From Adineta ricciae (lineage: Eukaryota; Rotifera; Eurotatoria; Adinetida; Adinetidae), in NCBI GenBank assembly GCA_905250025.1, contig CAJNOJ010000209.1, positions 1-64,000 on the forward strand: a stretch of 64,000 bases of DNA, in the 5' to 3' direction. Below the pieces are notes generated by a model, which was given only the letters and a program-made list of their open reading frames with translations, was not told where the DNA came from and searched no databases. Below are positions 1 to 64,000 of the stretch, one piece after another. Position 1 is the first letter of the stretch; every line of letters begins with the position of its first letter. Position numbers and translations under genes: made by a program.

Positions 1-2774
1 ACTCTCACACACACAAGCTGTGTAAATCCTTGTGGAAATCATTTTTCTTCTCTTTGTTTGACCAACTGCTCTAATGGATATTTCTCGTTCGATCATGCCT
101 ATCGAATTATTCAAGCTTCTCTCACACTTCAACGTATAGTTACGAAATATTCATGCAATCTTATGTTTCATGAGAGACCTTCGTGTGTGTTAAGATGAAC
201 AAAATTGAACCTTCTATCATTACCCATCCGTGCCTTTTGACTAGATAGAATATTACACTTCGCGATTGATTAAAATGAACACAGAAGCGTGAATTGTTTG
301 TTCACACACCGAAACGAATAGAGAACTATTCAGATGATGGCGTCGTCGTCATCGTCAGTGACCATTTGTCATCGTTATTCAAACGTATCTAATTGCAAAT
401 GACGGTGTATTTGTGTTTAACTATCCTCATCTTAGAATAATGACATCATAGAAGAAAAAAAAAGGAAACAACAGTGTGCAAGCAGGAATAAGAATGACTT
501 GAACGGCTTCTGATGAAGGATTTTCTCACCGAATGTCTTTGATCTACCACACAAATGCAAGCAATCCTTTTCCGTTTCTTCTCCTTAAATATGCTTATTG
601 TTTGAAAACAACAACTTGCAGATTAGCGTCTCATCTTATTCCGCATATATGCAGATAAAAATAGTAAAATACATAAACTGAAATTTATGCTTGAAAGTGC
701 CTTGAGGCAAGCCGACAATCATTTCCTTTCCTATCATTCGTACTAAAACAATTAAATGTCAAAAAAAAAGAGAAATGATTGTCACGCTAATTTGAATAAA
801 ACCCTCGAGCTGTTCAATATTCGTCTACAAATTGATACATTCAATATCTCACATCGAGGTAATTCAATATAAATAGCAAATTTATCTTCTCTTCTCTTGT
901 CATCTACTCTGTGATCATTTCTTGATCCGATCGTATATACATGATATCCCGGAGGCAATATATCCAACAATAAGATGACCTTTTGCTACGGCTCAATCTT
1001 CTCTATCATTTTCTATCGTTATTAATGTATCTCTGTTTGAACAAGCGGGCTAATAAGGTGGGATGTACAACTGATAGCAGTTGGTGTTGTCTTTGCATAA
1101 TGAATCGATTTCTGTTCAGGTCAACTTCATCTATAAACATCCCATGATCTTTTCTGTGCTTTTTTTCTATTTGCATGATAATACGAAGAAAGGATCAAGA
1201 TTTCAATTATCAACCTTGAGATAATGGCTAAGACGATAATATAGTGTCAACAAGATTTCTATTAAATATGCTCGAACGAAACAGAAAATTGATTATTTGT
1301 TTACACTGTCTAAACAGCAAAGGGAGATTCGAAATTCTAATCTACTATCATCGAATGTTTTCATTTCATAAGGAAAACAATGAGGAAACAATCATCGCGA
1401 ATAGATTACATTAGAAAATCAAAACACATGTGTGAATTGCTTTGTATAAGACAAACAATTGTTTAATTTATTTTCAAATAGCACAACATGATCGGACGCG
1501 TAAACATTCATGGCGTTCCGCACTTCGCTTTCGTGTCAGATTTTCATTGTTTTCACAACCGATAAATTCAAATTAGATCATACGTGAAAAAAAAAGACGA
1601 TATTGATTCAATATCTCCGTCACGTTTTATGTTTCTTACGTGACTATATTGATGATATTCAAAGGATTCATTCATTTTCGATGATGGAGTAAATCTGAAA
1701 GCAATAACGAAGAGAATTGATAGACAGTAGTCAATCAAGAAAATTTGTTTTTGAAAGGCTACATTTTGTTCACCGGATTTGAAGAGCAGTATAAGGAACT
1801 CTTAGAGGATGAAATGAGTGAAGTATCATTAACGTTTTAGTTACATGTTCGAACTCGATTGAATCGAGCATTGTATTCTTGTCAAGATTTTAAACTCTTG
1901 AGTCACTTAAGTAATGTGAATGAAGAGACTTTAGCTTCCTAAGTGATCATTAACACTCATTATGAAGTGAACAACAAGGGTTACGAAAATTTGATTACTA
2001 AACATGTCAACTTCATTCCAGAGAAGTTTAGAATTCGAATGGAAGTATAGCGGCGGATTTGATCGTACATCAATTAAATGTTATGACATTGTCACTTGTT
2101 TGTTTCTTCTCTTTTGAGAATATGAATATTTGCGCTGATGATGTCATGATGTTTTGCTTCTAAAGAGTTTGTTGTCTTTTATCAAGGTTTTCGGTGCAAA
2201 TTCACAATTTGCTCAGCACTGCAAAGTGTATGACAAGATGAATAAACTCTCTTAGTAGATCAAGGGAAAAGTTGTGTATTCACATAAGATATGAGAGAAA
2301 AACGTATAATTAGATCAACTCAACTGCGATCTAAAATAATAAACGTATCAAACATAGGAAAGAGATCACACGACTCTTATCTACGAATAAACATAATTTT
2401 AGGAGTGGATTCAAATTTTGTGCACTGATCATTGGAAGTAATATATCTTTATTCAGATCTTTAAAGAAAGTGGATGTGTAATACATTAGCGACATCTTTC
2501 GTCTGGATAGACGAAAGTCATTTTCTGTCGATTTATTGACTAAATCCAATAATGAGATGTTTTGAAACAAAAAAATAATTGCAAAAAGTGAAATAGAATA
2601 AAAAAGGAGGTAGATCACAATTTCTTTCTTCGTGCCTATCAATAAACACTTTAAGTAAAAACCAACAAACGATAAATTCTGGAAATGGATTCATATAACA
2701 GTCTGTTTATTTTCGAAGTTTAATATTCTAGCTGTTTGATATCTATATCTAGTTGTCGTAGACAAGATTAAATC
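1..2774. other. Intergenic stretch with no supported gene
   Basis: AT-rich sequence with only short open frames on either strand, none with recognisable motifs or convincing splice-linked partners. It starts with a short CA-rich run and probably holds untranslated or regulatory sequence of neighbours. A splice-acceptor-like signal (attctag) ends at 2731, 44 nt before the prolidase start. Confidence 0.5.
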
Positions 2775-4389
2775 ATGACTACGTTCAGTGGCTCAGATCA
2801 TTTTTGGAAAGGTGCTCAAACGCTCAAAGTGCCGATGGAATTATTCAAGTTGAATCGTCAACGCCTATGTGAAGCATTACGTGCCCATCGAACATTACCA
2901 CCAGATTCATTTGTTTTTCTTCAAGGTGGCACCAGTGAAATGCGCTATTGCAGTGATCACGAACCATTGTTTCGTCAGGAATCGTACTTTCATTGGGCAT
3001 TCGGCGTGATCGAACCTGATTTTTACGGTGCAATCAATGTCCAAAATGGTGAATCAATATTATTTATTCCACGTTTACCTGCAGCCTACGTTGCATGGAT
3101 GGGTAAAATAAAAGAACCCGACGAATTTAAGAAAATTTATCATGTTGACCATGTTTACTATGTTGATGAATTGGAGAAAATCTTTGATGAACTTGTCGGC
3201 AAATCGAAATTAATTCTCGTGTTGAATGGTTTAAACACAGACAGTGGAAAAGAATCGCAAGCGGCTCATTTTCCTGGAATTGAACACTTCCATATTGATA
3301 AAACGACATTACATTCCATTATTAGCGAATGCCGCGTGTTCAAAACCGACATGGAATTAGATGTGATGCGATATGCTAATAAAATTAGTTCCGAAGCACA
3401 TAAATTTGTCATGTTGAACATTAAAGATGGTAAGTTTTATTACGTGTTGAAACATTTGAACATTTAACAACGTTGTTCTTCTAGGAATGCAGGAATACGA
3501 AATCGAATCGTTGTTTCAATACTATTGTGGGCGTTATGGTGCAATGCGTCACATGTCTTATACTTGTATATGTGCCACGGGTGATAATCCGGCAATACTC
3601 CATTATGGTCATGCTGGTGCACCTAACGATCGACAATTGACATCGAAAGATATGTGTTTATTTGATATGGGTGGAGAATACTATTGCTATACATCAGACA
3701 TTACCTGTTCATTTCCTGTTTCTGGCCGTTTTACCAACGAACAGCGTATCGTCTACGAAGCTGTACTTGATGCTAATCGGCAAGTAATGAAAGCTGTTCG
3801 ACCAGGTGTATCCTGGGTTGATATGCATTTGTTAGCCGAACGAACACAATTGGAACATTTGAAAGCAGCTGGTCTCGTTCAGGGTGATATTGAAGAAATG
3901 ATGAGCGCCCGACTATGCGCTGTTTTCATGCCACATGGTCTGGGACATTTCATAGGCATTGATACGCATGATGTTGGTGGCTATCCCAATCCTCAAAGTC
4001 GCTCGACATTGGTTGGATTGAAATCTTTACGAACCGATCGTACCTTAGAAGAACGCATGTGTATTACCATCGAACCAGGAATTTATTTTAATCAAAGTCT
4101 ATTGAATAATGCTTATGAAGACGAAAAGTTAAAAAAATTCCTAAACAAGAATGAAATCGATAAATATCTGCACATTGGTGGTGTTCGCATCGAAGATGAT
4201 ATTGCAATAACAAGTGATGGTTGTGAACTGTTAACCGTAGTGCCACGTACCTGTGAAGAAATTGAGGAATGGATGTCACATAATTCCAAACAAGCTGATG
4301 GCAAACTTGATTACGAATATTTCGATCAATTGAACAAAAAATATCAATACAAAAATCAATCGATAACCGTCATAAAGAAGAATAATTAA
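2775..4389 (+). CDS. PEPD: Xaa-Pro dipeptidase (prolidase), 2 exons
   Basis: Cytosolic dinuclear-metal peptidase that hydrolyses dipeptides with C-terminal proline or hydroxyproline, the last step of collagen and proline-rich peptide turnover. Exons 2775-3429 and 3485-4389 flank a 55-nt GT-AG intron and join in phase to 519 residues (human 493). An N-terminal aminopeptidase-P-like domain is followed by the pita-bread catalytic domain. All five expected metal ligands are visible: D279 (LFDMGGE), D290 (TSDIT), H373 (GLGHFIG), E415 (IEPG) and E455 (RIEDD). From family knowledge the human ligands are D276, D287, H370, E412 and E452, a constant +3 offset. The start is the first Met after a possible acceptor at 2731. 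A candidate poly(A) signal (aataaa) lies about 65 nt after the stop. Catalytically intact by sequence. Confidence 0.96.
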
Positions 4390-4592
4390 AGTCATATTCA
4401 GTCAACTTTTATCTGATCTTAGGATCAAGTTTTTACACTTTTGTGATTATCAAATAAATTTTCCATGTATTTTTTTTCGCAGAGTTTCTTCCCAATATAG
4501 TGATTATATGATCGTTTTTTTTGCTAGAGATATAATCTATTCTATATGTTTACATTTTAGATTGAATTGTTCAATTATCTTCAATCATTATC

Positions 4593-5576
4593 ATGCCTCC
4601 AGTAACAGGTAGTACCAAGAAGACGACGACATCAACAACGTCGAAAACATCTTCAGCATCAGGTAAAACATCAAGTGGTGCATTGAAAAAAGGCAAAAAG
4701 AAAATAGCCGCTGCACCATTAAAATCGAAAGTTGAAAGCAAAAAACTTGTCAATCCTCTATACGAAAAACGAGCGAAGAACTTTGGTATTGGTCAAGGTA
4801 AGATCATTTCTTTTCGTCGATCGACTTCAACTTCATGTAAATAGACATTCAACCCAAACGTGATTTAACACGTTTCGTTAAATGGCCACAATACGTCCGT
4901 GTCCAACGTCAACGCAGCGTTTTACTTAAACGTTTGAAAGTTCCACCACCAATCAATCAATTTACACAAACACTCGATAAACAAACATCGACCCAATTGT
5001 TCAAATTACTTGAAAAATATCGTCCAGAAACACGTGCTGAAAAGAAACTTCGTTTAAAACAACGTGCCGAAGATCAAGCGAAGACTGGTAAACCAGATCG
5101 ACCAACAAAACGACCAAGCGGTATTCGCAGCGGAATGAATACCGTCACAGCTTTAGTCGAAAAAAAGAAAGCACAATTAGTATGTTTTCAAATCCGATTC
5201 GAGAAACATTCGATTGAATTCTTCGTTTTTTCAGGTTCTCATTGCTCATGATGTTGAACCAATTGAACTCGTTCTCCATTTACCAACATTATGCCGTAAA
5301 ATGGGTATTCCATATTGCATTGTGAAAGGCAAAGCTCGACTTGGTCGTCTTGTTCACTTGAAAACATGTTCAACAGTTGCTTTAACCGATGTCAACGCTG
5401 AAGATAAATCTGGTTTAGGTAAAATCATCGAAGCCGTGAAGACCAACTTTAACGATCGTTACGATGAATTACGTCGTCATTGGGGAGGTGGTGTTTTGGG
5501 TAACAAATCTCAAGCACGTATCAACCGACTTGAACGTATCAAAGCTCGAGAAGCAGCACATCAAAGAAATGCTTAA
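4593..5576 (+). CDS. RPL7A: 60S ribosomal protein eL8 (L7a), 3 exons
   Basis: Structural protein of the large ribosomal subunit that binds 28S rRNA. Exons 4593-4797, 4845-5179 and 5235-5576 are separated by introns of 47 and 55 nt and give 293 residues (human 266). The extra length is mostly a Ser/Thr/Lys-rich N-terminal extension. Hallmarks include NFGIGQ, the INQFTQTLD block, RPETRAEKK, the L7Ae-fold segment [16 protein letters not shown], the RNA-contact stretch [11 protein letters not shown], and [14 protein letters not shown] near the C terminus. The start is the first ATG after an acceptor-like attttag ending at 4560. It lies in a tight plus-strand run between PEPD and WDR48. Confidence 0.97.
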
Positions 5577-5919
5577 ACTCATCGTTTCCATGTGCTGAAT
5601 GAAACAAGAAGAAAATGAAAACGAAAAATATAAATTTCTCTAGAAGAACTTTTCTTGTTTTATTTTGTGTGTTTTGTTTTGATTGTCAAAGATCAGAAGT
5701 TGAAAATAAATCTACACACAAATACGAACCGAAAAGACATCCAAAGAAAACTCTCATTCTCTTCATTTATTTAGATTATTTACAAACTTTTTCCTATTAG
5801 TTTTATTTACGGGTAAACAGACACTCGATTGACATCTGTGATTTTCTCTAAGTGCACCGGGGTTCATCATTACATTGTTGTTCTTTTGGTTTCAGATGGT
5901 TTTCTGACAATATTCTTCG

Positions 5920-8622
5920 ATGCAGAAGAAACGTGTCCAAGTAAATTTGCTCGAATCTTGACGAATTTCAATGTGTATTCCTCTATTTAGCTGTCATTTC
6001 TAATAAGAAATGAAAACGAACGTTTGCATCGAGGTGGTATCAACGCGCTTCGATACGACGGCAAAAATGATCGTCTTTATACCGCCGGACGAGACTCCAT
6101 TATTCGCGCATGGGATTGCAAACGATATGGTGTATGTTGAAGTTTCTTGAATAGAGAGATCGAAGCTTTACAGCATATTTCTTTTAGTCGGATATGTATG
6201 AATATTCAATGGAACATCACACTGATTGGGTAAATGATATAGTTTTAGTGAATTCGGGAAAACATAGTAAGTGATGATTTAATTGTATCTTTTCCTCATA
6301 TTCTGCTTTTCTTAAGTTCTCTCTGCGTCGAGTGATGCAACCATTAAATTATGGAATGCACCGAAAGGAACTTGCATGTCAACATTGCGAACGCATAAAG
6401 TAAAAAAGGACAAAGTCGGTTTCCCCCCATGTAAATCGCACTTATTTATTCAAAGGATTTCGTCAAATGTTTGGCATACGCAAAAGATAAAGAGCAAGTG
6501 GCCAGCGGTGGTTTTGACAACAATATTTTCTTATGGGACATTAATGTACTAACCGCTTTGACTGCTGTAAATAATACAGTAACAAGTAAAGTCTTTCTTG
6601 TTAGGCAGTTATTCATATAACATCAGACATTGATTTCTTAGCTTCAACATTCACTGGCAATGAACATTCGGTATATAGTCTAGCAATGAATCCGTCTGGT
6701 ACAGTTTTAGTTAGTGGTTCACCAGAAAATGTGGTACGTAGGAATCGTGTGTGACCTTCGAAAAGATAACATTTATTTTCTGTTGCATCGATTAATTAGA
6801 TACGTGTTTACGATCCAAGAACATGTGCTTTGTTAATGAAATTAAAAGGACATACAGATAATATTCGTGCATTAGTTTTAAATCGAGATGGAACTCAAGT
6901 AAAATATCATTCGTCAACGTTGAAAATGTGTATATTTATTTGATTTCTAGTGTATCTCAGCTAGTTCGGATCATTCAATTCGTATTTGGTCTCTTGGGCA
7001 ACAACGATGTATTAGTAAACTTCAGATCCATTCCGATGCTGTATGGACATTATGTGTATGTTTGAAATTTGATCGTTTTTCACTCTCTACAGAGAAATAT
7101 ATTTATCTGTTCTAGGTCAACGAAGCATTTACTCGGTTGTATTCAAGTGGCCGTGACAGAAAAGTGTATCTTACAGATCTAACTGAGCCATCGAGAAGTG
7201 TCTGCGTTTGTCAAGAAGCAGAACCTATTCTTCGAGCAAGTTCATGACAACAATCGTTTCTGACTAGAACTCTGAACTTATTTCTAGGTTGAACTTGGGA
7301 AAGAACAGCAACAATTATGGGTCTCAACCACTGAATCCAATATACGTTGTTGGGTATCTTATCATTTCTACTAATACTATTCTCGATACAATCTCATCTG
7401 TTTTTACATTAGAACTTAAAAGACAGTTTAACTGCATTAACACGTACGAATTACTATGATGGTGAAGTGTTCTGTAAACAGCCAGATATGATCATTCAAG
7501 GCGGACCAGCATTGAAGCACTACCATATATTATCAGATAAATGTCATATTGTCACAAAAGATTCGAATAGCAATGTTGCGGTCTACGATGTGTTACAAGT
7601 ATGCTTTAGAAAAGAAAAATATTGAATGAATGTATGTGATTTCGTAGGCTCGAATGACCGAAAATCTCGGAAAATGCGATTATGAAGAAGAAATACGAAA
7701 GCGAACAAAAACGATTTTCGTGCCCAACTGGTTCAGTGTCGATCTCAAAGTTGGCGTAAGTATATTGATAATATCTGTATGACTGGAAATCATTCTCGTA
7801 TTCAAATTAGATTCTAACCATAACACTCGAAGAAAGTGATGTATTCGCAGCTTGGATCGCTGTAAAAGAGCCCGCCGATAATGGATTAGCTGGTGGTAGT
7901 AGTAGTGAAATTATTGATTTGAAAGGTAAAACACAAAGATTAACAAGATATGAATAGATTCGATTTGTTCTTCATTCAGAAAACTACGGTGTGCTGATGT
8001 TGCATTCATTATTCGAACATTGGCCTGTGACCAAACAAGCATTAGGTATAAGAATTTCGTTTTCATCTCAATGCTCAATGGTTTGAGTGGATATTGTTGT
8101 TTAGAAACAAATGATGGCTATGCAGAACGAATCCATTTCGATAATCTTTGCCATTTACCTGGACATACACCGATTTTCGTTGGGTAATTGTGTCACTTGA
8201 ATAAAAGCATAGTGAATTTGTGTACTATTTCCTAACAGTGAAATTGGCGGTCGAACGCTTTATCGTTTTCGATGTAGCGAGGCAGGTGGTGAACCCGAGC
8301 AAAGTTTTCTCTATGAAGTTTTACCACAATTTATCACTAACGTAATCATCAAAGTAAGTTAATCGTTAAAATGCTCATCCTTTCGAACATTTGTCTACAT
8401 CTAGCATCAAATTCCTCCTCTGACCAAAATTCCGTTCATTCTTCATCATCAAATCAGTGCTACGAAATATAACAAAAAGTTCGTTATTTACTCGATCTTT
8501 TTTTCTATAAAACTTTTCTTCATATTTCAGAGACCGTTTATCTGCAAGCGATATGATGATCGTGCGAAAAGTGATCGAATATATTTATGAACGCTATGTT
8601 CTCAATGAACAACAGCAGCAGC

Positions 8623-8653
<31 letters not shown>

Positions 8654-8977
8654 GCAAAATGCTGGTGTATCCACGACCGGAAATGGATCAAGTTGATACC
8701 CTCTTGATTGTGCTATATGATTTCATTTCTGTTCTTGTAGATCAACATGATGGAGATACTGAACAGCAGCGTGAATCAGATATTAGTAAAAGCGTCGATC
8801 TTATTGAATTGTTATGTCAAGATCAAGTAAGAAAATTCTCGGCGCGTTTGTCGTCCTGATGAATGGTATTGATTTTCTTTTCAGGTTCTGGATTTGACAA
8901 TGGATCTACGAACTGTGAAACATTTCATGTGGAAAGGAGGTGGCGATCTCGTTTTATGTTTTCGCACCAAATCATAA
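5920..8977 (+). CDS. WDR48: WD repeat protein 48 / UAF1, 20 exons
   Basis: Beta-propeller cofactor that activates USP1, USP12 and USP46; with USP1 it deubiquitinates FANCD2 and PCNA. Exons: 5920-5940, 5991-6131, 6188-6266, 6317-6399, 6456-6585, 6642-6733, 6800-6898, 6951-7055, 7116-7235, 7288-7353, 7413-7598, 7648-7755, 7811-7925, 7980-8045, 8105-8183, 8239-8353, 8405-8478, 8531-8691, 8741-8826, 8885-8977. They total 2,019 nt, or 672 residues (human 677). Matches run throughout: [56 protein letters not shown], and the C-terminal SUMO-like region [21 protein letters not shown]. Exon 18 holds a 16-Gln tract. The intron at 7236-7287 is GC-AG. BRIP1 starts 204 bp downstream on the same strand. 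Confidence 0.95.
7236..7287 (+). other. GC-AG intron in WDR48
   Basis: The junction after exon 9 reads CGA|GCAAGT and the intron ends TTCTAG|GTT. Joining gives the expected ILRVEL around the conserved propeller blade. No GT donor lies near enough to keep the frame, so a GC-AG intron with an otherwise strong GCAAGT donor is the simplest reading. Confidence 0.8.
8610..8657 (+). repeat. CAA/CAG repeat coding 16 glutamines in WDR48
   Basis: Sixteen consecutive CAA/CAG codons in exon 18, between the conserved [12 protein letters not shown] segment and the C-terminal SUMO-like domain. In another frame the tract would read as Asn, but the spliced phase makes it Gln. Confidence 0.9.
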
Positions 8978-9181
8978 TTTTTTGTCTAATTCATTTTCTG
9001 TTTTTTGATTCTATTGTCTTTTTAACTGTATATTTCGTCTTATACTATCCTAAACGACTTTTATTTGTATGAAACTAGTCATATACATATAAATGTGTAT
9101 AGTTTGTATGAAAAGAACCTATAATGTCAGTGCTAGATGGATATTTCCAGATGATAATTTAATCGAAGTGTTGAATAAATC

Positions 9182-12100
9182 ATGGCGAACAGTATGACAC
9201 CGGAAACAATGCTTATGTCAGGTAATTTCGTGATTATAAAATCAGTTTGAGAATTCCATGTACACTCACATAAATATCGTATCAGTCAGAATTGATGATT
9301 TGAAACATATTCGAAGATGATGGAATTTGTATTACTTGTAGGTGTAACGGTGGATTTTCCTTATAAACCCTATCCATGTCAAATAGCCATGCTTGGCCGA
9401 ATTATCAAAGCATTGCAACAATCAAAACACTGTCTCCTTGAATCGCCAACTGGTACGGGAAAAACTCTTACTCTACTATGTGCTGCTCTCGCCTGGCAAC
9501 AAAAAGAAATCGAACAACTTCGCCAGCCATGTTTAATCGAATCAAACGATTCGACAGCAGATCCATCAGCAACAACTGTGATCAAACCACAATCCATATC
9601 TCGTATATTTTATTGCACACGTACACATAAACAGCTCGAACAAGTCGCCAAACAGCTCGGTAACACTGTGTATAAGGACAAAATTCGAATGACATTGTTA
9701 TCTTCACGTGATAATTATTGTGTACATCCAGTAGTTTCGAAAGGACCAAATAAAAATCACGAATGTGCGAAAATAACTCGACGAGACCTCAATAAGTTCG
9801 GTCAGCAAGGTTTCAAAAGCGAATGTGGTTATTACGAACGGTTGAAAGGCAAAATGCCCGGCGATTTCTTTCGACTAGGTGGCTCAAAGTATTTACCACG
9901 TGTTTTCGACATTGAACAGTTTACTGAATATTGTCAAACATCACACGGTGTTTGCCCGTATTATACAAGTCGATTATTGATCAATGATGTACAGATTATA
10001 CTTTGTCCATATAATTATCTGATTGATCCACGTGTGCGAAATTCGATGCAATTGTCCGTTAATAATGCTGTGATAATAATCGATGAAGGTAAGACAAGAC
10101 AGTCATGAGAGATATTTGATTTAAAATTTATGATTTGTAGCACATAATATCGAAGATTGCGCTCGTGAATCGATGAAATTTGACTTGAAGAAATACGATT
10201 TCGAAGCAGCATTGAATGAAATGCAAATGAACCAGAAAGCATTAGAAATGGCCCATATCGAAGCTGCTCAATTGATTATCGACGAAACAGGCTTTTCCTC
10301 CACACAAAATCCGATCTCTTCCACACAGTTAACCGCCAACCAACAGCAATCCGCACGTCGAATACCTGGCTTTTCCGAATACGACCAATTAAACGAAGAA
10401 TCTGATCTACTTCAACATCTGAATATCGATCAATTGGGAAATATTCAAGAACAGGCTGTGCCTGATTCTGTTCAACAGTTGAGTTCTGACGATCAGGAAA
10501 TAGCAAATGCAATGAAATTTCTTGCCGAGCGATTTTCGCGTATGGTTCTTTGGTTCGACACGAAAAATCCACGTGAGAACTATGTTTACACACCGAAAGA
10601 ACTTGTCGATCAATTACATCAAGCTAAATTCATCGATAAATCAACTGTTAATGTTCAGAAGCCCGCAACGTACGTGAAACTCGTAAAGAAAGGCCAAATC
10701 GGATTGATATTTCTTATAATATTCTAGAAAAACTCATCCAGCAAGCAAACGTAGCGCCATTCAAGATGCTGGTAAAATACGAAAAGCTATAGCGAAGTGT
10801 TTTCTCAATGCGCCGGATTATATCAAATTTTCCGATGAAACTGGAAAGTTCTTCGAAGATCTCGATCTGTAAGAGTCGATATTTTGCTCAAAATCTCTGT
10901 ACAAATCTTCTTATTCTAGTTGTCTCTCAATTTTATATGCTGATGATTATCAATTTGTCGACGATTATAAAATTACGTTGAAAACCATTCCGTTCGAGCC
11001 AAGTGCTAATGTTGTCTCTCAAATGCCACAATCTGTAGATGACTCGATGGAAACATCCGATGAATGGGTTAACACGAGCCAAAAATCGAGTCAATTCAGA
11101 CGATATCAACGTACAGTAGCTCAAGCAACATATCCACTTCATACTCAACAGCTAGTTTTCTATTGTCTATCACCAAGTGTCGCATTTGCCAAAGACCTCA
11201 AATTGGCTCGATCGTAAGATTTCAAGTTTTATCTTCTTAGGAGAGAAACTGTATTGTTTTAAGTTTAATCTTTGCTTCCGGTACACTTGCACCTTTGGCA
11301 ACATATTCCGGTGAATTAGGATTACCATTCGATATACAACTAGGTAAAAACATAAACATTGCTCGTTGCTTGATTCTCGTATGCGAAATTTATCTAGAAT
11401 GTAATCATGTCATCGATAACCACCGTACATTCATCACAGCGCTAAGTCATGGACGAAATCCGAATGTTAAACTTCGTGCAACGTATCAGAATACGGACAA
11501 GTTGGAATTTCAGGTAAACAAAGTTTTTAAACATAAGGTCAACACATATATTATCTAGGATGAGTGTGGACTGGTTCTGTTAGATATATGCCAACGTGTT
11601 CCATACGGTATTCTTTGTTTTGTGCCATCCTATCGATTTCTTAATGTAATTATGAATCGTTGGATGTCCAGCGGTCTTTGGCAAAAACTGAACGAACATA
11701 AGGCAGTCTTTTTCGAAGAAAAAAGTAGTGCAAATTTCCAAAATACAATCGGTAAGAACTTGATACTGGTTGAGAAGCGCTCGGAGAAGAAATTTGATTG
11801 GTTTTATTCTGTTGCAGATCGATTTCGTGAAGCAAATGGTACGATGAAATTCGTTAAACCGCTATCAGCGACTGCTAAGCGAGTCAATGCCATGTTCAAA
11901 CGAAAAGCTCCGTCAACTGAGATCACGACGACGAATTCACGGTATTTTTCAGTTAAAGGCGGTCTTCTATTAGCTGTTTGTCGTGGCCGTGCATCTGAAG
12001 GTATCGACTTTTCGGATAATAATGCTCGTTGCGTCATTACACTTGGTATTCCGTATCCGAATGTGCAAGATGAAGAAGTTGTATTCAAACGGAATTATAA

Positions 12101-13073
12101 CAATGAACAAAATAAACGTATACCACAGATAATGAATGGAAGTGATTGGGTTTGTTCGATTGACTGGCAAAGAAAGTGTATTTTATGTAAAAATATCTAT
12201 TTTTAGTACGATTCACAAGCATACCGTGCGTTGAATCAAGCACTTGGACGATGCATTCGACATAAAAACGATTGGGGAGCATTAATCGTATGATAATTTG
12301 ATTCTTTTCTACTCAAAAAATTCCAGTATGATTTGCTTTAGATTGTTGATGAAAGAATTGTTAATAATGTGAATGATAGGCATTTTAATAACAAAATATC
12401 TCTTTGGATTAAACAACGTTTATTTATTTCCCGAAATTATGACGAAACAATGACTGGACTAGAAAAATTTGCTAGTGAGATGAAATTATCCGATGAAATA
12501 ACAACAATGGAAAATGACCAACAGAAAGAAAAGAGCATTGGTGATGACGATGATGAACAACGACGAATTAGTTCGGTAGTTCCACCTTTGACGGGTGAAT
12601 TGAGACAACGTTTTCTTTTTCGAATGAAAATCGTTCCATCATCTGTTTTAGACATACCTAAGAAGGTTGATGAAGCGACAGTCACCTATCGACAATGGAA
12701 AATACTTGATATAAGTGATGATGAAGATAATCACGACAACAAACTCGTCAATGAGAATCAATTAAAACCTGCAATAACAAAAACTTTCGAAAAGTTCATG
12801 GCTCAACGACCGATAGCAATGACACCGCCATCACAAATTCCAACGCAAGACGCGACGCCAGTATCAGAGAGGAAGGAAAACAAGAAATTCAAAAGCAAGT
12901 CTTCAACACAACAATCGAAATCGACTCCACCAGTACCAATTTTATCTCAAAAACTACAAGTGATACAAACACAACCCATCATTGACTTAACAGGTGATGA
13001 TGATGACAAAGATTTCGTTCAAATCATGCCGGCAATATCTCAACGATCTGCCAAAAAGTTGAAATTAACATGA
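9182..13073 (+). CDS. BRIP1: BRIP1/FANCJ-type iron-sulfur DNA helicase, 10 exons
   Basis: 5'-3' DEAH helicase of the XPD/FANCJ/RTEL1 family that unwinds G-quadruplexes and acts in interstrand-crosslink repair. Exons: 9182-9221, 9342-10088, 10141-10669, 10728-10868, 10920-11213, 11264-11513, 11559-11751, 11818-12149, 12207-12287, 12342-13073, giving 1,112 residues (human 1,249). Walker A is SPTGTGKT (K54). DEAH lies at 261-264, split by an intron, followed by NIEDCARES, a FANCJ signature. Motif V/VI blocks SEGIDFSDNNAR and ALNQALGRCIRH also point to FANCJ rather than RTEL1. Candidate Fe-S cysteines are C158, C175, C211 and C218, with unusual spacing. The divergent acidic tail carries two SUMO-interaction-like motifs. 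The 66-nt intron 11752-11817 has no in-frame stop, so retention would add 22 residues. Confidence 0.93.
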
Positions 13074-13652
13074 AATTTGTTTAGTCGGATAATAATATTT
13101 ATATGTAATTATTTTCTCTTCTGAGTTCTCATTCTTTTATCATTATAAACTCAAACGTGAATTCGTGTATATTAGTTCTTAATACATCCGGTTATCATGC
13201 CTTCCATTTTGTGAATAATTTTGTATCCTGGTATGTGTGTGTGTGTGTATGTGTTATATTAATCGGACCAAATTGATCAAGAAAGTAAATAAATTAAGTT
13301 ACATTTACCATATGACATGAATATTAAGTTTGAAAGAAGTATCGGCGTTGTTATTATTAACATTTTCGGACGGAGAAGTTAGCCAAATTTCACTGTCATC
13401 AATGCAAAAATCAGCATGGCAATCCTTGCTGGTAGAAACATGAATATGTAGATGAGTGAGAATGTTTTGTTTACTTTAAGAAGAGAAGTAAAACGTTCGT
13501 TCGTTTTTTTTGTTTACACACAAACGAAAGATTTCAGTCGATAAAAACGTGGCAAGTATTTTACACATCTGAAACTATTAATTCTTCTTCTTACCTTATT
13601 ATAAAATGTATAGAGCAAGATTATGTATTTATATACGTCGTAATTCCCTCAA
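13074..13652. other. Intergenic spacer between BRIP1 and the glycosyltransferase gene
   Basis: No coding signal. A short TG dinucleotide run lies at about 13234-13248 and a candidate poly(A) signal (aataaa) near 13289, which may serve BRIP1. Confidence 0.6.
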
Positions 13653-14750
13653 TTGATAGATTTACTTAGCGATCAAATGAATTCTATTCGTACCAGGACA
13701 TCAGCATCAATAAAAGCCCTTGTGTCATCATATCGAAGTGGCACTTTGTCTCGAAACATTTTTATTATAAGTCTAATATTATTTATTTGTTATTCATACG
13801 CTTACTTTCTCGACTCGGAAAATTTGCCGCCAAACACCGATTTCGATATCACTTCGTACGCTGCGTTACCTCTTCATGTTATTCTTCATGAAGAAGTGAA
13901 AGATCTCCAGAAACTATACTATCGAAATATCAAATCTAACCGTAATTCATCTTATCCATTGATCACTGGTGATACATTTCGTGCCATTGCCGACCATGTT
14001 TTCGATGAACTACGACAAGACAAATTCGAATCGATGCACTACGGTGACGTAGTTTTCGTCAAGGGCGACATGTTTTTTAGATTTTTCCATGGACCATTTA
14101 AAAACATCGACACACCATTTGTTCTCGTTTCCCACAATACTGATAGCCCAGCGCCAGGAGAACATCGACTTCGTTTAAACGACAAACGTATTCTAGCATG
14201 GTATGCGACAAATCCCTCTATAACTTTTCCTAAACTCTATCCCGTACCGATCGGATTCCCCAATACACATTGGTCAAGAGGAAATAGTTCTTTATTGCTA
14301 CACGCAGCTGAAAAATATCGAAGACCTTGGCATAATCGATCAACTTTGTTGTACGTCAATTTTTCGCCTTTCACCAATCGATACGAGCGTCCCAATGCTC
14401 TTGGTCGAGCAAAGATCTTTAAAAACGTTCAAATAATCAAAGATCGCATTTCTTTTGAAACCTATTTGGAACATCTTGGTAACGCAAAATTTGTTCTATC
14501 ACCACCAGGGAATGGTTACGATTGTCATCGAACATGGGAAGCTTTACTCATGGGAGCTGCACCAGTCGTTATTCGATCAGGAGCTGATTCGTTATTTAAA
14601 CAACTTCCCGCTGTTGTTTTGGATAGATGGGAGAATCTCACTGAAAGATATCTATCATCGTTGAACTTTCGATCATATGATAATTTAACACCAACAGTTC
14701 TCTTTGCTCGCTATTGGCGCCAAAAACTTCGAAAGCATCGTTTTCATTGA
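13653..14750 (+). CDS. Exostosin-like type II membrane glycosyltransferase
   Basis: A single-exon reading frame of 365 residues. A basic cytosolic N-terminus is followed by one hydrophobic segment at about residues 36-55 (NIFIISLILFICYSY), the layout of a Golgi type II enzyme. The C-terminal half carries an exostosin/GT47-like motif, SPPGNGYDCHRTWEALLMG, the nucleotide-sugar-binding region of that fold. The middle has MFFRFFHGPF and VSHNTDSPAPG. Donor and acceptor sugars cannot be assigned. Met9 is an alternative start that keeps the membrane anchor. A poly(A) signal lies at 14927-14932. It could be a metazoan xylosyl/exostosin relative or one of the protist-like glycosyltransferases often seen in bdelloids; sequence alone does not separate these. 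Confidence 0.8.
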   Translation: MIDLLSDQMNSIRTRTSASIKALVSSYRSGTLSRNIFIISLILFICYSYAYFLDSENLPPNTDFDITSYAALPLHVILHEEVKDLQKLYYRNIKSNRNSSYPLITGDTFRAIADHVFDELRQDKFESMHYGDVVFVKGDMFFRFFHGPFKNIDTPFVLVSHNTDSPAPGEHRLRLNDKRILAWYATNPSITFPKLYPVPIGFPNTHWSRGNSSLLLHAAEKYRRPWHNRSTLLYVNFSPFTNRYERPNALGRAKIFKNVQIIKDRISFETYLEHLGNAKFVLSPPGNGYDCHRTWEALLMGAAPVVIRSGADSLFKQLPAVVLDRWENLTERYLSSLNFRSYDNLTPTVLFARYWRQKLRKHRFH

Positions 14751-15621
14751 TAAACGTGTTTGACTATTTGAGAGTAGAAGAATTTCATGTGAGAGTAATT
14801 TTATTGTGTCGATACAATGCACTGTAAAAGAAAAGAACTTGATTGACTTTTCTTTTCTCTTCATAACATATTTTCACTCGTTGAAACTGACTATTTTTAG
14901 TTCTCTCCTTGCATTTGTAAATTTTCAATAAATCATCTCATGCTTTATTCATCAAACAAAAAGCATTTGTCAAATGTGATTAGATTTACGTAAAATCATT
15001 TTTCTCCAGGAAATATTAAGACCGATCTTATTTGAACTTATACAACTCCTACTTTCTAAACTCTTCTACTATCTTCAATTGACCATAGCGACCATAAAAG
15101 CAAAGTACATTTCTCATCTCGAGCAATTCCGAGGTGGATAAACGCATTCGTGTTGAACCTGATCAAATTTTGGATATCAAATCTATGGAGAATCGATACA
15201 TCCTTGGTTGAATATTAAAACCATCACGTTTCATTGTAAAATCAGTCAACTAATCAGACGATTTCTCTTTCTCTACCGAGCCGTATTCTAGGCTTTTCTT
15301 CTCTCTTATTTTTCGTATTCCGTTTTCTTCTCATATCGTCAGTATTCTTTCTCCAGAGACGACAACGACAATAACATTGGACTCTCGTCGTATTTAACTT
15401 TAATTTTGTTGAGTAATCGCTTGTTTCTATCGTTTTCTTCTGTCAGAAATCACTACCGACAAGAGAATATCCAGCACTAGATTTTCCTACGCACAAAAAA
15501 AAACAAAATCTTTTCTTCTTACTCAGAGAAAGTGATTTCAGAAGAGAAAAAGAATGCTCAGATGTGTGTTTAGACACGTGATATTGCACGTTAGCACGAC
15601 GTTCGACTGTTAACCTTCGAA
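14751..15621. other. Intergenic spacer upstream of the giant gene
   Basis: No supported gene. It includes the poly(A) signal of the upstream gene at 14927-14932 and pyrimidine-rich tracts around 15250-15440 that may belong to the promoter or 5' untranslated region of the following gene. Confidence 0.5.
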
Positions 15622-18600
15622 ATGTATGTCAATGATATTGGCGGGTTTCAATACAAAAGAATGATCAGATGCTGTTGGATACTTTTCTTTGTTCAATTTA
15701 TTCTTCTTGTTGGTAAGAATGTTTGTCGAAATTTTCGAGCAGAACAAGTTTGAATGTGATTTCGACATTTAGATAGTATTCAATGGGCAAATCCAGCAGC
15801 TATTCCTCAGATCTGTTCCAAGGTAAGATTGTTGATGATCGAATGAATTTCATTTACAATTTCAAAAACAAAAAAAAGCTCATTCCGTCGCAACTTGCAA
15901 GTCTTTGGAGACACTTTTAATATCTCACATAGTAAAGTGCGTATATTGCAATTAATCAACCATCAGTCTTACACTTGCATGTTGTTCACCGGAGAGCTCC
16001 CTCAGGTCGATTGCTATTAATCATATGTCTTGTATAGAAAAGAACTTAGCTATTTTCATGAAATTTGATCAAATATTTTCACAGACTAACAATCATGATC
16101 AAAGAAAATTAATGATGTTTTGCAAAAAGACTAAAAGTTCTTTGTTGTATTCATCTAGCTTCAGTCAATGCTTTCTTTTGGTAAATACCAAACATCTCAA
16201 ATCTCTTCAAATATAACTTATGTTCCTCGCCTCTATGCTCAAAATTTCCTTGCTTATTCTTCTATCGATGATTTTCTGTTGTTCATTGAACCTAAACATC
16301 AGATCCATATCTATGACGCTCAACATGTTCAACTCATTCTTACTATCAGTACAGTAGATGTAATCATTGCTACGTCATGTACTTCATTGATTTCTGAATC
16401 TCCGCATGAACTTTTTTTTATCTACGCAAATTATTCCTCAACAAATATCATCGCTTTGCGTGTGTGTCAAGTACGATTTGATATTGATCGGCGAGATTTC
16501 ACTCAAAACTATTGTATTCAACCAATCACACTGCAATATGATCAACCGAACTTACGCGTTTACGGTTTTACTATAAAACGCGATCATGCAGGAACGAATA
16601 AGTCTCTGGTATTCATCTCTGCAGAAATTGGTCTGATCTATAGTATTTTCGATACTAAAACCGGTATTTTGTTGAGCGAACCATTAGTCTTAAATGAAAC
16701 ATTGAATGAAGGCAGCGTTGTCTTGTCTTCGTCGAATTCAATTTATTATGCCAGTAAACAAGAACATTTAATTTATGAATTACGCATAACCAATGATTTT
16801 CGTTTGACTTATGGCAATGTCACCAAAGGCAAAGCGATTAAATCTCCCTTTGGTCTAATCGCTGATGAATGTCATCATTTGTATGTAAAACTATCTGTAA
16901 ACTTGGGTCGATTTTTCGTTTTATTCATTAGATACATTGCGACACGTTCTATGATATTGATCATGTACACACAAGAATCTGCAACAATACGAAGCGTTTT
17001 CTCTAAAGCATCCGATTTACCAATAACACTTGAAAGAATTAATGCAACGACGTATGTTTACGCAACAATCAACAAAAATGCAAAAAAGACCCAACCTTAC
17101 TGGATGTTTAACTTCTTATATTTTACTGGTAGGTTAAACTGACTAAAACGACGTGTATCACTGTTCAATTTGTTCTTTAGAACCGGAGAAAAATCTGCCT
17201 CCAACGCGCCATCCTGGTAGGAATCAAACTTCTTTATTCGCTTTGATTGTTGTTTTGATTTTTGTACCGCACATCATAACCTGCTTAGACCGCCACTATC
17301 CTTCCCTTTGTTGTTATCTATAGTCATTAATATGGATGAAACACCGGTGGTCGATATTACCGCAATCGATAGTGTTTATTTACCAACGCTTTGGCCGTTG
17401 TCGTATTCGTTATTGTCTATGACGAATATGACGAGAGTATACACACAGTTTTTTTCCACACCGAGAAAACCGTTCGGATTGTTTCGAAAGAGAAGATTGA
17501 AAGCAGTGGAACTGAACAGTACAACTGATCAAGGAAATGCATCAATGCAAATATCAGACGATGATGAATCACAATCTGATTCATTTCATCTTATCGATCA
17601 TGAAGATGGTCTCGAAAACGATGAGCTTTTACGACCTGATTATAATGATTTTGATGGTGCATCCCTAAATTATGAAAATGGAACGGAAACTCGTTTACCA
17701 CAAGATACATATTCTGATTCGAATTTCTCTCCTGGTCTTCGATACAATGGTTCATTAGCTAATCCGAATGGCATATCCAGCGATTCCGATACAAAAAGTC
17801 GTTCTCATCAATCTCGATTACCGCATACTAATGCTTCTACAAATTCTGATATTAACAAAAGCTCATCATTTCGCGATGATGAATTATTACTAGATTATTT
17901 ATTGAACCATTCCATATCGGATTTGGCGTCTCTTAACAATACGGATAATATTCTCGAATCGATACCTTCCACTGATGACTTGAAAATCTACTTCAAACAT
18001 CGAGCAAATCTTACCGAAGATCAAAGAATCCAGATAGAAGCTTACCTTGTTCAACGAATCTCATCAGATCCATATCTTGCCTCTAAATACATTACTAGCA
18101 CCATCGATCCTGCCATACCTCCTGTCAATGACAACTATTTATTACCTAAAGATGAACCAGCAAAAGAATATTCTCAAGACATGCTATCCTATATATTGGA
18201 TCGCTTCAATCAAACAAAAGCAGTGGAAGAGAATTTATTTTCCTATGATGAGTTACAGACTTATTTAGAAGGAAACAGAGATTTTACACTAGAAAAACAA
18301 GGGTATATTAAAGCGTTCTTAGCTACACAGAACTTACCCGATCAAAAGCAATTATTTGAAGATTCAACATTAGCTGGCCTACCAACGACAACTCTTCCGA
18401 GTGATAACGAACTTAATGAAGATGTACAACTCGAAGAACTATTGAAAAAGATACCACAATCTGATTCCGAATATTACAATTTGTCTACTGATTCGGAAGA
18501 AATATTAATTTCCAAAGATGACCTTCGATCTTATATATACGGTGAAGGAATGTTATCGAAAGAACAACAAACACAGTTCCAAGCTTATGTTGCCACACAA

Positions 18601-21600
18601 AACTCTTCTGATCAATATCTACTCACCAAGTATATAACAACAGCAACAATTGCTACCACTACTATTGCATTATCGTCTGAAATAGAAGAAGTACCGGAAA
18701 ATCAATTACCATCAAAGGATTTTACAAGTAAAGATGAAAACGATGATCAGCGTCCGAAGGAAGAAATATTCATAGATTTTGAACAAAACAACCGCACGAA
18801 CGACACTGATGATGGTTGGTTCAATGCCAACGACTTACAAGGTTATCTCGAAGGACACGCTAATCTTTCTGATGCTCAACAAATACAGATTGAACGATAT
18901 CTTGCCAAGCAACCATCTCTTGACAGAAGTCTATTTACTAAGCATTCAACGACAACAACAACATCAATATTGTTAACTACAACATTCGTATCGAGTGACA
19001 ATACCGATCCAGACAATGTCGAAGAAGAAAATCCAGATGAAAAGCCTAGTGTAGATGATATACTCGAGAAGATACCGGAGGCAGATACCGAACATTTTAA
19101 CATCACTGTAGGATCGGAACAGGTACTGATCGCAAAGAATGATCTTCGATTGTTTTTCGAAGGCGTAGGAAACTTACCAAAAGATCAACAAAAACAAGTC
19201 GAAGCATATTTAGCTTTGCAATCGCTCACTGAGCGCCGCAAGTCGACAGAATATTTGCCAGCAACGGCACCTGATGATATTTCGTCAACAGTTCGTACGA
19301 ATTCTGACTTCGTAACTGAAAGACAAGACCATGAACCGTTAATCGATGCGGAATTACTTCCATTACTACTTGAACACTTCAATGATTCCGTTGAAGCTCG
19401 AACATCCTCAATTACAATTGATGATTTACGTTCGTATCTACAGGGAAAAGGAAATCTGTCTGAATTTCAACAGGAAATTATCAAAGAATATTTAAGCAAA
19501 GAATTATCTGAAATTCAAAGTTCACCTTCTGTAGATTCAACTAGTACAGTTCCACTATCTACTACTATGGTCGTGCAAGAATCACTCGATGATAGCAACG
19601 AGCATAAAGATAATGAATTAGAAGATTTGTTAAATAGAATATCATCTACTGATTCTCACTCTGGCAACTCTTCCAGTTCTACTGAAGAAATATCAATTTC
19701 AAAAGATGAGTTACGTTCCTATTTACAAGGACGCAAAAATCTCTCCAAAGCTCAGGAGACGCAAATTGAAAACTACATTTCGAAATTACCACTACCTGAT
19801 CAAACATTATTTTCAAATTATCTCACTACCACTACTCCTCAATCTTCCACTACCTCAACATCCGTTTTAGACATCAACTCCATCCTACAACCACAAACTA
19901 ATCTTTCCTCAACTCATCATACTGATTCAAAACTCCTCTCAACCATTCTCCAGCATCTCAATCACACCCTCAACACCTCCTTCACCATCAACGATCTACA
20001 ATCCTACATTCAAGGACACACTAATCTCTCTACCGATCAACAACACAAGATCAAAGAATATCTCGCCGAACACTCATCACCACTACAAAACATCATCTCT
20101 CAATATTTACAGACAACAACAACGTCACAACCGTCCAGCACTGTAACTCCACTGAACATCGACGATGATGAGAAACTAGACGAGTTCCTGGCGAAGATTC
20201 CACTGAGCGATCCAGAGCAAGTGGCGATTAGCAGAGAAGATCTTCGATTGTATCTACAAGGTCGAAGTAATCTATCGAAAGATCAAGAAGCACAGATCGA
20301 AATGTATCTAGCAAAGGAAACAACAGTCGACGAAACAAAGTCTTCGCAGTATGTGACGACAAGTAGTCCATCAGCGAGTGAGGGTGAAGATGTTGAAGCA
20401 ATAGTTGATGGATTAGAGAAGGGAAAGTACTCGAATGAAGTTGTTGCTGCTATCGTTGAACATTTGAATCGATCAAGTGATGCAGAAAAGAAGATTCCAT
20501 TTAATATTCTTGATCTGCAATCTTATCTACAGGGGGATAAGAATTTATCATTAGCTCAAGAAGAACAAATCAAGGAGTATCTTGATAACAATCGATCTCC
20601 TCTTCAAAATATTGTATCTCAATACACCAAGGATCTCACAGATTCATCAACTATTGCTCCAATAACTAGTGATGCAGAAATAGAAGATTTCTTGGAGAAC
20701 ATAGTTGACATCAGCTCAAATGTCTTCAACATTTCTACAGACTCAGAGTCGAGAACAATTTCAAAAGACGATCTGCGATCATATTTGAAAGGTCATGGAA
20801 ATCTGTCAAAAGCTCAAGAAGCACAAATCCAAACGTATTTACACGAATTGTCTGCAACAAATAGTGCACTATTTTCCAAGTATTTTACATCTACTCAAAA
20901 ACCACAAAAAATACCCCAAGAACGAAATCAGTCTTCTACTATCGATACGGACGACGATATTGATTCAGAAATATCTCTACCAAGTGGCAGCGAGAGTAGC
21001 TCATCTCAGTACTCCACGACGACTCGAGTATCTCCTGCGCGCGCACCAGTTGATGATCATAATGAAGAAGAAAAGTTCAAAGACTTTTTAAGGAAAATTC
21101 CACAAACTGATTCTAATTATTATAATATTTTCAGTGGTCCTGGAGGACAGTTGTTCTCCAAAGATGACTTATTGTCATTCCTCGAAGGTCGAAGCAACTT
21201 ATCAAAAGAACAACAAGCTCAAATTCAAGCATACCTAATTAAAGAATCACCAGCTGATCAAGAAACATTTGTGAAATTTCTAACCAGTACAACAAAACAA
21301 CCAACAACAACGACATTTAGTAGCAAAGATGTAGAGGACATGGATAAAGTCGAAGAAATACCAGCATCTATCCTTGAGAAACTGAATCATATCATCGCCA
21401 CAGAAAACAGTTCATTTACTTTAGATGATATCCACACATACCTTCAAAAACGCGGCAATTTATCAGCAGTGCAACAATCACAAATCGAAGACTTTCTTGC
21501 TAAACAACCAACCTCCATTAACAAACTTTTATTGTCGAAACATTTCACAACTACTCAACCATCAAGCACAATATATTCATCGGAAGAAGGTATCACTCTT

Positions 21601-24600
21601 GATGATCTACTAAAGAGAATACCATCCGCTGGCTCTGATTATTTCAACATTACTACCGGATCAGAGCAGGTACTCATTGCAAAGGATGACCTTCAGTCAT
21701 ATTTAGAAGGGGAAAAGAACTTATCAGACATCCAACAGGCACAAATCGACGCATATTTGACTCAAAGATTATCAGCGAACCGAAATCTTTTTTCCAAAAA
21801 GTTAACTACTATGTCAACTCTAGAATCATCATCGACGTCAAATCCAAACGTTTATCAACAATATATTCATGCACAAAATCAGACAACCGGTCTAGAAAAT
21901 ATGCCGTTTACCGCTGATGAGTTAAATGCCTACATCCAGGGTCGGAGAAACACATCATTAGTTCAACAAAAGCAGATCGAAGACCATCTCGCCAAACAAA
22001 CAGCGTCGACCTCCACTCCGGTTTCGCGATCTTCAATCGGTGTGCTTGTTTCAACAGAGGCACCATTGTCAGATGATAAACAACGTGAAGAAGAAGTTAA
22101 GTTACAAGACTTAATAAATAGATTACCAGAAATAGATCCACATTCTGTCAACTACTCGAACGATTCCGAACAAGTTCCTATTTCAAAAGATGATATACGT
22201 ACATATTTACAAGGGAGAGAAAATTTATCAAAAGCACAAGAAGCACACATAGAAGCATATCTGGCTAAACATTCATCATCCGCTCAAAATATACTTTCGA
22301 AGTATTTAACAACCAGTACTTCGAAACCGAGAATACCTGTGACTGCTGGAATCAACATCGGAGAATTCTTTCAAAGGGGAACGAATAAATCGCTTACTGA
22401 TCTTATACAGAATGAAGAATATTCACAAAAAAATTTACTCATGCTATTCGAAAAAAACTACAATCAGACAAACTCGACAGAAGGAAAATCGTTCAGCGTG
22501 GAAGATTTACGATCCTATGTACAAGGACAAGCAAATATATCGGCAGAAAAACAAGCACAAATTCAGATCTATTTAGCTGAACAGTTACATTCCAATCAAC
22601 ATATGTTTTCACAATATTCGACTACGGACATATCGCCTGGCAGCAGTTCGACGCTTGATGACGCAAAATTACAAGAGCTTCTCGATAAGATTCAAGTAGG
22701 CGATTCTCTATACTTCAATCGTACTGGCGATCAAGAAAAATCAATCTCCAAAGATGATCTACGTTCCTATTTACAAGGACGCAAAAATCTCTCCAAAGCT
22801 CAGGAGACGCAAATTGAAAACTACATTTCGAAGTTACCACTATCTGATCAAACATTATTTTCAAATTATCTCACTACTACTACTCCTCAATCTTCCACTA
22901 CCTCAACATCCATTTTAGACATCAACTCCATCCTACAACCACAAACTAATCTTTTCCCAACTCATCATACTGATTCAAAACTCCTCTCAACCATTCTCCA
23001 GCATCTCAATCACACCCTCAACACCTCCTTCACCATCAACGATCTACAATCCTACATTCAAGGACACACTAATCTCTCTACCGATCAACAACACAAGATC
23101 AAAGAATATCTCGCCGAACACTCATCACCACTACAAAACATCATCTCTCAATATTTACAGACAACAACAACGTCACAACCGTCCAGCACTGTAACTCCAC
23201 TGAACATCGACGATGATGAGAAACTAGACGAGTTCCTGGCGAAGATTCCACTGAGCGATCCAGAGCAAGTGGCGATTAGCAGAGAAGATCTTCGATTGTA
23301 TCTACAAGGTCGAAGTAATCTATCGAAAGATCAAGAAGCACAGATCGAAATGTATCTAGCAAAGGAAACAACAGTCGACGAAACAAAGTCTTCGCAGTAT
23401 GTGACGACAAGTAGTCCATCAGCGAGTGAGGGTGAAGATGTTGAAGCAATCGTTGATGGATTAGAGAAGGGAAAGTACTCGAATGAAGTTGTTGCTGCTA
23501 TCGTTGAACATTTGAATCGATCAAGTGATGCAGAGAGAAAGCATACATTTACAGGTGATGACTTGCAATCATTTCTGGAAGGACATCGAAACTTCTCTGC
23601 ATCAAAATTAGACGAAATCAAAGAGTATCTAGCTAATCAATCATCTGCAATTCAAAATATATCTTCTCACTACTCAAAGGGTCACCTTGATCCTAGACTG
23701 GATGGATACACTAACGGTGGTGACAGAACTCTGAATGATCTCTTGGAACGACTTTCTTCAATCGACGCATACCGTCTCAATTCATCTACAGATGCGGAAC
23801 GGTTAGCCGTCACCAGAGAAGAATTACGGTCTTACCTACAAGGTCGTGGAAATCTTTCCAAAGCTCAAGAATCTGAAATCAAGGCATATATCGCTAAACA
23901 ATCACCACAGGATCAGGAATTATTCTCGAAATCGATGACATCGACTGAAACTCCATCCACAACGTTGGTGACTGTTGTCGAGAAATCTACACAATCGCAT
24001 AAAGGGAAGAAAGGTGGTTCTAGTAAAAAACTACAAACAACAACTGTTGATTATAACAAGCCAACGACAGCATTCGAAGAAAGTCTATTCTTTTTCGACG
24101 ACTTGCGAGCTTATTTACAAGGTCGGCGTAACTTATCACCAGCAAAAATCGCACAAATCCAAGCTTACCTAGCGAAGCAAGCAGCGGCAAATCAAAGTAT
24201 ATCGTTGTTGTTTTCAATCACCACCCGACCAACAACAGCAGTCACCTCGAGGACTGGCAAATCGTCTGATGAGCAGCTTACCGAAGATGATGAACTCAAA
24301 GCGTTATTAAAGAAAATACCATTGGTTGATTCAAAATTTTACAATGTATCTACCGGTTTAGAAGAAGCATTGATTGCGAAAGACGATCTACAATCTTATC
24401 TAGAAGGCAAAAGAAACCTATCAGCCACTGAGGAAGCTCAATTTCAGATGTATTTATCCAAACAGCCTTTATCAGATCAAACTATGTTTTCGAACTATCT
24501 GAGGAAAACAAAAGTACCAGACGAACTTTCTACACCTGGCATGGATGGAAAATTAGTAACGAATAACGGAAATGAAGATCATACACAACAATTGCTACCA

Positions 24601-27598
24601 TTGGATTTGGAGTATTTGAATCGAACTATTGGCTCAGATGGAATCCTATTTACTCTTGATGACTTGCAATTATACTTACAGAGACGCGGAAATTTAACTC
24701 CAGCTCAAATCGCACAAATTCGAGCTTATTTAGCTGCACAAAGAGCATCCAATCGAAGTATTTTCTCGAATGATACAAAACCATCGCACGACACGTCAAG
24801 ATTAGATGAAGTAAATTTGGAGCAGTTCTTGAAGAATTTATGGGCGTATTTAAACAATACGAATATTTCCAGTGATGTCGACAAGGCACTCTTTTCCATA
24901 GACAACATACGAGCTTATCTACAAGGTCGATTAAATCTATCGAAAAGCGATGAAACAAAAATGCAATCGTTTTTAAATAAATATTCAACGTTAAGTAAAA
25001 ACACTCTCAATGCAACGAACACAACCCTTTCCCCTTCGGAGCACCCGCACTTATGGTCGTCATTTTTTCGTTTCTCAGATTATTCGAGCACTAAATCATC
25101 AAAATCTCTTTCAGACATAGATAAAACAACAACAACAACTTCTACTACTACCACTACAGGCACTTCACTATCTCAGGAGAGAAATTCCATTCTTTCAACG
25201 ACCAGCAAAACATTTTCAGGTACAACTGATTCATCACAATTTACCGATGCATTTCAATCCTTGTATGAACTGACATCAGCACGAAAAACGGGTACATTCA
25301 TAACATCCGATGTACCTAGACAAACACTAACAATCACACAATCGGATATATCTTCATCAAGACATGATCAACAGTATTTCAAATCAACCCTTGCTTCCAT
25401 GTTATCTCCTTCAACTCAGAAACCAACATCACAAAAGGAATCGAACTACGATACTTCCAGAACATCACAGGTTTATTCGAGATCGTCACACTCGGATCAA
25501 ATGGAGACGTCCACCACTACTTTCTCAACATCGAGTTTCTTCTATTCTACACAGTCAGTAGTAGCTGATAGAACTCCGCCACATTTGATTCCTACTAGTT
25601 CTCAAAGAGAAAGTTCGAAGCCGTATAGTTACTATCCGTCCCCACCAACACCTTTCTCGTGGTTGACTGATAGATATCGCCATGGTCTTACTTCTGACCG
25701 ATCTGCTTTTGACTCGACGTCGACACTTTTTCCTTCCTTTGATGCGCGGAGAACAGCATCAACGTACACTCCACCAAATTTTGATCTACAACAAGGATTT
25801 ACTACCACAAATCGTAGATTTCGTAGTCGAAAACAAAAGATTATCCGTTGGCAAACTCAATCAACACCAAGCACTACGATGTCTCCTATTCTCACCACTA
25901 CAGTAACCATATCTCCAGATGAATCAACCAAAACTTCGAGTATATCAGATAAACTTCTTCGAATACCATCTTAATCCGATTTACGTTTTAGATCATCTTT
26001 CAACAACTGTGACGCCAACATCATTATGGTATGCTCAACTCGACCCCTTCAATCAACAGCAAACGATAATTGTCAAACCACCATCAAATCGAAACGATCC
26101 TAACACATTCCTATCAAATGAACTTCTCAATGAACTGTTTCACAATATTTCCACATCATCAAACTCATCCGTTGACAAATCAGTGTATTTTGATCTAATT
26201 GATCATCCTTCATCTTCGTGGAATCTTTCCGTTCAATCCAATGATAGTTTCATACTTGACATTGCATTACCATTGTCGAATTCTACAAGTCAAACCAACT
26301 TGACATTTACAACAATTGAAGCCGAACGTTTTTCGACGAATATTCTCGGCAAATCAGTTCATTTTCAAATAGACCGTGTTCAAGCAAAACAATTCTCTTT
26401 AACAATGAATAATACTGACAATGAAACCGAATCAAACCGTCGAATTCAACATTTATCCGATGTTACTATTGGTCACGTAACAAGTGAACAATTTCATTTG
26501 ACTCTACGTCAAACGGACAACATCAAGCTGCACGTGCAACAAGTCGATACGGCAACAGCCGAACTGCAACTCGATGATAACTTTTGTTCCAATAAAAGTA
26601 GTCTAGCGATCAATTTAAATCTTTCAAAAAATGGTAAATACAACTTCTCCTTCTGTCTACTTCTTCGATTTCGATTCTATTTAGGAACAATTCGTTACGG
26701 TAACCGTACACCTATTCACATTGGACCAGTTTTCACTCGAGTACACATGCCTCAACAATCCTGTGATCGTGATCAACCATTAGCCTTATTTTTCGATATA
26801 TGTGAACGAGATAATCCATGTTCGAATGGTGGCACATGTATTGCTCTCATGCCAGATTTCAATGATACATCTTACTCTTCGATCAAAATAGGACAGATTG
26901 GTTACAAATGCAATTGCCCATTGCATACAACTGGTGACCACTGTGAAGTTTTCCAGTATCCATTAGGATATTGTTTCAATGGTGGAACTCTTCTACAGAT
27001 CTATGATCGGTTCAATAAATCGGTTGAAAAATGTCTTTGCGCTGCAGATTTCTATGGGACATTTTGTGAGCAATATGTTGATAATTGCGTTGGAGTGACA
27101 TGTTCAAATCATGGTATATGCATAGATGATATTGAATCACACAAATGCTCGTGTTTCGATGGATTCTACGGTGCTGCGTGTGAGCGAAAACGCATACAAA
27201 CAGTTATTCTCCAAGCAGCAACTCGATCGTTTGGCATCATTGCAATATTACTGATTAGTGCCATCGCTTGTTTGGTTGTTGCAAGTGACATTCATACGTA
27301 TATCATGCGTAAACAACAACGGAAACTTTTATTAGAGAAAGCACCACGTGTCACCTCGGAAATCTTGGAAAATTCAGTTCTTTTACTTGGATTCGGTGAT
27401 GCTCCAATTGAAATGAATGATCTTACAAATATTCGTATTATGCGAAGAGGAAAACGTTTGAAACATCGGCCAGCGAAACGAAGAGCACGAATACGAAAGA
27501 CAAATGGGAAACTGCCCATTGCAAAAAGGCAACTTATTTCAAAAGCATCCACCGAACCTGAACTCATAGCAATTCGACCTGCTGAAAACAATGTTTAA
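15622..27598 (+). CDS. Giant repeat glycoprotein with EGF-like modules and membrane anchor (about 3,800 aa)
   Basis: Not a family I recognise. Exon 1 (15622-15712) encodes a signal peptide (core ILFFVQFILLV; Met at 15661 is an alternative). Later exons: 15773-15822, one unresolved small exon or more between about 15880 and 16158, then 16159-16880, 16932-17128, 17181-17216, 17324-25939, 25992-26633 and 26685-27598. Order: signal peptide; a ~350-residue Cys-poor ectodomain of beta-propeller-like character; 26 repeats with core DDLRSYLQGRxNLS; a ~300-residue Ser/Thr-rich stalk; a beta-rich domain; EGF-like Cys clusters (about 26,760-27,190); a transmembrane helix (FGIIAILLISAIACLVVA); and a basic ~100-residue tail. 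The large exon alone codes 2,872 residues. Likely a heavily N- and O-glycosylated cell-surface or matrix protein. The 5' exon chain is the uncertain part. Confidence 0.8.
17217..17323 (+). other. Intron of the giant gene that encodes a membrane helix if retained
   Basis: Splicing CCT G|gtagg to ctatag|TC ATT joins the upstream ectodomain to the 2,872-residue repeat exon in phase. If the intron is kept, the same upstream frame runs on through a hydrophobic stretch (SLFALIVVLIFVPHIITCL) and stops at 17321-17323. That would give a short membrane-anchored isoform without the repeats. Confidence 0.6.
19712..20486 (+). repeat. Copy 1 of a 775-bp near-identical internal duplication
   Basis: Covers repeat cores 7-9. 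It matches 22760-23534 at a fixed offset of 3,048 bp (1,016 codons) with no gaps. I count 7 mismatches, six of them in the first ~200 bp. The next ~510 bp are identical, including synonymous positions. Confidence 0.95.
22760..23534 (+). repeat. Copy 2 of the 775-bp near-identical internal duplication
   Basis: Covers repeat cores 18-20 and pairs with 19712-20486. Similarity stops abruptly at both ends: upstream linkers differ, and downstream one copy continues into core 10 while the other continues into a different core (21). This marks discrete duplication or conversion boundaries. Confidence 0.95.
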
Positions 27599-29521
27599 CA
27601 CTTTGAACTTTTCTCTCTGCTTAGTTTCTTTTGCTTGTATTTGATATCCATATTTGATAGTATAAAGAATCTCTTCATTGTCTCTTACAATTCAAGCGTT
27701 TTCTTATCAACGGAATGATGAATACTTTCCTTGTCATAGGAAACAAAAGCAGTTGGTTGTTCTTACATAAAAAGAACATATCTTAGCACAATTACATGCA
27801 TAATTGACCAACAGTTGTTCGGAAATATTAATGATCCCTTCGAGTCAATCGTTTTGTCATATGTAGCATCGTCGTACCGGTCAATGTTGACATTTACAGA
27901 ATTGAATATGAAATGAAATCACAGCATACGCTTGAACATGGCTGATTTCCACCGATGTGAGAAGTATGTGTTTAATAAAAGAATACCTCGCACGTCTCTT
28001 CTCACAATTGCATCATCGTACAGAGAGAATGATCAGATAACGAATAAGATCATTTGAATTCAAATGTGTAGAAGTAAAATGTAAACAAACTCTTTTCTAC
28101 AGATTAACAAACGTGTGATGAAATTGATTAAATCAATAGACGTGATGTTATCCAAGAAGAAAAAAAGAATGACACCGTGTGCAGTGATTTGCATATGATA
28201 AAAAATGGTTGAACATAATTCTATGGAGAAAATATCATCAANCCACATGCTGTTTAAATGTTTGTTTTACCCACATGGAGAGAAAGAGAGATCATTGATC
28301 TTTTCCTTTTGATAGATGTCTTACGAACGTGCCTGAATGTTTCCTATTCTTCTTTTTCATTTCGAATGTATCAGCAGTTATGTGTATGTCGAAATGCATA
28401 CTGATGAGTTTTTATATTGACTGTTGTCTTTTGTGACGTTCATTACGTCATGTTGATCTTCTTGCAGAACAAATGACATGTGAGAAATTAATGATCCGTA
28501 TCAGATCGAATATTGACGTTTGAAAGCGAAAGACAAGAAGTAACGAGATCAATGAGAATACTTACAGCCATTGTTGAGATGAATGGATGAAAATAACGAA
28601 AAATAACAAGGAGAGATTCTTCATCGTTGAGATTAAATGGGATATGTCAGTGAGAAAACATCGTTGTGAATGATTTATGTCTAATATATTGTTGTCAATC
28701 TTCTCATTGACTTGATAAGATCTGGTTCGAGGATAAGATTGACGAGCAGAAAATGAACTAACAAGGAGAAACGATTCTTCTGCTTATTGTTGCGTATATC
28801 GAAATGAAGGTGTTGATGATGTCGATGAGAATATCGATGCTTAGAGAAGAAAAAGAGAGAACGAATGAGAGAAGTTAATAGCGATTGGTTGTTCATCCAA
28901 TATGAAGAGAAGAGAAACTGTATAATTTTCTTCTATTCTCTTTCTCTCTCTCTGTCGCTTTATTCATGGGAGTTTGTATGAGTATTTCTAACACTTGAAT
29001 GACAAGTCTCTATTCGCTCTCTATATCACACAATCAACTGATTTATGTGCACAGTTGAGTCAATTAGTGTCACATTCGAGAGAGACTGACCAAGTGAGAG
29101 ATTACTAATGTGTCTGCTACTACTGACCAAATGCGATTTATTGCAATATTAGTTTAGATCGATTTTCTTTCATACAGTTTGATCCGATGATCATTGATCA
29201 AACGTAAACTCATCAAAGAAAACAACTCGAAATAGCCAAATTTAATTAATTGAAAGGTTTCATATCTTACAGAACAACATTTTATTTTTCCAGAGAAACG
29301 GGAAATGTTTGTTAGAGAACGTTGCCAACATGTGTGCGGTGACTTTCACCTTGAAAGAATTGTAAAACCACAAAACAAAGTTATTGCACCATCAGTATGA
29401 AATGACATCTGTTGTGTATATAAAAATATGTTTTTCCTCTAACTTGCACTACTTTTCTTCGGAGCTCTTTGAAGTAACAAGAAAAAAAAAGTTTGGTTTT
29501 GAATTGACCTACACGAGCAAG
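27599..29521. other. Intergenic region with one ambiguous base
   Basis: About 1.9 kb of AT-rich sequence with no convincing reading frame; the short frames on the minus strand lack motifs. One N sits at 28242. A CT-rich run lies near 28,935-28,955. It probably contains the 3' untranslated region of the giant gene and the promoter of the PARP gene. Confidence 0.5.
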
Positions 29522-32500
29522 ATGGATTATAATTCATCAGATGAATCAGATGGGAATGTTTTGGCAAACAAAAAGAAATTGGTTAGTGACCTTGTTAAGC
29601 TTTGTTATTTTTGTTGTTTCGAGTAATTGGTATCTATAGTTCGTTTTTTTTCCTATAGAAATCGACAACAAAACGCAATGCAAGTGATGAAGCACAATTG
29701 AAGAATGGGTTAATGAAGCCGTCTATGAAAAAGAAAGCGTCGAGCATGACAAAGACGAGTCAACGAGTAATGATAAGAAATCAAATGAGTGGATATAAAC
29801 AATGATAAATTTTGTTTTTTTTTTGCAGAAATCGGTTCAGCCAGATCAGAATAGAAAGGGACTCAATGGCAAATATTGGACGGTAAGTGAATCGATTTGA
29901 TTGTTCAGCTTAACCATCGAAACTAATCGTTTTAGGATGCTTTATCGAAGCGAGTTGTGAATGGTAAGCATACTGATGAAGATTCTTCGTCAGATGACAC
30001 TTCTTCAACATCCACATTGTCCGAAGAATCTGGGAGTACAACCTCAGTATCATCATCATCATCTGATGATGATGATGATGTTCTTTACGAAAAACAATCG
30101 TTTGTTACGTGCCGAGGTGCAACAGATACATTTTATTTATGTCAAATCTTGAAGGATGTTTATCAAAATACTAAGAAAATTCCAATCCGTTGGTGTTCAG
30201 TCATCGGCGAAGATGGTGATAATACGAAAATTAGTACTAAAACACAATTTAAACTCAGTTACACGGATACTCTTGATCCAGCAGCGATTCTACTCGGTGT
30301 ATCTTCTGTGATTGAACATTCAGGTGGCGTCTTTTCATTGAAAAAACAAGATATCGTTGATAGTAGTCGTTTATTGCAAAAATCCATTCGTGGTGAATCG
30401 CTTTCGTCGGATGATATGATGGATTTATCGACTGAACATCCACCTTCATCTAAATCCAAGAAGGCCACTAAACATATTCGTTTCAATTCAGACGAAGATG
30501 AAAGTAGTTCTTCTTCTTCAGAAGCATCGACAACAGAAGTTCCAGTAAGTAAAAAACGTAAACTCGGCTCAGCCAACAAGAAATCTCGAAAACAACCACC
30601 GAAAAAACGAACACGAAAGACATCAGATGGGTCGGATGACACAACAAGTAAGTTCACTCTTTGTTTGAAGAATCTTCCATCGGAAGCAATTAATCCTTAA
30701 TAGCCAAGCGAAAACCACGACGAAAGAAAAACGTTCCCGACGACGACGAAGAACATGATGATGATGAAATGGATACATCAACAACCAAGAAAAGTAAAGA
30801 TTCTCTCGTGAAAAAGTTCGATCAACGTACAAATGTTTTCTTTTCATTTAGAAACAAAACCTGCACGCACGCCAAAAGTGCAATTATTCAAAGTTCATAG
30901 TAACAGCTCACTGACGAAAAACCCAACAGTAACGGTTTACAAAGCAGAACCGTTCTTTGAAGACAAGTAAACCAGAACATTTGCTTAAACCAGAAGACAT
31001 ATTCGATTTTTTCTAGTCTACCTGTTCCTTTCATTTCGTCGTATGTTCAAAGTAAATTAGCCATTCGTGCTGTTAACTTAAATGATGCCAAATTATTAAA
31101 AAGTCTTATTAATGATACCAATCACGTTTGTTCGGTAAGATGACGGATTAGTCGAAGAGAATCTTTATAAACTTTTTCATTGATTTGACTAGGTCCATGT
31201 ATATCGAAGTCTATTTACTGATTTAACGGCTGTCCATTACGCAATCAAAAGTAATAATATCGAATTAGTGAAAATCTTACTTGATGATATCAAATCGCCG
31301 AAAAAAACTCGATGTCCATTTCCAACGATTTCAATGGTTCGACAAAGTACTGGAAAGTAATGATAAAAAATTTGATGCCATCTCTGTCATAAAACGGATC
31401 TAATACTTCTAGCGCCAATACTCACACATTTGGTTTTCGTACGATGAAATTAATGGCAAGTCGTGGAGCTAAAGAAGGCAATGATGCATTGAATAAAGTA
31501 ACTAAGTTTTGAATTCGATTGAGAAATCGTCGATGATTTCTTCCTTGTCTAGGATTCTATGTCAGCGGAAGGATTTCATAACGTTAGAGAACTCGTCTCT
31601 TTTGCTTTACAAAACAACTGCTCACGGGAAATGTACGATTTCCTAATCAAAACGTACAAAGACTCAGTAAGATTTCTTCTGGATTACCCTCAAGAACATG
31701 CATTCAAAATATTGCTTTCCGTAGTTACGTGTGGAGAGTATTTACGATAATATTTATAAAATCATCGTCGCCGGCCACCATAAATTAGCTGCAAGTATTG
31801 TTGGTGATGTTAAAGAGAACACATTTCACGGTTTCAATGCTCTCCATCATCAAGTTTGTTTCTGAGCAATCATCTTTCATAAAGTCAACAAGATTCTGCT
31901 TATTAAGGTTCTACTTTATGATACTGAAGATATAACCATCAATCGAGTAGCAAGTGTTGTAAAGAAAACTCGAGAAAATTCAATGGTGCGTTTACATTCA
32001 ATGATTTGCTCGGATACAAATTACATTTTCTTTAGATTACACCGATACATTGCGCAGCAATCAATCCAAATAGCAAATATTTGAAACAATTATTGAATGC
32101 GATGCCGGAATACAACATTCTCGATAAATACGATCGCCGACCAATTCATTATGCTGCAGCATGCGAAAGTTCAGAACCACTTGAATTTCTTTTATCAAAG
32201 TAACTAACTTGAATTTCAAAGTTCAAATCTGATTTGCTTTTTCCTAGACACGTCAATATGAACGATGTTGATCGTGGAGGAAACTCTCCCTTACACATCG
32301 CAGCTATGCATGGTCGCGCACATAACGTCGAACTTTTACTTCGTACTGCGAAGGAACAATCCGAAGGGAACGAAGATGAAAATGAAGTTCAAGAGAAATT
32401 TGGTTTAGCATGTATCAATCGAATGAACAAATCGCGATTCTATCCATTACACTTAGCTGTGCTCAACAATCATCTGGTATGTACACTACTATTCAATCTA

Positions 32501-35500
32501 TCCGGATAACAAATTCCATTCGCTTAGGATTGTGCCAAGATTCTTCTTGATTATGACGCTCCTATCAATGTTGTAACTAGCGCAGCACAAAAGATTACAC
32601 CATTGATGTTCGCCTGTCAGAAAGGTTATTTAGAAATCGTTCAATATCTGATTAGCAAAGGTGCAGTAGTTGAAGCACGCGATCGTTTTCAACGAACGCC
32701 GCTCATTCACGCATGTATGTGCGGAAATGCAAACGTTGTTTCGCATCTATTACATATTGGTGCGGATCCTAATGTTTTCGATTCATCGATGAATACTGCT
32801 TTACATTACGCCATTGCTTATGGTTGGTATTTCTGTGTGAAAGTGTTACTCGAAGCAGGAGCAAATTTGAACTGTATAAATTGTTGGCAAACGACATGTT
32901 TAGCCATCGGCTTTCTCAAAGGACATTATGGCCTTTGTGACTATCTTCTTACTGAGCACAATGCTGACATTAATTTTACAACGGATGATGGCTTGTCGTT
33001 AGTTATGTTAACTGTTAGTCAAGAAATATCCACGTCGATTGTAGAACAGTTGGAATATGTAGTTGAAAAACATAATGCAGATTGTACAATTGTGGACACG
33101 AACGGTAGCAATGCCGTAAGTTTATTCTTTGATGTTGATCTTTTCTCACTTACGACTGTTCTCGGTTTAGTTTCATTATTTAGCTGGCAATTTATGTAAT
33201 CAGAATAGTACCTATCTTGTAAGTGAAATCCAGTAAAAAGTGTAAGGAATTCTAATTGAAAATTTTTGATAGGATGAAACTTCGAAGAAAACTCTACATG
33301 AGAACTATTTCAAAGTTGCACAAATCCTTCTTGATCATAATTGTGAACCGGATAAATTAAACTCCAAATTACAATCACCGTTGATGATTGCTCTTGAAAC
33401 GGGAAACTTCATTCTTGTCAATTATTTGATTGACAAAGCAAAAGTATCGATCAATGCTGACATTAGTTATAATGGCAAAACACTTTTACACTATTTCGCT
33501 CAAAAATGCGAAAGATTCGATCTCATGCAAGTTTTATTGAAATTGGTTAGTAAACGATTGATTTTCATACGAATTCATCCGAATTCCATTGTAGCCAGTG
33601 ACAGATGAAGTGAGAAAAATGGGTCAAATCTATGATAACAATGGTCGAACACCATTGCATTATTGTGCATCGATATTTGATCGATTCTGTCGTAAATTCA
33701 AAGTGAGTTCAGATGGAAATGAGTATTAACAAAACACTTAATTATGATTTGTTAGCTTTCAAAAGGTACTGAAAAGCTAGAGAAACGTTATCAATCGATT
33801 GTTCGAATGATCGAATACTGTTTACAATCTGCTGAATGTGATCCCGATGCTGAAGTCAAATCAATTGATCAAGTGAAAAATTCTGAGACCGAAGAAAACA
33901 TTGAAGACGATGGTGACAATATGGATGAGCCTGCAGAAGAAAACGAGGAAGATCATAACGAAAGTTCCAGTAGTAGTAACGAGGAAGACAAAGATGGAGA
34001 TGAGACGGAAAAAGAAACACCTGTTGAAGATGAATCATCGGATGTGAAACTAAAAGAAACAAGTATATTTTCATTACTTCATACTGTTCGATTCATTGAT
34101 CAAAGCATAACACATCCTCTGGAAACTTTTCTGAAAAAAACCAACAAAGTCAATGGTTTACATCATGAAACTCATCGCACACCTTTGCTCGAAGCCATTC
34201 ATCTTCGAGAAGTCCATACTGCTCACATGTTAATCAAACATCCATCATGTGATGTTAATCTCGCTGCGTCGAAACTCTCCCGTGAACAACAGCAAACACC
34301 CTTAATATCAGCATGTCGTTTGCAATTATCGCCAATTATTCGAAGTTTGCTCGAACATAAGAAATGTCAGATTTTATCAAGCGATTCGAATAATAACCAA
34401 GCATTTCATTACTATTTACGAACATCAAATCGTATTAATGATTACATTGAACTATTGAACTTATTTGTCAAACGATTAACAGAAAGCACGAAAAATCCAA
34501 TGAATATTCCCGGCAAACACCAGCGTACGCCATTACACATTGCTGTGTATTATAACCTAGGTACAATTGATGCGATTACAAATATTGAAAAGATATTGAT
34601 TGAAAATGGAAGTGATTTGATGCTCAAAGATGATCTGGGAAATATTCCATTGCATAATGTATTCTTGAATAAAAATATCGGCGACGATCCTGTTGAACTA
34701 TGCGTTCTCCTCCTCAAAGCCATGAAATCCAAAGGAATCGATACGAAAAATAACGAAGGCAACACGCCGTTACATTTAGCAGTCGTAAGTCGTTTTACAT
34801 TTATTAGAAACTGTTGACTCAATTCGTTTATCTTAGGAAAAATGTTCGACAGTATGTGTCATGCTTCTACAAGAACATCAGGCTAGTTTATTGATTAAAA
34901 ATAATCTTTCTAATTCGATCGTCGGTACTTGTATTGCATCGGAACATCTGAATTTGTTTATAACGTTTCTTCAACAATCAATGGATATCGATTTAAGTAC
35001 AATGCATAAGGTACGTGTGGAGGAACCAGATACAAATGAAGAGGAACAGAGTTCTTCACTCGGAACCGTTGCCAAACGAGTAACCCATCGAGAACGAAAA
35101 TCAAAAGAGAATTCTTCAATTTGGAAATGGTATTACAGTCAAATTGACAAGAATGAAGAATACAAATCCTATTCATTGATGTACTTAATCATCCAAAGTG
35201 ATTGGCAAGGTGCATTATCATTAGTTCTAAACGATATCTCTCGTTTTCACTTAACATACATCCAAATCATTGAAACCGCAATAGCGAATGACAAATTGAA
35301 TCTTGTTCTTCGTCTTCTCTTACGTTTGAAGAATGAAACTTACTCTCCCGAATTGAATTCATCGAAACAAAATCTCTTTCATTTGATTGCGAACACAAAA
35401 CCATCCAATGAGTATCTTCTCAAACAAATTCTCGCTGCGCTCATTGAATACAAATTCAATTGGAACACACCGGATATCCATGGCTCGTATCCGTTACATT

Positions 35501-38391
35501 ACGCATGTGTTCAACAAAATTTTATCGTTTTGAATTGTTTACGTGAACATTTTCCACGTGCTTTTAACCTTCATCAAACCGATGGATTTAATAATACAGC
35601 AAGTGGATTGTTATTCTGGTCAATAGGAGAAAAAACAACATTGGCAAAAGATGAACTTCGAGGATTGATTAAATCCGAGAAACAATTGGATTGTTTATGT
35701 AATTATGATAATGAAATCGCAAGAAATCCTTTGTCGTTCGGACATGTGTCTTCAGAAAACAACAAATCGGCATATCCACCGATAAGAACAAGCCAAATAC
35801 GAACCTCACCACTGATTCATGCCGTTGTTCATAATAATTTTGAACTAGTCAAATTTTTGTTAGAATCGAATGCGGACGTGAACTTCACAGATGAAGATAA
35901 ACAAACACCATTGATGCACGCTGTTCGAAAGGTAAATACGATTGATTATTCGACGAATTTACGAAATTTCATGTGCTTTGCTTTAGAATGATATCGACCT
36001 AGTGAAACTTCTTTTGAATAAAACCCACTCAATCGAAACTACCGAGTCATCTAACAAACGAGCTGTTAGAGCGCCTCGAAGATCATTTGCTCCAAAGCAC
36101 AGACGACTTAACTTCTATTTTGGTGCGAAGATACATCGTGCGGCAAATCATTCGGATAAAGCGTCAGCGAATAAAAGATCCAGAGAATTTCAAATGACAT
36201 CAAAAATTGATTTAAACGCTCTCGATAGAAATGGTCGCAGTTGCATTCATCATCTAATTCAACCGTTCATCCATGGTTCCTATCGAAATAACTTGGAAAT
36301 TCTTCATTTACTTCATTCCTGCGGCGCTACGTTAACCATCGCAGATCGTTCAGGTCTCACCCCATTACAATACAGTACACAAAATCATTACCAACATTTA
36401 TACGAAGAGTTATCGAAACTAGTTTACAATAAACCAGCCTCTATCCGATCGTTAGCAAACACATTTACAGTCGTTGATCCGAACAAAAATCTTTTCGGTG
36501 ACAAGCCCGACTTTTACCGTGATGCTCAAAAATTAATCGACGATTACATTTCCATACATACCGCGAAAACACATAATGCTGCCTATCAAGTCGATCGTGC
36601 GTCGGGAATGAGCTTAATTGGTACAGTTCTCATAGATGCCGATAAAAACGAACCATACGATGTTCGTCTGACAAAAATCGATGTTAATTACGGTCGATAC
36701 GGTCTGTACAATTTCTACCGTATGCAAATCATCGTACACAAGAGTAAATCGAATTTGTATTTCTTGTTTACACATTGGGGACGAATCGGTGATGCAGAAG
36801 GTCAACATCAACTGACGCCATTTTCCACCTTGGATGAATGTCGAAAGGAATTTTTGAAAGTGTTCCGAGAAAAGACCGGCAATGCATGGAAGGATACGGA
36901 CCAGTTTGTACCGAAAGCAAAGAAATATACCTTGGTGAAATTGAGCGATCGAGAAATAAAGAAACATTCGACTGTCCCAATTGATTTTCATCGTTTACAA
37001 GCAGAAAATCAACATCCACCAACGAAAATTCAATCATCTGCGCACGAAACGCTAATGCGAACATTGATCAGCCGCGAAGCAATGCGAACTAATCTTCACA
37101 AAACTCAACTCGATGTAGAATGGATGCCTGTTTCACAATTGAAGCGTGAAACACTGGAAAGAGCACGAGATTTACTAATCAAAATCAAGGAAAAACTCGA
37201 TGAACAGGAGAAACTCAACAAAGATAGTCCAACTAACAAAACAGCCGATCAGAAACAGGAATTACAACAGATTCTCGAAGCAATCTATCAATATACAAAT
37301 GAATACTATACATTAGTTCCTTTAAATGGTTACTCCGATGAAAAATTACCCATTCTTAATGACGAATCGCAATTAAAACAACAAGAAAAAATGCTCGATG
37401 ATCTGTTCGATCTAGAATTATCCTATAAGATTCTTTTAGGAGCACAAGCGAATTTGAAATCGATCTCTCCGTTAGATTATCTGTACAAATCGATAAACTG
37501 TCAATTCGAAGCGATGAATCAAAACGATCAAGATTCACAGTTGATTTTGAGATATATTTGGGCGAGTTCACCACAAATCGACGTCGAACAGATTTTCAAA
37601 ATTGCCCGACCGAAAGAGGATGAGCGATTGAGAAAACGGAACGTTAACAATCACTTTTTACTATGGCATGGAACCAATATTTGCAATTTAATCAGCATAC
37701 TCTCGCGAGGTAATTTCAGCGATGTGGAATTGCGTGTAAATCACACTCTCTGTTTAGGCCTTCTTGTTGGACCATTGGTTGCAACGGCAACTGGAAGTTT
37801 ATTCGGAACGGTAAGAGAGAGAAGAATTTTGAAAACAAGAATGAGTTGTGATGAATTGAATGTGCTTTGTAGGGAATATATACAGCAGATGTGTTTGCGA
37901 AAAGTCTTGGCTATTGTTCGGGTGTTAAGGACAACGATCAAGAACGATGCTTTATGCTCCTATGTGAAGTTGCGTTAGGAAATATGAAGGAAGTTGGTAT
38001 ACAGAAAATTCAAAGCAATAATGATGATGAAGATGAAAATGAGGAAGAGGAAGAAGAGGAAGAGGAAGAACAAGAAGAAGAAGAAGAAGAAGAAGACGAT
38101 GTTAATGATGCTAAATTAGATCTAAAAAAATATCAAAGTCGAAAAGGTGTCGGTCGAAATACACCCGATCCTAAGCATACAATTGTTCGTGATGATGGTA
38201 CGTGCAAAAGTTTCCTTTCCTTTCTGCGAATCATATTTGTTTGCGTCATCTTAGGTGTACAAATCCCACTTGGGCGATTGATTCCAAACAAGCAAGCGTC
38301 ACAAGGTTACTACGGTCTCAATTACAATGAGTATATTGTTTATGATGAAGCCCAAGTTGCTCTTCGATACCTTGTTCAATTTCGCCGCTAG
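29522..38391 (+). CDS. Ankyrin-WGR-PARP poly(ADP-ribose) polymerase, 24 exons
   Basis: Exons: 29522-29581, 29659-29766, 29829-29882, 29936-30647, 30704-30793, 30852-30966, 31017-31134, 31193-31356, 31413-31497, 31553-31666, 31725-31853, 31908-31985, 32036-32199, 32248-32476, 32528-33115, 33171-33218, 33273-33545, 33595-33702, 33756-34784, 34837-35931, 35987-37709, 37758-37810, 37873-38197, 38255-38391; 7,599 nt, 2,532 residues. Order: Ser/Asp- and Lys-rich nuclear-type N-terminus; a possible BAH-like module near residues 125-225; many ankyrin repeats (about 380-1,900); WGR domain (THWGRIGD, W2051); PARP regulatory helices; catalytic domain. The H-Y-E triad is present: H2348 (LLWHGT), Y2382 (GIYTAD), E2513 (NEYIVYDEAQV), predicting polymer-forming activity with NAD. 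The architecture resembles nematode PME-5 rather than vertebrate tankyrase, which has SAM and no WGR. An acidic insert interrupts the catalytic fold. Confidence 0.92.
38023..38100 (+). repeat. GAA/GAG/GAT low-complexity tract coding an acidic insert in the PARP catalytic domain
   Basis: A purine-rich microsatellite-like tract in exon 23 codes for a run of about 25 Glu/Asp residues. It sits between the conserved VALGNMKEV segment and the GVGRNTPDP segment, where PARP1-type enzymes have a short basic loop. Confidence 0.9.
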
Positions 38392-38474
38392 AAATTTTCG
38401 AGGATTTTAACCAAGAATACTCTTTTTATTTAGCAGAAAAATATAATAAATATGAACTTATATCAGACATGTGT

Positions 38475-39663
38475 TTAGCTTTCCAGATTATCAAATATTG
38501 CATCAAAAGAACTATCATCGAAGTCGAATTTAGGCATGGTTTCTGATGTATCTATTTTACTATTTGCATGTCGAAATTGGCCTGCGGATGTGACTAGACT
38601 TTGCCAATTGTACGTTTGTTTCGTTGAAGTTAAGTCAGGAAGGTTATTGTCATTTGGATTGTTTGGATGAGAATCTGTGTCTTCGTCGTCAGGTTTTTTT
38701 TCGTCCCAAGCTGACCAAGAGATAGATGGAAATTGTTTGATAGGCGAGAGTTTACTTGAAAGAAAAACAATGATTCTTTATCGTTGAGTAAAGATTCAAT
38801 CGATGTCTTACGTTTCTTGAGGTCGAGGATTGTTCAATAAGCGAGACATAAGAGAGTCATTTATTAATCCCGGTTGAATCTGTGGATTTGGTAAAGGTAT
38901 TGATGGTTCGATTGGTCTCTTAGATGGTATAGGTTCACGTTTTTGAAATGTCGGTGGGATAAAATGGGATGATTTCGATATTTTTGTTATATAATTTTCA
39001 TGGTTTTCATTGTCATCATCATAAGCACTGCGTTTCATGGCTGTGGTCATTCCCGCATATCCCCATTGATTTGGATTATGTCGTTCTAATGAGGACATAG
39101 TAGTAGGAAGAGGAGGAGGTGGTTCAGGCTTCGGTACTAAACGCGGCGGAACGAATCCCTAAATTGATCCAGTAAATGAAAGATTTTTTCACGAACTTTC
39201 GAATACTTACTGCTGACTTTGGTCTGTTTTTCGTCGTTGGATCGTTGACAGCATAACTCGGTCGAGGGCATGGCTGATCATTAAGATTGCTCTCTTCAAC
39301 ACTGATAAGATACCGATCAGTTTCGAATTCTCTTCCCGGTTGAATCTTTCGTCCAGAAGAAAAAAGATAACGGGAGTCACAATTCGACACTACTTACATC
39401 GTCAATACTTGAATAAAACACCACATCAATTTCATGTTTACCCGCCGATATCAACCGAGCCTAAAATATCTCATTCAACCACCAACCCAACACATTTCTA
39501 GTCATACCGAGTTCAAAGTCGGACGTGGAACTAAATATCCATCTAACCATAGTTTCACTTTCTTCGTCTTCTGTTCTGTGTATAAAACCTAATAACTTTC
39601 ATCGCAATTCATCTCTTCAAAAACCGTTTTCATTACGATACTTACCGGTATCTGATTAGTCAT
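38475..39663 (-). CDS. Short ZGRF1/Mte1-type protein (DUF2439 domain), 6 exons
   Basis: Minus-strand exons in transcript order: 39646-39663, 39508-39588, 39398-39460, 39211-39345, 38812-39158, 38475-38754; 924 nt, 307 residues. The first ~95 residues match the N-terminal DUF2439 module of human ZGRF1 and yeast Mte1: VLYTEQKTKKVKLWLDG, and PGREFETDRYLISVEE (human has PGDDLESDRYLITVEE). From family knowledge this module belongs to D-loop and fork-processing factors that work with Mph1/FANCM-type helicases. The rest is low-complexity, with proline-rich and acidic patches and no GRF zinc finger or helicase, so it is far shorter than human ZGRF1 and closer in size to yeast Mte1. EEPD1 lies 170 bp upstream on the same strand. 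Confidence 0.8.
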
Positions 39664-39833
39664 TGTTTCTATCGAAACGAAATCTAAAGTAGTACAGGTA
39701 ACAAATGTTTTTCTTATAAAAAGATTCTGATTTATAGATTAAAACAAAAAAAGTATTGCTTTACAAAATAAACAATATCAAGCAAACCCAGAGATATTAA
39801 CAAAAAAAAAATTTATAAGAATTCGATTGCACA

Positions 39834-41508
39834 TCAACGCGAATGTCCATCATTATCTTGGGCAAGATCAAATTCAGTCCAAATGGGACAATGATCACTG
39901 ACTAAACCACCCCAGGTCCAACCAGCAGGTATCCACATACTTGTTAAATTCTCTCGAATTACACCCGATTTATCTTAAAAGACAAAAAGTTGTTTCTGGA
40001 AATTTATTATCGACGAACTTTACTTGTACTCAATGCTTTGACTTCAGTGGAAAGCCAAATGTTATCTGCACATGTTGAACCTTGTGGTGTTTTCAAACTG
40101 ATGTTTGTATTCTGTTGAATAACATACGAATAGTTTCGTTGGACTAATGCAGCAAATTCCGATGCAGTTGGTGCGAGATTAAAGTCACCAAAAATGATTG
40201 TATGTTTTTGTTCTAAATAGGAAAGATTTGATGGTTGTTTTAGTAGATTGACAACTTACCAATAGTATCACTCATCGCTTCCGCTAAAATCGACAACGAT
40301 AAAGCTTCATCTTTCGTTCGTTCGTTTTCGTTTTCATCCAGTCGTCGTGCTTTCAAATGGACATTAACAAAAACAAATTCATATTTGTCATAGATACGAA
40401 AGATAACAATAAAAGGTAAACGTGTAAAATAATTCTTTATTGGTAATAATGATGATTTTCTCAATTCAATACCAATTGATTCATCATAGATAAAACCGAG
40501 ATATTCACTACTCTAAACAATGCAAAACACAATTGTTTTTGCGCTACTTTTCATAGGTTAGTCTTACTTGGAACATTCGGCCAGAGACATCACTAACTGT
40601 GTATTTCCATTGACCATTATGACGATGTGGCCAATCTTTAATCAACGGTATCGTTGGATTATTCAATTCTTCAACTATATATCCGAGTGCTTCCCGATTT
40701 CCTATTTCTTGGATACCAATAACTGAAAAACTGAGAAGGAAAATCGTTGACGAGAGAGAAAGGATATTCGTGTTTTTACTTATGCTCGAGTATAGTTCGA
40801 CAAATAACTTCTCGTACACCTGGATTTTGCACTTTTTCATTAGTTAATTGTTGTAAATTCCAAGAAGCAAAACGCAAAATTGTTTGTTTACTTTCATAGA
40901 CTGACGAAGGTCGTTGAGGATTTAATGTAAGAAGTATTGTTTGTAACTCCGGTGGTAAAGTTTCTAATAACAATGATGCCATAGAAAGTGAATCAGACGT
41001 TGTATTATTATTTCTGTTCAATGATGGATAGAGATTATGAACCGATGGATCGAGTATTGAGGATTCACTGACTGATGTTGGTAAGCGTCGATATTCGACG
41101 GTAACATAAGCACGAATACTTGCTAGAATGACATAGTCAATTCCTTTGATGTTTAGTAAGTCTTCGATGAAACGAAATGGACCTTTTCGTTCACGTCGTT
41201 GGAGAATTCGCTTGATCAGAATTGGTGTTAGACCAGGAATAGTCAATAATTGGTTGTAGGTAGCTGTGTTTAGATTAATCAAATCATGTTTATTATCGTA
41301 GATTTGTTGAGATAGACAATCTATGGTAATATCAGGTCGAATGCGATCGAAGAGGTCAGGATGAATTCCATTGATATATAAAAGTTCGTTGACACGCTTA
41401 AAACCATGATTTAACTGACGATATCGAAGAATATCTTGTGCGATTCGACGAGTTATACCCGGTAACAATAATAATTCATCTTCCGTTGCTGTATTCAGAT
41501 TGATTGAA

Positions 41509-41540
<32 letters not shown>

Positions 41541-41684
41541 TACATTGATTGGAAGAATTGCTTGTGGTTGATCGAACTTTGATCTGGGCAGAAAATATCG
41601 ACGACGATGTTGATGAGGAGGACTGGATATCGAACTCGTTTCACCTGATGTTGGAAAGCAACTATTTATGCCACCCATCGCCAA
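39834..41684 (-). CDS. EEPD1: Endonuclease/exonuclease/phosphatase family domain protein 1, 5 exons
   Basis: Minus-strand exons: 40780-41684, 40568-40730, 40260-40512, 40024-40212, 39834-39973; 1,650 nt, 549 residues (human about 569). Two helix-hairpin-helix modules (INLNTATEDELLLLPGIT and LINLNTATYNQLLTIPGLT) precede an EEP nuclease domain. The domain begins at LRFASWNLQQL and includes GVREVICRTIL, GIQEIGNREAL (catalytic Glu), FVNVHLKA, FGDFNLAP and the terminal VSDHCP. These are the canonical EEP residues. In vertebrates EEPD1 is a 5' nuclease linked to resection at stalled forks; a cholesterol-efflux role is also reported. A run of about 10 Asn from an AAT repeat precedes the first HhH module. 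Confidence 0.93.
41511..41541 (-). repeat. AAT trinucleotide repeat coding poly-Asn in EEPD1
   Basis: About ten consecutive AAT codons (TTA on the plus strand) just before the first helix-hairpin-helix module. Likely length-variable. Confidence 0.9.
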
Positions 41685-42370
41685 ATATCAATAATAAGAG
41701 ACGTTCGCACGTGCTAGTTCTTTCTTTATCTAAAAACAAATGACAGAAGTTGTGGATTTGTTCCTACTCTTCGCAATACAACGATCGGCTAACGCATGGA
41801 TGAATCATAGAACATAGATCGATGTTCTATGCCGACGTGTGATGAATACAACTGACGCCTATTATTTATATAAGTCAGAAGATGAATGTTTTTGGACGTC
41901 GAAGGCATGATAAATACGATTGCAAGACAGAAGAGAAAGGGATAAAAAGTTAGTAAGATTATGTTTTTTTCGTCGTACGGAATAATAAAAGTGTCATAAA
42001 TATATATAAACAATCAGGATGAAATCTATTCCGTTTACGATCTCATATCGTTTCTTTTCGCAGTAGTAGTAGTACTAGTAGGCAAATCATACCCTCTTCT
42101 GATAATGCATCGAAGTGTATACGTCTATATTTTTGCTTTTTTAAATATCAATGAATGACATATGTCTAATGACGAGATTTATAAGCGAACGAGAAAAAAA
42201 GAGAGAAAATCGAGAAGAAAAATATGTGCGAGTGTACATCGAGAAAAAAAAACAATTTGATTGACACGAAAGAAAAAGAGTTTGATTAAAACAACAAAAA
42301 TAAAAAAAAAATCTTCCACAAGCAAAACACAGGAGAGGAGTTTACTAATAGCTAATCACACAAAAATAAT
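41685..42370. other. Intergenic spacer upstream of EEPD1
   Basis: No supported gene. Contains A-rich runs near 42190-42320 and TA-rich stretches; presumably the EEPD1 5' region and the 3' region of the small minus-strand gene that follows. Confidence 0.45.
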
Positions 42371-42700
42371 CTATCTCGAAGTCAAATTATGTCTACTACA
42401 AACCACAGTACCGCCACGACTTTCACAAAGTCTATGCGCTGCACAATTTGATGACTGGTCACGGAGTTTTTTGTTTGTCTGAAGGCATTCGTAACAACTA
42501 AAATACATATAAAAGCTGATGAAGCTGATTGCAACCAAAACGACGCTAATTAGCCGGTTCGTCGCTGTTGAGCAAGACAAATACGGTACGCACAATCGAG
42601 ATGATTCATCTGCTGGGATTTCTTCATCAAAACTATTCCCAGGTTGAGTACTTGAAAATATCGGCCATCTCACAGTACTCTTTGCATCGCAAAATTTCAT
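42371..42700 (-). CDS. Possible small single-pass membrane protein (109 aa)
   Basis: An ATG-started minus-strand frame of 109 residues. It has a Cys-containing N-terminal half, one hydrophobic helix (LISVVLVAISFISFYMYF) near residues 50-67, and a short Cys-containing tail. No homologue is recognised and no splice partner was found. Codon composition is not obviously random, but a chance open frame cannot be excluded. Confidence 0.35.
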   Translation of the reverse strand: MKFCDAKSTVRWPIFSSTQPGNSFDEEIPADESSRLCVPYLSCSTATNRLISVVLVAISFISFYMYFSCYECLQTNKKLRDQSSNCAAHRLCESRGGTVVCSRHNLTSR

Positions 42701-44107
42701 TCTACCTGATCGTCGTCAAAGCAAAACAACGATTCGATAATTCACCATAAAACAATGCATAACTTACTTAATAAAAGAAACAAACAAGCGATGTATATTT
42801 TCAACATCAAAGATGTTTTTTTTTCGATGAAGTCTAAATGAAATTAAACAAGGGAAAAAATTTTAATGTACATTATACAGCATGGCAAAAAAGCGAAAGA
42901 TTTTGTTTCTCTTCTGTTTATATAGACAGAACTCGATTGAGAATAGTTTGCACATCTTTGTACTTCAGATGAAAAGAAAGAAAAACGTCAATAATCTTCA
43001 CCTTCAAGACTTCAAGTGATCACTACGAGATGATGCTTATGTCACATAGAAGATCGGTTTTTAAACTGTGAAGAAAATCAATCAGTTAATCATTAACCCC
43101 ATGCTCGACTTATTTCGAAAAACAAAGAATCTATCCCTTAGATTGCTGTTCGCTACTAAAATATGAGCAGAGCTGTCGTAACGCAAACTCTTTTATACAT
43201 CTCATCAATTGATGCGTGCGCAACTGTCAAATCTCAACGAAATATAAGGGTAATATAAAGCTCTAAAGTCTACATTATAAACTTAATCAGATTCTTTCCT
43301 ATAAGTTAGAAGTTTTACAGGCCATATTGAAATAAAACAAATAAAACCTTTACCTATAATAATTTATTTGACATTTTAGTGCCTGACTTGACTAGAGAGA
43401 CAGAAAAGCGAAGCGAAACGAAACGAACGAATAGGATATTTCCCAACAATGGATGCCACTCATCACAAATCGATATTCACTTCAATAGAGAACACTAGGC
43501 AATATTCTAGTCGTCATCTAGCGACATCTGTAAGAATGGACAAATACATCTCATGTATTTCTCGTCAAATATTTGAACGATGGGAACGTTTCTACTTGTT
43601 GAGATCAGGTTGACAAACGATACTTCAATTCACTTCGAAAGCTACATTACACGAAAGTTCTAAGGAGTAACAAAAAACCAGTGGCGACATTATCAAGGTC
43701 GTTATGATTCACCGATAGATAAACACTAACCAATGAAATTAACCGTCTTAGCCCTCGTCTCGTTTCTGTGTTCGTTCATTTTCACATAATATCAGTTGTG
43801 TTTTCCAATATTCGTTCACTTTGAACTAACGCTTTGTATATACAAAAACTTGCTTGAATAATGAAAGGGTAAATAATCATTCCAGTTTTCTCTCGAAACA
43901 AACAATCATCTCATATTCAAGATCATGACTGTGATTGAATCACATTTACTTTTATCTCAATAATAAAACAGTAGATTCGCACTTTTTTCTTTCTTTCTGT
44001 CAAGATAACAAATCTCTATACACACATATACTTTTTCATCTTCTAGTCTTTTGTCATTATTCATCGTTCTCTGCACTGAAATCAATTCGATATTTTCAAC
44101 GTGCGAT
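42701..44107. other. Intergenic region
   Basis: AT-rich sequence without a supported gene. The end is pyrimidine-rich, with an acceptor-like cttctag ending at 44046, 61 nt before the next start codon, so an untranslated upstream exon or a trans-spliced leader is possible. Confidence 0.45.
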
Positions 44108-44497
44108 ATGACATCGAAACAATTAGAAGCTGCTTCATCGACGTATTTACGATTAAAAAATGAGCGTGGCCATTGGCACGGTCAAGATCATAATCCTGCT
44201 ATCGATAATTTCGAAGGTGAACGTCATTTAGCCATGATTGAATTACAAAAAGCTTTAGGACAATCAGGAACATCTGCTGATGATATCAAACGTTTGATGG
44301 GTGAGCCCACAAAGATCCTTGATCAGCCTAATGACGTTCTCTTACACGAACTCAAACGTCACAATGAAAACTATCGATACCCTCAAGATACGAAAATCTG
44401 GATTTACGAATGGCGTGGGAATCACGATTTTGTATATTTTCTTGTATCGAAAGATAACAAAGTCATCGAATCAGACTGGTATCAAGCACTCGAATGA
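44108..44497 (+). CDS. Small conserved-looking protein with BamE/SmpA-like fold signature (129 aa)
   Basis: Intronless frame of 129 residues starting at ATG 44108. No signal peptide or membrane segment. The middle reads SADDIKRLMGEPTKIL, then WIYEWRGNHDFVYFLVSKDNKVIESDWYQ. This helix - GxP - beta-beta-beta order, with a terminal V-x-S-x-W, resembles the SmpA/OmlA (BamE) and beta-lactamase-inhibitor-like fold, which is mainly bacterial, though similar short proteins occur in fungi. The resemblance is a pattern judgement, not a search result. No introns, in contrast to most neighbours. Function unknown. Confidence 0.7.
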   Translation: MTSKQLEAASSTYLRLKNERGHWHGQDHNPAIDNFEGERHLAMIELQKALGQSGTSADDIKRLMGEPTKILDQPNDVLLHELKRHNENYRYPQDTKIWIYEWRGNHDFVYFLVSKDNKVIESDWYQALE

Positions 44498-44553
44498 AGA
44501 ATAAGAAAGCCAGTCTACTTGAAACATTTATACACATACATATTTTATTTTAT

Positions 44554-46311
44554 CTATGAATTCTGATTTTTTATCATACGAATAAAAGAATAAACTACAG
44601 CGAGGAAAATAAAAAGAAAAAGTAACACGAAGAAAACGTAGAAGTTTCTCAGATTCGTTTTTGACTTCGACGATTCGGTTAGCTCCTGTTGTTGAAAACT
44701 CAATCGTCGACCATTATTAAATGACGTTCGACGAGCCCCATGAATGTATTCAACGTTAGGTACGGCTTGTTGTACATTTAATGTAGTTCGCCTAAAAGTA
44801 GAACAAATAGTTACACGTGAAAGCAATCCAAACAAACTTTTTTCGTTTCGGTAGACGACGCCGGGTTTCGTACGATGATATGTCCATTTAATCATCGATT
44901 TATCTTACTGATTTTAATTAGACTTCTATTTGCGACTTGTCATCAGTGCAATTATATGTTTTCTTGTCTATGTGTCATCTGAATACTTCTTCAGAGATAT
45001 CCAAAACAAAAGAATATATAGCAACATATGTCGAAAAGATGAGCGCGATTGTTAACAATCGTCATAAACAGGCAAAGTTGTTTACAAGTTGTAACTAACC
45101 CCTGTGAATGTTCTATTTACATTATTAGATTGACTAAATAACAAACGTTCGTACTATTTATCAGAGCAACTGAAGTTGATAAGATTTGTCTTTTCCTTTT
45201 TCTCTCTGAGTATATCAATCGAGATAAGTTGCGAGAAATAGAAAAGTTTCGGTGTCTAAACACATTTAGCATAGACGATGCTATAATCATCATCACACGG
45301 TCTGCTTGTTGTTAGTGCTAGTGGATTATCATCTCTCTTTAGGGAAACGACACGTTGTCAGAATTCATCGATGATAAGAGTGATAAATAAAAGAAAGAAT
45401 AATATCCAGACAAAATACCTACTTATTTAATGTTGTTGTCACTTTCGATGAATCCATTGGTTTGTTTTCACTAGACAATGTCGAATCTATCGAGATTCTA
45501 TTTGTTATATATGTTCTAGAAGAAAAGAAAAAGAAAACATCAGTTTTTCTTAATGTTTGTTCGACAAAAGAAATCTGTTACATGCTTCTTATTTTGTTAA
45601 CATGCTCTCTTTCGCTGCTAACTTAGAAAAAAAACCAAATCTTCCGAACTTTCTTGTAGCGCTTCATGTAAGAATGATATATACACACATATGGTGATCA
45701 AAGGACAGACGTAATTCGAGATAAAACGCAATGGTAGACGAAGGAGAAAAAAAAACGTGAGGACGTGACGAGCGAAGAGGTATGTTGTACGTATTGTACA
45801 CTTACATAAGGAAAGGATCAGAGAGTAAATGATATTTGAAACAGTAAATAAGAGGCAGATAGTTAAAATGTAAAGAATATCTCATTCCGGATTTCAGTGA
45901 TAAGAGAAATCATTGTGACTTGTCATTTATTATTGGGTGGGAGGAACTCCTTGTAAAAAAGAAAAGAAAAACTAAAAAAAAAGAACTGATAAATATTCGG
46001 AAGTACGTAAAAATTTCTTTCATTCTAACACGATTCATGGCTGTTTCTATATGATGCAAGATTTCTCACGAGAGAAAGAGAGGGAAGAAATTCATACGAT
46101 TGAATTGTAACATACCTTACCTGTCTATTGTCACATCTTCATTTTCCTCATTTTGAAACGAATTTTGACGACAGAGACTACTCCACACTGACATCGAATT
46201 TCGACGTCGTAGCATCGTTGAATCACCCGAGTGTCCCATCGACTGGACGAAGTCACTTGCTGGTAAAGTTAATGTCCGTCGGCCATATCGCATCATTTGA
46301 AAAGATCTCAT
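44554..46311 (-). CDS. Unknown tail-anchored membrane protein (173 aa), 3 coding exons
   Basis: Minus-strand exons 46121-46311, 45423-45515 and 44554-44791 join in phase (522 nt, 173 residues) across introns of 605 and 631 nt, ten times longer than is usual in this window. The N-terminal two thirds are polar, basic and Ser-rich (for example MRYGRRTLTLP and TMLRRRNSMSVW). A single hydrophobic helix (FYVFFVLLFLFIFLAVVYSFI) lies about 8 residues from the C terminus, the layout of a tail-anchored protein. RRxS-type sites suggest possible basophilic kinase targets. An acceptor-like ctacag at 46322-46327 (minus strand) suggests an additional 5' non-coding exon. No homologue is recognised. Confidence 0.6.
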
Positions 46312-46988
46312 AGCGTCACTTCTGTAGACAATCTCACGATTAACAAACAAAGGAGATTTTAATCGACAGCATCACTATGGAATGAGATTCACCATCTGTT
46401 GTTTACAGGACATTATTCCGATATAAATCTAGAAGATCTACATAAAGAAGACAAAAGAAGTGTTCTGTTGACTGATCGCGAAAATGATTGTGTTTCTCAC
46501 ATTCGCTGGTGATCTTATCGATATAAGAAAAAAGAAGATATCAATCAATAAATAACATTTATGTCGAGAACGCAAGGTTTTGCTAGTTGCAAGAAGAATA
46601 CTCATTTAACTGCATTCATCTCACCTCGAGTGTGGAATGCAATTCGAGGAGCTTGTTTATTCCGTCATGAATTCGACTTTTCCCCTGATTAATTCTGCTA
46701 CTAAAAATGTGCTACCGATGTTTTCTCAGTGCAAAATGTATCGAAGAAAATGAAAGAGAGAAGATTTTCACAACAAAAAATGCATTTTTATTCATTGAAA
46801 AATGAAATATAAATGAGCATGCGTATTTATATATAAATATATATATATGAGCAAGAAAATAAATAAATGTTTCTTTTTTTAAATCATATTATCATTTGAT
46901 TAATAGAAGAAGAGAAAAATACGAAACAACATTGAGAAATAGATTTTTTTCAAAAAAAATATGTGTCTTTTTTACACTTTTGTGTTTA
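46312..46988. other. Intergenic spacer, AT-rich
   Basis: No coding signal. Includes a TA-rich run at about 46828-46848. Holds the 5' region of the tail-anchored gene and the 3' region of the large secreted-protein gene, both on the minus strand. Confidence 0.5.
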
Positions 46989-49900
46989 TCAATTTCCGAA
47001 CCAATCGAAGACTAAAGCTCCACCGGATGACTGAGTCCAGAGACCTTGAACGGATGCTGCCCATGGATTAATACCAGCCTGCATTGCTGTCACACCCGGT
47101 GCACCAACTGTTAGTCCATACGTATTGCTGGTGTGACATACTTTTGTACTGCCACATTGAACTGTCACCTAAAAGCAAAATCAATGGTTTTTTTCCGAAA
47201 ATTAAAGTTAAAACGGTAGTTGTACATTAGAAAGTTCTGTTTGATCGGTGACAAGCCATGTTAAACCACGATCATTACTTCGAATGATTGAAACGCCATC
47301 TTGTGCATAACCATAGAGAGATTGAGTTTTCTCACTAGTATCGAAAGCAAATAAATTGATATTTGCTACCGTTGTATTTAAAGCTAAAATACGAATGAAG
47401 TATTCAAATTTAACCAGATTAACTTCTTACCAATCCATGTAGCTGATGATGATGTACCACCATTGAGAAGAACATGACATAAGAATGAAGTTCTACACAA
47501 ATGAATGTCAATGAGTAACTGGTGAAATTACATGTGGATTTTACCTTGTGATTGATTCATCACAAACATAGACATCGTCCGCATACGTAAGACCTGTTTG
47601 AGTTGGTGGGGCAACAAGTACTGATCGGACATTAAGTGCATTCGACGTAGAGGAACAAACACCTGAATAGAAAACTGTTTTCTTGTTACTTCTATCATGA
47701 TTGATCTTACTTGCAACAGTAGTATCTGAAGTATTCACGAGTCCAGTTACATTCAAAACAAAGCCGCTCGTTTTCGTCAATAAATCACTTGGTTGTACAA
47801 CATCAATAATATAAATACGTAGATATCGAATGAGGAGTGAACTGGCCAGTGGAACAATGTACGATGAACTACCATTAACAGGATAAACCATTGAATCTAC
47901 CGCAAAACTAACTCCATCCCAGCTGTAACCAATTTGAATCGAAAGAATAGGTGCAAATGCTGCTGGAACAGTCAGTTGAATGCTGTTAACTAACGTTAAA
48001 TTGCCAAAGCTGATTTGCATATAAGTAGTACCGGATAACATCCATTGATGTGATCGATATCCTGTTTGCCAACCACTTGATCTAACTAAGGAAGCATCTG
48101 ATCCTCGAACACTACTACTGAATTGACAAGAGTCTAATCCACCGAGAATATTGGAATAAGTCGAAGCCACTAACAATTAGAATCATCATTACACAGAAGA
48201 AAATGAACGGAGTTTCACATTACCTGATGTCATGGATGTGGATAAAGAAATAACGTCTTGAAACACAAATACTGTTGATGCAGGATAGTATGCAACATTT
48301 GTTCTGAAAGATGAAACGATTATTCGTGTACACAAGAACTCTTTCTTGCATTTTACCTTGCTCGTTTCATACAGAGAAATTCATGTGGAATTGTAATTAT
48401 GGGTGAGTTGTATCGTTGATAGACCAATGCCATTTGATTCGATGTACCGATGTTCAAAGTAAATGTCAATGTGCCTGCATCATTGAAAAGTAATGTACCC
48501 AACTATAAGAAAAAACAATCAAAGTCTATATTATCGAAGTAGATATTCTTATTACATTGAATAGAACGTATGAACTGTTATCAGTGGTGTAGTTTGTTCC
48601 AATCGTAGTTGAATTATAGCTCTGGAGTGAGATCCATGTTGGTAAGTAGATGATTATTTGAGCATTGATACATTCAGCAGTGGAATTGTTTGCGTGACTG
48701 TATTGAATTTTACCACTATAAGTTGATCTAAATTTATAAAAAAAAAACAATCAAAAGCTTTTCTTCTTGCACATTCGAGCTTTCCAACGTACCCCATAAG
48801 ATAAGTGCCGCTTGTTAAGTCGGTGCGATTGACAATCATGATTGGTCTTTCAGTTCCATTTCTTGAAACAACATTCGAATATGTTTGTGTGATATTATAT
48901 CCTGCAAATGTTGCAGTTAAACCCACAGTAAATGCAAAGTTTGTTTCTGCTAACGGATTATCAGTTAAATAGCCAGTTGCTCGAACAGCGATAAAATTAT
49001 CGGTTGCATTTGAAAAATTACTTATTATTGTTGAAATTCCTTTTAAAAACACAATAAATGTACAATTTCATTTCAGATGCTCCTTCTTCTCCTACCTGTA
49101 TTTGTCACTACACCTAGATCAAGATAGGCTGTATCTTGATAAGTTGAACCGGCGACACTTGAGGAGTATGTCCATTGATATTTATTTCCGAGAGCATATT
49201 CGTACATAAACGATCCAACATTTATACCAGCAGAAAGGACAGTAGCTGAGAGAATATCGACTGAAACAGCACTCGAGACTGGTACACTGGCAATAAGTAG
49301 TTGCAAACGGCCTTGAGAATACGTTGGTAGATAAACTTTGAAGTCGAATGTAACTGGTTGACGAATACCGCTTTGAATAGTTGAGTTACTGACTCCTAGA
49401 ACTACGTTGGATGAATCATTGGACTAAAAGATCGAACGAATTGATCTAATCGGAAGTGTCTCAAGAAAGAATTACTCACGAATAATGTGAAACCTGTGTA
49501 ACTAGTGTAGCTTTTCACTATTAAGGGATAACTAGTATTGACAAAAGATTGATTATTGTTAATCAATGCCGAGATAGTAACAGATAGTTGATTATTAACT
49601 GCCACTGTAGTCGTCACTGGCACACGAACATTTGCGTGAACGACTAACTATAAAAGTAGAAGAACATGACGAATTAGTAGACGAGAAAAAAGAGATTGAC
49701 TTACTGTACTAGCTGTTGCATTAGTTGGATCAATTGGATAATAGCAGAGTGTACCAAGATCCAGATACATCGACGAGTTGTATAACGTTGATCCACCACT
49801 AAACATCAAGTTCAAATTCTCTCCTATATTGAATATAGTTGTTTCGTCTTACCTCGACAAGGATGGTGTTGCTTTACTCTTCATGCACATTAGATTATCA

Positions 49901-52900
49901 CCGGCACTAACGACATATCCAGCAGTGAAGTATGCAGCATTGCTTGATCCGGCTGCTATTCCAAATAGAAAAGCAACTGGATAACATTGTTGAGTGGTGA
50001 GATTTAGAGCAAGAACAAATTGTGTACGAATAGAAACATCTTGGCCAAGATAAGCGAATGAGCCGTTGTTTGTGTCATTCATTTGTTCATAGACTGATGC
50101 ATTTAGTGGGTTGATTGTTAACGGCTAAATGAACAGAATTTTAGAATATAGGAAAAATAAAGATTTGTATCTACATTTCCAAATGAGCTGGTTGAACCGC
50201 TAGTAAATGATGATATTATTGATGCCAATGCGGATTGGCCAGATGGTACTAAATTCGATAATTGTAAATTGAACGTAGAGGCCGATTGTGCTGTCGCAAG
50301 GAGATACACTTGAATAATTACTGTATCTGAATCAACTGATAACGATGCATTGACGGTTGAAGTATTTGCTAAATAGAAATCAGAGACTTAACATAATGAA
50401 AAACAACGATAATCAAGTGAGAGTACGTACAACCAATGCTACATATCAAACCAAGATTTGTTGTTGCTATTGCGGATGCTCCATTTGTATTATACGTAAA
50501 TACCGAAGAGACATCATTTGAACACGGAACATTACTACCACGTTGTGGGGATATATCAACCCGACATACACTTGTTTGTTGATTGGCTTCATTAGTAACT
50601 AGATGATAGAGAAAGGAGGGACGAATGATTCAGTGTAGTTTTTCTTTATCGTTTTACTTACTAGCACTGTTCAATAATGAATATGCTCCATAAGAACCAG
50701 ATGGAACTTTCAAAGCATAATTAGCAACGGTTAATCCATTTATTGTGTACGCTTGTGCACTGGTGTTCAATGCAAACAATACAGGTGTTCCCTATAGAAG
50801 AATGTGCTTTATCTGATTAGTCAACTAGTTTCTTCACGTACAATAACATTTGGTGGAGTAACGAGTTGACTTCCAGAGAAAAGTATTTGTCCAACCCAGA
50901 TATTGGTCGGAGCGTAATAAACATCAAGACTAACATATGTGGATTGTCCATCGCCTAATGCATTTTCAATTTTCACATATACTCCTAGAAAATTTTCGAC
51001 GAGGATAGTTCGTGAAGAAAGTAAATGAATACACGGCTTTCTTACCAAGGCGAATTTGACCGAGGGAACTATCCGTTTGTGTGGATTGATAATTGCATAA
51101 TGGACCCAATTGAATATAAGCTGTGTCATTTTTCCGTTGGTTATATCTATAACAATAGGAATACGAAGATTTAAAAAAAAACATTCGTGTTATCTTAATC
51201 ACCTCGAAGCATAGGTTATAAATGGTGATTGAGGTTGATTGTAGTACGTTGGTATTAAACATGGAAGATTCGTTCCGACAGATAGAACTTGAACCAAACA
51301 TATACTTGCAGCTGGTTGACCACTGCCAGGAGATGATTCATTAGTTGTAATTCGTACTGTCATCGGTGTGTAGAGACCACCTGCTTGCGTGAAAATATCG
51401 TAATAGAATAAACGTGTATAACCCAACGTTGTTGCTGATTGATTAGTTGTTACATTGTTTTCATAGGATAAGCTGAAAGTTGGTTGAGTGAGCGACTGTA
51501 AATGAGAAAAAGATCCGTAGGTGTGCTTTGAAAAAGAACTTTTCATTTTACTGTTGAGTTGTAACTGATAGGCGTGACATTGTAAGCAGCATTTCCAAGC
51601 CAAATTGTATTGTTTCCCAAAGTCATAGCCACGGTTGGCCAAAGAACAGTTTCAGTTGTATTCATCACTTGAAAAATCGCATTAAGTCTAATAAGAGAGA
51701 GAGAACATGCAAAACTCCAAAGTCAAATTCTATTTTCATTTACACTAATGTATTGACGTCATCAGAATAGGAACTTTGACGTACGCCTGTATTTTGTATC
51801 ACACCGTAATCATACGATAGTTGATCGTAGATAGTCGAATTAACACTTGATGAGTAGGTTCGTCGAGAGATACTTGTGTCAGCACATTGAGGATTTGAAC
51901 CAGCCACATTTTCACCAGCGGATTGGATTAATACCGAACATGACTTCAATGACGATGTAGAAGAGTTTCCTGCGCCGTTCAATTCAATAACAACTGGAGC
52001 AACAAAACCACTTGGAATAACCATTGTTACTTTCATTACTAATGATTGATAGATGCCCACTGAACTCGCTTGTTGAGTGATGGAGAATGTTGGTAGCGAC
52101 CCGTTCTGTAGATATTCGTGATTCAATTCATAGTTTTCGATGAAAGAAGAGACTAATAACTTACAATAGCATATGGAGCTACGCTTGGTAACGCGGAAAT
52201 TGAATATGTTTGTGACACCGTCGAACTGGATGACGTTGCTTGAGCAGTCAGCGTACCAACGGTATATGAGCTGACACCGTCGGTTTTGAATACACGACCG
52301 TACACAGTAATATACAGAGTTGATGCTGATCCACTATACGATTCTATTAATAGATACAAATTGATGAAATGATGTGTTACTGATGTTAACAAAAAAGTTT
52401 TCATATACGTGTATTAACAATTTGACCAAGAGTGATTGTAATTTGATTGTTTACCAATGCGGATGTTAAGTTGACGGATATTTCGTAGCCTAATGTTGGT
52501 AAATGTTGAAAACCACTACTCGCAGTCTTGAAAAAGGGGAACTATTAGAAGAGAGTTTTCCATTTGGAATACGTTACTTGAATATAAGCAGAACAAAGCC
52601 CGATTTGCGATGGATTATTGTTTTTAATTGTGAAAACAAAGTTGGACGCGTACGTGGCATTGTAATTGACCGGAACTGCTAACGAGAATGGTGAACCTTG
52701 TGCAAACTGTAAAGTTGAGTTGTTAATTGTGCCGAGACTTAATGGGCCTATTGTACCCTATACAAAGATATATCGAATCAAACGAATGACAATAACAAAT
52801 GATTATTTTCAACGAACGCCCGAAGCATTTGCAAAGATGAACAAAGCTTGACCGATCCAAATCTCCGAAGCATTATTATATTCGATACCGACAGTAACCC

Positions 52901-53855
52901 ACTAGAAAATGAAATACGACCGATGAAGACGACTAAGTCATTGTTTACACTTACATATTGAGATCCATTCGTTTGATAAGAAGGATTGCTAATCACCACA
53001 CTACGAAAACCGATTTGAATGACGCTTTGTGTATCGTTAGTCGGTGCATATAAACCACTGTTAACTACAGTTCCAAAATCAATACGAGCATCATTAAACT
53101 AAAATTAATCATTCAAAAATTCATAATCTTTTATTCGAACAATACTTGTGATGTATTCATTGCTGATGTCATCGTTATTGAGGGATCATAGATACTCTGT
53201 GTGTTGGCGAAATTACTACCGACATATGCTATTTGAGGTTTTGATACTTGCATAACAGCAGTATCATTATCTGGCATGATGATTTCCACGCTAAGATCCG
53301 TTGAGACACTTGGGCCGGTCGAATATGGAATGGTTATTGTCACCACAAAATCGCAGTAATCCCCTATGAGGAAATATTCAATTAATGCAAACAAGATACT
53401 TTCATTCCACTTACCAACTCGGACCAGAATAGAAGAGTTGCAATTGCCTTGTTTCGCGTAATCAACATTAACACTAGCATTTACTGCGCCAACCGATGGA
53501 ATCACTTGAATAGAAATATACGAATGCAAACGAAATTATCATTTCAGTACGTTGTTTGTGAATATTACGAAGCAGACTGATTATATTGTGGTAGAAATGC
53601 TCAAATTGCTATGAATGGGAAACTTTTATCTTCGACGCCGTTTTGCAATGTCTCCAACCCTCTTCATCTTATCGCGTATCTTTACAAAAGTATATTTCGT
53701 TATTCGAATCTACCATGATCGATTTCTCATGTGAATGATGTCACCCGTAAAACCTCTTTCATCCGATAATTCGATTCGCGTTTCTTACCTGAAGCAGCTA
53801 TCACCATTACCACAACGATCATTAACATATTCCATTGTTTTATGTTCAATTTCAT
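46989..53855 (-). CDS. Large secreted modular protein with F5/8C-like domain near the C terminus, many small exons
   Basis: The first exon (53789-53855) encodes MKLNIKQWNMLMIVVVMVIAAS, a clear signal peptide; the next coding exon ends at 53514. About 30 small exons split by ~50-nt introns follow, with the stop at 46989-46991 after the terminal VFDWFGN. I estimate roughly 1,700 residues; not every exon edge was fixed. The body repeats beta-rich modules marked by a D/L-G-x-[VIL] strand (ARIDFGTVVNSG, AYLDLGVVTNTG, MYLDLGTLCYY, AYIQLGPLCNY) and an IW[IVL]G[QN] strand (SEIWIGQALF, NIWVGQILF, TIWLGNAAY), with many N-glycosylation sites. Near 47.7-48.2 kb a segment (WMLSGTTYMQISFGNLTLVNSIQL) resembles an F5/8 type C (discoidin) domain. 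No membrane anchor is seen. The repeat family is not one I can name. Confidence 0.75.
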
Positions 53856-55007
53856 CTTACTTGTAGGGCCTCCTCCGCGTAAATGACTGCAAATGAAGGT
53901 TTTTTAAATAAAAAAAATATTTTTTCTCTTTTTACTTTTTTATTTCTAATTTTTTTTCTCGCTGTTTCCCAGTTACTTTTCAGAAAGCATAAAAAAGAAG
54001 TGGATAGACACATACATTGGCCATTATCATGAATTTGAAGAAACTTCCCCCCCCCCCCTATTTTCAATTTTTTTTTGCCAATGACGTCGTTCAACTATTC
54101 CTTTGTTCTCTGAACATCAACGTCTATGCAGCAGCTTTTCACTCAAATACTTGAAAACAAGTTTTAATTTAGTAAAAGCTTTTCTCTTTTTTTCCATATC
54201 ATTAGAAAAGAAGTAAAGACTAAAACAAAACACAACTTCAATTAGACGTTTTGAGAATCCATCAGGCATTGTCCCTTTAAAGACAATAAATACTGTTATG
54301 TGACTGGAAGCCAGACTAGCGCGTACTTTTGGACAGTGTGAACGTATTTTGAATAAGCAAATCTTCTTTCGATGATATGAATCATTAAAGATGTATCCTC
54401 GAACTAAGAAAGTCTTTGTTCGTAATTTAATTGCTGTATGGAATTTTGCATCCATCTAAAAAAAATTACTTGAGTTTTGTATATTATTCATGATTGTTCC
54501 TTTTGATATTTTCAAGAAGCGCGAAAAAGGTTTCAGAGAATAAAAGCTTGTTTCTGAAAGAATGACATTTTACAATGAGTTGTCAATTTGAAGAGAAAAA
54601 TAATGCTGTTTCTCTGTAAACTTCAACGAGATTCTGCGAATTGGCAATGTTCATCACGTACGAGCTGATAGCTCGCCTGGAGAATGGAAAGAATTCTGGA
54701 ACATTAGAATAATGATAGACAAAAAAGTGAACGGAAAAGAAGTGTGAGATGACGTGAGCAAAATTTCACTCTTTTACAAACGCGTTTTCTTTCTTTTCAT
54801 GTTCACACTCACTATAAACATTCATTTATTTTTTTTTGTACTTGAATTTATTCATTTTCTTTTATCACAACAATGAGATACAAAACCGAATATAAACACC
54901 AACATTCGAGAAAAACGAGTGAGAGCAAGCATTGCATTGTGATTGCACATCTGACATCTAAAAGCTACTACGACAATATCGAACACACCAACAAAATCGA
55001 TTTCCTT
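53856..55007. other. Intergenic region with poly-C tract
   Basis: No supported gene. A run of 12 C lies at 54047-54058 next to T-rich low-complexity sequence, a place where assembly errors are likely. A 112-codon minus-strand frame at 54117-54455 has no motif and is not called. Confidence 0.5.
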
Positions 55008-55800
55008 TTAAACATCATCAAACGGAGGTAAACCAAACTCCACGGGATCGAATTTCAATAAGCTATCCAATTTAAGTGTAGCATGCTTTAAGATCCACGG
55101 GTCGTAATTACTTAATGGTAAACTCGGAACCAGGACGACCCTCATTCCAGCTGAGAGGGCAGCTCGAACGCCGTTTTCTCCATCTTCGAATACTAAACAT
55201 TGACTCATGGAAATCGGCGGATTGGGGAATTTCTCTGCACATGCAAGGAATATATCCGGTTCGGGTTTAGTTAAACGGATTTCTTTTGTTTCGGTACAAA
55301 TGACCGGATCGAATAGTTTGAATAATTCTCGATGACCACTTATTTTTAACGTGTATAATTCATGAGATGAACCTGTGCCAATCGCTTGAAAAACAAAAGA
55401 GAAAGATTTCAGAAGAGCGCATATTGTTTCATACCCATAGGAATATTGTAATTGGCTAAGTGTCGAATCAAACGCTCGGCACCTGGTAATAATTCAGCCG
55501 ATGGAAATGCTTGAGTATACAATTCGTTAGATTTAGCTAAAAATTCTTCATCTGTCATTGGTAAATTCAATTCTCCTACAAACAAGAACAGATTCCCATC
55601 GAGAGACAAACGTTTCCTAAAAACATACGAATTAATATTTGTCCTGCCTCCAATGCCGATTTTCCCATCATTTCTAATTTTGTTTCTGTGCTAAAATTCT
55701 TTCCATACGGTGCACACAACTGCTGCATACATTCTGTATAAATAGATTCCGTGTCTAATAGCAAACCATCCAAATCGAATATACAATGTGTAACACTCAT
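55008..55800 (-). CDS. PUDP: Pseudouridine-5'-phosphatase (HAD family, HDHD1-like), 3 exons
   Basis: Minus-strand exons 55629-55800, 55435-55575 and 55008-55384; 690 nt, 229 residues (human 228). A cytosolic HAD-superfamily phosphatase that dephosphorylates pseudouridine 5'-monophosphate from RNA turnover. HAD motif I is CIFDLDGLLLDTE (DxD nucleophile), motif II is AIGTGSS, and motifs III/IV are KPEPDIFLACAEKF and CLVFEDGENGVRAALSAGM. The alpha-helical cap is MMGKSALEAGQILIRELNLP. The C-terminal FGLPPFDD matches the human FGLPSYE ending. An upstream in-frame non-ATG extension is ignored. Confidence 0.94.
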
Positions 55801-56385
55801 GATAAACTCGTCAAACAAAATCTAAAATAATCTTTCTATTTTTCTTTATCTGTGAATCGATCGTTAACAAACAAATTCCGATCAGACGGAGAAGTATTAG
55901 AGTAAGTTAATTAGGATGCAGTATTTTCGAAAGGGGTTCATTTCATTAGTTAAAAAGTGTATAAACGGAGCATTAATTTGTTTTTCCTATGTTGAGCTAT
56001 TTTCTCAAAAAGTAATAAATGTGAAATGTTTTACTTACTCTAAGTATAGTTTCCTCGAAGGAAATTGAGACATAGAACAAGTCTGAGGAAAATATTTTAC
56101 CGATTATGATAGTTTTTTTTTGTCAAATATATGAAATGTTCAGGCAGACTTCGTGGAAAGCATCGCAGAACTGACTTGAAAGTTGTTGGAAGGAGTGAAA
56201 AGACATGTCGATTGTTTCTATCGTGTTTAGTCTGAAAAAAAACACATCAAATAATTGCTGTCGAATAAATACTTTATAACCAGATTTGTTATTTTGTTCG
56301 TGGGGAAAATGAAGAGTAATAAAAGACGAGAACATTTCACACAGAAAAACAAGACTCATGACATATTGAAAGACAAATCATTTCG
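55801..56385. other. Spacer between PUDP and SLC39A11
   Basis: No coding signal; holds the PUDP 5' region and the SLC39A11 3' region (both genes on the minus strand). Confidence 0.5.
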
Positions 56386-58552
56386 TCAATTAAATACAAC
56401 ATCTAGTACCATCATCACTGTAAATCCACCTAGAATACAAAGTATTTTCTTTAGCAAAAAGTTCTGCTCGAATGCAAAGTTCGAAACATACTCATCAACC
56501 ACCAAGACGACATCGTTCGGTTTTGACTAAAGAAAATGCCGAAACAGAACTGATAAAATTATCGCTTCATCAAACTTACGAAGTAATTTCCGGGATGATT
56601 TCATTGAAAACAACGAACAACATTGCACCCGCGGCAAACGAAAGCGCGAACGGTAATAAAGAATTCGCTAGTTGAACAAAACACACGCCGAGAATCCCTG
56701 CAACAATCTCTACCAATCCGCTCAATTGACCATACCTAAAAACTAACAATAATCCTCTACACGAAGCTTTCAATCAAACGAACCAAAATGCCTTGCCAGA
56801 TCCAATACCAAATGAACGCAATGGTAGACTTATGGCCAATCCTAAAAAGATTCTTTTCTCTTTAGATCATTCTTGGTGCACAGGAGAGAACAGTCTTTTC
56901 TAGTAATACGTGGAATCTCTTAGTACTGACTAATAAGATGTGTGCGGAAGTAGCTGTTCTCCCAAAAGAATTGTGAAAGGAAAATGAAAAAAAGAATTCT
57001 ATCATTCATAGAAGATTATTATTCTATCGAACAAAAGAACAAGTCGACTTTATGGCAATCTTACTCATGACATGAATGCTTTGTGTATGACATAGCATGT
57101 TTAGATGGATCTCTAATAATGTATTATGACAAGTTTCGAAGGCTGAACAAATTCAATTATATCTTTTCGAAAAGAAAGCACTAGTTAATCTATGCAATTT
57201 TGACAGCTGCTTTGATTAGACAAGTATCGTCGTGATTTGCTGTCGCAGATGTTCTTTCATATGTAAATCTCTACCATGTTGTTTTTCTTGTTTTCTAGAT
57301 GGATACTTTCACGTCTCGAAATAATTATTAAACAAAGAAACTAACTGAATCTGATTACAAACCGAAATCACGACAGAATCAGCGTGCGTGTAAAAGAAAG
57401 TTGCCGTCTATAATTTATAACAATTAACTTTCAAGACTGATGAAGCTGCATTAATAATCCATCATAGTTCTTTCGTTCTCATCGAACAATGTAAGATAAA
57501 CATCACTTAGACGCTGCAGACGAAATAATTCTATTTTTATGTAACGGAGTTGTATGCGCCAGGATGGAAATTTAATGTACATACCTTCGGGGAAATTTTG
57601 AATACCGATGCCGACTGCTAAATTGCTGAGAAGCGAAGAGAACTATTATTTTGGTGGGAGCATCGGACACTTACCGAGCTTGGTTAAAGGCTGATGTGGC
57701 ATTATTTGACGATGAAATTGATCCAAATCCGACGCCAACAGCCAAGCCTTCTGCAACAATTATCCCGATTAAATGAAACATAATCCGATTGAATTTTTTC
57801 TCTTATCCTCTTACCTGGAAAGTTATGTACGGTGACAGCAATTATTAACAGGAGTAATCGATGCCATTTTGTCTGTTCTTCGTTATTCTCAATAAAGTTT
57901 TTACTTTCATCCATTGGACTGTCCCCAATCGGAGTATGAAATCTATTTTTCCCATCGTGATTACGTTTCAATCGCGAACGCACAGCAGAATTCATTTTTA
58001 AAGTGGAACATGCATTGTCGGGCTTTTTTATCTTGTATTCATCGGTTTTCTTGTTCGAGATTACTTGAAACACTTGCTTGGACGTAATCGATGGTAATAA
58101 GAGATCAGTAGTGTGAACAAACAATCCGCCAAACAGAAAACCAAGAATAATTAAGCAAAAATTCACGCGATGATCTAGATGAGATTCTTCACGAGCTATT
58201 CGAAATGCGGGATCAAGTAAACTCCAGAATGATGCAGCTGTCATTACCTAAGAATAGATAAGAAACACCTGAAATTTCTATAGTAAAATTGAACTAAACT
58301 CACCCCAGCTCCAAAACCGAGACTATAGTCAAGTAACTTTTGCTAGAAAATTATAAAAAATACGCATGTTCAATATGTTCAATCAAACTTACATTGGTAG
58401 ATCTGAATATAAATACGAGAGCAGCGCCTGCTGCTGTCACAAACCATGTGAATCCTGTTCCTAGGAGATAGTCACAGTGTTTCTCTCGAATAGAATTTCT
58501 GGGCAATCATACCTAGGAGGCATTGAATGAAGGGTGGTTGGTCACGTAACAT
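56386..58552 (-). CDS. SLC39A11: Zinc transporter ZIP11, 10 exons
   Basis: Minus-strand exons: 58513-58552, 58393-58460, 58304-58342, 57815-58247, 57675-57750, 57585-57625, 56784-56841, 56580-56735, 56492-56526, 56386-56429; 990 nt, 329 residues (human 342). ZIP-family importer moving zinc into the cytosol; ZIP11 is reported in Golgi and nucleus. Hallmarks: FTWFVTAAGAALVFIF, LGFGAGVMTAASFWSLLDPAF, a basic variable loop, the metal-site helices IAVTVHNFPEGLAVGVGFG and LAVGIGIQNFPEGLAISLPL (HNFPEG and QNFPEG, the ZIP11 pattern), YGQLSGLVE, LSFAAGAM and FNEIIPE. The short final exons restore the typical GFTVMMVLDV ending. The intron 56842-57584 (743 nt) is unusually long. Confidence 0.93.
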
Positions 58553-58724
58553 GAATAAATGAACGTATCTGTCATGTTAGCATTCACCGTCAATGGCAAT
58601 CCATATTTTATCCATAATGTTCATCGATTGGCTCAAAACTCTCACCAATGGAAATCGACAGAAAGAAACAAAAAACAAAAGGCACTAAAATTGATTGTAT
58701 TTTGCTTCTGAAAGAACAATTAAA
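58553..58724. promoter_or_regulatory. Shared divergent promoter region of SLC39A11 and TCERG1
   Basis: The start codons of SLC39A11 (58552, minus) and TCERG1 (58725, plus) are only 172 bp apart and face away from each other. All upstream control and 5' untranslated sequence must lie in or near this interval. No specific motif is claimed. Confidence 0.55.
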
Positions 58725-61700
58725 ATGAGTGAAAACTCTTCATCGTTGGATTTGAATAAACTATGGGTCGAATACAAAAACCGCGATGGCCGTGTAAGTA
58801 TCTCTCGCATGCAATGCTCGTATTTACCTCTTTCTTTCTTTCGAAAGATCTATTATTATAATGCGAAAACTCGCCAGTCGACATGGACGAAGCCAGAAGG
58901 GCAACGAGTTATGTCGCAAGATGAACTCGATCAATTACTGGCAAATCAAACAGAAACTTCAACGAAAATTGCATCGCCTTCGGAAGAAACAGATATAAGT
59001 GATAAACCATCAACAGCAATCGAAGAAATGAAATTACAGCCAGCTGAGCAACCGCCAAGTAATTTCAACCCATATGCATATCCACCGCCTTCACTAGGAA
59101 TGCCATTCGGAGCACTTCCACCACATCTATTGCCACATATGGCTCAAATGATGCAAAATGGTTAGTTTCCACGCGAATCAATTCGACTGCTGATGTTCAT
59201 TCGAATCTGTTTAGGTTTTCCGAGTTTCAGTTCGATTCCACCACCAGCACATTTACTAAGGTTTATGATGCCACCATTTCTGAATCCACAGGCAGCAGCA
59301 ACCGGTAAAAACCTAGAAACACTTCAGACAGAACTACGCAAAGTAAGTGTTGTCAATGTTATTACTTCGTTGATCACAATGGTCTACATTTAGTTACGCG
59401 TCAAATTGAAAGAAGTAGAAGAGAAGATGGAGAAAATCAATAATGAAGCATCCGTTTGGTCAGAATTCAAGAATGCCGAAGGGCGAGCTTATTTTTATAA
59501 TACAAAAACAACCGAGTCAACATGGGATAAACCGATTGTTCTCAATGATGTGATTGGTAAAGATCAAATTAGTTCTTAAGGTCGCAGAAAACGAACGTTT
59601 GTGTTTTTGTTCCATTTAGATTTCCAAAATCAACTTGAACATATTAACAAAACCATTCATGAGTCAGAAAAAGAAGTTAAACGACTTGAAAGTGAACAAA
59701 GTCAGGTGTCAAACGCAGCACTGACGACGAGTACCAGTGATAAATCACAACAACCACAAGCAGCTCCAATACCTACATTTCTAAATGGTTTCACATTAGA
59801 AAAATTGGATAACAATGAAGCACGACGTTTCGTAAGTAGTTTCCACACAGAGTTCGATCAGATCTCACAGAAAACAAGCGTATTGCTTTTCGTAGGGTGA
59901 ATCACCATTACTGGTAGATCGCAATCAATTAGATGATAAATCCAAAGGCAAATCCAGACCGAGTGCAACGAAACCGATTCCTGGTACTCCATGGTAAGTT
60001 GACTAAAATAAATCTCATTATTTTATCCTGTATTTCTTTTCTTCAGGTGTATCGTATGGACAACCGATCAACAAGTCTTTTTCTTCAATCCAACTTCGCG
60101 CACATCATTGTGGGATCGACCGGAAGAACTGAAAGGTAAATATTTCCCGTCAATCTTCGAGAATTTTTCGAAAATTCGTGCTAGGCCGAATGGACGTCGA
60201 TGAAATGATTCGCGCAGCCTTGTCTCAGCAGGAGTCAGCTGAAAGCACTCGTACAGCAACATCAACCAAGCAAAAATTAGATTCGATTTCCGATGACACC
60301 GAACATGAAGCCAAGAAAATTAAGTACGTCAAATTTATCACTAGACCTTCCTTCTCATTTACCATTTTTATTTCAGATCAGACACAATCCCTACACTGAA
60401 CACTTCAAGTAGTAATGAAACCATCAATAATGAAGTAAAATTAGTCCAAACGTTGAGTGATCGTTCTGTTAATGTTGCTAAAGAATCAGTGCAGGATGCC
60501 GAAGCTAAAGCAACTAAATTACGCGAATCACTTTCATCCGAAGCACGCATTAAACAATTTCGCGAAATGCTCGCTGAAAAACAAGTCAGTGCATTTGCGA
60601 CATGGGAACAGGAACTGAACAAGATCAGTTCCGATCCACGGTATCTATTATTGACAGCGAAAGAGCGCAAACAAGAATACGATCGTTACACACATGGTTA
60701 GAAGAAAAAGAAGTTGTCACCTACGGAATACGAGATATGATCTGTTTAGAACGTGCTAATGAAGAACGACGAGAAATCGAAGCGAAATTGAAATTAAAAA
60801 AGCAACAGTTCCGTGATCTACTAAAAGAATCGAATGTTTCAACTAAGTATGCTTTCTTGATTATCGTGTTTGTCAAATGACTAAATGGGAATATTCTATT
60901 TAGAACAACGTTTACTGAATTCTCATCGAAGCACAGTAAAGATGAACGATTTCGTGCAATCGAAAAAATCCGTGATCGAGAAGCGTATTTTCATGAGTAT
61001 GTCCAAGAACTAAAAGTTCAAGAAAAAGAAGGTTCGCATCGACCAAACGACAAAGAAAAAGTACGCTTTCATGTGCATGATATCCGTGATTAATCGCTTG
61101 GTTTGTTGTAGTTAAAAAAAGACTATTTCGCTTTATTGAAAGAATCCAATGTAAATCGAAATTCCGACTGGTCTGATATCAAACACTCGTGTGATCATGA
61201 TCTACGTTACAAAGCTGTTCATTCCAGTTCTCGACGTGAAGATTGGTTTCGTGAATATCAATCCAAACACCTCGATGAAACGAATCCGGCACCCACTGAA
61301 GTAAGTTGAACAGAAAAACAACACAGTTCGAATATATTTGATTTCAGACAACCGAAGAAGATCTCGAACGACAACGTGAAAAAGAAAGACAAGAACGTAT
61401 TGATGCCAGCATAAAAAAACGTGCTGAAGAAGTGAAAGAGCAGTTATCAGGTGTTCATCGCGAATTAGACAAAGAACGTGAACAACTGAAGAAGGACAAA
61501 GCGACGGAAAATTTCAAAGCTCTATTAACTGATATGGTTCGCACAGCAGATGCTGAATGGAAAGAAACGAAGAAAACTTTACGAAAAGATCCGCGATGGG
61601 AGCAGGATCTCGATCGAGATGAGAAAGAGCAGCTTTTCCAAGAACATGTGAATGCATTGGTAAATAAACGAACATTAGCATTTCATACACTGCTAAGTGA

Positions 61701-62151
61701 ACATTGTACATTGACATCCACATGGAAAGAAGTGAAGAAAGTCATCAAATCCGATCCACGGTATGAAAAAATCGTCTCCAATGAACGAAAACGTGATTTA
61801 GAAAAGGAATTCGAAGAATATATCAAGAAAAAATATCATGAAGCCAAACAAGAATTTCAAGAATTATTGAAAGAAACGAAAATAATCACTTACAAGTAAA
61901 TGCCAGCGAGCCTTTCTTTTTTCATCCATTCGTCCTCACTTTCATTTAGATCATATCAAATAATTCGAGAATCAGAAGAACAAAATCATCTACGTGATAT
62001 CGAAAAGATTCTCCAGAAAGATCAGCGATACTTTCTGTTAGACTCCGAGCCCGAAGAACGCTCGAGAATTCTGATGAATTACATTCGTGAACTTGATAAA
62101 CGCGGCACACCACCTCCGCCAACAGCGACAGTCGATCGACGTAAACTTTGA
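58725..62151 (+). CDS. TCERG1: Transcription elongation regulator 1 (CA150), 3 WW and FF domains, 14 exons
   Basis: Exons: 58725-58793, 58848-59160, 59215-59342, 59394-59556, 59620-59831, 59896-59993, 60047-60135, 60185-60323, 60377-60696, 60750-60846, 60904-61060, 61112-61300, 61348-61895, 61950-62151; 2,724 nt, 907 residues (human 1,098). Nuclear factor that couples RNA polymerase II elongation to splicing through WW and FF domains. WW1 is near residues 13-42 (YYYNAKTRQSTWTKP), WW2 near 190-222 (YFYNTKTTESTWDKP), WW3 near 328-358 (FFFNPTSRTSLWDRP). A Pro-rich linker lies between WW1 and WW2; tandem FF repeats run from about 430 to 890 (WEQELNKISSDPRYLLL, STWKEVKKVIKSDPRYEK). The C-terminal PEERSR...RGTPPPPTA matches human. 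The 54-nt first intron lacks a stop codon. Poly(A) signal at 62262-62267. Confidence 0.95.
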
Positions 62152-62921
62152 TAGAAATTCTTCTTCTCACTATTCTTGTTGTTTTACTTTGTAATATTTG
62201 TTTTTCCTCTCTGTATCAACACAGATGATCTGTGTTCTTGTTGATCTAACTGAACATGAGCAATAAAATGAAAACAGAAATAGACAAAAGACAAACGCTG
62301 GGAATGATTTGTCTATAAATGAAATCTATTCTTGGATAATTGAATGGAAGTTTTCAGCCAGACAACAATGGAAAGCTATGGTTGAGTTTTTTCAGTCCTC
62401 GGAGAAACCATTGTGTCGCGAAAGTTTAAGCAGTTCATACCTTTGAATTGAAGAGCTCATTTAGTTTTTACTGTGAACTTACTGACAGCTATTTTTGACA
62501 TCTCCTAACGATTTCAAAATAGAATCGATTACTATAAGTTAGTCAGTTCAGTTGAGGGAAATCAAGTTGAACACGAGGAAATTGTCGAATGACATCTGTC
62601 TCAAACAATGAAACATATAATATGTTTCTCCCTCAATGACATACTGAGCTGATTCCCATGATACAAAACTATCTAGAGTCGAAGCAAGTACAATATTTCT
62701 ACTCTCTGCCTCGGTGTCAGCGTAGTGTATAATGACCATTATAAGCTGATTTTCGTTTGTGTTTATGGATCAATTGACAAAATAGAAAGGCTACAATCAT
62801 CAAAGTACTCGAAACCATGAGAAAGACAAATATTAATACGAACAACGCATGACAGTAGTTTTCCTGCTTCTGATTATTAATACTTATATGCTGGACTACA
62901 TGAAGATGTTTTTCTTTAGCT
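62152..62921. other. Convergent intergenic region between TCERG1 and aldolase
   Basis: The two flanking genes end toward each other. I looked here on the minus strand for an exon coding the usual aldolase C-terminal tail ending in Tyr and found none. Two short minus-strand frames (62548-62739, and 62717-62992 which overlaps the aldolase exon out of frame) are treated as chance. Confidence 0.5.
62262..62267 (+). terminator. Candidate poly(A) signal of TCERG1
   Basis: AATAAA 111 nt after the TCERG1 stop codon, in a region without coding potential. Confidence 0.5.
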
Positions 62922-63963
62922 TCATTTGACATATTCTCCTTTAGAAGCAAGAGCATTGACTTGAGCGCGTTTAAGAAAACTCTCTTGTGCATTTACTTCG
63001 TTCTCTCGTTTTCCACTCCATGCTTTCAATGCTAAATACAGCAACAATTACTATCCAAGCATATAAAACCAAAAGACTATCGAAACCTGATGTTTGCAAT
63101 GCTCGTCCGTAGCTAAATGTTAATATCCAAGGACATTTCTCTTGATAGACAGGTCGATTCAATTCATTCAGATTGTTTGTCGCATCTTCTTCCGATTGAC
63201 CACCACTAAGAAAGATCTACGCGAGAAACAAATTTCACACAAGATTTCATCTTCTTCCTTCTCACATACAATTCCTCCGAGTGCTGCCGGGCATGTTCGG
63301 GTTAGTGCAGTAATTGTTGCCAAAGCTCGAAAAAGTTAAGAAATAGAATGAGAAGGAAAGCACATGGTAGCTTGCTCTTTGATTTACCAATATCAGCACA
63401 TTTGTCTTTCTTTTTCGCTTGACGTCCGCATGTAACCATATTCTGCAAAGCGAATTCGCTTTTTCCAAATAAAATTTGTGTATCATGACTCACGGTTTTG
63501 AGTACACAACCCTCGAGATAGACATCGTAATCAGACAAAGCTTTAAATATTGAGGAGAGTACTTTCTCTAAAGCGCACTGACATGCGTATATATCATGAT
63601 CACCATCGGAAATAACTTCTGATTGAATGACAGGAACTAAACCTTGGAGAATACAAAATGATTGATTCAATTTATTTTCTTTGCCTAAGAATGCCTTTTG
63701 TTTGACAGATTGATGCATATCGTGCGAGAATTATCGCGTTATTTTCAATGGCTATGTCTGTTGGTTGATCGTAAGCTTCATTTATGTGGAACACACAACG
63801 CCATTTAGCGAATCGAGCTCCGCAATTAAAACTTCAAGCTCGATGCGTAGCCTTTCGTTATCACTAGGAAATTTTTCACTTACAAATCTTCACATCGCTT
63901 TTCTAAGTCATCAAAACCTAGTGTGGTTGTTTCATTTGTATTTATTGTTAATGATTCTAAACC
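62922..63963 (-). CDS. Class I fructose-bisphosphate aldolase, 3' part (gene continues past the window)
   Basis: Minus-strand exons: 63884-63963, 63695-63831, 63494-63642, 63388-63442, 63270-63325, 63087-63216, 62922-63031; upstream exons lie beyond 64000. The glycolytic Schiff-base enzyme cleaves fructose-1,6-bisphosphate. Active-site elements are kept: AKWRC (Lys and Arg), [10 protein letters not shown] (Glu), LEGCVLK (Schiff-base Lys), [10 protein letters not shown], and [11 protein letters not shown] (phosphate-binding Arg). Two oddities stand out. After the Schiff-base Lys the sequence is KTNMVT where animals have KPNMVT. The protein ends at ASKGEYVK, lacking the ~20-residue flexible tail with the functional C-terminal Tyr. 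The intron 63643-63694 appears to be GC-AG. It may be a divergent paralogue of the housekeeping enzyme, as bdelloids keep many gene copies. Confidence 0.88.
63643..63694 (-). other. Probable GC-AG intron in the aldolase gene
   Basis: The only phase-preserving join between CQTKG and LVPVI uses a GC donor (AAAG|GCATTC on the minus strand) and a CCAAG acceptor. The donor is weak beyond the first bases, so a sequencing difference or a decayed donor is an alternative. Confidence 0.55.
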
Positions 63964-64000
63964 CTATAGAGCAAAGTGTTTCTCATTGATTTTCACTCCT

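Follow-up and report, generated by a model that had tools for sequence, protein, structure and literature searches.

A predicted giant membrane glycoprotein of the rotifer Adineta ricciae with 26 putatively helical, N-glycosylated repeats, and a diverged copy with a Ser/Thr-rich stretch in their place

Transmembrane mucins with EGF modules (MUC4-like mucins) consist of a leader, a long Ser/Thr-rich region, and EGF modules beside one membrane helix, and many transmembrane mucins, not all, also possess a SEA domain. EGF modules are likewise found in receptors of the Notch and teneurin type, the other domains of which are LNR and ankyrin repeats or YD repeats. Adhesion proteins usually carry repeated modules on a membrane anchor, and the stalks of membrane glycoproteins are often regarded as passive length. 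The locus described here lies in a window of 64,000 nucleotides from Adineta ricciae (contig CAJNOJ010000209.1, positions 1 to 64,000), where an open frame of 2,917 codons (17221-25974, + strand) holds 26 copies of a repeat core. Two further regions of the same genome serve for comparison, a close homologue on contig C163 and a diverged copy on contig C85.

The gene model around this frame comprises seven exons, joined by GT-AG introns of 51-342 bp with matching phases, and predicts a protein of 3,757 residues and 423 kDa. Its parts, all on the + strand, are as follows, with the evidence for each.

15661-15712, + strand: exon 1, with the candidate leader MIRCCWILFFVQFILLV (ATG, hydropathy peak of 2.0, GT-AG intron, fitting phases)
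15773-15822, + strand: exon 2, short (GT-AG introns, fitting phases)
16165-16880, + strand: exon 3, conserved N-terminal domain (dN 0.005 and dS 0.17 between homologues; 55% identity to the C85 copy)
16932-17128, + strand: exon 4, remainder of the N-terminal domain (49% identity to C85; preceded by a 51-bp intron)
17181-17216, + strand: exon 5, short linker exon (phase-1 GT-AG introns)
17324-25939, + strand: exon 6, 8,616 bp, with an N-terminal acidic region, 26 repeat units and Ser/Thr stalk (frame, core list, splice model)
25027-25939, + strand: Ser/Thr-rich stalk 3' of the array (sequence; dN/dS 0.77 from frame residue 2600 onward)
25992-27598, + strand: exon 7, juxtamembrane domain, EGF modules, membrane helix, basic tail and stop (Pfam, PDB, 51-58% identity to C85)
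27230-27286, + strand: membrane helix FGIIAILLISAIACLVVAS (highest hydropathy of the whole protein, 2.78 over 19 residues)

Exons 1 and 2 are the least certain part of the model, and one more small exon may lie inside 15823-16164. A small exon resembling exon 5 seems, as judged by eye, to be present in C85. The predicted protein opens with a hydrophobic leader and the N-terminal domain; an acidic region leads into the 26 units and the Ser/Thr stalk, after which come the juxtamembrane domain and the EGF modules. The single membrane helix, at residues 3636-3654, follows the EGF modules and precedes the basic tail. The EGF modules match PF00008 in two stretches (E 2e-8), and EGF-type models are the only ones to reach E 0.001 when the exon 7 frame is scanned against Pfam. 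The top PDB sequence match of that frame is a Notch EGF fragment (E 1.8e-13), and its PDB matching is confined to the stretch of the EGF modules. The N-terminal domain has neither a Pfam match nor a significant PDB sequence match. An earlier note, made from the letters of the window alone, had proposed a giant membrane glycoprotein with a signal peptide, a Ser/Thr-rich stalk, EGF-like modules and a C-terminal helix; Pfam, hydropathy and the gene model support a single-pass protein of this kind, with a hydrophobic start as candidate leader.

The central feature of exon 6 is the array itself.

17866-25026, + strand: array, with 26 repeat units in an alignment of 78 residues per unit (unit alignment; cores at 17974-24990)

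Core starts run from 17974 to 24901; a pattern located 24 of the 26 cores and a further search the remaining two. All 26 lie in a single exon, as the earlier note had it, and the modelled length of that exon corresponds to the 8.6 kb claimed. The same holds for the turn of the core, where Asn-Leu-Ser/Thr forms an N-glycosylation sequon in 23 of 26 copies; the three exceptions, units 2 (DFT), 3 (MLS) and 5 (NLP), are the same in both homologues. A second sequon, absent from the earlier note, is found 6-16 residues ahead of the core in 22 of 26 units, and the repeat region as a whole contains 65 sequons against a mean of 28.9 in 1,000 shuffles (maximum 43). The residues between units are of a different composition, with the inter-unit linkers (409 residues) consisting of 40% Ser+Thr, as compared to 17% inside the units. 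Two alternating linker types had also been described, and, by a rule of our own in which Lys or Arg before the core defines type A, the alternation holds for units 2-25 but breaks at 11/12, both of type A, and at 25/26, both non-A; unit 1 is ambiguous because its core is preceded by Thr. Mean unit identity is 0.357 at lag 2 versus 0.283 at lag 1 and 0.296 at lag 3, and a peak at lag 11 (0.451) corresponds to the likeness of units 7-10 to units 18-21. A profile built from 52 units, taken from both homologues, scores 2,032 bits on the window frame and 2,024 on the homologous C163 frame, both of these being its own source sequences; among the other frames of the three regions searched its best match reaches only E 0.75.

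The core of about 30 residues is not a complete module and is instead part of a unit of roughly 70-80 residues, in which it would supply the middle helix pair of four. AlphaFold2, run on a 52-row alignment of units, predicts helices at 2-14, 36-44, 51-63 and 66-75 (mean pLDDT 67, pTM 0.50); the turn Asn, residue 48, falls in the loop that leads from the second helix to the third. In a model of a two-unit fragment, computed from 22 rows, a low-confidence linker separates two helical modules (pLDDT 59, pTM 0.34). The helices predicted on either side of the core are not in the earlier note. The models support, at low-to-moderate confidence, no more than a helical hairpin core within a slightly larger module.

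Contig C163 is 93.2% identical to the window over 30 kb and carries a frame of 2,881 codons, also with 26 units; the two proteins share 87.7% identity across 2,874 aligned residues, with a dN/dS of 0.295. Indels between the homologues are multiples of three in 9 of 9 cases in the modelled coding exons versus 8 of 41 elsewhere (Fisher p = 1e-5), where elsewhere means the rest of the same 30 kb, exons of other genes included, and none falls within a core. The Asn of sequons is retained at 71 of 72 positions as compared to 67 of 86 for other Asn (p = 5e-5), with 23 of 23 kept at the turn and 48 of 49 outside the turn position, and the Ser/Thr at sequon position +2 remains Ser/Thr in 70 of 72 cases versus 528 of 594 (p = 0.02); both p-values are optimistic, because homogenised units count twice and positions are not independent. 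Part of the Asn conservation may be structural, for the turn, since unit 5 holds its Asn without a sequon in both homologues. Taken together, the in-frame indels, dN/dS and retention of sequon Asn make the array look translated. Constraint is strongest at the ends of the protein, in the main N-terminal exon first (dN/dS about 0.03) and the EGF exon next (about 0.15; dN 0.022, dS 0.145), while dN/dS is 0.21 for the cores, 0.29 for repeat-region positions outside them and 0.77 for the stalk after the array. This stalk, at 25027-25939, has a dN/dS far above that of the array and a low dS (0.085-0.098). Synonymous divergence along the big exon ranges from 0.085 to 0.288, as compared to 0.128-0.226 across seven further coding stretches, of which two belong to the same gene, and the peaks (0.288 and 0.259) are two 800-bp windows with homogenised tracts.

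These tracts involve two blocks of four units within the array.

19725-20472, + strand: homogenised tract copy 1, units 7-10 (49 of 51 allele-grouped sites inside, 0 of 147 block-grouped sites)
22773-23520, + strand: homogenised tract copy 2, units 18-21 (3,048 bp downstream; placed from unit starts)

All 147 sites that group by block lie outside the tract (60 upstream, 87 downstream), whereas 49 of the 51 that group by homologue lie within 19725-20472; one further site groups crosswise. The two blocks share a run free of differences, of 455 bp in the window gene and of 456 bp in its C163 homologue, and across this identical run the homologues differ by 4-14% per 100 columns. Furthermore, two 18-bp length differences between the homologues (19829 and 22877) recur in both blocks. 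The likeness of units 7-10 to units 18-21 appears to go back to one older duplication, and the simplest reading of the site patterns is that each homologue recently homogenised its own pair of blocks, by conversion between repeats. The tract, which is present in the assembly, could in principle be an artefact of assembly or polishing, and the identical 455-bp stretches can for that reason be counted in favour of a decaying or mis-assembled open frame that makes no functional protein. We regard such a frame as highly improbable, because the coding indels are all in frame, dN/dS is 0.30 over the aligned residues, and two assembled copies hold 26 units apiece.

The copy on C85 is far more diverged. 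Its N-terminal exons are 55% and 49% identical to those of the window gene and its EGF/membrane part 51%, a part in which synonymous sites are saturated (pS 0.77). In PMC5916493, Adineta ricciae is given a GC content of 35.6%, a homologue KS of 0.135 and an ohnologue KS of 1.27; C85 is named an ohnologue here because the two levels of divergence, and a GC of about 36%, fit a bdelloid rotifer and these values. Gene order on C85 is as in the window, with a frame weakly like exostosin, the copy of the repeat gene, and an ankyrin/PARP-type gene, but the microsynteny is imperfect, a search of 30 kb of C85 having given no convincing counterpart of the helicase-type gene (about 9.3-13 kb, next but one upstream). 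In the window, the ankyrin/PARP-type frames (29936-37978, + strand) probably form one gene, with ankyrin repeats and WGR, PARP regulatory and PARP catalytic domains, and have an ordered match in C85; a GAA/GAG-type tandem repeat (38024-38096) follows directly. Other frames of note lie on the - strand: one at 28060-28266 in which an X in the translation reflects an ambiguous base, several at 47541-52333 that look extracellular by eye, and one at 40779-41684 with two helix-hairpin-helix (HHH_3) stretches, which passes the cut-off of bacterial T2SSK as a sum (35.4 versus 24.2 bits) and by no single stretch.

Between the shared ends, C85 has a middle frame of 934 residues with 21.3% Thr, 17.5% Ser and 20 sequons, the last 190-odd residues of which correspond to the window gene's conserved juxtamembrane region; roughly 700 residues are then left opposite the array and its flanking parts. 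The unit profile matches no frame of C85 at better than E 1. Consensus searches of the whole genome, with at least 50 matches to E 0.001 and at least 49 to E 10, place cores, among the matches listed, on the window contig and C163 alone. With shared ends and no unit found in C85, the array would have arisen in one of the ohnologues or disappeared from the other. Since a Ser/Thr-rich, mucin-like stretch stands where the window gene has its units, these two forms of stalk appear interchangeable within one architecture.

From the shared ends and the constraint on them, the retention of sequon Asn, the Ser/Thr-rich linkers, the indel pattern and the predicted helices, the array is fairly probably the N-glycosylated, bead-on-string stalk of a type I membrane glycoprotein, for which a mucin stalk can substitute. 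Each unit would fold into a small bundle of about four helices, with N-glycans on the turn of the core and just ahead of the core, and Ser/Thr-rich linkers would connect the beads. At the base of this stalk would sit the EGF modules, the membrane helix and the basic tail, and at its far end, kept away from the membrane, the strongly constrained N-terminal domain; opposite the array, the ohnologue has roughly 700 mucin-like residues rich in Ser/Thr. Conversion between repeats would keep part of the array uniform within each homologue. What the data show directly is the array with its open frame, the conservation of the sequons, the ends shared with C85 and the lack of a detectable unit there, and the homogenised tract as assembled. 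Glycan occupancy, the bead fold, the extended shape and the role of spacer are what we infer, and a spacer presenting the N-terminal domain is the simplest role because a Ser/Thr-rich stretch takes the place of the array in the ohnologue. Against a stalk stand the low to moderate confidence of the predicted structures, and purifying selection on the cores, which a pure spacer would require for folding and glycosylation but not otherwise. The Asn that unit 5 keeps without a sequon and the imperfect microsynteny with C85 also count against it. The main rival is a multivalent adhesin or matrix tether, of the sort suggested in the earlier note, in which helical cores would bind a ligand or one another and 26 copies would provide avidity. 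Greater conservation of the cores than of the remaining repeat region, the 26 units in both homologues and the usual arrangement of adhesion proteins speak for an adhesin, but the ohnologue has the same architecture without any detectable unit, and among the matches listed no binding-domain family passes its cut-off on a single unit. An adhesin is thus a rather doubtful alternative, and the Ser/Thr-rich stretch of the ohnologue favours a stalk or spacer.

The repeat had been described as without a named domain, and this stands at single-repeat cut-offs in Pfam, NCBIfam and PDB but not for the protein as a whole, where the Pfam family HBD (PF18534) passes as a sum over repeats (55.9 bits versus a cut-off of 32.9). 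HBD is the most recurrent Pfam family, with matches at E ≤ 1 to 16 of 52 units (the runner-up matches 6), and since 0 of 26 reversed window units match it, the likeness goes beyond composition alone. The repeats might be divergent HBD members sharing the function of that domain, and it can be counted for this that the listed whole-protein and unit matches, which span 14-58 for the whole protein and 13-58 and 32-58 for two of five fully tabulated units, all stop at position 58 of the 84 in the profile. However, the best of the 52 units, unit 8, reaches 18.0 bits (E 0.0033) against the single-domain cut-off of 32.9, and no match extends along most of the 84-position profile; stretches in the whole-genome search cover 13-58 and, on C163, 32-80. 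In that search other contigs outscore the best stretch of the array (up to 21.6 versus 16.1 bits), PDB sequence searches gave no match of note, and PF18534 was not found by name in the literature searched. Membership of HBD is accordingly improbable, and the family is treated as a weak resemblance. Other Pfam matches of the five fully tabulated units are all below cut-off, the nearest being SLS1_N (21.8 versus 24.4 bits), NCBIfam gives three matches to the array frame, none close to cut-off, and the consensus repeat has no sequence match in PDB. Ten weak PDB matches of the unit profile, the best to a ribosomal protein (E 0.031), were judged to be chance. In searches that reach close relatives only, no relative was confirmed among 76 stretches of genome_contigs (one core peptide pattern), 107 stretches of viral_contigs (two patterns), or phage records (one consensus). 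The repeat is apparently a new family inside an otherwise recognisable kind of protein.

Tentatively, and with slightly less than even confidence in the whole, an undescribed helical, doubly N-glycosylated domain, perhaps restricted to one animal lineage, would form a stalk of 26 beads in one gene while its ohnologue has a mucin stalk, a swap of folded N-glycan for disordered O-glycan structure on the same receptor ends, with ongoing conversion within the gene. If true, a gene pair with the same ends would be a natural experiment on the function of folded, N-glycosylated versus mucin stalks, and the homogenised tract would exemplify conversion within a gene, separately in two homologues. Conversion during break repair is debated for this kind of animal (PMC5916493).

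Compared to known systems, the window gene resembles Notch and selectin EGF proteins in its EGF modules and differs from them in an N-terminal domain and repeats without a significant PDB match; when the three main frames are compared with Pfam up to E 5, neither LNR, ankyrin or YD repeats nor a SEA domain is matched. Its resemblance to HBD is a weak profile similarity over the segment that covers the core (profile about 13-58), with no single unit above cut-off and partial coverage. Where MUC4-like mucins have only a PTS domain, the window gene has predicted helical repeats with N-sequons, and it also has a conserved N-terminal domain. It shares with these mucins a hydrophobic candidate leader, a Ser/Thr-rich region, EGF modules and one membrane helix, and the composition of its linkers and of the C85 frame fits an O-glycosylated stalk, with the ohnologue the closest of all to the mucin arrangement.
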